From assembly GCA_022539475.1 (NCBI GenBank), contig VCMS01000108.1, positions 156,399 to 220,398 on the forward strand: 64,000 bases of DNA. The letters run 5' to 3'. Source of the stretch: Gracilaria domingensis. Its lineage: Eukaryota > Rhodophyta > Florideophyceae > Gracilariales > Gracilariaceae. Positions within the stretch are counted from its first letter, which is position 1; each line of letters opens with the position of its first letter. Below the pieces are notes generated by a model. It saw only the letters and a list, made by a program, of their open reading frames with translations, searched no databases and was not told the origin of the DNA. The position numbers were made by a program, and so were the translations under genes. Shown here piece after piece: positions 1 through 64,000 of this stretch.

Positions 1-653
1 GACGCATTTGACGAGGTATTACACCAAAAGTAAACTACAGGCACAATCCAACTTTCAATGCCACAACATTACGTTGTGATGTCTGCTGGAGTACCGACGG
101 TACAAAAAGTACCAAAGGTTACAACTGTCAGCAGCAGCGAAACATGGAGAGTCTCCATTGGAGACACACCAGTTTCATTATCTTTGGTCACTGTAGCTGC
201 AAGTGCAGACGATACAGCGCAAATATGCCCGATCGAACAAGGCCGTAAGGGCGAGTAATCTGCCGGGCCGCCTTCCACACCCAGGCTTGGCTGCGGTGGA
301 ACCATCTTGACGTTTATAAGGCTTTCCAATATTTGGGCACGACTGCTTCCGCCATGCACTGAACTGGATATCTCACAGTGACATACAACAGCCCCTGCCA
401 GGGGCCCCCTGGGGCGAAAACCACTGTCGATTTCGAGGTTTCGCAGTGGAATCCGTAACGCTGCTTCCGTCTAGGGTTTCGAACACCTTGAAAAAGATAC
501 AAAGCCAGCTCAGGTTTCCGCGGTATAGCGACCATGTGATGACAAGTCTTCTCTCTAAGCCGTGTGCCTTCATGCTCACGGCACGGAAATATAAGATTGC
601 ACATGAAACTTGATACAACCGCAAAATTATGTTCCACATGAGGTTGAGATTCG
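1..653. other. Intergenic, no gene supported
   Basis: Downstream flank of the CRT10-like gene. Open frames on both strands overlap each other and show no recognisable domain or motif. I see no RNA gene or repeat here. Confidence 0.5.
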
Positions 654-2369
654 CTACAACGGGGTGGAGATATCCAATTCAATTCCGTCTTGGGTAAGTT
701 CCCAGCACTGGAGGCAGCCGTCGATGGTGAAAATCCAAAGTTCTGCACAGTATTCTGCGATATTCTCACCAGGCCGCTCAATAACACACGTTCCGGCCAC
801 CGCCATGTGGGCTGGGATAATACGCTCAATGAACAATGACGGTTTGTCAATGGATGAATCTGACACTGCGCGTAGGATCCGAACAAGCAAGACTCCAGTG
901 TTCACGGCAGTGCACACGAGCAGGCTTAATGCGGTGACTTCGATAACCTTTGTGAACATGAATTGAACTCCCAGATTGGAAGCATTGGATTCCAGACATA
1001 GCGTGTCGAGCTTCTGAATCTTTGGGGTAATGCACTCATTTAATGCATTATGGGCACGGTGGCCGGGCACGTGGTAGAGTTCTAGTTTGCGTTCGTAGCA
1101 AACAAGAAGCAAATTGCCCTCTGCATATATGTCAACAGCGTCTGGTAGCAACAGAGAAGATGACTGTTTCGCAAAGAACGGCTTTTGGTTGATCGCGTAG
1201 ACGGACGTTTTTCGCTGTTCTTCTGCGGGGTTGTCAAAGAATGCAGCAAGGTCGAATTCAAACTCTCCAAAGGAATGGGGATGTGATGGTGATGGTCTAT
1301 GATGGTGTGGTGGGGAGGAGTCTTCTAATAATTGATTATCATCATAGAATACTTTAGTTTGCGTGCGGTATACAGCATAGTTATGTCGATCGAGCAAAGG
1401 CGGAATGGAAGCCGTTGGAGAGAGCACAGGATGCCACACATGGGTGGTCTTTCTCTGAAGCGTCTGGAAGCGGAAGATGTCATCTTCTTTCGACACATAT
1501 TGTACGGTGGAAGGACAGATCCAATGTGTTTGCCAGCAACGCTCTCGTTGTCGCGAGAAGTCATAGTTGGACGACAGTGGCTGCTCACTCTGATACACCC
1601 ACGGTCGAAACGACGACTGCAAGTCCTGCACGGAAAAAGTGCAATCAATGGACGCACACGCGAGCATATGACCAAGCGGGTGAAAGCTGACACACGGCAG
1701 ATTGTTGCGATGCAACTGGCGGAGCAGAAAACGGTGCTCCAAGAAAAGCGCCTGTAGCTGATTGACGTCCGCCGGCGGCTCCGTGACGCTGGCGTGGGCG
1801 ACAAGCGCAGCGGCGCCGCGCTGAGACGGCGGCGACGAGCGGCGCGACGACGCTGGGCGAAACGAGTAAATGACGGAGCGATACGAGTTGGTACTAATGG
1901 CAATCTGCGGCAGACACGGGTGAATGGACAGCCCCCACGCGCTGTGTGTGCGGGTGGAGTACGCCTTGGCCACCGGCGGCGGTGCCTGAGCGGACGTCTC
2001 GTGCTGCGCGGAAAGCGGCAGGAACACAAGCGCGCCCGAGTCAGGCGTCTGCTCAGAGCCGGCGGTCATGATCAGCGAGCGCGCGCCGGGCGCCAGGCCG
2101 AAGGGGGCGACGCGCACGTTGTTGACGACGGTGGGCGGCGAGATGGGGGCGGACGGAAGCGGCACGAGAAGCGGCCCGTTGCTGCGGCGGATGAGGAAGC
2201 GGGAGATCTCTGTGGACGACGCGACGACGTAGAGCACGTCCTCGTGCGCGGCCAGCAGGTTGAGGCGGTACAGCGGCGGGGAGAGCGGCGGGCCGGGCGG
2301 GCGGGCGGACGGCAGCACCCGGTGCGCGGCCAGCGGCACGAAGGGCGCGGGCGGCGGGCGCGAGACCAT
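654..2369 (-). CDS. CRT10-like WD40/beta-propeller protein
   Basis: An open frame of 571 residues on the minus strand. The start is the ATG at 2369, followed by a Pro/Ala-rich leader. Propeller-like segments follow: a first blade around residues 34-60 (YRLNLLAAHEDVLYVVAS), a segment near 142 (AWGLSIHPCLPQIAIS) and another near 220 (NLPCVSFHPLGHMLACAS). This HNxPxVxF-type pattern and the VNNVRVAPFG stretch near 83 resemble the fungal CRT10 family, whose yeast member affects ribonucleotide reductase gene expression. The family match is by eye, and a generic WD40 protein is the alternative. GC content is very high in the 5' half and ordinary in the 3' half. It is uninterrupted by introns and lies co-oriented with the small gene upstream at 2610-3000. 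Confidence 0.6.
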   Translation of the reverse strand: MVSRPPPAPFVPLAAHRVLPSARPPGPPLSPPLYRLNLLAAHEDVLYVVASSTEISRFLIRRSNGPLLVPLPSAPISPPTVVNNVRVAPFGLAPGARSLIMTAGSEQTPDSGALVFLPLSAQHETSAQAPPPVAKAYSTRTHSAWGLSIHPCLPQIAISTNSYRSVIYSFRPASSRRSSPPSQRGAAALVAHASVTEPPADVNQLQALFLEHRFLLRQLHRNNLPCVSFHPLGHMLACASIDCTFSVQDLQSSFRPWVYQSEQPLSSNYDFSRQRERCWQTHWICPSTVQYVSKEDDIFRFQTLQRKTTHVWHPVLSPTASIPPLLDRHNYAVYRTQTKVFYDDNQLLEDSSPPHHHRPSPSHPHSFGEFEFDLAAFFDNPAEEQRKTSVYAINQKPFFAKQSSSLLLPDAVDIYAEGNLLLVCYERKLELYHVPGHRAHNALNECITPKIQKLDTLCLESNASNLGVQFMFTKVIEVTALSLLVCTAVNTGVLLVRILRAVSDSSIDKPSLFIERIIPAHMAVAGTCVIERPGENIAEYCAELWIFTIDGCLQCWELTQDGIELDISTPL

Positions 2370-2609
2370 CGCGGCGGCGCGGCGGCGACGGCGGCGCGCG
2401 GCGGGCGCGGGGGGGCGGGGGCGCGTTGCGCGGGCATGCGCACGATCACGCGCGCATGATGCGCGTAGCTTTGTAGCGCACGCGCGCTGTTACCACGCGC
2501 TGTATGCCGCCACGTGTGCGGTTTTTTTCGCGGGAGCGAGAGCGCGCGTGTGACGAGAAGTTGGTTTACGTGAAGGTGGGCGGTGGAGGGGGGTAAGGAG
2601 CGCGCCGCG

Positions 2610-3000
2610 CTAGACGAAAGAGCTGGCCGACGGCGGAGCGACGGCAGAGCGGCGGGCGGCGCCCGGGGTTATGTTACAGCGGCGGGGAGGGCGGGAGGGC
2701 GGGGGAGGGCGGGGGAGGGCAGCGGCAGGCGCAGCGGAGCGGTAGCGGTACAGCTTGCGCTTGACGATGTTCTTCGGGCGGAACCTGTTCTTGAGGCCGT
2801 GCCTGCCCATGAAGTGATGTCCCAGAAACTTGCGCCGAATTTCGTGCTACGCGATCGGAGGGGAGCAAGGAAGAACGAACAGGCCGGTGTCAGAGCGGGG
2901 TGGTGGGTACGGCGCGTCGAGCGGCGGGCAGGCGGCGGCGGGCGGGGGGGGGGGGATGTGGACAGGCTGCACTTACCTTGATGGCGCAGCGTAGACTCAT
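2610..3000 (-). CDS. Two-exon gene for a small basic protein (86 aa)
   Basis: Exon 1 is 3000-2977 (ATG plus seven codons, MSLRCAIK), followed by a canonical GTAAGT donor at 2976. The intron of 130 nt ends in TAG at 2849-2847. Exon 2 is 2846-2610 and keeps the frame, beginning HEIRRKFLGHHFMGRHGLKN and continuing through a strongly basic stretch (RPKNIVKRKLYRYR) to a low-complexity Pro/Ala tail. The basic core looks like an RNA-binding or mitoribosomal-type protein, but I do not recognise the family. The splice sites are seen directly; the choice of exons is inference because without splicing the ATG exon and the basic exon lie in different open frames. It is the only intron I can support in the window. 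Confidence 0.55.
2847..2976 (-). other. Spliceosomal intron, 130 nt
   Basis: The donor GTAAGT lies directly after an 8-codon exon and the acceptor is CGTAG before CAC GAA ATT. Removing it joins two frames into one. Confidence 0.55.
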
Positions 3001-3377
3001 GTTGCGAGCAGCAGGAGCGGCGTGAAGGCGGCGACGGCGGCTGGAGAGGGCGCTGAGGCGTGGCGGGCGGGTTCGGCGAGGTTGGCGGAGGTGTGCGGCA
3101 AAGTCGGGGGAGGTGCGCCTCCGCTCTTATGCGCGCGCGGCAACGCCGCGCGCCGCATGGCCACGTGTTGCGCGTCACTGCAAACGCGCGCACGCCGCCA
3201 ATGGGCGCTTTTCAAGTGCGCTGGCGAATGGCGGCCGCGCGCCGCTCGCCTGCACTGGCGCACGCGCGCGCCGGCCCTCGTCCAAATTGCGCCCGCGTGC
3301 CAACTGCGTCGGGCACATGGCCGCGCTTACAACTGCGGTCCTTCTCGCTGCTACACGTCCCGCCGCCATCGCCGCCA

Positions 3378-3429
<52 letters not shown>

Positions 3430-4080
3430 GTGCGACGCCAAGAGGTATCCCTGTAGCCTTAGCCTGACATGCGGCAGCGGCCGACGCCCAGCAAGGCGTC
3501 CAGTCGGCGCCGACGCTTGGCGTGTGTGGCCGCGCCCGCATTGGCACGTACCAGCTGTACAAGGATCCCATACCATGATCGCCGCACTTTCAGCGTCTTC
3601 ACTCCGCGCCTGCCTTCAGTGCCGCCGCTTAGCGTAGAGGTTCAAGATGAACCTCTGTCGGCGCTGCGCCCGCGTCATTGCAGCACGGCTCTCGCCGCTT
3701 CCGAGCTCGCGTCGCACTGCCCTCTTCTCTCGTCGTTTGCACCGGCACCGTCAGGGACGGCGTGGCCTGCGTCCACTCGACTGCTTGCTGCGGTGCCTAC
3801 CACCGCCATTTAGTACCCGTCGCTGTCGCCCAATTTATCAGCCTTGTCGCGCAATTGCGCGTACAATGGTACCGCACTGCCGTGCGCATCGTGGCAGTCG
3901 TGCAAATCGCCGTCGCGCTGGCTCCTTGACACTCAACATCGAGTCGTCTCTTCCACCCCCGCGTCCTCTCGCGTTATTACCTGCGTCCCCGTCGCTGTCC
4001 TGGCCAGTCGCATTGGCTGTTGTAACCGAGCACTGATGTGACCAATTCAGTCATGCACTTGTGCATTACAAGACTTGTAC
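3001..4080. other. GC-rich intergenic island
   Basis: Very GC- and CpG-rich DNA upstream of the two-exon gene. Overlapping open frames in all phases are a by-product of base composition (Ala, Arg and Pro runs), and none shows a domain. It probably includes the promoter and 5' region of the minus-strand gene starting at 3000. Confidence 0.5.
3382..3430. repeat. (GCC)n microsatellite, about 16 units
   Basis: An uninterrupted trinucleotide run of about 49 nt. It gives spurious polyalanine, polyarginine and polyproline frames. Confidence 0.95.
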
Positions 4081-4145
4081 GCGAGAGCACGACATGGTGT
4101 TTGAAGCGCACTTAGCGTGTTTCAAACACCATGTCGTGCTCTCGC
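4081..4145. repeat. Perfect 25-bp inverted repeat with 15-nt loop
   Basis: The left arm is 4081-4105 (starts GCGAGAGCACGACATGG) and the right arm is 4121-4145, its exact reverse complement, with the loop GCGCACTTAGCGTGT. A transcript would form a 25-bp uninterrupted stem. It could be a small-RNA precursor, a very short foldback element or an assembly or replication artefact. No flanking target duplication is evident. Confidence 0.9.
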
Positions 4146-4688
4146 CCGCCTCCCATCGCAGCTTCTTGTCCTCCACCGCAAAATCTCAGTACTGGATTTC
4201 TCAGCCACTTGCATTATCGGAGCGCAAGTTACTGAACATCAGGCTCACTTCTGTGTGACGAAATCGCCTCACGCAATCATCTTATCGCACTGCACGTGTA
4301 TTCTTCATTGTGTGCCTCCGAAGTTTTATGCACTGTGTATCAAACCGCGTCCTATCGTTCGCTCTATGCCAATTATCTTGGCTCAATAACCTCCTGCAGA
4401 TACAAAATTGTAGATACGCGATACAACAGCTGCAACCAGCTCCGTTTCATTTTGCACTGTGATCGCTTATCAAATCATGTGTCTTGAAGACATTAATTCG
4501 TCATCGAAATGGAACCTAGAGTCCCCACCGTGGCTGCCATCCTTGTACAGGGCAGTATGTTCTTCTAGAAGACAAACTTGGCGATGGTGCACCAACCGTC
4601 ACGCTAACCAACCAGTCAAATGAGTCCCCTCACCGGCCACAGAATCACACAGTCCAAACAATGTCATTCAGCCCGAATACCGTTTCCC
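4146..4688. other. Intergenic, nothing recognised
   Basis: This is the 3' flank of the membrane-protein gene. Only short frames without motifs are present. Confidence 0.5.
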
Positions 4689-5747
4689 CTACGCCATATC
4701 TAGAAGCTCGTTTGCTACTTCAAACATGTCCAACTCATTTTCATTTTCTGCGTCCTTTCTCATTTGAGGCAGCCAGTATAGAACGCACTCAACAATCACC
4801 AAACACAACAGCGTTCTCATATCTATGCGCAAATGTCCATCTTTCACCCCGATTGGCACCACCTGTTTCCTTTCAAAGCACGTAGCTTCTTGCAGTTGCG
4901 AATGGATGCTGAGGCCCAATCGCAGCGCCTCATTCTCTCCTTTCCCTTGTTCTATGGCGTTGAAAACTTCTCGAAGAACCGTCAGTCCAGTTCTCCTACG
5001 GACTAGAAAAAGGTTGATTCGTCTTCTTGGCATGGATGTCATAATGTATGTGTGTCCGTCGCTGTCCGTCGTGACACTGGTGATAGATGAACAGTCAACG
5101 TTACCTGCGGTGCAGAACTGATGCAACCGCTCCAGATCGTGTTCGTACGCATGTGCCGGACCGCTATAGCTCTCATTATCGACAGTCAACTTTCCGTATA
5201 GTATTCTGTTCGATGGCGATAGGCACGAGTACTGCTTAGTTTCCTCGTGGTGCACGGCCGGCACGTACTGAACCGCGGTAAACCCATTGGCAGCTTTCCA
5301 CGACCGAGAACAATTTGAAGCTTCGTACATAACAAAGTTTCTCATATCCACTTCTGTACCGTTGAAACAATTTCTCGAAAGAGTCGGTCTCTCCCGCCGA
5401 TAGATCACGGGGCAGGTATAGCGACCATATCGTTTTTCGACTCGAAAATCAACGTTCCAAAACCAGAACCGCACAAAGATGGCGATGATGGCAAAACATG
5501 CTATCTTGTCACGCAGTAGCGCTCTGGTTTGAAGTAGCCACGTTGCGGACCTGAGCCGAGCAAGCTTTCTGAAAAGATCTTTCTCTATCCGAGACGCGTA
5601 GTATATATTTCCTAGCAGAAGGATGACAAGAACTGTAATCAGAAGCTTAAGACCCAGAGGTTTTGAGGTCCTGATGAGTAGGACTGGAAGGAATTGGGCG
5701 TCATTAAACTCCCAACACCACCGTTGTTTATCGAAGCATGATACCAT
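4689..5747 (-). CDS. Orphan predicted membrane protein, 352 aa
   Basis: An intact frame from the ATG at 5747. Hydrophobic segments lie at about residues 33-51 (LKLLITVLVILLLGNIYYA), about 82-97 (IACFAIIAIFVRFWFW) and near the C-terminus at about 309-325 (TLLCLVIVECVLYWLPQ). Between the second and third is a ~210-residue, probably extracytosolic or lumenal domain with paired cysteines and several N-x-S/T sequons (NGTE, NCSR, NESY). I do not recognise the family; it resembles lineage-specific membrane proteins rather than a transporter or enzyme. The acidic C-tail follows the last hydrophobic segment. Single exon. Confidence 0.6.
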   Translation of the reverse strand: MVSCFDKQRWCWEFNDAQFLPVLLIRTSKPLGLKLLITVLVILLLGNIYYASRIEKDLFRKLARLRSATWLLQTRALLRDKIACFAIIAIFVRFWFWNVDFRVEKRYGRYTCPVIYRRERPTLSRNCFNGTEVDMRNFVMYEASNCSRSWKAANGFTAVQYVPAVHHEETKQYSCLSPSNRILYGKLTVDNESYSGPAHAYEHDLERLHQFCTAGNVDCSSITSVTTDSDGHTYIMTSMPRRRINLFLVRRRTGLTVLREVFNAIEQGKGENEALRLGLSIHSQLQEATCFERKQVVPIGVKDGHLRIDMRTLLCLVIVECVLYWLPQMRKDAENENELDMFEVANELLDMA

Positions 5748-6784
5748 GATTTACGAATAGATGACGCGGTACCTTACCTTTACGTCACACCTTCTGCGGG
5801 TTCAAGAGGTATAGTTTCGTGTTACACGTCGTTTCTAATTGATATGTCCAAGTTAAAGTGAATCTCTTCCATTGCTTCAACAAATATGCTTGGAAGTAGC
5901 CATTGGGACACGCATTACCGAGTCTTGAGAGTTCTTTCTAGCTGGATGAACCAACGCCGTACACCTGAAATGTGCGAGGCAAGGTGTCATATCTCGACTA
6001 GGGCATCCTTCAAAGCTCATGTTAACAGAAGTTCAGTACGTGTATATCATTAGAGGAGGATCACATGATGACATGTAGTGTTCGGAGATGGGATCTCGTT
6101 GCGACGTCCAGTTTTGAGGGCCCACCTTGAGACCTTTCAAAGCGAAGCAATTCTTTACGGAGAGGGATTTGCTTCCGTTCTACCCTTGGGTACACGCGGA
6201 GTGTCCTCTTTTTGTCTAAAACAACACGCAGAAAAGTGTTGCGACAACCAATCTTCTTCCATGCTTCGTTTCTCTTCTCCTATTGGTTCTTCCAGATGAA
6301 GTTTGTCTCTGTAAACGTTGTACACGTTGTATGACTTTGCACATGTAGTACAGCGTGCGTAGTGGACCACCGGTATGCCAGCAGTGCATGACTTCATGAG
6401 CTAGAGCATGGGGTAGAAGGCTACCTCTGGAATTGCAATCCCCCCACGTTTCCCATCATAGATCCGGATTTCTTGTGACTACTATCTACCGACGGTACTT
6501 ACGGTAAGATTCAACCGTTCCTGACAATGAGATTCTACGGAATGGGAAAGAGGGTTAACTCTCTGGATCTGTAGTTCTGAGAGCTTCCTCATCTATCTAA
6601 CATCTTGCTCCTTTTTGCTTCAACTTTGTAATCGCCAGCTCACTGAATTGTCTTCAAAGCCTCAAACTGACAGGTCACGCTTTTGCTATCTTCAACTGTT
6701 TTTTTGCTGTTTTCGGCAAGGCAAACACTTGTGCAGTAGCCCCGTTCTTCACCTGTATTCCTCTTCTGAGACCAAACGCAATAG
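5748..6784. other. Divergent intergenic region
   Basis: Lies between the membrane-protein gene (minus) and CSN1 (plus), so it should hold both promoters. No TATA box or repeat could be assigned with confidence. Confidence 0.4.
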
Positions 6785-8140
6785 ATGGAGGACGAAGGGC
6801 TCACTTTCGACTTGGATGTGTATGCCGCGCGGTATAGAGGGCGTGGAAAGATCCATCGCATGCAATTCATAGCGAAGAAGTGCCCGTCTTTGCGTACCGA
6901 TGCGTTGCGTATCGCCATCCATGAAGCAATGATGGGTCGCGACACTCTCCAATACAAGACGATAATCAGGGAAGCCGAGGGGCTCATCGGGGAAGAATTT
7001 GAACTCGATACCGCTTGGATCGAAGAGAATGACCGTTGGGCGGCACAGGAAATGGAAAAGCTACACAGAGCTTTGGAGGATAATCGCCAACAACAGAACA
7101 AAGAGGTCATGAGGAACATTCACAGCGACTTGGGAGATTTCTATCACATGCGAGGCAAACTACAGCATGCAAGAGGAGATCACATCAAGACTCGTGATTA
7201 TTGTACTCGGGCTGAACATAACATTTATATGTGCTACAAGGTCATTCAGGTTGGTATTGAGGACTCTGATTTTGGGCATGTTGAGAACCATTTCCTCATG
7301 GCCGAGAACACACCCGATGCGGACAAGAACTCCCCTGATATGGCCAATATGCGCGCGTGTGCAGGCTTGGCCAATATGGTCAGAGGCCAGTACGCCCAGG
7401 CTGTGAAACGATTTGTGGAAACAAATACCGACCCAAGTGAAGCCAGCATCGCCGCATTGTCGCAAAAGTTTGGAGATATGATTGCTCTGGAGGACGTTGC
7501 AATGTATGGAGGGCTTTGTGCGATGGCTACGAGAACAAGGGAGCAGCTTATCAAGGAAGTCATCAACAACACTGCGTTTGCAAATTTGCTCGAACTTGTT
7601 CCAGATATGCGCGAGATTATCCACGATTTCCATAATTCCCGCTTCACACGCTGTCTTCAGACAATGGAGAAGATACGGCCCGAGCTGTTGCTGGACATGT
7701 ACCTCGGGTCACAAAATCATGTCGAGGATCTCTTTCGCATGATTCGGCGAAAGGCAATTGTGCAGTACACAACGCCATTCACATCTGTGCTATTGAGGAG
7801 AATGGAATCTGTTTTCAACACAACGGCCGAAGAGCTAGAAGAGGAGCTGCTAGCATTGATAGAATCGGGTGCGATTGAGGCGCGAATCGACTCTGAGAAT
7901 CACGAGTTGCTTGCCAAGAAGGCACGGCCGCGTGCTGAGGCCATCAACAGTGCGTTACGAAAAGGCCGAGACGTATTCGATGAAGCAGAGGCGATGTTAT
8001 TGCGTATGACGTTGTTGAAGAATAATTTGCAGATTGAACAAGCTGGCCACCCGGTCGGGTCGATGGGGCCAAGGGCTGGAAGCATCAGTTCCGTCGTGGA
8101 CAATGTGGAAGACAGAGGGCGACCTCTTCGTCACGGGTAG
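6785..8140 (+). CDS. CSN1: COP9 signalosome complex subunit 1
   Basis: A complete intronless frame of 451 residues. The N-terminal signature FDLDVYAARYRGRGKIHRMQ and the following IAKKCPSLRTDALRIAIHEA match CSN1 (GPS1), which nucleates the signalosome that removes NEDD8 from cullins. The RPN7-type helical repeat region follows (about 45-220), including the hallmark HARGDHIKTRDYCTRAEHNI around residues 130-150. The PCI winged-helix region is around 235-350 (FANLLELVPDMREIIHDF, then EELLALIESGAIEARID). Length is normal for the family. The ATG at 6785 directly precedes the conserved N-terminus. The paralogue RPN7 of the proteasome lid is less likely given the DYCTRAEHNI region. Stop codon TAG. 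Confidence 0.94.
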   Translation: MEDEGLTFDLDVYAARYRGRGKIHRMQFIAKKCPSLRTDALRIAIHEAMMGRDTLQYKTIIREAEGLIGEEFELDTAWIEENDRWAAQEMEKLHRALEDNRQQQNKEVMRNIHSDLGDFYHMRGKLQHARGDHIKTRDYCTRAEHNIYMCYKVIQVGIEDSDFGHVENHFLMAENTPDADKNSPDMANMRACAGLANMVRGQYAQAVKRFVETNTDPSEASIAALSQKFGDMIALEDVAMYGGLCAMATRTREQLIKEVINNTAFANLLELVPDMREIIHDFHNSRFTRCLQTMEKIRPELLLDMYLGSQNHVEDLFRMIRRKAIVQYTTPFTSVLLRRMESVFNTTAEELEEELLALIESGAIEARIDSENHELLAKKARPRAEAINSALRKGRDVFDEAEAMLLRMTLLKNNLQIEQAGHPVGSMGPRAGSISSVVDNVEDRGRPLRHG

Positions 8141-8978
8141 ATTTCCCGAGGCGTGTGATAGGGCACAGCCTCATAACCTAGCATTTACTTTACGACGTTT
8201 GGAGCGGTCAAGGGTTCAGCTATCAAGTTTCATGGACAGTGAGTGCTTTTGGTGTAGAGCATCAATAGCGCCTCTTCGCTGTTCCCCAAGCTTGTACAAG
8301 ACCTACGGGCTTTCTCAGGATTCAAGAAATCATGTGCATGGATTATGTTGCGAGCGTCGGCTCCCATGAACGTGCGATTAACTACTGAGCATGAGGGTTC
8401 AGCAACATAAGATGACATCTATAACTTAATCCGAAGACTGGTGCAAGTTTTTGGGCTACTAGGAAAAGCACATGAACGACCTTGGAATTGGTTCCTGGCT
8501 ATTAGGATTTCAGCTTGTGCTTCAACAGCTTGATGTGAAATCTCATGATTGAAGTTCATCAATCTTGACAGTTCTGAGAAACACCCCACTTCTGGAACGC
8601 GTGGATTCAATTTTCGTCGTGAATTGGAGAATACTGTCGGGTAGGCTAAAAACTTGAACAGCTTTTCGCGGGCAGGGGGGAATCTACCTTTCAAAAAAGG
8701 CTAATTCTGGAAACAGTTTAATTCTGGACACATTGCTTCTTCTTTAAATGACTTTCGTCAGAGTACTTCTTTTCCTAATCTGTAACAATAGGAAAGATCT
8801 CCTTCGAAAGACGAAGAGATCGATACCCAAAAGGGCGCCATATTCAAACTCAATCGGCAGCAATGCGCCCATTTTCTTGCTCTTCATGAATAAAATGAAG
8901 ACTTTATCCAAAGGTCTCATGACCACTGCCGCCGTAAACGCCATTCCTAATGCCTGAAACGCTCACACACAACTCGTC
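8141..8978. other. Intergenic between CSN1 and the Tigger relic
   Basis: No coding signal. Around 8700-8730 there is a paired AATTCTGGA motif that may belong to the left end of the downstream pogo/Tigger relic, but the ends could not be fixed. Confidence 0.35.
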
Positions 8979-11037
8979 ATGGCGTTGTCAATACGTCGGC
9001 AGGCACTGCGAATTCGGAAACGCCGCGTCACAGCTTCTGAGCGCTGTGAACGAAAACAAAAATCAGTAGCGATTATGCGAGAATTCCCTGAACTGCCATT
9101 AAGAACAGTAGCAGAGCACTCAGGGTTGAGCAAGTCCACTATTTTTGACCTCGAAGAGATGCTACAGAGCAAAAACCATTCGGCTCTACAACTCCAAACA
9201 CAAGATGCGTCCTGTTCTCAGGTCGGTAGACGGCCAGTGTTGACAAATGGCGAAGAACTTCTGATTATACAGCGCGTCATGGAAGCTGCCGAACGCGGTT
9301 TTGCAGTCCACAACGATACTCTGCGACATGTGATGGCATCAGTGGCTTTCGATGGCCGAGCAAGCTGAAACAATGGCATGCGTTCCAACGATGCAATCAG
9401 ATCATTTTGCAGGCGCCACAGCAAAACATTAAGCTTTCGCAAGTTTTATCTAAAAGAGAACGCCAAGCTAAAAGGCAAAAATTACGAGCACGTCAAAGCA
9501 TTCTTCGACATTGCTTAAAAACTTGGAGAGCAGCACGACAGCTTTCTGCGTGACCCCGATAGGATATGGAACATGGATGAGACTGCCGTCGACGCTACCT
9601 GGGGAAAGGCAAAGAAGGCGTATGGTCCGACGAAGTCGAAACATGGTAGCGGTTGAGTGCAGCAGAACACAAATAGTATTCACAAACATGTCACCGCAGT
9701 TCTTGTCTGCTCTGCCTCCGATCTCAAAACGCGGCCGTTTTTCATTGTTGCAAAAAAAACAGCCATGTCCGGATGGCTTGCACCCTTATCGAGGATCTAT
9801 CATGAGTCCGAGTGCGTGCCAGCAATATTGCAAGCCGCATTTGATGTGCGAAGATTCTGTTATTAAGTGTACAAAGAACGGAGCAATGGACAAAGATACA
9901 CTACATACGTTCATAAAACATGTCAATCTTTTCGTCCGCAAGCATGTTCTTTCATCCACGTTTAATTTACTTACATTGGATGGGCATCCTTCTCGATAAG
10001 GAATTGAATGGGTGGAAGAGTGTGAAAAAGAAAAGTGTTTAAGGCTTTTCAGTTCAGCAAACACGTCTCACTTCTTGCAGCCCTATGACCGCCGCATTCA
10101 CATAACGTTCAAACAATCAATGCGTTTTCTTCGAGATGAGTTCCACAAAGCCGTTATTTCGGATACTCGTAACTCGCAATTCAATCTTGTCCCTGCTGCG
10201 TATGCCAACCTTTCTATCATAATTGCCAATATTAAGAATTCCTTCGCGGACACTGGCTTGTATCTGTTTGACCCTAGCTTTTCGGATCGATTTAAAAAAT
10301 GCGAACCGGAAAAAAGCGTGGTGAAAGTGGTAAAGACCTTGTCAATTGCCTTTAGGTTGTCATCTGTGCGCTTGCAACAAACAGATGCCCAGGTGGTCAG
10401 CAAGGCTGTTAAGATTTTGCAAAGCAGTTCCAGCTCTTTCATAAAAGTGAAACATTTATCAAAGCTTCTCGGGAATGCTACGATCGCATACAGTATCATC
10501 CACAAGGCCATTGCTCCGGTAAAGACGGCAAGAGAGCTTCTTAGAGATGAAGCGCACGGAGCAATTGCTTCTCCCGTACCATTAGATTGTGGTGCTTCCG
10601 CGGAGCGTAAAAAAGTCTCCAAGATGCTGCGGGAAAAGAAATAGAAACGAATGGAGAAGTTTTTGAAACAGCTGGACGCTGAAGCCGCGGCTGCGGCGAA
10701 GCAGCAGCACAAAGCGGCAAAAGAAAGAGAACGGGCAAAGGTTGCAAGGTAAAAAGCAAATCAGCGTAAGGCAGCCCGTATGTTAAACCAAAGACAGGTT
10801 TTGCAAGGTCGAATTGCGAAGATGTGTGCCCGAAAGCACCGTACATTGACGAAAAAAGCGCGCAGAGAGATGAGCAGTGAGGCACAGTGTCGCTACGATT
10901 CGATTGTGTGCAACATTGGAGAGCTGGTGGGGGAAATAGTTTTTGATGTTGGTGGCTTGATTGTTGTTCATAATGAACCTGAAATGCCGATCAAGAGGGT
11001 CATCGTCTGCAGATCAAAATTGCTGGGGTGGTGCTGA
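8979..11037 (+). pseudogene. pogo/Tigger-type (DDE_1) transposase relic
   Basis: The piece at 8979-9368 carries a helix-turn-helix (LPLRTVAEHSGLSKSTIFDL) and a CENP-B-like second HTH. Catalytic motifs follow in different frames: WNMDETAVDATWGKAK near 9568-9620, FNLLTLDGHPSR ending near 9999, then after an in-frame stop SHFLQPYDRRIHITFKQSMR near 10067-10125. These are the three Asp positions of the pogo/Tigger family. At least one frameshift and several stops separate them, so the gene is dead. A basic Lys/Ala/Arg-rich tail runs to about 11037. TIRs and TA target duplications could not be established. Confidence 0.85.
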
Positions 11038-11400
11038 ATGAACACAACGCATTGCGCAGCGACATTTTCTACTAGACAGAAGAGACCCTAATGAGTTCAT
11101 TGCGTGCATTGTCAGAGGCCAGAAATGAACGGTTCAAGAGTAATTAAAGCTGTTGCGAAATGTTATCCAAAATTGACCTTTTATGGACGGTACAGCACGT
11201 GAGGCAAGTGTCCAAACGCTGCAGAATCCTCCCACCGCAGAGGTGGGATCCTCGCGAACCGTTTCCGTTAGGACCTACCCAATGGCATCGATACAAGTAA
11301 AACATCTTTATAAACGACCGCCCCAATTGGTCAGATCCTTATGGAAACGGCGCAACCGCTCAAACCAGCGAAACACAACTTCATTAAATTTTCTCGCTAA

Positions 11401-11432
11401 GGCCATCCACACCGGTTGGATGATGATCAAAA
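11401..11432 (+). repeat. Harbinger 1 left TIR
   Basis: Begins GGCCATCCACACCGG after a TAA target duplication; pairs with 14340-14371. Confidence 0.85.
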
Positions 11433-11722
11433 ACTGGTTTTTTTTTTATCATCATCCACCCAAAAATGCCCGCACCGGTGATGGATGATGAAAAAATCTT
11501 CAATTTAACCATCACTATCCTGATAGAAAACCCCCCCTTTTCCATCACGCCGATGATGGAAACCAAACCCCTTCACAACCGCGGGAAACTCTCCCGCCAT
11601 TGCGCGTTTCAAAACTCTCCATTGCCGCCCAACATGTTCGACACACCACTGTAAAAGTAACATGTCTCCGGCCCACAACTTGCCATCCTCACCTACAGAA
11701 ACAGTTTCTGAATAGCACCACC

Positions 11723-12864
11723 ATGGCAGTTGGCAAAAAGTGGACGAACGATGAGCGAGCCTTTCTATCCCGAGCGTGGATATTTGTCTCTACGGATCCA
11801 ATTGTCGGAAAAGACCAAACTAGTAAACGCTTCTTTCAAACCGTTCATAGCAGGTTTATATCAATTGCACCACAAAACGAAAAAGCCAGATAAGCTAGTT
11901 CATCAATGGAAAGCGTACGCCAAAAGTTTTCTGAGATATCTGCAGACTGCCAGAAGTTTAAATTAGCTATTCAGAGGGTGACTAATGTTAAGCCGACAGG
12001 TGTCGGCGTAGACGAAACTATTTCAATGGCTGTTGCCATTCACATCTTTCGCGAAACGAAGATGAACTACGAGCAGAAGGACTTGCGTCATGATGTAAGG
12101 CCAAATGTTCGTGCGTGGAAGGTGTTGCGGACTTGTCCCAAATGGGAGTGTAACTCACTCGCGTCTACTGTTGACGCCAATACCACCATTTCAGAGACCG
12201 GCACACTCGAGAACAAATATACTTTCTTTCACCGTCACAGACATGCAATAGGGAGGTGAAGGTGGATATTAATGCAAGTAATACCTCTCCCAAACGTAAA
12301 GCAGTGGATGGAAACGCTGTAGGTCTTCCAGGGGGTGCCAAAGCCAAAGCGTTGCGTAAAGAAGAGCAGCGTCATAAAGCTATGAACTATATTGCGATGG
12401 CATTGAAGAAGAAGATTGATGCGCTCGAAGAGAGAAATTCTATTTCGTTGTTTCAGTGCGAGGATTACAATTTTGCTGACGAAGAAGACAAACGCGTCCG
12501 CACTGAGTACTTGTACATGTCTCGTCTGTTCCACTTGGAGAGATTGAAGAAACGTGTTAAGAACCTTTCTGGGGAAGAGAAAATCGATGGCAAACCTGGG
12601 CACTGCGGGGGTGGCATTGGTTCTTCTTCAGGGAAGAAAAAGAGGCGAAGACCGGCGAACGAAGAAAAGGTTGAGGCCAATAAGCAGCAGAAGATTACTG
12701 GAAACAATGTGTTGGACGTCTTTTCATCTGCTGCGGAGAAGGTTGCAGTCGATGCGCTCGTGCGCAAGGGTGGCCTGGAAGGAGCAATCGGTTCTCATAT
12801 TAAAAATCGCGGCGCGGATTTACGCTCGCCGCTTGCGATTTTCGATTGGAATCGATTGCTTTAA
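11723..12864 (+). pseudogene. Harbinger 1 Myb/NAM-like accessory protein, broken
   Basis: The ATG at 11723 opens MAVGKKWTNDERAFLSRAW, then a DPIVGKDQTSKRFFQTVHSR segment: the Myb-like DNA-binding domain that accompanies Harbinger transposases in plants and algae. An in-frame TAA (11891-11893) interrupts it, the same frame resumes (SMESVRQKFSEISADCQKF) to about 12250, and a frameshift leads into 12256-12864 (AVDGNAVGLPGGAKAKALRK and a long Lys/Glu-rich coiled region with VRTEYLYMSRLFHLERLKKR). The conserved order in the family supports one gene with one stop and one frameshift. It is expected to help bind the termini. Confidence 0.82.
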
Positions 12865-12908
12865 TGTCTGCGTGTGTCCCAAATGTGCTGCTCCAAGTCT
12901 TTCTTCTT

Positions 12909-14183
12909 CTAAAAGTGCCAATACCTGTCCGTCAAGCTCATTTCGCGGGAGAGTAGCTGGGCTGCTAAGCTGTTATCTGAAAGAAGTGCCCCGTCTTGTG
13001 TTGTGTCATTAAACCACTTGAACGCATTCAATTCCACATTTCCCCGTAGCTCCTCGTCCAATGATTCCTTGCTGTCCTCACAGTATGTGTCCCTCCTGCT
13101 CTCAACGACCATGTTATGCAGACAAATGCAGGTCCGCATTACAATCGAAAGGTCAGACGTTTGCCAAAGCCTAGCAGGGCGGTCAAGAACTTGGAAGCGC
13201 TGCACCAAAACACCAAAAGCGCGTTCAACATCCTTCCTAGCTCGTTCTTGAAATGTGGCTTATGTCCTTTCCTTCTTTGTCTTTGGTTGCTGAATTGTTT
13301 TTTGAAGACAGTACCAGTCTGGATATACGCCGTCTGCAAGATAGTAAAGAGTTTCATGCGCTTGTCTATTTACCATGTAGGTCATCAGAGGCGGAAACTC
13401 TCCTGCCAGTAATGCTTTCACTGTTGGTGATGTGTCAAGAATGTTTATGTCATTCAAAGAGCCTGCATAGCCAAATGACATGTGCCATATCCACAACTCA
13501 CAATCACTTATTGCTTCGAGAGTAACCGCTGGTTTGCCTTCTTTTCCACAGTACATTCCTGCATACGCAGTGGGGCTCAACTTCCACTCCCATCTTTTGC
13601 AATCAATGCAACCTATACATCCCGGAAATCCTCTACTCTGATACAAAGTCATAATTCGTTTTAAGTTCTCTTCATTTGGTTGTCTCAAATAGATTTTGCC
13701 AAAGACATGTAAAACTTCTTTGCAGAACGCTTTAACTGAAAGCAGTACTGATGTCTCCGACCTTTGCGTATACTCATCGAGAAAGTCCGCAGCAACACCA
13801 TACAATAAAAATCGGAGTGCAGCTACTATGTGCTGCAACGGATGAATTCCTTGTTTCTTTGCTGCATCTGTGGGCACTCGAAATATGTCCCTTCCAAGGA
13901 GCGCATGATACGTATTGTCAAATACTGGCTTTAGAAGTCTAAATCGACGCTCGAACTGTTTGATATTGTACTTGGGATTATCGCAGAAGTTGTCTGAGAT
14001 AATGGTATTGTACGCACTAGCAAAGTTGCGCGCGACATTTGGGGCTTTCGGCCGCTTTGAGAGGGAAAGTTGAGATTGCTTTTGACGGTCAAGATGCGAT
14101 AAAGTTGCTATGAAAAGGTTTGCAATGGTGTCATCATCGCCGGAGTCGTCCGAGTTGTCTACGGAAGTCATGAGAGCGAGCAA
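12909..14183 (-). pseudogene. Harbinger 1 transposase (DDE_Tnp_4), one in-frame stop
   Basis: A single frame of 424 codons from 14183 to 12909, interrupted only by TAA at 13260-13262. Catalytic motifs are present: first Asp in GCIGCIDCKRWEW, second Asp in YAGSLNDINILD, and Glu in RKDVERAFGVLVQRF. The N-terminal part has the FERRFRLLKPVF and GVAADFLDEY segments typical of Harbinger. The C-terminal SIVMRTCICLHNMVVE matches the conserved end. The stop falls between the second Asp and the Glu, so a truncated product would lack the third catalytic residue. Confidence 0.92.
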
Positions 14184-14339
14184 ATGTCAGCACATATGCA
14201 GATTACGCGATCCTGTTGAGTACCTTTCGTCGTTGATCATCAAACCGGTGGGCGCCGCTTTGGCACCGACGATGGATGGCTTCTGTGTTTCCATCAGCCA
14301 GGCGGCTAGCGCCACTTGGCCGAATAAAATCCCCGAATT

Positions 14340-14371
14340 TTCCATCATCCATCAAACCGGTGGAGATGGCC
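14340..14371 (-). repeat. Harbinger 1 right TIR
   Basis: Reverse complement begins GGCCATCTCCACCGG; followed by the TAA target duplication at 14372-14374. Confidence 0.85.
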
Positions 14372-14493
14372 TAAGCCCTTGTCACACCGGCCACTGCAAA
14401 ATTTTTCTCTGTCAGAGGCGTCTGCTCCTTTTCCTGGAAAACTTGAATGGGTGAATGCAAAAATTGCTTGAGCGCCAGAGCGCCAAGTATTGG

Positions 14494-14933
14494 TAGGTTT
14501 CAAAAACGAAAGTAGCTTATCGCCTTTTTGGCGAACCGAAGTTACAGGCCATATCAGTCAGAATAGTTCCGAAAACGGTCAAACCCTCATTTGCAGCAGA
14601 GAAAGGGCTTTACAACGGTGGTGAAAGAAACAACAATGCTCATCAAATACCAAAAATATGACTTTTATGTCGGAAGGTCTTGGCTATTGACCCGCTAAGC
14701 GCGGCGGCACTTTATTGTCGTTTATTTCACAAATAAAGAGAGTTTCATTTTTTTATATCTCGAGACTCGTGGTTTCTGTTTTAGTTATGCTACTGTTGCT
14801 TGACGTCCATTTAATCATCAAGCCTGACCAATCGAATCTCACGATCGCCAGCTTCCCAGCAAAGTGCAGAACTCAAATCGCTCCAAAACTGCCATAAGCT
14901 ACTTTTGTTCTTGGAACCTACTTATATAGGCCA
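14494..14933. repeat. Inverted repeat pair inside element 2
   Basis: TAGGTTTCAAAAACGAAAGT near 14494-14513, continuing to GCTTATCGCC, is an imperfect inverted repeat of about 40 bp of the sequence around 14890-14930 (minus strand TAGGTTCCAAGAACAAAAGT). The ~440 bp between contain no gene, so this may be a MITE nested in the left arm of element 2. Confidence 0.6.
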
Positions 14934-15062
14934 ATCAAAAGGCCCAAATTTTGAATGAAATGGCACTAAATCGGCCTATCTGGAGCGGGCTTCACAAAGG
15001 CTTTTCAGTTCTCCAACTGTAGCGCCAAATCCCATTACGTCTCGTCTCATCACGAGACTGCC

Positions 15063-16255
15063 ATGGAGGCCATGACGGGCAGTCAGAAGTCCGCTCTATC
15101 ACCGGCAATTGTTGCTTTCTTCGCCTCAATGAGCGTCTTCAAGATTATACGCAAACCGTCCCGCTTCTATAAATGTGCCTTTGACAGCCCACATGTGAAA
15201 GGAAAGGCTCTATTATACCCCTTCTCTTCCGAAAACACCTCTTCACAGCTTTTGCTTCAAGGCGATACAGATGATAACTTTCTTATCACCACCAACTTTT
15301 TTCAGAGCGTCTTTCTCAACGACTTGCTTCCATTTTTAATGAAAAGCGCAAGCACACTAACTGGTAGTCCACACTGTCGTGGTCCGAAAACACGAGGCGT
15401 AAACAGCGGATAAGATCAATCGATTTTCTCGGCCTAAATTTATACTACCTCAAATCTGACAAATCAATTAACAGCTTTTGTCCATTCTTCGGTATTGTGC
15501 TCAGCTCTCTGAGTGTAGAGCTTGATTACAGTGTTCTTGTTCTGAACCGAGTGGCAACTAGCAAAACTGACATAATGGTTTCTATTCGGTGGCCTATCAT
15601 CGATGAAATGAAAGACTTCAGCTTCCTTCCGCAGAACAATCGCAAACTTGGGCCGCTCCTGAGAGAAGTTTTTACATTGACGGATTGGGGAAGATTTTGT
15701 TGTCAGAATTATGGAGACCTCAACTTGCAGAACGCCTACTATGAGGAATATACGGAACAAGAAGAGGTAAAGAATCTGTTTGTCTTCAACTGCAAGGGAG
15801 AAGTAGTGCATGCCGCTACAAACTTCCCGGGAAGCTGGCACGATACCCGCCTTGCAGGGCTCTCTGGCTTATACTACCCTAAGCTTTGAGATGAACACAC
15901 GTACCAGGGAACGGCAATACTGGGTGATTCAGCTTTCGTTAACAATAATAACATGACGAATGGGGAAGTCATTAGAGCGCGTAAATCGAACGAAACGAAA
16001 GATATACTGAAGTCTGCGGAGCTTGCGGCAATTGATCTCATCATGCAGCTTGTTATGCCGAGTGAGCGGCAGAGCGCAGACTGGAGCATTCGCACGATAA
16101 AAGCACCATTTCAACGGCTAAAAACGATTTTACTTAAAGATACGAAGAGAAGAGAGATAATTATAGAGAACTGTGTTCGTTTCTTCAACTTCAGAACACG
16201 CACAATTGGGCAAAATCAGATACAAACCGTTTATCGCAATCCAACCACAACGTGA
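15063..16255 (+). pseudogene. Element 2 DDE_Tnp_4 transposase relic
   Basis: The N-terminal part (from 15063) and the catalytic part (from about 15418) lie in different frames. A good match to the family runs through GDLNLQNAYYEEYTEQEEVK, NLFVFNCKGEVVHAATNFPG and SWHDTRLAGLSGLYYPKL. TGA at 15887-15889 follows, and the same frame resumes with TYQGTAILGDSAF, NGEVIRARKSNETKDI and PSERQSADWSIRTIK. The stop sits where Arg is expected, a CGA-to-TGA type change. The third acidic position, usually Glu in the QSAEW motif, reads Asp here. The element cannot code for an active transposase. Confidence 0.85.
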
Positions 16256-16345
16256 GCGCGGGTCAACTGCCCGAGGAGCGAAGTCCGCGAATGCGAGCTT
16301 GCGAGCGGAAGCTCAGAACCCACTGAGCAACGCTGCAATGGTTTG

Positions 16346-17188
16346 TTATTCTTCGTGACGCGTCGGGGCTGGATCATTGAGCTTCTGCGAGAGCTTCATT
16401 AAGAAGCTCTTCATGCTATCCATCACCACTCTAGTCTCCTGTAGGCCTTCTTTCACCTCGCTCTTCACTTCTGCAAGCTCTCGCTTGAGGTCGCTCTCTA
16501 CTAGAGCGACGTTTTGGGGGTCGTAAGACGTATGCGGGCTCGTAGACTCGAAGGATTTGGAAATCATCCCAATGAAGCCTTTAATTTCGCCAACATGGTC
16601 CACTAACACGTCCTCTGCTTTTTGCTTCTTACATTTCGTACCTCCTGCTCCAATGCTGCGACGCTTTTCCTGCTGTCTTACGCACTTTTCTTCGTTACCC
16701 TCTTCTTGCTGTTCGGTTCCTTCATGTGAATCATTTCCCTCCCCATCTTCGTCATCCTCGCCGTCACTGAGAACCATTGCTGCGATGTTGCCGTGTATAT
16801 CTCGCGCTATGTGTTTCGCTCGGCGAACGTCGAGTGGACATGACGAGTCTCCCGTTTTCTTCTTTGCATTGCAAAGCTTATCAAATTTGTTTTTTAGAGA
16901 GTCTTGGTCTCTTTTAAGACGCTTGTTAGAGACACTCCATTCATCATACTTTGTTGCTACAAGAGCCCACATGTTGGCTCCAATTGGCTCAACTTCCTCG
17001 ACAATGTCAAGGAGAGAAATCACATCATCCCCATTGTAGTTTGGAGAGCCTGATCGGCCTTTCTTCCCCGATGCTTTTTCCTTCGACGTTGTGCTTTGCT
17101 GAGGTACGGACGCTGGAGTGGGAGTTTCGGTAGCGTTTTCTGTGCTCGTGATAAGCAGTGCCATACTGCTCGGAGTGGAGCCAGACAT
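16346..17188 (-). CDS. DUF6818-type Myb-like protein of element 2
   Basis: An intact frame of 280 residues. After a Ser/Thr-rich leader, residues about 48-120 (NYNGDDVISLLDIVEEVEPI, then GANMWALVATKYDEW, then SLKNKFDKLCNAKKKTGDSS and DVRRAKHIARDI) form the Myb/SANT-like DUF6818 domain, known as a partner of Harbinger-like transposases in oomycetes and algae. An acidic Glu-rich linker, a basic stretch and a C-terminal coiled coil (DLKRELAEVKSEVKEGLQET) follow. It lies inside the TIRs, convergent with the transposase relic. Unlike its partner it has no lesion. Confidence 0.85.
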   Translation of the reverse strand: MSGSTPSSMALLITSTENATETPTPASVPQQSTTSKEKASGKKGRSGSPNYNGDDVISLLDIVEEVEPIGANMWALVATKYDEWSVSNKRLKRDQDSLKNKFDKLCNAKKKTGDSSCPLDVRRAKHIARDIHGNIAAMVLSDGEDDEDGEGNDSHEGTEQQEEGNEEKCVRQQEKRRSIGAGGTKCKKQKAEDVLVDHVGEIKGFIGMISKSFESTSPHTSYDPQNVALVESDLKRELAEVKSEVKEGLQETRVVMDSMKSFLMKLSQKLNDPAPTRHEE

Positions 17189-17436
17189 GTTTAAGCTGCT
17201 TTGGGACGGTTCTGAGTTGTGGACAAAGATCTAGGGAGGGCAACATTGTCTTGTGCAGGAACATGGTGTTCCGGTTTTCCGCGCTTTGGCGCCATTCACC
17301 GTGTTTCCATTCTCGGCGCCTTATCTGTATTGCCGCCAATTTTCAGGCCTACTGGCGGCCTAGTTGAACGCCTATTTCCCGAACAGCGCCAGTTTTTTGG
17401 CGATTTGGTTCCGACGAATTCCTGCATTCACCCAAT

Positions 17437-18186
17437 TCTAAGCAAAAGTAGAAAAGATCACAAAGTAGTCTCTAGCATGCATTTACGGGGAGGTTTAACC
17501 TTGAACTAGTGACCTGCTTAAACACCTTAGAAGTCCAAAAACCAGTTTCCAGCTTTTGACAAAAATGACAGCTCCCAGTTGACAGCATACCAAGCTCTAT
17601 ATCAGCAAAGTTCGCACAAGTTTGCAGCACTAAATTGTAACTGTAAATCTTATCTCATCGTACGCCATTCAATCGAGTTTTTCTACGCGTGCTATCTACA
17701 AAACGGTTCCTGTCATTAAAACAATCTTCTCTCTGTGGCCTATGACTTTCGCAAACACACTCGACGAACGTACTCTGCATACTATCTAGAGACAATCACA
17801 TACGTAATGGAGAAAGAAGACCCCAATGTTCCCGAACAGTGTACATCCCAACCAACGAAGCCTCGGACACGCCTTCTGTCAATAACAAATCCAGATGGGC
17901 CTTTCAACATTCCTCTCTATCTTCCGGGTCTCGTACGCAACAACAAACGCAAGTGTAAACGCAAGGCTCTTTCATCACTCTGTCATTCTGAAAGCCATTG
18001 TTTGTCTGACACATGGTACGTTGTTTCTGTCATACAAAAGTCTCTTCGTTTCGCTTCTAACTCTTAAAACGTTGAAGCTCCTCTCACATTGCTTCTTTTG
18101 TACAGTGCGAGAAGAACCTCTCAAGCGGGTCCCAACCAACCCTATGAGAAATTTTTGGAAAAAGGGTAGTGCAATTTGAGGTTGGA
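17437..18186. other. Intergenic, nothing recognised
   Basis: One frame of about 110 codons (17735-18067) begins with a plausible ATG-like region but has no domain and no conserved features I recognise. Confidence 0.35.
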
Positions 18187-18189
18187 TGG

Positions 18190-18545
18190 CACCAATAGAT
18201 GACACATGGATGCCAAACGGATGGCTCATTGAGTGCGAGCAATGTGCGATTGGAGCCTAATTTCGCGGTGTCACATTGGAGGACGGCCGCTAAGCACATG
18301 GAGGGCACTTGGAGTGCACGCGATACATGTTGCACTTCATCTGCGCCCACGTTGTCCGTACTTTGCCACCCACGATCTCAGTTTGCACTCCACGTGCACT
18401 CACAATAATGAAATAAACTATTAAAAAATTAAAATGCCCTGCCAAGGGTGTCATATTGGAACGCGGATGGTGTACAGGCGGAGTGCAGTTGGAGGCTAAA
18501 CACCCGGAAAGATGCACTCCACTTGCATTCACAAAAATGAAAAAT
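18190..18545. repeat. Degenerate direct-repeat block
   Basis: TGCACTCCACGTGCACTCAC followed by AATAATGAAA (from about 18387) recurs as TGCACTCCACTTGCATTCAC followed by AAAAATGAAA (from about 18512). The preceding GGAGTGCA/TTGGAGGCTAA segments recur as well. It looks like a diverged tandem duplication of a MITE-like end. Confidence 0.6.
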
Positions 18546-18571
18546 TTTCTTGTAGAGCAACTGTTCCAAGT

Positions 18572-19030
18572 TTAAGCGAAACCGTTGGTGTACCTCACAC
18601 TCTCGATTTGCAGTAAACTGTGCCGAGCTACAATGTTCCTGTGTTCCTTTGTCCAATTCATTCGTAGAGGTCTTCCGTTACTCAGCCGTAACTTCAATTG
18701 TACAAACAAAAGTTTGCCATTGTTCCGCTTATCTTCACACTTGTTGAGACCAGATAATGGCTCGATCGTAGCCAGCACGTGTTCTGGGTCGGCACCATCG
18801 GCTTCTGTGGAACACACTTTCACGCGTGCTTCTTCAGGACGATGCATCCCTCGAGTCCATTCCAATCTTACTGTGAGCAGACACACTGCTTCATCAAGCA
18901 CACGATCTGTGATTGGCAAAAGCCCCGGTCCGGTTTCTGACGAATTCAGCTGTTCGAGATTTCTGCCCTTAGAGTTCGTACTACTCGGCGACGTTAATGA
19001 TAGCGACTGACGTGTTGACGCGGTCAGCAT
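18572..19030 (-). CDS. Hypothetical protein, 152 aa, doubtful
   Basis: An open frame with mixed composition and no recognised domain, ending just before the MITE at 19060. It may be a relic of a larger gene. The opposite strand is also open over most of the same interval, which weakens the case. Confidence 0.22.
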   Translation of the reverse strand: MLTASTRQSLSLTSPSSTNSKGRNLEQLNSSETGPGLLPITDRVLDEAVCLLTVRLEWTRGMHRPEEARVKVCSTEADGADPEHVLATIEPLSGLNKCEDKRNNGKLLFVQLKLRLSNGRPLRMNWTKEHRNIVARHSLLQIESVRYTNGFA

Positions 19031-19059
19031 AATTAATGCCGTAGCAGACTGCGCACAGT

Positions 19060-19451
19060 CCCTATAAGAATTTTTTCAAAATTGTGAACTTAACATGAAG
19101 GCGATTGGATGTTGTAGACCCTCATAATACATTCATTAAACCTTCTGCGCGACCTCCATTTTGGCACGGTGCATATTAAATTATCAATTTTTTCAATTTC
19201 GTGAATGTCATATGAGGGTGTGCTGAGGTTGTTCTCATTGCATGGTAGGCTGTTGTGAGTGCTTTACGACACTTGCACTATCCTTTCCCACTTCTCTTAC
19301 ACTCACAGCACCTTCCCTTTTGGCACCCTCAATGAGGTCATAGGAGCCGATTTTAATCATCCATTCCACCACATAGTGCGCTCCTATTTTTGAAAAACTA
19401 TCCAATTTACATCCGCGCATCATACGCAAGCCGCAAAAATTTCTTATAGGG
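19060..19451. mobile_element. MITE, 392 bp
   Basis: Termini CCCTATAAGAATTTTTTC (left) and, on the other strand, CCCTATAAGAAATTTTTGC (right) form terminal inverted repeats. Both are flanked by AGT (19057-19059 and 19452-19454), a 3-bp target duplication. There is no coding capacity. TIR and duplication length fit a non-autonomous Harbinger-like element, but its termini match neither element 1 nor element 2. Confidence 0.75.
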
Positions 19452-19454
19452 AGT

Positions 19455-21080
19455 ATGACCATCAGTCTAGTGTCCATCTTTTACCTCTCGCTCTCGAGAA
19501 CCGCCGCCGTCTTCGAGTCGCAACTGCGTGCCAAATCTTACCACCCCCGAAATGATATACCCTCACTGGACGCCGCGCTACTCCTGACTTTGAAGCTACT
19601 GCACATGCATGCGTACCTTCAAGCTCCGAGCTCGCCTTGCCGCAAGTCAACGTTTTTCGTCCTATCTCAATCCTTTGCATTCAAGGCCGCCCCTTAGCTT
19701 CGAATATCAGATTTCAGTAACGATAGCTTGCTAGTAAACCAATTGCAAAGACACTCCCTAGAATCTGCTCATCCGATATAGACTCTACCCGGATTCGCAA
19801 CAGGGCGCGAAGTTCTCTTGGTATAGTAGCCAATCTTGGATTGGGCAGCCCCGCTGTTCTTTTCTCACGTAGCGTCATGTTTCCGCAATTTTTGTTAGAA
19901 CACTGGATCGGTGGTTGAGGACTCGAGTCGATGGTTGAGAACGTGAACGATGGTGACTGCCGAGGAGAAGTCGGGCAGTCGACCAGGGTTTATATGGAGA
20001 ATTGAACCTTCGAAAATAAGATCGCTAACGCAGATTTCTAGAATATCCCTCAAACTAATCTGTCTATGAGTACTGGCCCTTGCGTCGGAACTAGTGTAGA
20101 AACTGTGCGTAGAAATCGACAGTGGAGTCTTCTAGAAGCTTCTAGAAGTTCCAGCAACGTGTCCATTTGTAGAAGTTCCTGCAAGGCATCGAAACTATGA
20201 AGTCAGTCATGACGTCAACTGATGTGCCAGACATCACACGTGACATGTCTTGGTAACATTATGACAACTAATGTCAAACAAAGACTCTGAGGATCATTAG
20301 GCTATCAAATCGGTTCGCTAGATCACGGGGAATTCAAAGAAAGCATCAAAACATTGAATGACTAAATAAAAGCATAGCAAATATAACAAATTCAAATAAG
20401 AACATGACCAGAATTGACGAAATCCTAACAATTTTGCTCCAACACGTCCTAGTTACTACTGACTAACAGTGTGTTACCCGCCTTCCGCGAGCAGCTGCCA
20501 CTGGCTGGAGCGTGTACTTCGAAATCAGCGGCCGTCGCTACTACCGAAACCCTACCACCAACTGCACCACATGAACCCATACGTTCCTGCAGGTGCCTGC
20601 CCCACCCTGGTCGCCCCAGTCTGGCCTCTCCATTCCGCGGCATCCTTCCCGCGCCATTTTGCCCTCTTGTTTTTTTGCGAAATGCATCAGTTCACTGCCT
20701 TCTCATCTCCTCCGCCCCTTTCATCGATAAAGCACCGCAAAAATCTCTCCAGCTGTCCGCGCGTTATGTCTCTGTGGAGATATAGGCTATGGCAGCACAT
20801 ACGGGCTTGTGCGGGCGATGTTACCAATCCCACGGCGTTTTCGTCGCAGAAGCTAACTACAATTTCTGTCGTGATGTTGTGTGTTGACGGCCAGGAAGGG
20901 TGGACCCTCTCGACATTGATCTAGCAGCTCTCCTGCGAAAATCCGCCCTGTAACTATGTCCCTATATCCCTCTTTCAGCTTCCATAAGTTACAAGACCTC
21001 TGTTTCTTTTCCCAAGTATGAACACAAACCCTGCAGTCATCGTAAAAAACAGAAAGACACACACATAAGCCAACCTTGCG
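19455..21080. other. Non-coding stretch, nothing secure
   Basis: No supported gene over 1.6 kb. The 19900-20460 part (TATA-like TTTATATGG, short direct repeats such as CTTCTAGAAGCTTCTAGAAG) has the texture of a degraded LTR or promoter, but no paired LTR was found. Confidence 0.3.
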
Positions 21081-21082
21081 AG

Positions 21083-23490
21083 CTACTCATCGAAAAGACG
21101 GCCCATAATCCCAGAATGGTGAGGCTCCGCATTGTCTTGTTCATTTTCAAGGTGAGAAAACGCTGATTCAATGAAAACTTCTGCTATCGACTCGTCGTCA
21201 TTGACTTCCTCATTGCGTATCTCAACACTCGGATCCATCTGAAAATAAGAAACAAAGTGTTCACAGCTTATCGGACTCGCTACGGGCTCTCCCATGTATG
21301 CCGAGCTTGTGTGATCTGAACTGTCTGGGGCTCTGGGTAGTTCAGCGGCACTGTGAGTAGACCTCAATGTTTCGTTCTGACAGCTTTGCTTCAGGGACGT
21401 CAATGCCCGATTGAAGGCACAGAATATCATCTTCTCGACTTTGAGCGGGTGAAGCCTGTTCTTAGATGGAGTTCAGATCCTCCCCTGGAGACTGAAGCTA
21501 CGTTCTACACTTGAGGAGGACGGACTCACTGATAAAATTCGAAGAGCAAACTCTCTTAGCCACTTAATTCCTCTAAACTGCATCCAATAAACCACAGTAA
21601 TGTTCTTGAAGACCATTAGTGCTTCCCTTCCCGTAGGATTGTCTGCCTGCGATCTCCAAGACAACCGCGTGAAATTAAATTCCTCGAACAGCTTTTGAAC
21701 TGCATGATCAATACTGCCCGAGCTCGGGAGCTTCTGAGATGGCGGCAACACGTTAGAGGTAACTTACGAACGTATTTGCTTCATTAGATGACCATTGAAG
21801 CTTGTGAGGTCCTCATTCAGGCTTATTATATCTAAACAGTACGACACAATGTGTAGGCAGTTGAGGAGCTGTCTTTTTCGACAGCCCTCCTTCAATCGCC
21901 TTCGTAAAACATTCAGAACTGCATACCTTCTCTCTGCGGTGAAGAAAGACGTCAGTGGTAGAGTCTGTAGCTTCTGCTCGATCTGCTTCCGGGCAGGGTA
22001 CAACTCCGAAATTAAGGAACTGTCGTCTTCAAATATGCTGAGGTACTGTCGCATAAGGCGAAGTACATAGTAAATGTCCAAGCATCTCTCATATATTGAG
22101 TTTTCGCTTACAGTTGCTTCGAATTAGTCTCGCCGCTGAGCGTTTTTATCTCCGTATAGGTCTTGTGAAAATCCACACAGTCTACTAGCTTTTGATAAAC
22201 GGGCTTACCTCTTATGAAAGAATATAACATACCTTCTGAGCTCGCAGAACGAGTGAGTGCCATCTTCATAGGCAGCGTTGCGGTTCGAATCGGAACAATA
22301 CTTCCATACTGGTTGAACTCTCTTTCTCTCGTGACGTAACCGCTGTTCGGCAAACTGATATTGAACTGGTCCTTCAGTTGCTTAAAACGTAATTATAGCT
22401 TTGAAGGCTTCCGTAGATCATTAACAACCCCTGACACTGTTGATATTATATCGCCGACCCATTGCAGTTCACCAACATCCTGCATTAGGAGGTTGGCGGC
22501 GTGTGTTTGATCCTGGCCAGAGATGATGTGGTTGTTTTTCTCTTCAAAATCTTCTTTTGACTTCACGCATGAAGCAGTATTGTCACTCACGACGGCACTC
22601 ATTCGTGTCATATCGCTGAATTCCTGGGAAACATATTGAACAAGGTCAGAGTAAAGGACGGCGTCGCAGCTTGTAGAACCATTGTATACTGATCGTAGGA
22701 AATAGATAATTCGTGAGCGATCAACTCCGGTGATTTGCAAGGGGCATATTTACGACATTCTCGGAATTGGAGTCTGTCCAGCCCTCAAATATCAACGTGC
22801 CAAATGTTTGCAGCAGCGCAGAAGTTATCGACGTCTTCACCAAATTGAGCTGCTTTGAATAGTATCCCTCAATTTTCTTGCTCGCAATTCGCGCGATCGT
22901 TGGAACATGTCCCTCTAGACGGAGCCAAGCAGCTTGATAATCAGAATGAGCTCATTCTGGCCTTCTTTTCTACTTAGAATCAAAACCGGGAACATATTGT
23001 GAACTATTAATCGCGTGAGTAGGCCGTGGAGTTTAGATGCCTTTCGTGCCATTTTCTTCTCAGTATCCTCTTCATGTCGCACAGTCTTTAGATCATCTCC
23101 TCTGTCTGCAGCGGCATTTCTAGGTCTAGTTACTTTAGAGGGTTCGAGTCGGTCACTTACTTTTACTGGTGTGATAGGAACGTCATGGCACTGAGAAAAT
23201 GTTCCCATTTCGCAGTAGACCCGCAACAGCGAGGGAGACTGGAGTAGTCTCGTTAGCGTCTCCGTAGAGGTAAATTCACACTGCAAAAGGTGTTGCCCAA
23301 ACTATGTTGCGTTCATAGTTTCCGCCTGCGTTTGCCACCCGCAGCCGTTGCACGTGGTGTACAAATTTTTAGTGGCAGATACAGGGTCATTGTATTGTTG
23401 CAAAGCAACACATTCCGTAGGCCACCAGCTACGTTTGCGACCTTTTCTTCACGATATGGAGGACTGTGACTGATGAGCGGCGGAATTGTT
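21083..23490 (-). pseudogene. hAT transposase relic (BED finger, DUF659, dimerisation domain)
   Basis: Read on the minus strand from about 23470. It opens with a BED-like zinc finger (TCNGCGWQTQ near 23350, with a downstream His and Cys). A middle DUF659-type region follows (SAVVSDNTASCVKSKEDFEE, then HAANLLMQDVGELQWV) at 22740-22393. The hAT C-terminal dimerisation motif is at about 21640-21480 (REFALRILSVSPSSSSVERS), with NRLHPLKVEKM downstream. Pieces occupy different frames with several stops, so it is non-functional. Fragments from 22353 to 21764 fill in the helical middle. TIRs and the 8-bp duplication were not located. Confidence 0.82.
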
Positions 23491-23812
23491 ATTAGTGGAC
23501 ATAGTGAACTGAAGTGCGATCAGCTGCTTGGTGCCGATCAATGTACACCCTGATGAACGCCGAAGATATTGAATGAGTTAACATAGGTGTGCTGTGAGAG
23601 GTGTCTGAAAGTGCAGCGACTACGGGTGGCACTGAAACGTGAAGGCAAATCTCCAGATGGAGTGGCTCAAATTGGGAGAGGCTAAGAAACTGAAAAGGGC
23701 GTCAAAGATATGTTGTTGGGAGCGGCAGTTGTTGGAGTACCTATCAATTTGGCGCGAGCGCACAGGCATGCAGATCACAGAAGTAAACTTTGTTTCGTAA
23801 TGTTGTGGAATC

Positions 23813-23866
23813 CGCATAAAACGCGATAGAACATCGCAACGCGGATGTTATGGCGCGTTTTATGGG
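23813..23866. repeat. Hairpin with 23-nt arms
   Basis: CGCATAAAACGCGATAGAAC (23813 on) pairs with 23844-23866 on the opposite strand with four mismatches in 23, around an 8-nt loop. It lies just beyond the 5' side of the hAT relic. Confidence 0.7.
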
Positions 23867-25080
23867 AGCGCTCTTGAAAGTCTTCTGGTACTAGCGAGCA
23901 GTGTTGTCAAGAGTCTCGACTTACGAGTTCCTTCCCTCTGATTGTGTTTCGTTGCAAAAATGTATTGTTGCCTCTCAAGCGCAGAATCTGAAGCTTTGAA
24001 TACCAGTGGTATGCAATGCGGACATGTAAACTACCAACAAAAGGTATGACTCATTGCATAATATTAGACGTCTGTCTCTTACGGTCACGCATGAAGCAGA
24101 CAACAGCAAGGCCGAGAAAATGTTCTCCAGAGGCAATAAATTGAATCAAGTCGTGTTTCGCTGGCCCGAACAGCTCGGCACGTCTTGGCATAGCGTCAGC
24201 AATGCCACGACGTATCTGACGCTGTCAGAAGAGCCGACATGTCGGTGCCCGTACCGCTAACTGCCCAAAACTCATCAGAATGAAATTGTCCTGTCAGATA
24301 AGAAGAGTTGCAAACACGAATTCGAACTTTCGAAAGAGCCCAGTTTTTGGGCGATCCAATTGCCAGTTGAGTGCTTCTCACATTCCATGGGAAGTACTTC
24401 CGCGGCAATCTCGCAGATTCGTATTGTTTTTCTTCTGCGATAGAAGTGAAACTCACTTTGTTCATCCCTGTCGCACTCTTTTGCGCCTAACCACCGGAAA
24501 ATTTTTAAATTTTTCTCGGTCTCGCGACACTGAAAACATCAGGCATCACGGACTGAAGCACACTGTTATGGAACTCGCGCGACTGCCGAAGCACCTGCGA
24601 GATCACGGGCAATTTAGATAACTGTTCTCTACTCGACACGGCTTTGCGGCCCTTGCCTTCTTCCGTTTCATCTGTGAATTTATAAAGCTCTTCTTATATC
24701 TTTTCAAGCTCTGATCTACTTCCGAATACCTTGAAGGTTTAATGTGGCTACAGTAATTTTTAAACACGCCAATGAGTATGGTCTTGATGAAAGCCAATGT
24801 CGTACTGCACTCATTGTGATGGTATCGCGCTTACTGAATGCGCCGCTGGCGTTTCGGCTACATTCTGAGTGCCATAATGGCTGCCTCTTGTTCCCAGTGC
24901 GAACAGAAATATTTGGTGGCATGCAGTTGAACATGGTTTTATGATACTGTGCTTCATTGGTTTACCAATTCTGCTGCTTCTCATACTATTACTGGTAGGT
25001 ATGACATACTATTGCGTTTCCATATTCTACGACACTGAAGCTAACTAGACTGCACTTGTGGACGTAATGCATGTGATGGT
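23867..25080. other. Non-coding stretch
   Basis: Short frames only; none has a recognisable motif. It separates the hAT and MULE relics. Confidence 0.4.
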
Positions 25081-26376
25081 TCACTCCTTTATTCCTGTGT
25101 AGTGCTTATTAGGATTATCTACGATACGTATTGCACGATCAATCGCGCTTGAGACTACATTAAGAAGACTTGCGCCCGCACTTCTATTACCATCTTGTGT
25201 ATTCCGCAAAATGCTGCGGTTAAGAACTTGCCCTTCAGTAGAATCTTTGGAACTAGAGCATCGCGATTTCTTTTTTTGACTGGACTGGTTCTGCTCGAGG
25301 TGGGATCTTTTCCTGCGCCGTTGTTTGGAATTTCCACTGTTAGGATTGTGAACAATTGGCGCAGTACTCGTCACGTTCCGAGATGGCCCATCCAAAACGG
25401 AGCTTCCCAAAGGCTTTTGTGTCAATGATGTCGGCGTTTCTAACTCGCTGTAAGACGTAAGTTGCCGTGCACTCAATTGCACTAAGCCACATTCGAGGAA
25501 CGTCTTGAGACTACTCAGCGCTTCTCGCCCCTCCCCATCAGCTATGCGATGCATTTGATCGATTAATGCTCTGCAATCGGACGACGAATTGTACTTTTGT
25601 ACATCCCTTTGACTTTCTACTTCTATGTCATCAAGGAACTGTTCCAGAGATTTTCCCCCGAGTACCTCCTTTATATCGGAGTCATATGTGTTTGGATTGC
25701 TTGCGGGTCATTCTTGTTGCTGTTGGTGTATTTCGGTAGCAATCTGGCTACTTATGGAGCCCATTTTGCTGCGAAGATCTATTATCTCGTTAATGCTCTA
25801 TTGCCTCTGGTCTCTAAACCAGTAATGGAACCAAAGATTCTCAACACGAAAGCGATGTCCGACTACTGACTGCATCTCTGGCCATCGCTGACACAATTCG
25901 GTTTAAACTGTTCCTACTCGCGTTAGGTGCCAACACGGGAACGCATCAGAGCTGAACCGCGGACAGGTGCAAACCGCGTTGAAAATATTCGTGTTCTATC
26001 TAGATTTCTTTGTGAATAACAGAGTGTGTTGTGTCTCCATTACGTTCGAACGAGTGGGAATAAATTCAGGGGTAACGATGGCCACCCAGTGATGTCAATC
26101 GATTCCGAGATCCTCAGGATCCACCTCAAACATGCGCCAATCCGTATCCATGGAGCGAGAGAGCGACACATTTGTTATTGTATATATTGGAGCCCATTTA
26201 ACGCTCGTTTCCAGAAAGTTGCGAAGCCCGTACGGGGTAACGTGCCTTGCAAGATCCTCACGGTGCTTGGATGGAAGTGGAAGCGGATACGTTGCGAGTT
26301 TGTTGGATAGCGCGGTCTGATCTGCCGCGTTTCTTACGCGTCGCTCCTGCTTAACTCGAGCTGTTTCTCTGCTCAT
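25081..26376 (-). pseudogene. Mutator-like (MULE) transposase C-terminal relic with SWIM finger
   Basis: The minus-strand segment at about 25955-25910 reads CTCPRFSSDAFPCWH, the CxC...CxH pattern of the SWIM zinc finger found in MULE and FAR1 proteins. Upstream frames (26376-26095) end in MFEVDPEDLGID, and TRSNVMETQHTL lies just before an internal stop. Downstream an open frame (25554-25081) carries a basic nuclear-localisation-like stretch (KQRRRKRSHLEQN). Several stops separate the pieces. The catalytic DDE core is not recognisable here; it should lie upstream and may be lost. Confidence 0.6.
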
Positions 26377-26399
26377 CTAGACTAGAACCTCCGAAAGAC

Positions 26400-28780
26400 G
26401 GATGAGACGCCCTAAGATCAGTTTCTGGTATCGGCAATTTGAGGATTCGGTGTACCCAGTACCTTGAGAACCGAAACGTCTCGGAAGATACACCAGCTTA
26501 TAGCATAGAATAATCATGGACGGGTAGTGTGATTTCTTTGCGTAACTGACACAAGAATAATGGACCTATTGGAGAGTTGGTGAACGAGAAAACCGCGTGT
26601 GGGGAAAGAAAGTTGTGTTTGCTTGCATGCGTATTAAAAAACTGCTCACGCTAGTGCCGGAGAGTGGGGAAGGAATGATGGTTTGAACATAAGGTGTGCG
26701 CGTTCTCGGAACGCAAGGTTAGATTCGCAACTTTATGAGCGAGATGAGCGATAAATAGGCTTTGGAAGACTTTGCTTCTCACGTTGGTGGGTGAGAGAGT
26801 GTGCAGAAGTCATAGATGGTTGTATCTTCCCTGCGTGAAAGATATTTGGACTGTGGGAGTGCGAGTTTCTGGGCTTCAGGCGTGTGATTTGCGCGGAGCA
26901 AAAGCTGTGAAGTTTTGTCTTAATCGTTTTAGGCGTTTGTTTGCGCCACAAAAGAAGCTTTGGGGCTTTGTAGAGGTTGTCGTGGACGTGTGTGAGACAC
27001 ATCAGCTGCTGTCAAGCAGCACTGAGGTCAGATCCCGATGCATTCAAGAAATTGTTCTTGACAACGACCGCAACAGGGCTGGTTACGACAGAGCAGTAAG
27101 CTAATTCCTCCGGAGTGCAATTGCCTTCTGCCAGTTCAGTACCCCACAGCCCTCTTAACCTTTGCGCCAAAAGTGAAAACCATTTTCGTAGAAAAGCCAA
27201 AATGATAGTCTCTACTACCAAGCTTGAAACTGTGCGTGAGAAACAACAAATTAAAAAATAAAGCTCGTACACTCTAAAACCCCAAAGCAGGGTCACTGTA
27301 GTTTTCATAGGCTCACATCTTGGAAGATACATATCAAAGAAAAAGTGCATTCAGCTCTTTTAGAATACCAACAGTTTCACTTTTCGAACTCCAGATACGA
27401 GCAGTACCTGGCTCAATGAATGTATTGACTGCAGCTCCAGAACCTCCGTCCTGGCCATAAGTGCTTTGATTGGCGATGTTTTGAACGTTAGAGTTTTCTG
27501 CAGCCCTATAGCGGGCTACAGGACGAAGCGCAATCAAAGAGCGAGGAACAATGACTTCATCGCCTAACTACTGATTACGGTGCAAAGCTCTTTGAATCGT
27601 GTTGACCTCATTTGGAGCGCTGCGCTGCGCCACAACCTCTCGCTGCGCAACCTCCTCTCCCTTTTGCTTTTCTTTCTGCGCAGCATAACCACTGCAAAGC
27701 TTTTCTGTTTGCCTCTTATTGAGATTATGAACAGCGTCGCAAGTAAGAACAACACCCTTACTGCTGTTCTGAAATCCACTCATGCCCGCTCTCGCCGATA
27801 CTAGTGGATCTTGGGTGTTCTGTATGCGCTTATGGCTCCATAGAAGAAACACAACGGTTAAGCACGGGGTATGTACATGTTTATTTAGAAAATTATGAGT
27901 TCAAAATGACAGTCTACCCCATGCACTATCCGCGCACATCTCGATTCTGAACATTTAATTTTCATCTGGACTCGTGCGCACCCCGTATTCACTCTACGCC
28001 AAAATGATTCTACTAGGGCGCAAAGCTTCTAAACCATTTCATACACGTCAACTCCACATACTTCTCTGCGCTTCGGGGATGAAACTCACCCAACAAGTGC
28101 AGCTCCTACAGTGAACAAAAACTCGTCTTTAGGAACCTACTACGATGTCGGGCGTCATTGCTGGGTTGTAAGCCTCCAATATGATTTTGCTGATACCGAG
28201 CACAGCCGGAGTTCTATCTTAGAGCGGCAATCCTTAAACACAGTATGAATTCAATTCACAAAATTACAAATTCATCTAAGCAACCCCAGTGTCAGGGTGC
28301 CAAAAATACACAATCGTCGAAAAACGAGCATCCTAAAATGTCCCGTTCTCAAACGTTTTCTACAAGTTTTCTTTTCACTTCATTTTTATGGAACATTTGC
28401 TACACGTACACGTGTACACCAGTGTGTCACCTGTGCCACGTTTATTAACGTCTACAACAGTTTTTCTCCAGTACCATACAGTCTGAAGAGAAGGCCAGCA
28501 TGCGGCCCTCAAAAATAACGCACGGGATGTGCGCATGCGTTGAATCTCCTGAGATAGGCTCGCTATGCCTTTGAATGTCTGCCCTTGCAGAGGCAGCAGT
28601 GAAAACTTGTGGAGGAGACAAAAGAAGTTGAGGCGCGAGCATAAATAAGTATTGGTCACAATGGAGGGATAGGGAGCTCACTGTACCTATCGGGCGTTAA
28701 CGCTCAGGCGCCCAACAACAAAAACTGTCGAAATTGGGCTTTCTGCGCATACAAGCCACCGCACACAGTTTTTGGATTAC
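26400..28780. other. Non-coding stretch, nothing recognised
   Basis: Open frames at 26772-27104 (plus) and 27334-27852 (minus, Glu/Lys/Gln-rich, with an AQREVVAQRSAP stretch) lack domains. The latter may be the coiled tail of a transposon protein. Confidence 0.3.
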
Positions 28781-29256
28781 ACCGTGTTCTCTCCTTTGAA
28801 AAACAAGTTCCGGAACCTCCTGAACGAACGTAAGCCCTCAAGCAAGGAAACCAAGAATGATATATACGCTTTTTGTGAGATCCTGAACCATTCCGATGAC
28901 TACGCTGTTTGGTACAACAAATCGTCAATGTGTTCTCGTCGTATGACACATGGGACGCGCAAAACCAAGCACCGAACCACGGGGTCAATACCGATAACGA
29001 TATTACCAACATTGGGGAGCATCGAGACCACCATGATGCACACTGCTCTTTCCTCAAACTGGTCTACGCGTTTGTCAATAACATCAATACGTTGGTAGCA
29101 TACCATGAAATAATTGAAAATGAAACTGTCAACACTCGCAGCGGTGCACTGCTTACGAGCGAAAGTACGTTGAACTACTTGAAGCAGCGCGAAGAAGCAT
29201 ATCGGAAGCAAGAAGCACAAGGTGCTGCGCAGGCCGCTGACCGAGAAGAGCAGTGA
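28772..29256 (+). pseudogene. Possible DDE_1 transposase C-terminal fragment
   Basis: The segment reading DYTVFSPLKNKFRNLLNERK resembles the region just after the third Asp of pogo/jerky-type transposases (LDxxVFxPLK). An overlapping frame continues to 29256 with a Glu/Gln/Ala-rich coiled end. No upstream catalytic core is visible. This is a weak, motif-level call. Confidence 0.25.
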
Positions 29257-29259
29257 AAG

Positions 29260-30660
29260 AGGAGAGAAGAGGAGGCTGCAGCCAGAGTCTAGCGTTAGGT
29301 AGAACCCGTGATTGCTGGTTCGGCGCGCAGGACGCTGCAGAAGGCTACTGTTCGACAGTGTCAACTTGATCACCATGCCCGAAGCGCTGCCGACACGAAA
29401 TGGTGCGAAGAAAAAGAAGCAGGACGAGAGCGGAAAACACGAGCACGAGCAAGCAATGAAGCAGAAAAAGAGCAGATCGAACTGTCCGTGCCCCTGGGAA
29501 GGTAGCTGCGAAAGCGCAAAGAGAAAAGGATGAGAGGCGCTCCTTGGTATGGCTGGCAAAGCAAGCCGAGCGTTAGCTGCTTCTTGGTCGAAGGAGGGCT
29601 AAGCGGCGTGAGCGCGCGCGGCTACGAGTGTCTTGCCAAGAGGGCGCCACGCCAGCTTAGACTTATCCAAAGTAGGTCCCATCGCCGCGCGCCTGCGAGG
29701 TTACGAATGCCCTGCAGAACAGCGGGATACTGGAGTTGGCTGTTGTTTGGGTCTGCAAAAGAATAATTTTATGCCTTATTTTTGTCCCAGTAGGACCCCA
29801 AACTGTGATGGATACGGGACTCGTCTCGGTGGTCAATGTCAACCTTCGCTCGTAAACGTCGGTTTTTATATTCTGTGGGCGTGAGCTTGACACAATAAAC
29901 TTTTTTCATGAAAGCTGTCAACGAATTTGAGGAGAGCATTACGATTCGTCAAGCGCGGATGGTTTCGGCCAGTGTGCGACTTCGGGTCAGGGCAACCCAT
30001 CCGGCAGAACGCAGCTTTTATTACGCGCTACCGTCGGCCCGAGATTTCGATCTAGAACGGTAACCGACAAATACTTAAAGCGGCCAACCTCGCAAATCAG
30101 CGCGCTACCATTATCTATTGCGTGGTTTTTTGTGTTGGGGCCACTCCATGAGCGACGTGCATTTCACACCTTTCGTCAACACAAAAGAGTTCTCCTTGCT
30201 CGCATAAACAAAGTAATATCAATGCCAATTGCCAGTAAACTACCTTAATAAGTAGACAGTAACCACAAACTGTTAATGTGTTATAAGAGTAGAACATTCT
30301 TTTCTCCTTCTATCTTCTTGCACATACATCTTTCAGACTCGCAAGGCGTGGCAGCTTATTTCCAAATTGGCAATCACGTGAACAAAGCATCATCTTAAGA
30401 CATAATTTCAGTGGCTCTGGTAGAACATAAAACCAAACAATCGGTATCACCAGCAAAATCTATAAAAAGGACCCGGATGCATGACAAAACCCAGTGGGAA
30501 AAATTCACGACATCTCTGGGAAAAATGTAACACAGGGAAGGATTGCAATCACGAAATCCATATACGCAAAAGAAAACAAAATAGTAGCGCACAAATCACG
30601 GCATAACAAGAAAAAACCTAATCATGAAACATCGCAAGACAAAACAAAGGAGAATGGTAT
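29260..30660. other. Non-coding stretch, possibly copia 3' flank
   Basis: No gene. On the minus strand near 30320-30300 a purine-rich tract (AGATAGAAGGAGAAAAGAA) is followed by TGTTCTACTC, the arrangement of a polypurine tract and LTR start for the copia relic. No second LTR was found to confirm it. Confidence 0.3.
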
Positions 30661-30669
30661 AGGAAGAAG

Positions 30670-32820
30670 TTAGTTCAAAGCGTAAATGTCAGATAAAATG
30701 ACGATTGGTTTCTCACAACCATCAAGGCGAAGAATCATCATAAAGATCCTCATGACCTCGTATGACACGGACTTTGTCAGCATATCGGCCCCTTGTTCGG
30801 AGGTGTGAGTCTTCTCAAAATAAAGAACAAGTTGCAAATATAAGTCACGAACGTTATGAATCTTCAAGTCTATGTATTTGTTACTTGCGGATACATGCAA
30901 ATGATCGGTTAGAGAGATGGCCGCCGAATTGTCGACTTTAAGCTACGTCGCATCAAACCAAAGTTCCTCATTCCATGTTTAGATGTGAGCGATTTCCCTA
31001 AATAGTTTTCTTATCCACACGATTTAGTTACCAAAAGAAAAGAGCGCGATGTATTCGGCTTCGGCCGAGAAAAGCGGTTACTGTTCGCCTTTTCGACTTC
31101 CGCATCACGGGTGCCTCGTTCAGGGCGATAATAAATCGTGTGGTTGATTTCTTAGAGTCCAAACATCCCCCCCACTCGGCGTCAGGGAATGCACTTAGTG
31201 ATACGGTATTCATCTCAATACTTGCGGAGAAGTGCAGACCATGCTCCAAGGTTCCCACAAGGTACCTCAATACTCTCTTAAGGAGGGTAAAGTGCCGAGT
31301 GCAGGTTTTCTGCAAGTGTTTAGAACGAGAAGAGATCGCAAGCAAATGCTCAGGTCTTGTTGACACGGCTTCTTAAAGAAATCCACCAATAGCCAAGCGA
31401 TAAGTTTCGTGGTCTGTGGGGTTGAGTCACTTCTCGGAATCTTTTGTAAGGGTGATGTAGGCAGATTCCGGTAGTGGTGTTCCAACGGCTTTTGCGTATT
31501 GCATTCCAAACTTTTTCATTAGTTGTAGAGCGCATCCATATTGTGTAACCTTGGTTCCCAGGTGCAGGCGCTGTATACTCCATCCAATGTATGGTTTGAG
31601 GTCTCCAAAAGCTTTGATCTCGAACGTAGCCGAAAGCCTTTGTTTGAATTGTTCCAGAAGCGTTCGGTCATTGACAGCAGAGGCGCAGTCATCTAAAATA
31701 ATTGCTATAATGTTGAAATGTTCAGCATCTGGGTACAAGAAAATACGGCAGTCCAAGGCAGATGTGCGGAGTTCCACGATAATAGCTTATCGGTGAATAA
31801 GACGCCGAATATATTCTCAGCTTGAAAAGCTCTATACGACGACATGAGAAGTTTGTAGATGCGCCCAGGTTTTCGATCAATGCCAGAAGAATCGGTTGGT
31901 TGTTGCATGAAGATCGGTACGTCAAGCTTCCCATGAAGATACGCGTTATATATTTCCGCCCGCTCAAAGATGAGGTTTCGTGCTGTCGCAAACGCTGGAA
32001 GTACGTGAAGAGCTTCATCCCATGCCACAAGGGCGTATGTTTTGGTTAGGTCGAAGTTAGCGAATGGGGTTTGCTTGTCTCCTCTAAGGCAACATCGAGC
32101 TTTTTTCTTGAATAGGTTCTTACCAGTAGCATCCACCATCTTTTCGCGAAACATCCAAATGAAAGACACAGGCTTCATTCTCTCCTCGAACGGATTCAGT
32201 TGCCATGTTTCTACAAGTTCTAAACGTCAGACTCCCGTTCAATTGCTTCACACCATTCCCGGTCTTTGTATGCTTCCTTGAAGCCGTTGGGAATGGCTGG
32301 ATCGTCCAGAGTTTTCTTGGTGATCCATCCTTTGAGGTGGTTTCGTGAGTGGTAACTTGGGCTTTCTTCTATGCAACCGTCTTGGAGCGGTATATGAATG
32401 CATGACCTGACTTCCCAAGGTTTGGGATATGCGTGAAGTCGATTTGTGGGGATGGGTTTCATTCCAAAATCTGGATTCGTCCCTGTATGCGTGAGGATGG
32501 AGCGCGGTTCTGTAGCCAGTTCTCGTGGCTCAGGGCTTCGGCCCAGAAGGAGATTGGAAGCCTGCTGGCTAATAGCAGCCTGCCAGTTCAAGTCCGATGC
32601 TCTTGAAGTAATCTCTCTGCATGTCAATTGCTCTCGGAAGCGTACGTGGGGGGGGAGGGGGGGGAGGGTAGTCCACGTTAATGCCGTTTGTGATGCAGAA
32701 GTTCGTAATCTCGGTGCTTCTGTTCGCCCCAGCTCCGTCAAGGCTAATGTTCTTCAGAAGAAACGTGTCTTTTAACTCTAGTTCTGAACGACGCTCGTAC
32801 CACTCAACATGTTTCACCAC
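30670..32820 (-). pseudogene. Ty1/copia retrotransposon relic (integrase end, RT, RNase H)
   Basis: Read on the minus strand. A small integrase-like end (STEITNFCITNGINVDYP) lies near 32700. The linker and start of reverse transcriptase follow (KPVSFIWMFREKMVDATGKN, then NAYLHGKLDVPIFMQQP). The catalytic region has AIILDDCASAV where YVDD is expected, then FEIKAFGDLKPYIGWSIQR. RNase H pieces follow (DAEWGGCLDSKKSTTRF, then SEQGADMLTKSVSYEVMR). Frames change several times and stops are frequent. The 5' portion (gag, protease, most of integrase) is missing because the relic is cut at 32830 by dispersed repeat copy A. Confidence 0.88.
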
Positions 32821-32829
32821 TTCATGGTT

Positions 32830-33755
32830 CGTCTGTGTTCTGCAAAGTGGAATATTGTCTGTTCGCTTTGGAAATTAAGCTAGTTTCTTCGCTATCTGGG
32901 GCGCGCGAGGGGGTGGCAGAGGCTGGCACTCAAAAAATTAAGAAATTTTGGAATATTAAATTCCATCCCTTGCAGGTTAATGTTGGGGTCTCCTAGTTTT
33001 TGTAGAGGTTCTACTTCGCCGCACCACCCCATCCACTCTTTTCCGCGACCCTTTCTCAAGTCTGCGCTTGTGCTAGTTTGCGTTTTCATTTTTCTCCGTG
33101 TTGGGATGCAAATCGCATCTCATCCCACCTCAATGATCCCACCGTTCCTTCCCATCCAAATCGGCCTCATTTTTTACTCAATTTTCGCCAATCACGCTTT
33201 CGGATCCTCCCTCCCCGTCTCCCTAAATGTTATTTTGTAGAAGCACGGGTGGCAACGCTCCCCAACCCGTACATCTGCCTCGCCCAAAAACGGCCTCCCA
33301 TTCTTTCTCATCCTTCTCTCCTCCTGCAACCTCAGAATCCAGTCCATCATCTGCAGCGCCATTCCCTACTCTAAAATTGATTCAAAACTGGAGCCCCGAT
33401 GGCCTCCTGCGGTACATCTTCCATCACCTTCCTCTTTTCCTTACGCGTCTTTTTCAGAGAACTCTTCTTGTCCTCGAACCTACCACCCTTTGTCTTCGGT
33501 GTCACAAATGACCGCTCCCGTGCCGCAACACTTCCCGCACGTCCCATCTCTGCCTCTCCTTCCATATCAAATTTCAACCTCCCCTCTTCCACCAACCCTT
33601 GCCTCCTGCCGAACTCTTTCGCCACCTTCTCCACCACGTCGATCAGTTTCTTAAGGACCATATTCTCCTCGTGCAACTGTTCATGGTCGCTTCCCGCACA
33701 ATATAATATGCAATACACATTACATTTCATCTCCATCCGTTTTACCGGCAAAGAA
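32830..33755 (-). repeat. Dispersed repeat, copy A (926 bp, short form)
   Basis: Begins CGTCTGTGTTCTGCAAAGTG, shared with copies at 33756 and 52341. It keeps the last part of the repeat's minus-strand protein: the segment VTPKTKGGRF and its surroundings match copy B. It abuts copy B head to tail and truncates the copia relic. Its other end stops at nearly the same internal point as copy C. Confidence 0.88.
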
Positions 33756-35343
33756 CGTCTGTGTTCTGCAAAGTGGAATATAGTCTGTTCGCTTTGGAAA
33801 CTAAGCTAGTTTTGGGGCTATTTGGGGCGCGCGAGGGGGTAGCAGAGGCTGGCACTCAAAAAATTAAGAAATTTTGGAATATTAAATTCCATTTCGCGCA
33901 GTTTAGTGCTTGGGTCCCCTAGTTTTTGTAGAGGTTCTACTTCGCCGCACCACCCCATTCACTCTTTTCCGCGACCCTCTCTCAAAACTGCACTCGTGCT
34001 AGTTTGCGTTTCCATTTTCTCCCATGTTGCAATGCCAATCGCAACTCATCCCACCTCAATCATCCCATCACTTCTTCCCAGTCCACACCACCCCCGCTAT
34101 TTACGCATTTCTCGCCCATCACGCGTTCATTTTGTAGAAGTCAGGTGCACAACTCTCCCCCTTCTCGTATACCCGCCTCGCCCCAAAACGGCTTCAAATC
34201 CCTCCCATCCTTCTCTCCTCCTGTCCCCTCAGAATCCCCTTCGCAGTCCGCGCTACCTCCGCCGCACTCCTAAACCCAGTCACCACCGGAGCTCCCACTC
34301 CCTCCCGCGGCACCTCCTCCACCACCTTCTTCATCTCCTTACGCCTCTTCTTCAGACGGCTCTTCCCATCCCCAACCCCACCACCCTTTGTCTTCGGTGT
34401 CACAGGAGACCCCTTCTGCACCGCCACCCTTCCCACACTTCCCTTCTCCGTCTTTCCCTCCACACCTCCTTTCACCGTCTCCTCTTCCACCAATCTTTGC
34501 CTCTTGCACAGCTCCTTCACCTCCTTCTCCAGCACGTCCAACCTCTCGTTCAGAACCCTATTCTCCTCCCGCAACTCTCCAACCTCCCTTCCCGCACACT
34601 CCACTATCCCATACACATGATTTCTCATCTCCACTCCCAATACCGACAACGAATTCCGCAAGCTCGAAATCGCCTCAACCGAAACACCACTACCACCCCC
34701 ACTCAGCACCACACCGCCCATTTCCGTTACAATCTCCACAATTCCATCGTCCAGTTGCTCCTTCATCACCAACCCCAACATCCCCACCCTCGCCTTCATC
34801 TCCCCCACAAACCGCATCTCCCTGTCACCCTCTCCGCCCCCACTCTCTATCTGGTCTCCAACCTCTAACTGACTCAGATGCACCGCACCCCTTCTCTCCA
34901 TTGCGACCCCCTCCACCTCCAATTCTACCCCCTTCTCCACCTCATCACCATCCCCTCTCCTCGCTTCACACTTCTTTCCTTCCTCAGCCACTTCCTTCTT
35001 CTGCGACATCCGACCAGCCGCCGTAATCACGTCCTCTTCCCGCTTTGGTGACGGCGTCTGCGGTACCTCCTTCCCCTCCAACAGCACCCACAGCTCCTCA
35101 TCCTTCACGTATCCGTTCGACATATTCAGAAGAAGAAGTAGTAGTTGGATCGAAGTTTCCGCTGCGATACAGTGCAATCGAGCTAAACTGTGCTGTCCAC
35201 CCCCACTGTCCAACCACACGGGCTATATCCAGCACCATGATTGTCCCTGTTTCCCTCATCCCATTTCCCGCCAAAACATCCACTGTACACCTCCGCACCT
35301 TCCACTATTTAAGCGCCATCTCTCTGTCCCCTCTTCACATAGT
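33756..35343 (-). repeat. Dispersed repeat, copy B (long form)
   Basis: Same terminus (CGTCTGTGTTCTGCAAAG) as A and C, but about 660 bp longer and carrying the full open frame at 34194-35123. If the minus strand is the sense strand, this terminus is the 3' end shared by all copies, as in a non-LTR retroelement. There is no poly(A) tail. Confidence 0.8.
34194..35123 (-). CDS. Coiled-coil protein of the dispersed repeat, 309 aa
   Basis: The ATG at 35123 (MSNGYVKDEELWVLL) is preferred to an upstream non-ATG extension. The protein is Glu/Lys/Val-rich. A long coiled coil around residues 150-205 (EVGELREENRVLNERLDVLE) is followed by a basic tail with the SPVTPKTKGG motif conserved in copies A and C. 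There are no catalytic motifs and no reverse transcriptase. It may be an ORF1-like nucleic-acid-binding protein of a retroelement or a lineage-specific repeat protein. The frame is intact only in this copy. Confidence 0.6.
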   Translation of the reverse strand: MSNGYVKDEELWVLLEGKEVPQTPSPKREEDVITAAGRMSQKKEVAEEGKKCEARRGDGDEVEKGVELEVEGVAMERRGAVHLSQLEVGDQIESGGGEGDREMRFVGEMKARVGMLGLVMKEQLDDGIVEIVTEMGGVVLSGGGSGVSVEAISSLRNSLSVLGVEMRNHVYGIVECAGREVGELREENRVLNERLDVLEKEVKELCKRQRLVEEETVKGGVEGKTEKGSVGRVAVQKGSPVTPKTKGGGVGDGKSRLKKRRKEMKKVVEEVPREGVGAPVVTGFRSAAEVARTAKGILRGQEERRMGGI

Positions 35344-35735
35344 CCCCACCCACCTCGCCTCGACCGGCGATATTTTTCTCTTCCACCATAACCCCACTCG
35401 ATGGTTATAGCAAAACAGGAAGATATTGCCAGTGGAGGCAAGCTAGGGACTAGTGATTGTACTTAGAGTTGCTCACCCTCTGTCTCGACTGGGGGCATGT
35501 TCTTCTTCCGTCACATCCTTTGTGGGTTGTGACAAAAAAAGAATATGTCACCACTCGACACCGGATGGGTAACAATGGTAACACGTAGAGTAGTTCATCC
35601 TCCCTCTCAGCGTCCACTGGGGATATATTTATGTTCTCTCACATCCTTTCCCGGTTGTCATACAAGAGAAATACATCTCCAATGGAGACGGAGAATATAG
35701 TCGTGATAACACGTAAAGGTAACAATGTAATAAAC
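35344..35735. repeat. Three tandem diverged hairpin units (~125 bp each)
   Basis: Units start near 35350, 35472 and 35600. Each has a CGACTGGGGGCATG-like arm, a CTTCCGTCACATCC-like centre with TTGT, and a complementary arm (AAGAATATGTCACCACTCG in unit 2), then a GTAACAC-type linker. Each unit could fold back on itself. It may be a tandem MITE array. Confidence 0.6.
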
Positions 35736-35756
35736 AATAAATTTATGCTACTATCT

Positions 35757-36077
35757 CTAACCAACCTTTCGAAAACCAGCTATGACATGAGCTGGGTTAC
35801 TCGAGCCAAAGATGGCAGATCCTGCAACTGAAATGTTTGCACCGGCCTTCACTACTGCTTTCACAGTACTCAGTCCAATACCTCCATCCACCTGTATCCC
35901 TATTCTTGGGTACAACTCCCTTGCATGTCGCACCTTATCAAGAACACCCTCCATAAACGCCTGTCCTCCAAACCCTGGCTCCACCGTCATCAACAATAAC
36001 ATGTCTACAACTCCTTCCTTCATAAGTGCTTCTACGACCTTTATAGACGTATTCGGGCGCAATCCAACTCCATCCTT
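35757..36077 (-). pseudogene. rpe: Ribulose-phosphate 3-epimerase, C-terminal half only
   Basis: An open minus-strand frame of 106 codons. It contains the family landmarks LLMTVEPGFGGQAFME, the phosphate-binding region IQVDGGIGLSTVKAVVKAGA and VAGSAIFGSSNPAHVI. The N-terminal half, with the metal-binding His/Asp residues of the first strands, is absent: a stop (TAA at 36078-36080) precedes KDGVGLRPNTS and no upstream frame continues the barrel. The enzyme of the Calvin and pentose-phosphate pathways needs the whole TIM barrel, so this is a fragment of a duplicate copy. The C-terminal end is natural. Confidence 0.85.
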
Positions 36078-36474
36078 TTAATTATGGCAATCCGAGTGAA
36101 GCTATAAAACCCGTTCACGTCATTTATGAAGCCAAAATGGCTCCTTTCATCCTGTATTCAAGCTCCCCGTAAATCGTACTTTACAACTACTTTACAACTC
36201 AGGTTCGAAATCAGTTTCATTCATTGCACACTTTCTACTCTTCCACCTACCTTTCATAAAACATCATCACACTTTGTGGCTTGTCGTCTCATACAAGCCC
36301 TATCGTTCATTCAGTACAATCACATATCATACATTTCGCTCACTTTCACAAAGTGAACCATGTTCCCGTTCTGCGCTTCCCAACCGTTTGTACTTACGTA
36401 TCACTCTTTACCCCAGCAGTTCTCCGCCCCATCTTCCCTTTTTATCGTCACACAAAAACAATCGAACACTTGCA

Positions 36475-37377
36475 ATGAACTCCCAGTCCGACATGCCTCC
36501 GACTCCGCCTCCGAGTCCCAGATACTCTGACGTCCCTCAGGCCTCATCTCCCGCCCGAAGGACTCGGGCCGTTATTGTTGGAAGGGGGCGTATAGGTACC
36601 ATGCTGGCGAACGAAGAAGATACGGTCATTTCCGCACACGAATTCTGCAGCATGGCTGCTACCTCTCATCTTTCTGATGTACCGATACTAGTTTGTGGAA
36701 GAACGAACACCCTGGAGACCGTAATTCAGGCTTGCCCTTATTCGCTCAGAGAGAATCTCGTTTTCTTCCAGAATGGAGACATCATACCATTGCTTTCGAA
36801 GCTCGGTGTGGACAAATGTTCAAAAGTTGTCCTATACGTTGGTGTCCCCTCAAGAAACGCAGCTCCGCAGGATGGTGTCACTCCTCAAAGTCCGGATGGT
36901 CTCACTGTCGCAACAGGAAAGTGGGCCTCCAACGTTGCAGACAGGTTTAGGTCTATGGGTCTCACTTGCGGGGTTGTCGACGAAGACACATTTCTCGTAA
37001 GCTATTATGAGAAGCTCGTGTGGCTATCAGCGTTCAACATCGTCGGGGCCTCAAGAGGTCTCATTCCTATGGACGTAGTCGCTACGGAGTGCAGTACGGT
37101 TGTGCTCACAATAATGAAAGAGCTGTTGAAGATAGTTTCGCTTAAGACAGGTACTACTTTCAACCTGGAAGAGACCGTTGGGCGACTTCTTGCATATGGG
37201 AAAACTCTCATTGGCTTCCCTACTTCTTTCTCCGACTTTCAGTTTAGGAACGCGTACTTCTACGACTTTTCCCGCCAAGAAAGAAACATTGTAGGCGGTG
37301 ACCCCGCTCCTTTTCATACAAACTACGTCAACGTTGTTAAGGAAAAGTTATCCCCCTCCCCATTCCCCCAGCTTTGA
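36475..37377 (+). CDS. NAD(P)-binding ketopantoate-reductase-like protein
   Basis: 300 residues from the ATG at 36475 (MNSQSDMPPTPPPSP). An upstream non-ATG extension is not needed. After a short Pro/Ser leader, AVIVGRGRIGTMLA at about 33-46 is a Rossmann GxGxxG-type nucleotide-binding loop. PILVCGRTNTLETVI, then LRENLVFFQNGDIIP, then a VATGKWASNVADRFRSMGL segment and EKLVWLSAFNIVGASRG follow the order of a plant/algal family distantly related to ketopantoate reductase (PanE) and 6-phosphogluconate dehydrogenase-like proteins. The substrate is unknown. Intact, single exon, probably a real host gene. Confidence 0.72.
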   Translation: MNSQSDMPPTPPPSPRYSDVPQASSPARRTRAVIVGRGRIGTMLANEEDTVISAHEFCSMAATSHLSDVPILVCGRTNTLETVIQACPYSLRENLVFFQNGDIIPLLSKLGVDKCSKVVLYVGVPSRNAAPQDGVTPQSPDGLTVATGKWASNVADRFRSMGLTCGVVDEDTFLVSYYEKLVWLSAFNIVGASRGLIPMDVVATECSTVVLTIMKELLKIVSLKTGTTFNLEETVGRLLAYGKTLIGFPTSFSDFQFRNAYFYDFSRQERNIVGGDPAPFHTNYVNVVKEKLSPSPFPQL

Positions 37378-38004
37378 GGTTAGAACACATGACTTTTCGG
37401 TGTTGTAAACCTTTTAGAGATAGTTAAACATAAAAGTTACTTTATCGAAATGACCTGTTCCTATTACATTACTTATATTGTTCGTCCTTCTGTGGTTCAA
37501 ATATGCCCCTTTAAATCCTACATCCCTTATCACTAATACTTCGCTAAGACTTTGCTAGATAGAAAATGGTCATTCCATATCATTAAAGTGCACGATACTA
37601 GTAACGAAACAAGTACAAAAATTGTGATATTTCTGAAGAACTAAGCGTTTGCATTACTTGGGGCACCCGTATAAAGTAAGGTAAACCTTTTATGGGTTTC
37701 AACCCATAATGGAGGTTGTTTTACTCTTCTTGATTTCTAAGCTCATGTTAAAGATATTTACAGTTTTCTTTACCCACTTGAACCCGTACATATAATTTAT
37801 GACTAAATCATCCTTTCTTTACTTCAAATCGATGCAAAAACTTCTCCTCCTAGTAACGTTTTAAAACAGTACTACAATACCCGTATATGGTCGTTCTTAG
37901 ACTCTTTGTATACTACGAAACACCTTGTGAACATCAATCACATCCTTCTCATTCGTATACCCACACCCATTTGCAAAACGAACCCTTTCGAAAGCTTTCA
38001 AAAC
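37378..38004. other. Intergenic
   Basis: AT-richer spacer with no gene. It should contain the 3' end of the Rossmann gene and the promoter of the HAD gene. Confidence 0.5.
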
Positions 38005-38733
38005 ATGTATAACTCAGAAGTTAGAGCCCAAGAAGTAACTCCTCAGCAGCTGGCTAACGAAATATTCGAAAATGGCTACGCCGTGATTAGTGATGTTGAC
38101 GGTACTCTGAAAAGAGCTGGGGAGAACATTCCTGCCGAAACAGTCAAATGCATGAAGTACATCAACGCACGCGTTGGTTTCGGAATTGCTACTGGGCGAG
38201 ATATAGAGGATGCCGAGAGTTTCATGGAGCACCTGGGTGGCTACACTTTTGGCATCTCTGGAAACCAAGGCGCACGGGTGAGATTATCCAATGGTACCGA
38301 AATTGATCAGGACCTTGACAGGGAAGGTTACGAAAGATGTGCAGCCGAACTTGAGAGACTTGCACTCTCCTTAAATGAATCGCACGGACTTCACGAAGAG
38401 CGTCAACAAGCAGTGGTGAGCACTAGAAAAGACAGTGGACTCCCTAACTTCACGTACAATGGACTGTCGAAGTGGAAAACAGAAGTTAACTCCGGTATTT
38501 CAAAAGTGTTGACATCCTTTCCGAACCTGGTTGCGTACCCTCAAGATGAAAACTGTGACATAGGGGACATTCGTTTCACGAAAAATAGTGGGGCGCTAGC
38601 CTTGGTTGAAAACGACCCCCAGTTCGACACACATTTAATCGTTGCTTTCGGGAATGCTTCCAATGATGGTCCTCTATATGAAATGGCAACCCTCGCAGTT
38701 CATGTGAAGGGAGACGACCTCCAGCAGCGGTAA
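38005..38733 (+). CDS. HAD-superfamily phosphatase, frameshifted at its C-terminus
   Basis: From the ATG at 38005. HAD motif I is AVISDVDGTL (nucleophile Asp30 and Asp32), motif II is the Thr of GIATGRD near 62, and motif IV is the acidic pair in FGNASNDGPLYEMA near 215-225. The cap between resembles Cof/sucrose-phosphatase-type (type IIB) phosphatases acting on small phosphorylated metabolites. The frame stops at 38733 (KGDDLQQR). The +1 frame continues PAAVTYLVDGVEDVHETIRR, the expected C-terminal helix, to about 38800, so one indel near 38715-38725 has removed about 30 residues. The core may still fold. The end lies close to the assembly gap. Confidence 0.78.
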   Translation: MYNSEVRAQEVTPQQLANEIFENGYAVISDVDGTLKRAGENIPAETVKCMKYINARVGFGIATGRDIEDAESFMEHLGGYTFGISGNQGARVRLSNGTEIDQDLDREGYERCAAELERLALSLNESHGLHEERQQAVVSTRKDSGLPNFTYNGLSKWKTEVNSGISKVLTSFPNLVAYPQDENCDIGDIRFTKNSGALALVENDPQFDTHLIVAFGNASNDGPLYEMATLAVHVKGDDLQQR

Positions 38734-38889
38734 CATATCTTGTTGATGGGGTGGAGGACGTGCATGAGACCATCAGAAGGGTGGCAGAACTGTACGGGTA
38801 CAGAAAATGCAAGTGTCAATGGTTTAGAAATGCTCTTGGAATTTGTTTCCAGTGCTACCGATGGCCCTGTAATACTTTAGCTATGATAT

Positions 38890-39731
38890 NNNNNNNNNNN
38901 NNNNNNNNNNNNNNNNNNNNNNNNNNNNNNNNNNNNNNNNNNNNNNNNNNNNNNNNNNNNNNNNNNNNNNNNNNNNNNNNNNNNNNNNNNNNNNNNNNNN
39001 NNNNNNNNNNNNNNNNNNNNNNNNNNNNNNNNNNNNNNNNNNNNNNNNNNNNNNNNNNNNNNNNNNNNNNNNNNNNNNNNNNNNNNNNNNNNNNNNNNNN
39101 NNNNNNNNNNNNNNNNNNNNNNNNNNNNNNNNNNNNNNNNNNNNNNNNNNNNNNNNNNNNNNNNNNNNNNNNNNNNNNNNNNNNNNNNNNNNNNNNNNNN
39201 NNNNNNNNNNNNNNNNNNNNNNNNNNNNNNNNNNNNNNNNNNNNNNNNNNNNNNNNNNNNNNNNNNNNNNNNNNNNNNNNNNNNNNNNNNNNNNNNNNNN
39301 NNNNNNNNNNNNNNNNNNNNNNNNNNNNNNNNNNNNNNNNNNNNNNNNNNNNNNNNNNNNNNNNNNNNNNNNNNNNNNNNNNNNNNNNNNNNNNNNNNNN
39401 NNNNNNNNNNNNNNNNNNNNNNNNNNNNNNNNNNNNNNNNNNNNNNNNNNNNNNNNNNNNNNNNNNNNNNNNNNNNNNNNNNNNNNNNNNNNNNNNNNNN
39501 NNNNNNNNNNNNNNNNNNNNNNNNNNNNNNNNNNNNNNNNNNNNNNNNNNNNNNNNNNNNNNNNNNNNNNNNNNNNNNNNNNNNNNNNNNNNNNNNNNNN
39601 NNNNNNNNNNNNNNNNNNNNNNNNNNNNNNNNNNNNNNNNNNNNNNNNNNNNNNNNNNNNNNNNNNNNNNNNNNNNNNNNNNNNNNNNNNNNNNNNNNNN
39701 NNNNNNNNNNNNNNNNNNNNNNNNNNNNNNN
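38890..39731. other. Assembly gap (run of N)
   Basis: 842 undetermined bases. It is flanked by two copies of a HAD gene in opposite orientations, so the gap may reflect a hard-to-assemble inverted repeat. Confidence 0.99.
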
Positions 39732-39887
39732 GAGTGTATATCCTCCAGCTTTCCGAACAGGTTGTGTTACTCCACCGGGCATACTCTATATTGTAGCGGA
39801 TAACGCCTACCTTCAAGCAAGGCCCGTCGTCAAGTCACTTCCTGAACGTCCACGTACGTCATCCGTATCAATAAATCTCCGCGTTCA

Positions 39888-40500
39888 TTATCGCACAAGA
39901 TTTGCTCCTTCCGCTTCCTTTTGTGTATCGTTGTCCACAATTTTCGCAACTTTTATCGCGGGATAGATAACAAACGCATCCATCTTTGCAACAGGTTCCC
40001 CAAGTAGCGAATTCATTTCTCTCCACTGCCACAGTTTTTGTACACGAAATTGGGAAGGCCCACTATCATTCTGGTCTCCACGACCCCTTCTCAATCATCA
40101 TTCAAGTACCATGCTCCTATTCAAATCCCTTGCCAAGAGTCAGATCCGTCACAGTGTGTCAAGCGTGTGATCATTAAATGCAGCTTAATTTCTCTCTGTC
40201 CAGGAAACGGAAGGAAGCTCCCATGATTCGCCGAGACACAAACTTATAGTCTCCGAGTCCTTCCATTTTTCCTCCACATCCCAATCACCCCTGTGACAAG
40301 TCCGAACCACCCGCTTCCGTCCACTGAACTTCATGCACTTCGACAACTTCTTCTGGAATTGACTCTCCTTCTCTTCTAAACGTTCCCTCAACGGAACTTA
40401 CTATACCGTAACCATTGGCATATATGAACTTAGACAAGGTATTAGGTGAAATTTCCGTAAAGTCTCTCTGTTCCTCTGCCATTTTTCCTGATACAGTCAC
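39888..40500 (-). pseudogene. HAD phosphatase, inverted degenerate copy
   Basis: On the minus strand, ISPNTLSKFIYANGYGIVSS, continuing VEGTFRREGESIPEE (near 40450-40360), aligns with VTPQQLANEIFENGYAVISD, continuing VDGTLKRAGENIPAE of the gene at 38005. The nucleophile motif DVDGTL reads SVEGTF, so both catalytic Asp are lost. After frameshifts GDWDVEEKWKDSE corresponds to GRDIEDAESFMEH, and WREMNSLLGEPVAKMD (near 40040) corresponds to the SKWKTEVNS region. It is a dead paralogue. Confidence 0.68.
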
Positions 40501-40844
40501 CATACTGCCACAAGTACCGCATAGACAGGAACTGCATAGACTTCTCAGTTTCATACTTCTTTTAAAAGCAAATTTAAGTGCAGTTCCAGAAGTGTTAGGA
40601 CGCTACATGTTCAATTGCGAATTGAATGGTGCCACCAATGATGTTAACGATACCGAGCATGTGTCATGTTGCAATTAGACGCAACTGGACCAAAGACGTA
40701 TGACATTTGTTCAATTACCAGCCTGCCGCACCTTTTCTATGTTCATATGTATAGCCTTGCAATAGTATACTACTCTTAATACTCGCAAGACACTCATAAT
40801 TTACTAATCATCTCATTCTCATCCACTTCGAGGCGCTCGCAGCC

Positions 40845-43800
40845 TCATATTGGCAAATCGTCATCACTACTACTCTCGAGCACTTCAGTTCTACCGGTCT
40901 CCGCTTCCACACCAATCTCCACGACCACTTGGTCTTCTTCCATGTCAACCGCCCCACCCTCCTTATCGGACAACAGTTCATCCTCCGCCTCCTCCTCCTC
41001 GTCACCATTGACAAACGTGGGTCGGAAATCCTGCACTTGATGAACAGCATTAGGTTGTGCGTAACCCTCTGGTACCATGTACATGTGGTATCTAACCAGC
41101 AAATCCATAGACTCGGGCCTATCCACCTTGTCCTTCCTACTTGCTCCAGCATGTGTCACATCACCACGGCCCACGAATACAGAGTACGGTGGGATGATTA
41201 TCTTCTTCGCCGGATACACCTCCGACATCACTCGCAACTGTTGGTTGTTCATCCCCACCAGTTGATGGCTTCCAGCGCTCACCCAGAGAGGGAAGCCCTC
41301 TTTCCCAGAGGCCATTACAAAGTATCCGGGGTTACCAGTATTCATTGTTTCCTTCCTAACCAGACCACTGAAGTCGGTGTGCAGCGTCTGGCGCTTGCAC
41401 TTTCTCGTCGTCCCCAGAAATCGACCACCAGTTCTCGGAGTGTACATCTTCACAGCTTCCCTTTCATTGTCCCATAGTCCCAAAGCCGCAGCAATTGTAC
41501 CCATTCGAACATCAAGTAAAGCACGCGACCTTACAACCCACCTGAGCTCCTCATCATCCTCCGGCTTCTCCACCGTACCCCAACGTGTCGACATCACTCT
41601 CCTCTCAAATGGTCCATCGCTACCGTCCTTCCATCCTTCATCATCGTTGATTATTTGAACAAACGACTTCTGTTCCTCCCCTTTCCGTATATCCGGCATC
41701 GCTCCATACTCATTCTCGAAGAAGTCCACCAACTTCCCCGACACATCTCCGAACTCCCGAACGTCTTCCAACTCCTCCCATTTAGGGACACCATTATCCG
41801 TCGCAAAGCCATCAAGCACGCAATATCCATTCTGCCTTAGCTCAGCTTGCATTCGGGCGAAGAACATTTGCCCAAATTCGTCATGCTCCTTCGCAGCAAC
41901 CCACAGCACCTCTTCATCATCCATACCTGTCGGCCGAGTACGAGGATACTGCATACCAAATGTCTCCGCCCGTAGGCGGTGTTCAGTCCTTGCAGCGTGC
42001 CAAAAGACAAGATGGTGTACATCTCTGAGATTCGAGACACTTAGCAGCTCCGACCTATGTGCCTTCGGCAAGTGATTGACTCTGAGCCAGGGGTCCTTGT
42101 GCTCAATTACGTTCTTCCCTTGCCATCCCTGCGGTCTCAGCCTGACATACCCGCACCATGATTGGTTCGGTGGGCCATCATATGGGTCTCTTCGAACAAG
42201 TCCGTGCTCCTCAGATTCCGGAAGAGCTGTAGGTAACTCGTCATCAAATGACCCCCCACCTGTCTCTTGCTGATCGTCTGGCGCAGCATCTTTCTCGACG
42301 GTGACAACCCGTGGAACCGTCACAGAAAGAAGCTCTTCGTCATCCACGAATGCAGAACTGCCTGCGTTCTCTGCATTCGCTCTCTCTCCCAATGCCACGA
42401 ACTGAACCTTCATCGACCTTCGTCTCAGCACATGTTTATTTAGTTGAGACATCAGGTCATCCGGTGTCATGCTGTTCAGAGTAGATCTCATCTGTTTCGT
42501 GAAAGTCTTTCTCCGTTTCTTCTTCGGCGGAGCCCACTGTTCTTCTTCAGAGCTATCCAGGACTTCTATGGCACCTCGATTTCGGCCGTACTCAATTTCC
42601 CTATAACTCACCTGCGCCCGTTCTCGTGCGCTTCTTCGCGGCTCCCCTTCTTCACTGGCAGATGCTGCAGCAGCAGCAGTGGGAGTCCTCCTCCTCGTCA
42701 CGGACTGCTTCACTGGTGCGGGGGGCGGAATTACCTTGAGCATCGTCCGCAATCGATTCTGAACGGAAGTCGTGGCAGTTCTAATTGAGTTCGTCCTGCT
42801 CCGAACACGCGGCAATGTGTTGAAGTTCACAACTTGTCCCAAAAGGAATTGATACACAACTGCGTTGTTGTCTGGGTCTTCAACATCATCTTCATTCGAT
42901 GGAGCAGAAAGACTGACTTTGCGTTTCAGGAACGCTTCCATGGACTCTTCCTCGTTCAGTTCATTCCTCACTGCTCTAGCCGCGCGGAACAGAGACACTG
43001 CTCTATCATAAAAGAAACCTCGAACCTCCTCAAAGCTTTTCCATTGCTTTGTCTTCGTCGACTTGCCCTTCAATAGAAACATCTGAAGACAATCAAGAAT
43101 GAAGGAAAACTCCTCGGCATCCAAAACATATAGCGGAGTATGGGACAGACGTGTGAGACCTATGTCACTCACACTCTCACATATATCCTCGAAATGGGCC
43201 AGCATTCCCTCACGAGACATGAGTTGCAGGGCGACATTGGCATATCTAAGATACTGACGCTCTTGCACAGTCCCAATCAGTTGGCTCTCCTTCAACACTT
43301 CTGTGACTTCTGCAGGATCCACGTCTGCCGGCGTCACCTCCTCAACATCTTCAATTAGAATGGCGACCACACTAACTATAGAGTGTATCTTGTCTCTAAA
43401 CATCATCCTTCGCATGGTACTCGTCGACTCATTGAGGTACGAAGCAACACACAACAATTCCTTCATCCCAATGGGCCTCCCATCTCTTCGTATCAGCAGA
43501 TTGCAACGCCAAAACGTAGCTAATCGCTTCCGCTTCGGTGCACCAGTCGCTGCCAAATATTGTATAGCTTTCGGACGATGCAAACCATCTACAATGAAGC
43601 ACTTCTTCGTTAGGCGTCCCTTGTCAGTATCCCTCTCTCCCGTAGTAGCATCTTGTAAGGCCACCACTGGAGAACCCATCGACTGCAATATCCCCCGCTC
43701 CTCCATACTCTTCACAAGGGCTTCAACGTGGCGTTTACTTACTCCACGGAGTAAATTGGGCGGAGTGTCCACCAGAGTGATGTCAACAGTAACAACAACC

Positions 43801-44735
43801 ATCCGGTACTGATTGAGGTTCACCTTTGGTACCTTCTGACGAATTTGTCTGTACGTCTTGCTCCGAGTGGGTGTCCCTTGTGTTCCAGACCGCTCGCCAG
43901 AAACACTTGAACGTGCCATTCTTGCGGATAGAAGCACAACGTCATCGTCCTGCTGCTCCGCAGTTTCTGGTGCAGTTTGGGGTACAGATGGACCAGCTCC
44001 TTGCGCGGATTGCGCATCCGCGTCTGGAAGGGGACCTTTTATGATCTCATCTTCCTCTTCTTGCACAGCCTTTCGGTGCTGAACCGTCTGTTTCGACGCA
44101 GAAGTTCCCCTTGTGTCGACGGTCTGATTCATCGCAGAAGATGCCCTTTTCGACGCAGTGGGCTTCGTAGCGGAGGTAGACTTTGTTTGACCTGTCTGCT
44201 TCGTAGCTGGGAATGCTCTCGTCTCCATAGACCGCTTCGTAACAGAAGACGGACCTGCCCGCGGAGGTGCTACTGATGCGCTATCTCTCGGTGTTGATGA
44301 ATTTCGAATTGGCTCCGTGCGGCTTGTCGGCGTCATCACCTCACTCATAGCGCTCACCGTTCCCCGCTTGGACGCCGGAATGCTGGCTGCCACCGGTTCC
44401 ATCATTTTCTCATCCCAAGGAGCGGCCGTCCGGAGATCCTGGATGTATTGTGGAAGATCCAGGCCCTCCGCGCGGTAAGGGTAGAACGTCTGACCGCTTC
44501 GACTGATGAGAATATTATGAACCACCACAAGATCTGGGTCCAATTGCTTCCCGTGCAGCTCGCGGCGTAGAACACATCCAATTCCATGCAACAACGCTTC
44601 CCCGACTATCACCTTTCCTTCATTCTTAATATCCATCTGCAGAGAAACCCGCATTCCACCTTGCAATGATCGAGTGCTCCGCCGAGTGCGAGGAGTCACG
44701 CTTTGCGTACGCTTTCGAACACGAGTTGGCTTCAT
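40845..44735 (-). CDS. ParB-like domain plus 2OG-Fe(II) dioxygenase, 1296 aa
   Basis: A single uninterrupted frame of 3.9 kb. The N-terminus is basic. Residues about 165-225 are a Thr/Ser/Lys-rich tandem repeat (ATKQT-type). A ParB/sulfiredoxin-like domain lies at about 315-400: SKRHVEALVKSMEERGILQS, then CFIVDGLHRPKAIQYL, matching the DGxHR box. A Ser/Arg linker carries a basic nuclear localisation stretch (PPKKKRRKTF, about 730). The C-terminal part (about 960-1225) is dioxygenase-like: LRQNGYCVLDGFATDNG, the metal-binding HxD in QTLHTDFSG (about 1118), the distal His in GRGDVTHAG (about 1190) and an Arg in LVRYHMYM (about 1214). The tail is acidic. Such enzymes oxidise DNA, RNA or protein; the substrate here is unknown. 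It diverges from the methyltransferase gene at 45675 over a mirrored promoter. Confidence 0.82.
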   Translation of the reverse strand: MKPTRVRKRTQSVTPRTRRSTRSLQGGMRVSLQMDIKNEGKVIVGEALLHGIGCVLRRELHGKQLDPDLVVVHNILISRSGQTFYPYRAEGLDLPQYIQDLRTAAPWDEKMMEPVAASIPASKRGTVSAMSEVMTPTSRTEPIRNSSTPRDSASVAPPRAGPSSVTKRSMETRAFPATKQTGQTKSTSATKPTASKRASSAMNQTVDTRGTSASKQTVQHRKAVQEEEDEIIKGPLPDADAQSAQGAGPSVPQTAPETAEQQDDDVVLLSARMARSSVSGERSGTQGTPTRSKTYRQIRQKVPKVNLNQYRMVVVTVDITLVDTPPNLLRGVSKRHVEALVKSMEERGILQSMGSPVVALQDATTGERDTDKGRLTKKCFIVDGLHRPKAIQYLAATGAPKRKRLATFWRCNLLIRRDGRPIGMKELLCVASYLNESTSTMRRMMFRDKIHSIVSVVAILIEDVEEVTPADVDPAEVTEVLKESQLIGTVQERQYLRYANVALQLMSREGMLAHFEDICESVSDIGLTRLSHTPLYVLDAEEFSFILDCLQMFLLKGKSTKTKQWKSFEEVRGFFYDRAVSLFRAARAVRNELNEEESMEAFLKRKVSLSAPSNEDDVEDPDNNAVVYQFLLGQVVNFNTLPRVRSRTNSIRTATTSVQNRLRTMLKVIPPPAPVKQSVTRRRTPTAAAAASASEEGEPRRSARERAQVSYREIEYGRNRGAIEVLDSSEEEQWAPPKKKRRKTFTKQMRSTLNSMTPDDLMSQLNKHVLRRRSMKVQFVALGERANAENAGSSAFVDDEELLSVTVPRVVTVEKDAAPDDQQETGGGSFDDELPTALPESEEHGLVRRDPYDGPPNQSWCGYVRLRPQGWQGKNVIEHKDPWLRVNHLPKAHRSELLSVSNLRDVHHLVFWHAARTEHRLRAETFGMQYPRTRPTGMDDEEVLWVAAKEHDEFGQMFFARMQAELRQNGYCVLDGFATDNGVPKWEELEDVREFGDVSGKLVDFFENEYGAMPDIRKGEEQKSFVQIINDDEGWKDGSDGPFERRVMSTRWGTVEKPEDDEELRWVVRSRALLDVRMGTIAAALGLWDNEREAVKMYTPRTGGRFLGTTRKCKRQTLHTDFSGLVRKETMNTGNPGYFVMASGKEGFPLWVSAGSHQLVGMNNQQLRVMSEVYPAKKIIIPPYSVFVGRGDVTHAGASRKDKVDRPESMDLLVRYHMYMVPEGYAQPNAVHQVQDFRPTFVNGDEEEEAEDELLSDKEGGAVDMEEDQVVVEIGVEAETGRTEVLESSSDDDLPI
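44060..44240 (-). repeat. Coding minisatellite in the ParB/dioxygenase gene
   Basis: Imperfect ~45-nt repeats encode units like ATKQTGQTKSTSATKPT and NQTVDTRGTSASKQTV. Confidence 0.65.
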
Positions 44736-44799
44736 GTTGAACAGCTATTGCAGTGAAAGGTGTATATCAACAATACGCTCGCTCTGGACGATACAAGAA

Positions 44800-44904
44800 C
44801 GGAGGCCAGCCTTTAAATGGCGACTTACGCTGGGCACCCTCGCTTTCGGCAGCTCCTCCCAGCGCACTGCCATTCTCATCCGTGTCCTGTCCGTGGCCGC
44901 TCGT
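44800..44904 (-). promoter_or_regulatory. Mirrored promoter-proximal repeat, left copy
   Basis: About 105 bp, near-identical to the inverted copy at 45560-45661. In the direction of the minus-strand gene it contains GCCGAAAGCGAGGGTGCCCA, then GCGTAAGTCGCCATTTAAAG, and ends about 65 bp before that gene's ATG at 44735. ATTTAAA is TATA-like. Confidence 0.75.
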
Positions 44905-45094
44905 ACGCTGATTGTACGCTTTAGAGTCGTGGAGTTCGCGCAATGATGACTCACGCGAGCAATGGTCGCGCTCTCTAATCATGCTCTTCAAATGCTTTGC
45001 ATAGTAGTCAAGAGTACACTCATTCACTTTCATGTACAGCCTACTCCCGCCACTACACGTGGACTGCGGGGCAAACGTACCGGCGGCCGGGTGT

Positions 45095-45424
45095 AGCGAA
45101 ATCACTGCAGGGCGACGTGTTTTGGGAGGTCCCAGGAAGGCGCCGGAATGTGGCCAGAACGTGCCCGCGGGCGGGGGGGGGGTCGGTCGTGTTAGGGTAG
45201 GTACATTAACACGACCGGACCCCCCAGCCCGCGGGCATAAAATCGCACATTTTTCAAAAAATCGCCCAAAACGTGCCCGCGGGCGGGGGGGTCCGGTCGT
45301 GTTAGGGTACCTACCCTAACACGACCGACACCCCCCGCCCGCGGGCACGTTCTGGCCGCATTCTGGCACCCTCCGGAGACCTCCCAAAACACTCCTTCCG
45401 GCACTTCCGGCAGTGATTTCGCTG
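45095..45424. mobile_element. GC-rich foldback element between the divergent genes
   Basis: Outer arms AGCGAAATCACTGC (45095) and its complement ending at 45424 continue inward through TTTTGGGAGGTC and CCAGAACGTGCCCGCGGGCG on both sides. Inside are two further hairpins (about 45168-45237 and 45278-45350), each built from CCCGCGGGCGGGGGG and GTCGGTCGTGTTAGGG with their complements. A short ATAAAATCGCACATTTTTC spacer joins them. No proteins. A decayed relative lies at 59350-59770. Confidence 0.8.
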
Positions 45425-45559
45425 TACACGCCGTGCACATATATCGAACTAGAGAAAACTAGCGCTTCACACCCACTTCATCCGCGACTTTTTGCACAAT
45501 ACGCGACCTTTGCAATAGCTCCGAATCGCGGCGTGGCCGACACGCGACGCTATTGCACC

Positions 45560-45661
45560 GAGCGGACACGGACACGGACGAGACTGGCAGTTCGGTGGGA
45601 GGAGCTGCCGAAAGCGAGGGTGCCCAGCGTAAGTCGCCATTTAAAGGCTCGCCTCCGTTGT
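45560..45661 (+). promoter_or_regulatory. Mirrored promoter-proximal repeat, right copy
   Basis: Inverted partner of 44800-44904. It reads GCCGAAAGCGAGGGTGCCCA, then GCGTAAGTCGCCATTTAAAG, and ends 13 bp before the ATG of the methyltransferase gene at 45675. It probably contains the core promoter or 5' leader shared by both genes. Confidence 0.75.
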
Positions 45662-45674
45662 TTACGCTGAAGCG

Positions 45675-48053
45675 ATGGATTCCACCGATGATGGAGAGGA
45701 GATACATCCTATCGACATGAGTGCTCCGCCTCCGGCGTTCCATGCATATGTCAGACTTTTCTTGGTTCTTCGCGATGCTTTGGCAAACAGCGATGGAGGC
45801 CCTGATCGGCCACGGGACGTGGGGTTTAGAGGGCTAATAGAGTTCTGCGCCGAGAACTATAAGGATATTCCGGAGGCAAGGAAGATGTTTGAGGAGGCCT
45901 CTAACTCCAAGAACCTGCAGAACTTGACACTGCAACAGCTGCGAAAGAGTGTTGTGAATAACAAACCTGTGGAGCAACGATATCTTGTGACGAAGCTTCT
46001 TGACAAGAAGGACGGTGATGAGGACCAGAGACTGCGCGATTTTTTCCTTCTCTCTATGGATATGGGTATATACCTACCGGTGCGATGCCTGGTTGGTTAT
46101 TTCATGACCAGGAGAAAGCAGGTTCTAAAGACGACAGTGTTCATCCCACCAACAGCTGTGAACCCATTTGAGGTCATTATATACTTATCATACCTCGACC
46201 ACATAATGGGAGAGAACGACAACATCAGAATGATGAAGAAGAAACAACCGAAAAAGAAACGAAAAGTGAACCATGCACCATCTGTGTACATACCCACTTT
46301 TGCGTCGTTCTCCAAAGACAACTGTGATCGACTGGGATTCGCTATCAGTGAGGTCGTATGGGCATGGAGTTGTTTTGCGGCTCATCTTGGATACACGAAC
46401 GTTGAGCACATGGTGAAACCATACATTTACATGAATATGCAGACGTTGAAGTATACAGCGCTAGAGACACGGGAGTATGGTTATGCCCCGCCGAGCCAGA
46501 GTACTCGATTCAACACACAGGATGTGCCACAGAGCAGTACTAGTGGATCGGTGGAGATCTTGAGTGATGAATGCGATACAAACCTGCGAATACTGGCTAA
46601 GGAGTTTTTGACAGATCTCGAAACCATATGCACCCACGATAGCCTCTATAGCTTACGGGTTGATCAGATGAGGAACTGGATAGAGTTTTCGGGGATACGG
46701 ATGGATACCGTATCTGGTTCTGACTCCGGTGAGTTGCCTGCTCGATTTCAGAAGTTTTCGGAGTTGCTATGGAAACCGATACAGGATATGCGTCATGCGG
46801 CAGGGTTCCATGTCGGCATTCAGGCGAAACCTGATATTGAACTGACGAAAACCCCTAAAACTTCCGGTAAGGCCGAACCTTCTTCGACCAAGTCTGCCCC
46901 ACCCCCACCTCGTCGAGAGTATATGAACCTCGTGAGCTCCGATAGCGACTACTTCGAGAAGCCGGTGAATCTTGCGGAGCATGAATCTCGGGTTGCCAGT
47001 TACAACTTCCAAAAGACTGGTATTGAGCCGCCCATGAAGGGGATATCCACTCTCCTTCGAATGAATATGGACAAGGTGTGGAAGGGGACGAGAAAGTCAT
47101 ACTTTGTAGCGTACAACTGTGACATGAAGGACCTGAGGCACACACACGAAACATTTGTGAATCAGAGTGAGATTTTATGGGGTGAGGCACAGCTTGTCCT
47201 AACAGACCCTCCTTTTAACACCCGAAGGAAGAGGAACAAACGGAATAGTGCTCACGATGTCTTCAGTGAGGATGACATGATCCGTACGGCTGACTTAATA
47301 AGTTCAGCGCTTCGGTCAGGTGGGCACTTCATCATATTCTGTGCCATGGTACAGTTTCATGTTTGGCACAGGATACTCTCGGAAAAGGCGAGTACGAGAG
47401 ATGACACTGGAAGCGAAGGTAAGCCAGAACTCATTCCTTCGTTTAAAGTGGATGGGAATCCACTGATGTTCATCCGGGATCGAAGTAATGTTGGAGGGAA
47501 TCCACGAAAGTTTGGGATACAGCCCGTAACGGAGTACGCCGTTCATGGGGTGAAGCGTGGATTGCGACCATCCGAGGAAGCCAGTCTTACTCCATTTGAG
47601 GAGAACAATTTCATTCCTTTTACCTTCCCGGCTAACAGGAATGTAATTGACCGGGTGCCAAAACCGAGAGCGCGGGAGTGGTTGACATGGAAGGTAAATG
47701 AACCAGGTAGTTCAGTACCAAGTGGGCAGTACATAAGACCGGAGCAGAAGTCCAGGGAGTTGATGAAGCAGTTGATATTTCGGTTCACAAGACCGAGAGA
47801 TCTTGTCATGGACATGTTCGCGGGAACTTTTTCTACGGGTATGGCGTGCCTATCGCTGACAATGCATAGGAAGTTCTTGGGGTGCGAGAAGAATAGGCCA
47901 TGTTTCAACCATGCAAAGCACCATGTAACGACTCTTATGGCCGAAGTTCTTCGCGGGGGGAAGAATGACATCGTGGTTGAACAGGAGGTGGTGGATGCTG
48001 CTTCAACGACTTACGAACGGGTTCCACATCGGGACCGAGGTCGGCTTGAATAG
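45675..48053 (+). CDS. Beta-class DNA amino-methyltransferase (DPPF type), 792 aa
   Basis: The N-terminal ~490 residues are unrecognised, apart from a nuclear localisation sequence PKKKRKV near residue 193. The methyltransferase follows with motifs in beta-class order. Motif IV is LTDPPFNTRR (about 510-515), then GGHFIIFCAMVQFHVW, then a variable region. Motif I comes late as DMFAGTFSTGMACLSL (about 713-728), with FLGCEKN after it. DPPY/F enzymes transfer methyl from S-adenosylmethionine to the exocyclic amine of adenine or cytosine, so 6mA or 4mC is expected. The AdoMet loop FAGTFSTG is intact. The frame ends in TAG (48051-48053), but the same frame stays open into the SET region 34 bp on. 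Confidence 0.85.
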   Translation: MDSTDDGEEIHPIDMSAPPPAFHAYVRLFLVLRDALANSDGGPDRPRDVGFRGLIEFCAENYKDIPEARKMFEEASNSKNLQNLTLQQLRKSVVNNKPVEQRYLVTKLLDKKDGDEDQRLRDFFLLSMDMGIYLPVRCLVGYFMTRRKQVLKTTVFIPPTAVNPFEVIIYLSYLDHIMGENDNIRMMKKKQPKKKRKVNHAPSVYIPTFASFSKDNCDRLGFAISEVVWAWSCFAAHLGYTNVEHMVKPYIYMNMQTLKYTALETREYGYAPPSQSTRFNTQDVPQSSTSGSVEILSDECDTNLRILAKEFLTDLETICTHDSLYSLRVDQMRNWIEFSGIRMDTVSGSDSGELPARFQKFSELLWKPIQDMRHAAGFHVGIQAKPDIELTKTPKTSGKAEPSSTKSAPPPPRREYMNLVSSDSDYFEKPVNLAEHESRVASYNFQKTGIEPPMKGISTLLRMNMDKVWKGTRKSYFVAYNCDMKDLRHTHETFVNQSEILWGEAQLVLTDPPFNTRRKRNKRNSAHDVFSEDDMIRTADLISSALRSGGHFIIFCAMVQFHVWHRILSEKASTRDDTGSEGKPELIPSFKVDGNPLMFIRDRSNVGGNPRKFGIQPVTEYAVHGVKRGLRPSEEASLTPFEENNFIPFTFPANRNVIDRVPKPRAREWLTWKVNEPGSSVPSGQYIRPEQKSRELMKQLIFRFTRPRDLVMDMFAGTFSTGMACLSLTMHRKFLGCEKNRPCFNHAKHHVTTLMAEVLRGGKNDIVVEQEVVDAASTTYERVPHRDRGRLE

Positions 48054-48086
48054 GAGGCTCCATTTGGATACCCCCAGTACCAAGTG

Positions 48087-48812
48087 ATGCCTGCTCATAT
48101 TACTCAGTTTCTAGGAAGATACTGGAAGGACTGGGAGTTTTTCAACAAGTGTGGAGAGCATACTGTAGATCTTTGGGACGAGAAGTACCGAGGAGCTCTG
48201 AATCTAATGGATATGCATATGCTGTTGACTGTTGAAGCCAATCGCTATCGCTTACATGTAGCATCATCTAAGATTCGACATCCCCGTGCTGGTATGGGGG
48301 TGTTCACGGAACATAAGATATTGACTGGGGAAACTATCTGTCATTTTTATGGAACTTTGGTATACACGGATCTGACGAACTGGAAGGAAAGACACTTAAC
48401 GTCTGGAAGTGACTGTCTCGGAGCAACTCCAGTGCGGTACAAGTTGTTTTCTATGATGGTCACTGTGACTGGTTCGGAGTTTCTGCACCTGAGAAACAGA
48501 CCAGGATAGGCTCAGGATAGAAAGGAGAGCGAAGTGTACATTGTCCCGGCGCCTTTTTGTATCGGGGGGTACATTAACGACGCCGGATATCATGCCGGGG
48601 ATCCCGATTTATCGCAGCCCCGGTCAAACAGGACTCGAAGTGCCAATGTGCAGATGGTGGAAGCGAAGTCCGTGATTCAGTTTAAGTCGCACCTTTCTAA
48701 CTATGCTCTACTTCGTTGTAGAGCAGTAAGAGATATTGAGAGAGGCGAAGAGTTGTATTTCAACTACGGAGAGCATTACGCCTGGGACTGGGCTCTGACA
48801 TTGGAGCAATAG
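48087..48812 (+). pseudogene. SET-domain protein, one in-frame amber codon
   Basis: In the same frame as the methyltransferase. SET landmarks are present: RAGMGVFTEHKILTGETICH (N-terminal SET strand), IVPAPFCIGGYINDAGYHAG (the NHS/INDA-like box), NYALLRCRAVRDIERGEELY and FNYGEHYAW (the GEEL-Y-YG end). SET proteins methylate lysines, usually in histones. TAG at 48507-48509 splits the domain (RNRPG, stop, AQDRKES). Together with the TAG at 48051 this suggests an ancestral methyltransferase-SET fusion interrupted by two amber codons, or translational readthrough. I mark it as a pseudogene provisionally. Confidence 0.72.
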
Positions 48813-48994
48813 ATGAGTTCAGTACCGAATAGAAAGTAAATATGCTTGTGAATGTTGCACCTGCCTGCAATACGCGTTGTTGTACATGTACACTGGAGCT
48901 CTTCATCTGTAACGGCGATATTTGCGACCCATTGGGCACCTCAAATTCCTAAAAAGCAGGAACTGCGGAGTCTCCCGAAATATCTGAACCATGC

Positions 48995-49024
48995 ACCCCC
49001 CCCCCCCCACCCCCTCCCCCCCCC
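48995..49024. repeat. Poly-C tract
   Basis: About 30 nt of C broken by one A and one T. It lies in the 250-bp spacer between the SET region and the next gene. Confidence 0.9.
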
Positions 49025-49061
49025 AACAATTTCGTTTCATTACCCCGTTTATCTCCACAAC

Positions 49062-49924
49062 ATGGGTATAACGCCGAGAAAGCGAAGTAGGACGCAGTGC
49101 AACAAGAGTGGACAGAAGAAGAGAAGAGCATCGGATGATACGAATCAGGCTACAGGCACCCCACTTCCTAAACGAAAGTCGTCCTCGACGAAGGAGAGAG
49201 TCAGTCGGCGTCCTTCTACAGTACTCTCTCGCCTATCTCGCAGCGGAGTGTCTTCCCGGATTGCGCCAAGAATTTGTGGATCAGCGAACGATGTCGTGCC
49301 GTCAACTGCCGATAATGTAAATCGTGCATCTGTCTCTGCTCCTCAAGAAGATGGGGTAACTCGGCCCAGCGGGTCAGGACAGGAGGGCATGACAACTGGA
49401 ACTGAAGAGGTTCGTATGACACCAAAACCTTCATGTCCCCGTCCGATATCGAAGACCGGAGCTATGGGGCGCGGGTTACGCCGCCCAGTGGATCTGGACA
49501 ACAAGGGACAATGACGAGAAGTCGTGAGAGCCCTAGTATATTAAGATCGTCACGTCCCTCCCTGTCTTCTAGAACGGGGGCCGCTATGAATTGTATTATG
49601 CCTCGCAATGGGTCCGGACAAGGGAGAAAGACAATAAGAAATCGAGAGACAACTGAGAGACGAGTTACTTTTCGACCTTCCCCTCTTTCCAGAACGGGGG
49701 CCGTTGCAGCTCGTACAAGGCCCAATTCATCTGATATAGGATGCCATGGAGGAGGACAGACACGGGAGTTGGAGCTCGGAGCCGTGCCAAGGGTGGACAC
49801 CGAACGCCTGCAGCCTCTCGTGTCTAAGGGCATGGCACATGAGGATAGTTCCGATAACGAAATAACACCGAAACCTGCGGCATTACCAGGGCCTGTCGCC
49901 GAAGAGGCTAGGGAAATACCGTAA
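49062..49924 (+). pseudogene. Basic, repeat-containing N-terminal portion of the coiled-coil gene, frameshifted
   Basis: The ATG at 49062 (MGITPRKRSRTQ) opens a Lys/Arg/Ser-rich frame. A shift within the G-rich stretch near 49464-49472 moves the meaningful reading to the frame that runs to TAA at 49922. Three ~40-residue tandem repeats cross the shift: PSGSGQEGMTTGTEE, PSGSGQQGTMTRSRE and NGSGQGRKTIRNRE, each followed by an SRPxLSRTGA-like element. The repeats prove that both frames belong to one protein. The stop is in frame with the next gene, 30 bp downstream. Confidence 0.6.
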
Positions 49925-49954
49925 GATATCCACACTGGTGTGAATTCAACCTCT

Positions 49955-51457
49955 ATGAACAGACGTGATCTTTTAAATGAACTGAATTGCTTGAAAGAAA
50001 AGGTTAAGACGCTACAAGAGGACTTGATGGTTCGGGGTATTCTAGTGAAGGTCGCCGAAGAGCAGAGTACGGCTTTGAAAAAGAGGCTTGAAGAGAAGGA
50101 TCTAGTCATTGAAGGGCTAAGGGGGGCACTGAAACAGGAGGGAGATAGGAGTACACGTGCTGGTGAACCTGGGCAGACAGGTCGAAAGAAGCATAAAATT
50201 GAGGTGTGCGACGAGTTTCGAGGGGTTGCTCGAGCAGTGTATCACAACAAGCTGACGTGGGCAAGGAGAGAAACAAGTGAGCTATGGCTCGATGGTGAGT
50301 CGCTCACCCGAAATTGGGGAAACCGTGCCGAGAAGGTGGAAGACGCAACTGAGAGTGGGGAAGGGCTTATTGAGCCGGAGGAAGGTGGTTCATACATGGT
50401 TCCTAAAAACCCCGTGGAGCTCTTCGGCAGTTTTGGCATGTTCACACCGTCGGTAAAGGGGGTGCCAGATGCTTTGCTGAAGAAAATGGTTGAAAGCGAG
50501 TTGAAGAAGTTGAGCTGGGAAGGTATTAGAAAAGCATCTCTTACCGACACGTGTATACTGGAACTTTGTGCAGATATGTGCCTTAGGCAGAGAATGCGGC
50601 AGACCATGAGTGACTTCGTGGGCGTTCGGAAGAGAAATACGAGGGATAAACTATTTATGCTCCTGGGGTCCGATCTGATTTGGAGAAGAACAAAGCTGGT
50701 AGAAGAGAATTCTGACGAACTCACAATGCAGTTGAAGGAAGCGCAGGAGAACATACTGCGTCTTGACGAAAATGGTGTACCGAACACTTCATGGTGGAGA
50801 AAAGCCCCATTTGTTCGTCTAAAGTACTCCAATGCGAACAATGTCGAGGATATGCCGACGGAAGATCAAGACTTGTTCTTCCGAAACCGTGTCGGGGTAC
50901 AAGTACTGAAGGACTTTATTGGGTATGATGTGGAAGACAAGGATACGGGCACCTTTTTATATTGGACAATACTGTTGCTCGCACGTTTGGACGCTTGGGT
51001 GTTGACGGTTGTGAGCCTTCTAAGTACGGATGTGTCAAGGCGTGGCCAGAGACAGAAACTGTTTACAAAGAAGTTTGCCCAACTGCTAACTCTGTGTTTA
51101 AAGAATGTTCTGGGGGATGTTAGGCAATGTGTCTCGAGGACCAATTCCAGCGAGTTTCATAATTTTGGAACGACAACAGAAGATTGGACTAATGTTCTTG
51201 GTAATGACATGAGAGAGGCTACATTTGGATATCGAATGCCGTCGAACGGAAGACTTTACCTCACTGTGAAAGAACAATTTTTTATTGACAGTGTGAGCCG
51301 AAGATTGGGGTCTATTAGCGATTGTTTCGTTGGTGAATGCGAGGAAGGGGATATGGAGTTCAAGGAAATGGACATGAACGATTTCGAAAGTAGCACAGGA
51401 TCACAAGAAAAGGCACCACAAGGTGAACATGTAGAGGATGGAGCCCTTAATGTTTAA
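49955..51457 (+). CDS. Coiled-coil protein of the element, 500 aa, unknown
   Basis: ATG at 49955 (MNRRDLLNELNCLKEKVKTL). Residues 1-60 form a coiled coil with Leu and Lys heptads, then a basic patch (GRKKHKIEV). The rest is mixed alpha-helical, with a BEN- or BTB-free core I cannot assign (WWRKAPFVRLKYSNANNV, then YWTILLLARLDAWVLTVVSL). The tail is acidic. It is in the same frame as the repeat-rich segment upstream, separated only by TAA at 49922-49924. It may be a structural or DNA-binding protein of the element. It overlaps the 3' end of the convergent ORF by 4 bp. Confidence 0.6.
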   Translation: MNRRDLLNELNCLKEKVKTLQEDLMVRGILVKVAEEQSTALKKRLEEKDLVIEGLRGALKQEGDRSTRAGEPGQTGRKKHKIEVCDEFRGVARAVYHNKLTWARRETSELWLDGESLTRNWGNRAEKVEDATESGEGLIEPEEGGSYMVPKNPVELFGSFGMFTPSVKGVPDALLKKMVESELKKLSWEGIRKASLTDTCILELCADMCLRQRMRQTMSDFVGVRKRNTRDKLFMLLGSDLIWRRTKLVEENSDELTMQLKEAQENILRLDENGVPNTSWWRKAPFVRLKYSNANNVEDMPTEDQDLFFRNRVGVQVLKDFIGYDVEDKDTGTFLYWTILLLARLDAWVLTVVSLLSTDVSRRGQRQKLFTKKFAQLLTLCLKNVLGDVRQCVSRTNSSEFHNFGTTTEDWTNVLGNDMREATFGYRMPSNGRLYLTVKEQFFIDSVSRRLGSISDCFVGECEEGDMEFKEMDMNDFESSTGSQEKAPQGEHVEDGALNV

Positions 51458-52340
51458 GGCTGTACAAGATCAACGTGCTCAGTTGGTCCTTCATCTGAAT
51501 CATGATAGAATCGATTGATGTAGAATCGGTGTTGAAACCATTGAAGTGGAGGACAAAAAGGTGGAGCAAGGTAGTTTGATCGAACAACATGGACAGTTCC
51601 CTGTAGTGCAGAAACCGGAACCATCCCGTACCAAGGAGTTAACTCTACCATAGTCTCCGCTTTGGAATGACGAGGGAGCGGAAGAATGTGATTCTTTTCA
51701 TCGTTTGTAGCCCACTGTAAAGATATGCATTTCAATATGTGGTCGATGTTTGTTGGGGGGGGTAAAACCTCGAAATACCGGACGAATGCACCCCTCTGGT
51801 GCCGTAAGTGCAGAATCAATGAGAGATATTCGAATCAGAGCGACTACCTGGGCAACCCAAGTCTCTGAATCTTCTCCGCTTACCAATACAGTGGAAAACT
51901 TTGGCTTTCTACTAGGACCAAATGCTGGGGAAGCGAAGAATCGTTGGATGATGGGGTATTTGGGTCGTCCCAGCTTAAGTGCCTTAGAAGACGAATCGAA
52001 GTGTTCAAGAGTCGGAACGAAACCGCCTTTCACGAGGGCCGAATTCACCAGAGTTATCCTTGTCTTTTCTGGGAAGTATGTAATAGAGTGCTCATCCAGT
52101 GTTTCTTTCACGAGACTGAGGAAAGGAGGAAGGGCCTGTTCACCAATTTGGTCAAGAATCGACCTTGTGTCCCTACTTGAGAACATCTCTCTAACAGCAG
52201 TCCATGTTTTTGACCTTGAAATACTTGAAACACAATGTTGAAGAGCTCGTAAAGTGAAAGAACGCCCTCTCGTTGCAAATCGAGGGAGCTGTGTGGAAGT
52301 TCCTGGTAAACCTGGATTACGCTGGTAAGGAGTATTGCCA
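51454..52340 (-). pseudogene. Transposase-like protein C-terminal part, frameshifted and truncated
   Basis: Two minus-strand frames join at a run of Gs (about 51756-51762). The upstream part includes GEQALPPFLSLVKETLDEHS and VKGGFVPTLEHFDSSSKALK. The downstream part has ILKCISLQWATNDEKNHILP, VPVSALQGTVHVVRSNYLAP and a final QWFQHRFYINRFYHDSDEG. This late layout (a beta-rich module, then L/I-x-G-x-V-H-V, then FYxNxF/Y) resembles the C-termini of large KDZ/Plavaka-type cut-and-paste transposases, but no catalytic motif is visible. The 5' part is lost at the junction with dispersed repeat copy C at 52341. Confidence 0.42.
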
Positions 52341-53265
52341 CGTCTGTGTTTTGCAAAGTGGAATATAGTCTGTTCGCTTTGGAAACTAAGCTAGTTTTTG
52401 GGCTATTTGGGGCGCGCGAGGGGGTGGCAGAGGCTGGCACTCAAAAAATTAAGAAATTTTGGAATATTAAATTCCATATGGCGCAGTTTAATTCTTGGGT
52501 CCCCTAGTTTTTGTAGAGGTTCTACTTCGCCGCACCACCCCATTCACTCTTTTCCGCGACCGTCTCTCAAAACTGCACTCGTGCTAGTTTGCGTTTCCAT
52601 TTTCCTCTGAGTTGCGATAAAAATCACAACTCATCCCACCTCAATCATCCCAACGTTCCTTCCCATCCAAACCGCAATCACTATTTACTCATTTTTCGCC
52701 GATCCTGCGTTCGGATCCTTCCTCTCCGTCTCCCCAAAAGCTTTTCTGTAGAAGTACGGGTAGCAACCCTCCCCAATCCCATACACCCGCGTCGCCCAAA
52801 AACAGCTTCCCATTCCTCCCCATCCTTCTCTCCTTATGCGCCGCCAGATTTCGTTCGGCCGTTCGCAGTGCCATGCCCCACGTTAAAACCCAGTCAAGAC
52901 CGGAGCCCCGATTGCCTCCTATGGCACCTCTTTCATCACCATCCTCTTCTCCTTACGCCTCTTCGTCAGACGGCTCTTCCGGTGCCCGAACCTACCAGCC
53001 TTCGCCTTCGGTGTCAAAAAGGACTCCTTCTGTGCTGCAAACCTTCCCATACTTCCCATCTCTGTCCTTCCTTCTACATCCGATTTCAACATCCTTTCCT
53101 CCACCAACCCTTGTCTTGTGCAGAACACTTTCACCGCCTTCTCCATCAGGTCTATCACGTTTCTAAGGACCATAAGCTTCTCTTGCAACTCATCTAGGCC
53201 TCCTGGCGCACATTATAGTACACCATACACATTTTATCTCATCTCCATCTCTTAAACGAACAAAA
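52341..53265 (-). repeat. Dispersed repeat, copy C (about 925 bp, short form)
   Basis: Begins CGTCTGTGTTTTGCAAAGTG, like copies A and B, and ends at the same internal point as copy A (CATCTCCATCTCTTAAACG region). It encodes a broken minus-strand tail with LTPKAKAGRFGHRKSRL. It abuts the truncated ORF on its left and the NLE1 relic on its right. Confidence 0.88.
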
Positions 53266-54420
53266 AACTGCGCAGGATTAATATCTTCTCAAACCACTCG
53301 GTAAACGGCCGCAACATGTCCGCGGAACGTGAAGCAAAACTTGCCAGCTTGCCATCCCAAAGTCTTACATTCTTGTCAAAACTGGCCGACGCGATATACC
53401 GCCCATCCGGACTGAACGCCCTGCATTTGACCAGCTGCTGATGGCCGGTCATGCGCGAAATGGGCTGTATGCCCTAGGTGCGTTTCCAAACGTCTTCCCA
53501 CAGCATCAAAGTGAAATTATCGGACCCACTCATCATAAGTTCCCTCCCGCCCGTACTTTGCCGTTTCACCTTTTCATAGCGCTCCAACGCCTCTTCTCGC
53601 GACCACTTGACCGGCATGTATCCGTTCTGCTCGTCCAGAGATGCAAACGCACCGCACTTGAGCACGTAGTCGGTGAAAAGCGTGATGGAATTCACCCAGT
53701 GAGCATGTGCATTTATAGTCGACAAAGATAAGCCATTATCAGCATTCTAGATCTTTATACTACGATCCTGAGAAGCAGAATAGATAAAACCGTCTCCACT
53801 CCATACGGCAGTCGTGACTGCAGCTCTATGTCGCGCGAGCATCCTGACCGCGCTCATGCTAGCCACGTTCCAAATCTTCAGCGTAGCATCCTTCGAAGCA
53901 GACACCACCAAACAACATCGTTCATCCAAATGATACGGCTTCAAACCCAAATCCGTGACCCATTTGCGATGGGAAGCCAAGCTCTCACCAGTTCCTTTCT
54001 CAACGTCTCAGATCCATACCCGACCGTCCTTCGAAGCAGAATCCAATCGACTCCCCTCTGTAGAAAATGCCAACGCCAGCACTCAATCGCGATGACCGAC
54101 TAAGGAAAGCTTCGGCAACTGCGCCTCCGCATTCCACAATCTGACGGTTGTATGGCCAGAACCCGTCGCTGGCAAGCGACAATCCGGCGAGAAACACGCC
54201 GTCGGCGCCATCCGACTGCATCGCGCGCCGCCCAACTCGTCGAAGAAGACCGCGCAGCACAGGACGCGGTATGAAAGACTCTCACCGACGACGCCGCCGT
54301 GCACGTGGCACGTGACGCGTGTATTCGCGCAGGCATACACAGCGGTAGCGGCCCCAGCCTGTGGCCCACTTGGCACGGAGGCGAGTCGCGACGCCTCCTC
54401 CAGCTGAATATTGGCAATGA
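53266..54420 (-). pseudogene. NLE1: NLE1/Notchless (Rsa4) WD40 pseudogene
   Basis: On the minus strand from 54420, the propeller of the ribosome-assembly factor NLE1 is readable: TGSGHTTVRLWNAEAQ, then ESLASHRKWVTDLGLKP, then KDATLKIWNV, then INAHAHWVNSITLFTDYVLK, then [20 protein letters not shown] and [11 protein letters not shown]. Four stops lie in the one frame that spans 54376-53350: TGA at 54083 and 54008, TAG at 53747 and 53474. A frameshift after RLWDG leads into [13 protein letters not shown] and a fifth stop (TGA at 53289). The remaining blades are replaced by repeat copy C. At least four stops sit where Trp is expected. Confidence 0.88.
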
Positions 54421-54438
54421 TCGCAGCTGCCGATTCAG

Positions 54439-55254
54439 ATGCTGATCTCCGCAGTCCGCCAACATCTGCCGACGCCGCGCCGCTGTCGCGCGCCGCGTCG
54501 CACCCTCACGGTGTGCGCGCGGCCGTCCGCCATGAGGGCGACGTGCTTCCTCTCGCCGCTTCCGTCGTTTCAGACCGGCCGTTTCCACGCCGCCACGCAC
54601 GCTCTCCATCGCATCGCGCTCATTCCCCGCCGCCCCGCAAGCCGCGCCTGCCTGCAGCGCGGCGCGAAGCGCGCGCTCATGCTGCCGGTGCTCGCTGACG
54701 CGTCGTGCGACGCGCAGCTCACGCTGGCGATCGTCGGCGCCGTCACGCTTTGGCTGGGCGTCTGGCAACGGGTAACAGCGCTTGGGCTGGTTTTCTCGCG
54801 CACGACGAGGAAGATCATCCAAATCAGTTGCGGGCCGGCTTTCCTTGTGTTGTGGCCGTTGTATAGCGCGACCACCGACCCGCGTCTGTGTGCCGCCTGC
54901 GTGCCGCTGTTGTTCCCCGCTGTGCCTGTAGTGTCAGGCTTTTTGTCTGCCGCCTCCGCGCGAAGCGCGTTGGCGTGCGCGTTGTCGAGAGAGGGAAGCG
55001 CGCGTGAGGCTCTACACGAACCGCTGATCTACAATGTGACGCTGCTGCTGCTCACGTTCTTTCTGTTCCGCACGCCGGCCGCAGCGGTTTGCTTCACCCA
55101 GCAAATGTACCTTGCCTCAATGGAAGGAGCCGTACTTAGCGGAAAGCTAACAGTAACTGAGATAGTTTCAAATATAGACGTGCTGGTTGAACGAAGGAAG
55201 TCAAAGTCCTTGGAAGCACCCCCAGTCAGTCCCGCTGTATACTGTGCTCGGTAA
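54439..55254 (+). pseudogene. Phytol-kinase-like (VTE5/FOLK family) gene, 3' half missing
   Basis: ATG at 54439, then a Ser/Arg/Pro-rich leader that could be a plastid transit peptide. From about residue 100 come membrane segments and the family motif RKIIQISCGPAFLVLWPLYS, then VPLLFPAVPVVSG, then REGSAREALHEPLIYNVTLL and LTFFLFRTPAAAV, as in phytol and farnesol kinases that salvage phytol for tocopherol synthesis. The family continues with GDGIAD-type nucleotide-binding helices. Here the sequence departs after RTPAAAV into unrelated codons and stops at 55254. The first half is undamaged, so truncation is the main defect. It is head to head with the NLE1 relic. Confidence 0.75.
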
Positions 55255-55333
55255 ACCAACTTTTGCAAGCAGAAAAAAGCTTTACTCTTTGCCGGCCCTT
55301 TGCCCGTTGACTAGCGTTAACTTTCGAAACACT

Positions 55334-58230
55334 CTACGAAAGATGGAACGACCTCTGTCCTTCACGAACAGCGTAAAGCACCTGCTTCTTCGCAATCTCA
55401 TAAGAACTATACTCCGGGAGTTTGAAATAATTTGTGCTAGTCATCACGGTTGCAAACACTGGTCCAGAGAGTGCCCGCTTTCCGGGGTACGTCGCACAAT
55501 TGTTAGACTGGGATGCAATTTGCTCAGCCCCCCCAGAGGAAGAGCTGGAGAGCCAGTAGTAAATTGGATGAAACGCTGTTGATCTTCTTCATCCAATTCT
55601 GTTAGAAGTTGTAGGAAGTACTTCACCGCAGCGCTCTCGTGGCTTAATCCATGATCACATCGCGTAGAATGAACCAAAAAGTTCATAGTCTACTTCTCAT
55701 ATGGCGGACCGCAGAAAAACAACTCAAGTTCAGCGCTTCGGAACACTAGAAGACTCGTGATATCAATTAGCTCACCCAAGCCTCTCAAAAGCGTTTCAGC
55801 TTGCTGATACACACCTCCAAAAAGCACATGGTATGTCACTCTTCTCACGAACTCTTCAGCATTCTGCTCATTTACTTCAATATTGCTTCCGCCTTTTACA
55901 AGTTCTATCGAATCATCACCGGGCAAAACAAATGTCAGACAAAGGGCTGGTATCGAATCGCCTTCATTGTCACCCACCATTCTTATAATTGATTGCAGCG
56001 AAACAGCGAGTTGATGGTCAACATTATCCACAGTTTCATAGCCGATTTCTCGCTAGTGTATCTCTGCCACACCTTCTTTCGATCTATATCTCGATCGCCA
56101 ATCTGTCGCGTTTGTTGCTTCCGAATCTACTTTCCAGGATGGATGACGAGCCTGATGAATCTGAACGTGAGGGCCCACAGCTGTCGAATATTACTCGACA
56201 GTATGCCGGGAGAAGTTCCGAGAAAGTGTTCTAAAACCTCATATCAGCAAGCGACCGTCAATAACAGCCTTACCCAGAGGACGACCAATGAATTGGAACA
56301 AAGAGCAAGTCTTCGAAGCCGCAGATTTCTGGGCTTCACTAATCGTTACTGGTAGGCCTGAAGGGAGAAATCCTGTCCCAGTAGGCACTACGTAGCTTGG
56401 AGGCTCGCTCTGAACTGCGACTGTCGGTTTCGTGTTAGATTGCCTTCGAATTCTTCGTCGTGTAGAGGACTGACGAACTGGGACGTGAACATTATCTCGA
56501 ATATGATGAATGAAGTGTGTTGCCGTTTCCGATTCTGCCTTCGTTTTGATTGTCTGCGAACTGCTACTTCTCCAAAGCTTCAGATCTACCATCTGAATTT
56601 CTTTCGAGGTAAGAATGTAAAACTAAAGAGTAGGTCCCAATCCTGCTCCATCCTCGTTGATGTATTCGACCTCTAGCACTGTACCATGAGGGCAATACAT
56701 GTTCATCACCTTGATCGCCGATTCGACGATTCGGTCGCGATAGATTCGAACCCTTTGACGTCGAATACGCCCTTTCCTTGTTTCGCTTTCACGCTGGTGT
56801 CGAGAAGATCTGTTACTCGCAACCCCTGACATTTCATTACGCTTCTGCAACAAATGAAGCGCTTGCGAAACGCCCAGAGAAGTTGACTGAAACAGAGTTC
56901 TTTTGATATCAAACGGGATTAGAAATGACGATTCTCTCGCTACTGTGAAGCAGCACAGGGGCACAATCCCTCCACATAACGCAATAGGATCATAGAACTT
57001 TCTAGTCACCTTAGCAGTAGAAGATGCAACAGTGCTTGCGCCCACAGAAGTCGAACAAAAACTTAGTTCCTCCGATACCCAGTGCAGATGCTTCAAGACC
57101 GCAATAACCGATGCGAAAGATGGCACTAAACCAGTCGCTGATAGCTTGTAAGGTGAAAGGATAAGTTACACATGATCCAACGCCTTGAACCGTAGTTGTC
57201 CGCACAGTGCAATTGGAGCCGCACTGCAGCAACCGCTTCTTCACCATCTCAACGTGTCCCTTCATCGCGCCTAGATGAAAAGCATTGCTATCGTAGATGT
57301 CTGCACTGTTCACGTCGGCGCCGCGCTGCAGAATTTCCTTTGTAATCTCTATGTGTCCGTCCATCGCGGTCAGATGCAACGCATTCCGAACATGGTTGGC
57401 TGCACTGTGCAAGTCGGCGCCGGGCTACAGCAGCTTCTTTACCACCTCAAAGTGTCCGTTTTGGGTGGCATAAGCAACACATTTCGACCAAAGTGTCTGC
57501 GCTGTGCACGTCAACCTTAACCACCTCCATGTGTCCGTATCGGGCGGCATGATGCGACGCATTCCGAGATCGTCTGCGCTGTGCGACACTGTGCTGCAGA
57601 AGCTCGTTCATCACCTCCAAGTATCCATACATCGCCCTGAGATGCAACGCATTCCGATCGTACTTGTCTATGCTGTACAAGTCAGCGCCACGCGACAACA
57701 GCAGCTTCTTCCACACCTCAACGTGCCCTTTCACCGCGCTCAAATGCAGTGCATTGTGACGATAGTTCTCTAGGCCATGCAGGTCCGAGCCGTGCTGCAA
57801 CAGAGCCTTCACCATCTCAATCTGTCCGTATGTGGCATCATGATGCAGCACTTTCCGACCGAAGCTGTCTGCGCTGTGCAAGTCGACACCAAATTACAGC
57901 AAAACCTTCCTAATCTCTATGTTTCCATCGCTGGCAGCATGATGCAACGCATTCTTACCGTCGTGATCTGCACTGTGCACGTCCGCGCCGCGATGCAGCA
58001 GCTCCTTCACCATTTCAATGTGCCCGTTTCGGGCGACAATATGCACCGCATTCTGACCAGCATAGGTCGCAGCATCTGGTTTCAAGCCGCGCTGAAATAG
58101 ATCTCTCACAACGTTCAGGTGTTCACTCGAGGTAGCAAATGCAATACATTCCCATCAGCTATCGTTGCACTTGGACGTCAACGACGTTGCTGCAGTCGTT
58201 CCACAACGCCGTTGAAGCCCGTTCATGGCG
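55334..58230 (-). pseudogene. Ankyrin-repeat plus HECT (UPL3/TRIP12-type) E3 ligase pseudogene
   Basis: Minus strand. At least seven ankyrin repeats lie between 58230 and 57200 (KNALHHAASDGNIEIRKVLL, then NALHLSAVKGHVEVWKKLL, and so on). The pre-HECT region has KVTRKFYDPIALCGG and FLIPFDIKRTLFQS. The HECT domain has RIYRDRIVESAIKVMNMY, then LEVEYINEDGAGLGPTL, then FIGRPLGKAVIDGRLL (56625-56239), then LCLTFVLPGDDSIELVKGGS, then [15 protein letters not shown] and [20 protein letters not shown]. Stops and at least two frameshifts break it. The catalytic position (family VMTCxNY) reads Ser, so it is inactive in any frame. Ankyrin and HECT could be one gene or two neighbouring relics. Confidence 0.85.
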
Positions 58231-59345
58231 AAAAAATGCAATGCGACTCCATCCATCTTCCCGGTGTGCAGAGTGCGCGTCTGCGCTGGGGGCATGCAAC
58301 AGCTTGTTCAAATGTCTCTCTGTCCGCACGCGAGCCCTTCCCTACACATGTACGAATAACTATCAATGGACCTCTTTTCTGGTGGCGATCGTCCGCAGTG
58401 CACCTTCTCAGTTGTTTCGTCATCTCGATATATGATATACGAACCCCTGTGGTTTCCACTTTCCTGAGCAGAGCCTCGCCTACTCTGTTGTCAATTATCA
58501 GGACTCTGCACATATACTCACTACGTTCAATTCGTATTACCTGTTCTCGCAGCTATATCTAACCTCTCTCTCTCTCGTTATCCATCTAGCTGCATAGAAC
58601 GGCGTGTGGATGTCTAACTCACTATATTCATCTCCATCAATGCTTCGGAAAGCATGAGCAGTTGATTCTCTCAATGCCTAGCAGGTCGCGCCGGCGAGTG
58701 AGACGCTGCCGGCGAAGCACGCCCACGGACGAGTCGGGACAACGAAGTATCTCTTCCTGCCTAGAAGCGACGCATTGCCTAGGGTCGCACTCCAAGCGCA
58801 GAGCATATGCATCGATGTACCGTGTCCATCCGCTCGCAGGCGAGAGAGCCTACACAAGTACATCGCTCAAGCGCCGAGTTTATTAGCAACTCCATATGAC
58901 CGACGTGTTACGCGCTCGCACGCGATCACGCTCAGAGGTCATCTTGTGCAGACTCTCGCGAGCTGTTACACGATTCATACTCACATCGACATATATAGCG
59001 TCGCTGCAGGCCCGAGAGCGCGCCCACTGACGGAGAGTCCGCCACATTCACGACAGGATCGTCCTCCTGACTCGATACACAAATGTCAACGTCGTTCTCC
59101 CTTGTCTCGACGCCCGATCATCTCAGCTGCCTACTGTACATGCACCCGAACTCCTATCCTGATAATTTATATACATACTCGTGTGCACATTTTAACACTC
59201 ATAGCTCTCTGGTTAGTGGTCAGGCTCACATGCACTATAACCAATCATATCTTGCAGCACACATATGACTATGACCCACCCGCCCGTGGGACAGTACGTT
59301 TGACGGTTAGTGACGTCGCTTTGTGCTTAGTTTGCGGATGGTTCC
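58231..59345. other. Non-coding stretch
   Basis: Frames at 58662-58886 and 58775-59425 are Arg/Ser-rich without motifs. No gene supported. Confidence 0.4.
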
Positions 59346-59349
59346 CTGG

Positions 59350-59770
59350 TTCGGTGACGGCTACTTCAGAATGTGGCGAAGACGTGCCCCGGAGCCAGGT
59401 GGGGCGGGTCGGTCGTGTAGGGTAGGTACCCCTAACACGGAACGGACCCCCGCCGCGGGATAAAATCGCACATTTTATCAAAAAATACGGGCCAAACCGT
59501 GCCGCGGGCGGGGGGGTCGGCTTTAGGGTAGCTACCCTCTAGACACACCGGACCCCCCCAACCCGCTCGGCAATTAAAAAGCACATTTTTTAAAAAACCA
59601 GCCAAAACGTTGCCCGGAACGGGGGGTCCGGCGCTGCTCTTAGGTAGCCACCCTAACACAACCAACCTTCCCCCCCCCCCCCCGCGGCCGCGGCATCTTC
59701 TGGCGCTACGTTTAGGCACGAGCCAGACCTCCCAAAAAACCTCTCGACACACTTCCCGCACTCTATTACG
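59350..59770. mobile_element. Decayed second copy of the GC-rich foldback element
   Basis: GAATGTGGCGAAGACGTGCC (59370) parallels GAATGTGGCCAGAACGTGCC at 45150. TCGGTCGTGTAGGGTAGGTA, GGATAAAATCGCACATTTTA and the closing AGACCTCCCAAAAAACC correspond to units of 45095-45424. Here three hairpin units are present instead of two, and the stems are eroded by indels and substitutions. Confidence 0.78.
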
Positions 59771-62700
59771 TGACCGCCCGCTCAATACGTGAACAGTGTG
59801 GCCACGTGGATGGGCGGGAGGTAAAAGGCTTACAGAAACGCCGGTGCTTACAGAAATGAGAGGTATATCTCGGATATATGAGCCGCTCAGAGTAGCGTAC
59901 TCACAGTTACAATCTTATTTCCCGCACTACTTCGCACAACGCTCAAGCCCGCGCCAATCACATATACAATCAGCACGTCATACAAGATCATCTGCCCATC
60001 ACCTCATAATAGAGTCTCACCTGCTCCACAAGTGCGCGCTAGCGGCGTTACAGACATTAAATCGTACTCAATCTGCATCATAACAGTACGCCTGCAATTA
60101 TCTCATCGTAGTCTAAGATCTCGATAGCGCTACCTGTCACCGCCCAAAACACCGCTTTGATGCATTACTGCAGTCCTTTTTTTCCAGAGCACAATATACA
60201 TTCATCAGACCAAGACTCAGGCTATTTTTCGTATCCAATTGATGCTGACCCGAAGTAAAAAACTGACAGACCATGCGGTTTGCTAAAGTGTGACGTACTG
60301 GCACACGACACTTTTTTGCACATGCTGCCTCTATCATTCGGCAGAAAAAGTGTACCGAACCTACCGAAAGCGCCCTCAACCAGCCGGCCTACGCACGAAT
60401 GATACACGAATGCGCCGTACGGTCGTTATGAGCTGCAGGTATAAAAACAGCACTACAAAGTAACGAGAGTTAGTACTAACTTAAAATACTCGCCACCATT
60501 CGTTTCTGAATATACAAGATTCTTACGATGGATTTAGATTGAGTCCGTTCTAGCATGAGCCGCACCAGCTCTGGCTTTTTATGTCATAATTATCAGATAT
60601 TTAAATGGTTTCGTTACGACCGCGACGTAAACAGCAATGAGGCCTTCAAGACCATAGTGAATCCCGAATTATGAGAAGTTGGGTAGTGGATATCTCTGCG
60701 GCAACATAAAAAAGAACTAAATGAGTCATGATAAGCTACTGCTACCATGATCCTCACAAGTTTAGAGAACGGGGGCTGTCAGCAGCTCCGTATGTGCTAA
60801 TTCATTGCCAGTTCGAAAACGTCTATGGAAGGAAAACGCGGAAAGAGTCGTGGTGAAGCAAACAGATAGGTAGTTCATGAAAACTCTTCAGCACGGGCGT
60901 GCTTCTGGGCTCGTAGCACATGCAGCAATAGTTCCGATATGAAATCCTCTCTCTCAAATCGCCGAGCCACCATCCAATCATGTCAATCATCGTGTGCGAG
61001 CCGTAGCATCACTTGACGACAATTCTACTTGTGTGACACATCCGCCGATACTCCGAGATACAATGCTGTCCCTAATCGACGTATCAGTTTCTTCTTCTGT
61101 TAAGAGCCGTGATAATAAAACTTCAAGTTCCAATTCCAAAGCTATGAATGCTGCGGACCACTTTGTTCGAAGGAAGCATTCTTAAAGGCTTCAATTCGCC
61201 CACCCTGTCAGAGACGAAATAGAGCTTTATCACTACACCATAGGCGCCACGATATGTAACCTCTATAAGTCAGTCCAAGCGACTTCGCAGAGTACTGAGA
61301 GAAAAATTGTTTCTGATTGGGGCCGTGTCCTGCGCTCGCTATCAGATTTCAAAGAATTATCAGAACTCATGAAAGCCAAAAACATTTCAATGTCTTGGTA
61401 TGTTGTTGGCATCCATCATTCGAAGGAGATCTGCCTTTTAATGTAAGTTCCATCTCAGAACCTGCCTCTTCTTCGGGCGTAAAACACACATAAGATCTAT
61501 ATTGCAACCTTGGCAGAAAACTTGCAGCTGCAGTGGGGGATAGATTATATGCGTTTGTAAAGGTTCTGGACTTTGAGTACGCTTATCGCTTCGACCATGA
61601 AACGTGTACGCTGGCATTCATTCGTATTGCAGTGCTGTAGAGGTGTCTCTGACTTACAGTCGCTCGATTTCTGAGTATCTTAATCGGTTTTCAATATCCG
61701 AGATGCAAGGTTGCCTAATGTTCAAAAGAGAGTTCTCTGTGCTGATTATGCTAATCTGAAAATAACCCTGGATGAACTACGGGTCAAGGAGGTGGCGTGG
61801 CTGTATGATGTAATGAGATATGCGAATTAGATATCGTTTAGGAGAGTATCCGACTTAGATCTTCCTCCTCCCTTTGCCGAGTCTGTAAACTCTTTCTCCT
61901 TTCGCTTTCTTGCATTAGTTCCCCGAAATAACTGAAGCTTTTCTGGACTCTTCAAGAAACCTATCACTAAATATTAGTGTCGTTTTGAGTATGTGTTAGT
62001 GCGCGAGTGTGTGTGTGAATGACTAAGACAACATACTGCATAAAGATGAGGATAGCGGCACCTATATCTCTACTATCTAATCTGCTTTGCGTTCTCCATG
62101 GAAGAGTAGACATGAACCGTGCCCTTTCTTCAGCACCCATCCGACATTATACCACCCGCACATTCGTACAACTTGCAGATCAGAAAGGCATACACTCCGA
62201 TTAAGTGGTCTGCGCCGCATGAAGAAAACCTTTTTGTCATTAGATTTAGGAATTTGCTACAAGATTTTGACGAAAAAGACTTCTTGAAGGGATGTGCATC
62301 TCGTATCTGCTAAATTGCTTTCTAGAGAGGAATGGGATTGCTCTGCTTCAAGTACAGTGTTTTCGATCTGAAGTTCAGATTCGAAATAATCTCTCTCGAT
62401 CTACTATGTAAGTTATGCCTACTACTGTGAGGGTCATCACGGATACCACTTACGGCGAAGCTGTCGTCGGAGAAGTTGAGAAATATGAGGTGAAGAGGAT
62501 AGTCGGTTTAACCGAATGTTGCTTTAGAGTTTGTTGAGACTTATTTCGGTGTTATACCTCCAGAAGACCTACGAAGATTTCCCTTTAACTTATTTTCTTG
62601 GGAGTCACCACGCTATTCACTTATCCAAAGAGCCCTCCACTACTCCTTAAGTTTTGATGTGGGGTGGCGTCTTTCTGGCGAGATGAGCCGATCATAGATG

Positions 62701-64000
62701 GTGAGATATTTTCGTGCAGTGGGTTCTGAGGTATAGGGTGGAGAATGATGTTTTCGTTGTTAGCCACTGGAGCTGTTAACAACGTGTCTGAACGGTCTGT
62801 TGTAGATGGTCGGCGCCTGAACTTACAACCTTTGGGCGAGGACATTTGCTCGATTGAAACCGTTCCTTTTGAGCGTATCGATTCGAAAATGGCGATTTCT
62901 TCAGTTCTTACTAGGCGCTTGGATACTTGTTATGGTCTTCGTGGTGAAGGATCGCTTTTGCGAAGAATTCGCGGGGGTCCCGAAGAGCCCAATTAGTCTC
63001 GTTCTGCCTCACGATGACCAAGTTAAAGAAGAACTAGTGGAAGCCAGCAAACCGTGAGATAATCCAATATGCAAACACCAAGGGCTCCTCAGAAGGCACT
63101 GGGCGGGAACTGCTCCGGTTCTCGCTCTAAGACGCGGACCCGGGGAAGGAAGAAACACAATCGAAGTGTCCGGAATGGGAGGGGTGCCGAGTGGGGGTCG
63201 ACCAACGATGTCCTCGACAACCGATAGGCTCGGAGAAGCGACAAGGGGCAGGACCGTGTTCGGAGATGCGGCGCGGTTGTGACGCGGAAGCTCTGAGACG
63301 CTTGCGTCTCCGAATGGCCGGCATTGTCGTTTCCAGCCTGCTGTCAGACGAAACGGCAATTGGTTGACATGCTGTTGAAGAGATAAGACTCCTCGGCGAG
63401 TAACGAAGGGCGCACCCACGCTCTTATGTGTTTACATGTAGTAACCATGGGAAGAAATATGAACGAGAAACGACCGACAAAGACTGGCAAGGTATGGTGT
63501 AAAAGGTAGAAGGAGGTCGAGCGACAGTCAAGATCGACGTCATGCTGCAGAACGGAGATGACTATTTTAGTTTAAATGACGTGCTTTCGTTTCAAAAAGG
63601 AACGTGTACACTGGTTCGACCTCAATCACAAGGCGTGTACTTTCGTATTATCGTACCACTGGTTATAAACGCTGGGTTCGCAACGTGTGTACGCTTGCAT
63701 ACACCCGTCCGTTCTCGCAAGAAAAACTAAATCTTCTTCCGCTCCGCCGCCGCCGCCGCGCCTCCGGCGGTCCGCATACCGTACCGTCGGGCGTTCTACT
63801 CCGGCGGCGTAGGAACGCCATAAGCGGGAACAGTCATCCGATATCTCATGGTATGTATTCCGTGCCGGTCTATTCGTACGTTTCTTCCATATCCTTCACG
63901 TGATCTTTGCTCTAACTAACCAACTCCGCGGACCAAGTTTCTTCGCGCTCTGCGGACATGCCAAACGGCAGGAAATAAGTTTTCACCCTCCAACTTCTTC
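59771..64000. other. Non-coding 4.2 kb, no gene recognised
   Basis: Only short frames. A TATAAAA box at about 60440 has no gene behind it. Segments near 61310-61440 (SDWGRVLRSLSDFKELSEL, then SMSWYVVGIHHSKEICLL) and near 61520-61620 (DRLYAFVKVLDFEYAYRFDH) look formerly coding but are too broken to assign. 63720-63790 is a CCGCCG-rich patch. Confidence 0.4.

Follow-up and report, generated by a model that had tools for sequence, protein, structure and literature searches.

A candidate decaying giant transposon with DNA- and chromatin-modifying genes

The 11.5-kb block at positions 40845-52340 of the window, which is the whole stretch of DNA analysed here (64,000 nucleotides), is best explained, with a confidence somewhat above even, as the remains of one copy of a large multi-gene DNA transposon with epigenetic cargo from a eukaryotic alga, probably a red seaweed, resembling the giant elements known from brown and red algae. 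By open-frame analysis it holds two intact long genes together with broken SET, coiled-coil and antisense relics, and intact genes and relics would all be members of one element. The initial annotation had proposed a mobile element carrying DNA- and chromatin-modifying enzymes. This is still the best reading and has published algal precedents, but no transposase profile was matched within the block. The context supports it: the surroundings are transposon-rich (a Harbinger-type transposase, a DUF6818 gene and a nested foldback element), the methyltransferase is of prokaryotic type, and two long intact genes stand across matched arms.

Features of the window (coordinates, strand, description):
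6785-8137, left of the block: COP9 signalosome subunit 1, a single open frame (best PDB match E 8.5e-88)
13260-14186: Harbinger-type transposase (PF04827, E 2.7e-45)
16346-17230: DUF6818 gene, a Harbinger-type transposon gene (E 8.3e-15)
Left of the block: HAD frame of 242 aa, open
Left of the block: open frame of 300 aa without Pfam match
40845-44735, minus: intact ParB/dioxygenase-like gene, 1296 aa (open frame; PHROG 3264, E 0.0018)
41079-41831, minus: candidate 2OG-Fe(II) dioxygenase domain (PhyH-like motif order; without profile match)
43539-43826, minus: putative ParB/sulfiredoxin-like core, residues 307-402 of the stop-to-stop frame, VEALVKSMEERGILQ ... FIVDGLHRPKAIQYL (PHROG)
44795-44887, minus: promoter-like arm of the ParB/dioxygenase gene, with TTTAAA (inverted match to 45570-45662)
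45088-45430: foldback MITE-like hairpin of 343 nt, nested between the arms (DNA fold)
45570-45662, plus: promoter-like arm of the methyltransferase gene, with TTTAAA (inverted match to 44795-44887)
45675-48053, plus: intact beta-class DNA amino-methyltransferase gene, 792 aa (PF01555, PHROG 67, PDB, motif order)
48087-48812, plus: SET domain with one internal TAG at 48507, in the methyltransferase frame (PF00856)
49062-51457, plus: coiled-coil gene, about 800 aa in pieces (translations)
51457-52336, minus: antisense relic of two overlapping frames, cut at 52340 (frames only)
52341-53250: copy of a local repeat that borders the block on the right (far end of the repeat placed by eye)
Right of the block: HECT and ankyrin relics

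The two intact genes and the mirrored arms between them

Two frames had been described as intact over 3.9 and 2.4 kb, and this was borne out: they encode 1296 aa and 792 aa. When the block was shuffled 100 times with a first-order Markov model, the longest open frames had a mean of 173 aa and a maximum of 251 aa.

The 792-aa protein is firmly identified from its sequence as a beta-class DNA amino-methyltransferase, in agreement with the initial annotation. Its frame on the plus strand (45645-48053) comprises 802 aa from stop to stop, or 792 aa if counted from its ATG at 45675. It matches PF01555 (N6_N4_Mtase) with E 4.8e-15 and PHROG 67 with E 8.8e-22; in the PDB the matches were DpnA (E 6.6e-8), CcrM (E 3.9e-6) and MboIIA (E 0.00035). 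The DPPF motif at residue 521 is followed by the SAM motif DMFAGT at residue 723 (numbering of the stop-to-stop frame), which is the order of the beta class. In this class DPPF generally favours adenine N6 over cytosine N4, and adenine N6 is the more likely predicted target. The protein shares motif order and domain family with the bacterial and phage beta-class adenine methyltransferases (DpnA, CcrM, MboIIA), but the identity is about 26-31% and the enzyme of the block adds a long N-terminal part (about 470 aa) to which no domain was assigned.

A query alignment that combined this methyltransferase with three from phages detected 93 relatives in the genomes of prokaryotes (80 retained; 401 pattern matches), and the same alignment gave at least 38 relatives among the 600 pattern matches listed from viral contigs. 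The best full-length matches, from bacteria and phages, are about 26-29% identical, with shorter segments reaching 46%; the collections searched are prokaryotic and viral, and closer eukaryotic relatives would not show there. Plasmids gave no methyltransferase match at E ≤ 0.001. A simple ParB pattern was found in none of the methyltransferase-matching frames (118 blastp rows, frames of at least 150 aa, loci L001-L121).

The divergent partner is a minus-strand frame (40845-44744) of 1299 aa from stop to stop and 1296 aa from the first ATG. The protein is laid out as an N-terminal tail, a ParB-like domain, a middle region, a C-terminal dioxygenase-like region and an acidic tail. It had been called a ParB-like/2OG-dioxygenase fusion; the long frame and a weak ParB match stand, but the dioxygenase part is suggested by motif order and had no profile match.

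The ParB-like identity of residues 307-402 is weakly indicated by the sequence. PHROG 3264 was matched weakly, with E 0.0018 by the whole protein and E 0.00066 by residues 300-480. The same segment matched PHROG 4715 and 1033 with E 0.039 and 0.14, and these best three of the five PHROG families listed are all named “ParB-like partition protein”. Searches of the region against Pfam and NCBIfam were silent. A motif of the DGxHR type, VDGLHR, is present, and the arrangement VEALVKSMEERGILQ ... FIVDGLHRPKAIQYL has the layout of ParB; hhalign placed it in register with 19 bacterial ParB frames, weakly (E 0.051, probability 1%). When a home-made ParB profile was built from 19 bacterial frames (hmmsearch), 4 of 400 shuffles outscored the ParB-like domain. 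A single-sequence structure model of the domain was of low confidence (pLDDT 38) and was set aside.

The C-terminal region is possibly a PhyH-like 2OG-Fe(II) dioxygenase, judging from its motifs. These follow each other as GYCVLDGF, HTDF (H1122-T-D1124), GSH1160, GDVTH1198 (GDVTHAGA) and VRYH1220 (VRYHMY), in stop-to-stop numbering. We take this order to be that of phytanoyl-CoA-type (PhyH) dioxygenases. When the protein was shuffled 20000 times, the core pattern (HxD/E, GSH, G[DSE]..H) turned up in 12 shuffles; among 607 background frames of at least 200 aa it turned up in one, which lies in L125, a locus bearing a PhyH gene. A stricter pattern including the GY motif was found in 0/20000 shuffles and 0/607 frames, a pattern without GSH in 59/20000 and 0/607. 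A loose HxD..H..R pattern was no rarer than chance (1547/20000 shuffles). The patterns were composed after the protein had been seen, and among the six PhyH loci five had no match to the core pattern and none matched the stricter or the GSH-less one; the motif result is therefore support and not proof.

Profile searches of the dioxygenase region gave no match in Pfam or NCBIfam, and in PHROG the best hit was a family of unknown function (E 0.22). The one PDB match was to an unrelated nucleocapsid (E 0.95). A home-made PhyH profile gave at least 12 shuffles that outscored the region. This negative carries little weight because the PhyH set is poor: it consists of six loci, with an apparently wrong frame for L123 and two candidate frames for L125. 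The single-sequence model of the region was useless (pLDDT 29). A TET/JBP-type dioxygenase, suggested by precedent, was rejected because no Pfam family of any kind was matched at E ≤ 1 by the whole protein or at E ≤ 10 by the C-terminal piece; if the region is a dioxygenase, its motif order is PhyH-like. No relatives of the gene were found in the phage, viral and prokaryotic collections; the ParB piece had a single match among phages (E 5), which falls within a DNA polymerase.

Between the two divergent intact genes lie inverted arms of 93 nt with 94% matching positions. Both arms contain an identical 33-nt core that includes TTTAAA, with 0 such cores expected by chance (100 shuffles). The mirrored promoter described earlier is thus present as a pair of arms, and from their position we infer that they act as promoters. 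As an alternative we considered that they may be TIRs of an inserted element instead. The hairpin at 45088-45430 is nested between them (fold z -22.8 against 100 shuffles), and pieces of a decayed relative, 72-86% alike, are found at approximately 59360-59760.

Relics of the block and its edges

The SET domain matches PF00856 over the full profile (1-105 of 105) with E 1.5e-7 when the TAG is read as X, and its second half alone gives E 0.0005. The earlier identification of a SET domain is thereby confirmed across the TAG, in a gene that is interrupted as it stands. Matches in the PDB were weak, namely EZH2- and MLL1-type SET proteins with E 0.11 and 0.18, and E 0.0084 for the second half alone. 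From 45675 to 48812 the frame shared by methyltransferase and SET domain has three stops in 1046 codons, all of them TAG (48051, 48507, 48810), compared with 63 and 62 stops in 1045 codons in the other two forward frames. From this frame structure, methyltransferase and SET may once have been one protein or may be joined via stop read-through. The gene count of the block may change because the two lie in one frame. A neighbour in the same frame is expected by chance in one of three cases anyway.

A coiled-coil protein had also been listed. The gene is present but not whole, being broken by a frameshift, placed near 49465, and a stop at 49922. Its last piece (510 aa) matched neither Pfam nor NCBIfam at E ≤ 1; a match to a PHROG integrase (E 0.014) falls on its coiled coil.

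Of the C-terminal transposase-like relic described before, the truncated antisense frames exist, but neither of them matches a profile in Pfam, PHROG or NCBIfam. The C-terminal end resembles the tails of transposases such as Plavaka and EnSpm. The label transposase-like stands for resemblance only, because no profile matched. For the frame at 51701-52336 no viral-contig or phage match was found either. KDZ membership found no support: the proteins of the block matched no transposase family in Pfam, PHROG or NCBIfam, neither KDZ nor a Plavaka or EnSpm transposase core. If ever present, such a core would lie beyond the cut at 52340.

The relic is cut by the repeat that starts at 52341, which is the right edge of the block. 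The first 300 nt of this repeat are 89% identical to 32830-33129 and later pieces 74-75%; a further copy of 32830-33129 is located at 33756-34055. On the left, the flank is partly masked by an assembly gap (Ns at 38890-39731). When 39732-40860 was compared with 51457-56000 for exact 11-mers, no TIR pair emerged and one 11-base match was obtained; a search for repeats inside each flank gave nothing decisive. A comparison within the window revealed no further copies of the block's proteins (one coiled-coil piece was compared in the wrong frame), and no RNA families or tRNAs were found. Surrounding coding sequence had been described as mostly broken. This holds for the right side with its HECT and ankyrin relics, but the left side has open frames.

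Precedents and possible working of the element

Epigenetic cargo on mobile elements, assumed by the initial annotation, has precedents: excerpts of PMC12477816 describe transposons with DNA- or chromatin-modifying cargo in brown, red and green algae. According to the same excerpts, most families of the giant KDZ, EnSpm and Sola-1 elements of Ectocarpus contain nested TEs and the transposase is frequently pseudogenised. One of these elements, Sola1-1_Ec32, encodes ParB and an N4/N6 methyltransferase in one protein of 1104 aa on the strand opposite to the transposase (PMC12477816). As far as this description goes, the block is alike in having a putative ParB-like domain and an N4/N6 DNA methyltransferase as cargo opposite to the presumed transposase strand. 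It differs in that the ParB-like domain is joined to the dioxygenase-like region, whereas the methyltransferase is separate, divergent and in frame with SET.

In red algae, giant EnSpm elements with several accessory genes are cited for Bostrychia (Petroll et al. 2025, cited in the excerpted PMC12477816), and EnSpm families of Chondrus crispus have 16-20 kb and 4-5 ORFs (Kojima et al. 2013, cited in the excerpted PMC6431247). The likeness, drawn from these descriptions and not from gene content, consists in accessory genes, large size and the probable host group; no EnSpm ends or transposase core were found in the block. Together with the algal precedents, the apparent lack of introns points to a red seaweed as the probable host.

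TET/JBP genes occur in 11 lineages of fungal DNA transposons (excerpt of PMC12730594). In that excerpt the elements (Kyakuja, Dileera, Zisupton, Plavaka and others) are described as having no further modification enzyme, e.g. a glycosyltransferase. They share with the block, where the dioxygenase is a candidate, a dioxygenase gene as DNA-transposon cargo; by comparison with what the excerpt reports, the block has no TET/JBP match, a PhyH-like motif order, a ParB fusion, and methyltransferase and SET adjoining. HarbingerS and MuDR transposons of Phytophthora carry SET genes (excerpt of PMC12730594), so that SET on a DNA transposon is alike there, but host group and companion genes differ from those reported. 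The type of cargo is thus known in algae, and the combination seen here (ParB on a dioxygenase-like protein, SET in the methyltransferase frame) may be new: the arrangement of a ParB-dioxygenase beside methyltransferase and SET was not found in the open-licence papers searched and may be described for Bostrychia.

A decaying transposon with this cargo could have worked as follows. The transposase gene would have been on the minus strand at the right of the block, where a later repeat cut it, and the cargo genes would face away from a common divergent promoter. The methyltransferase would methylate an exocyclic amino group of DNA, likelier adenine N6 than cytosine N4. The ParB-like domain would bring the dioxygenase to the DNA of the element, where the dioxygenase might oxidise either a protein or a base that carries a methyl group. 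Histones or other proteins may have been methylated by the SET part, which was possibly fused to the methyltransferase at one time. Acting jointly, the enzymes would set the chromatin state of the element itself and help it to escape from host silencing. The roles of writer, of ParB targeting and of SET on a histone are assigned by analogy, and that the element writes and erases its own mark is a reasonable hypothesis.

In its fullest form, which we regard as doubtful, the proposal would be a complete self-marking kit in a eukaryotic transposon family: a prokaryotic-type writer and a ParB-2OG eraser, co-expressed from mirrored promoters, would give the element a private DNA mark and its own chromatin, with SET perhaps once fused to the writer. 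An element in which a ParB-dioxygenase stands next to an independent methyltransferase would look like one that pairs a writer with an eraser. With transposons that carry DNA-modifying enzymes it can be tested whether a mobile element governs the epigenetic marks on its own DNA, and the locus would name candidate enzymes for the addition and removal of 6mA or 4mC in a lineage of algae.

Other origins of the block

The block may instead be a patchwork in which at least two insertions without a common origin adjoin relics that stem from the host. The intact pair would then represent a single element or two neighbouring host genes, and the broken sequences (SET, coiled coil and antisense) would have other sources. 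Nested repeats in the area fit this, as does the different state of the genes, with SET and coiled coil broken and the other two intact. However, methyltransferase, SET and coiled coil run in the same direction and the first two share one frame, a coincidence with a one-in-three chance anyway, and we consider an assembly of unrelated parts unlikely.

Large algal DNA viruses often have methyltransferases, SET proteins and dioxygenases among their genes. An endogenous fragment of such a virus, or of a virus-like element, would account for a methyltransferase of phage or bacterial type and for long intronless frames in a compact divergent layout. Against this, searches of 2.9 million viral contigs with single-protein queries, which reach close relatives only, turned up no relatives; the queries were the ParB/dioxygenase protein, the methyltransferase, the coiled-coil piece and one relic frame. 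Moreover, no viral hallmark was present among the proteins and pieces of the window scanned against Pfam (10, 8 and 10 in three scans). A viral origin is therefore quite improbable.

Least probable is a domesticated divergent pair of host genes that forms the DNA-modification system of the alga itself with transposon debris around it, since the pair is closely associated with broken, mobile-element-like sequence and the algal precedent for such genes in the excerpted PMC12477816 is transposons, even though these two frames alone are intact in the block and have a third-position G+C (0.52 and 0.54) close to the value of 0.57 for the COP9 gene.

The eukaryotic genes around the block sit in single open frames, and introns are apparently absent.

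Reading frame of the methyltransferase and SET domain

The methyltransferase gene and the SET domain are spanned by a single continuous frame (45675-48812), and frame translation revealed TAG codons as its sole interruptions. This arrangement is possibly derived from a former fusion of the two or may point to stop read-through.

Foldback element and repeat at the right edge

DNA folding identified a near-perfect hairpin of 343 nt at 45088-45430, which is a foldback (MITE-like) element. The repeat comparison within the window revealed pieces of a decayed relative at about 59360-59760, 14 kb away. By the same comparison, the repeat forming the right edge of the block, the candidate decaying transposon (40845-52340), occurs in three copies within 32830-35222 and 52341-53250. 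One of them is longer and bears a frame of 342 aa on the minus strand, for which no Pfam match was found at E ≤ 0.01.

Flanking regions

Immediately left of the block, an assembly gap is represented by Ns at 38890-39731.

Features on both sides of the block
35760-36077, minus strand, ribulose-phosphate 3-epimerase fragment (PF00834, 1.1e-25)
36478-37374, plus strand, intact 300-aa frame, reductase-like by eye, without Pfam match
38005-38733, plus strand, HAD hydrolase (PF08282, 3.2e-13)
53250-54400, minus strand, WD40-like relic directly past the repeat ending the block, recognized by eye only; two pieces scanned against Pfam gave no match
55693-58100, minus strand, decaying frames of a HECT ubiquitin-ligase fragment (HECT: PF00632, 5.2e-20) and ankyrin repeats
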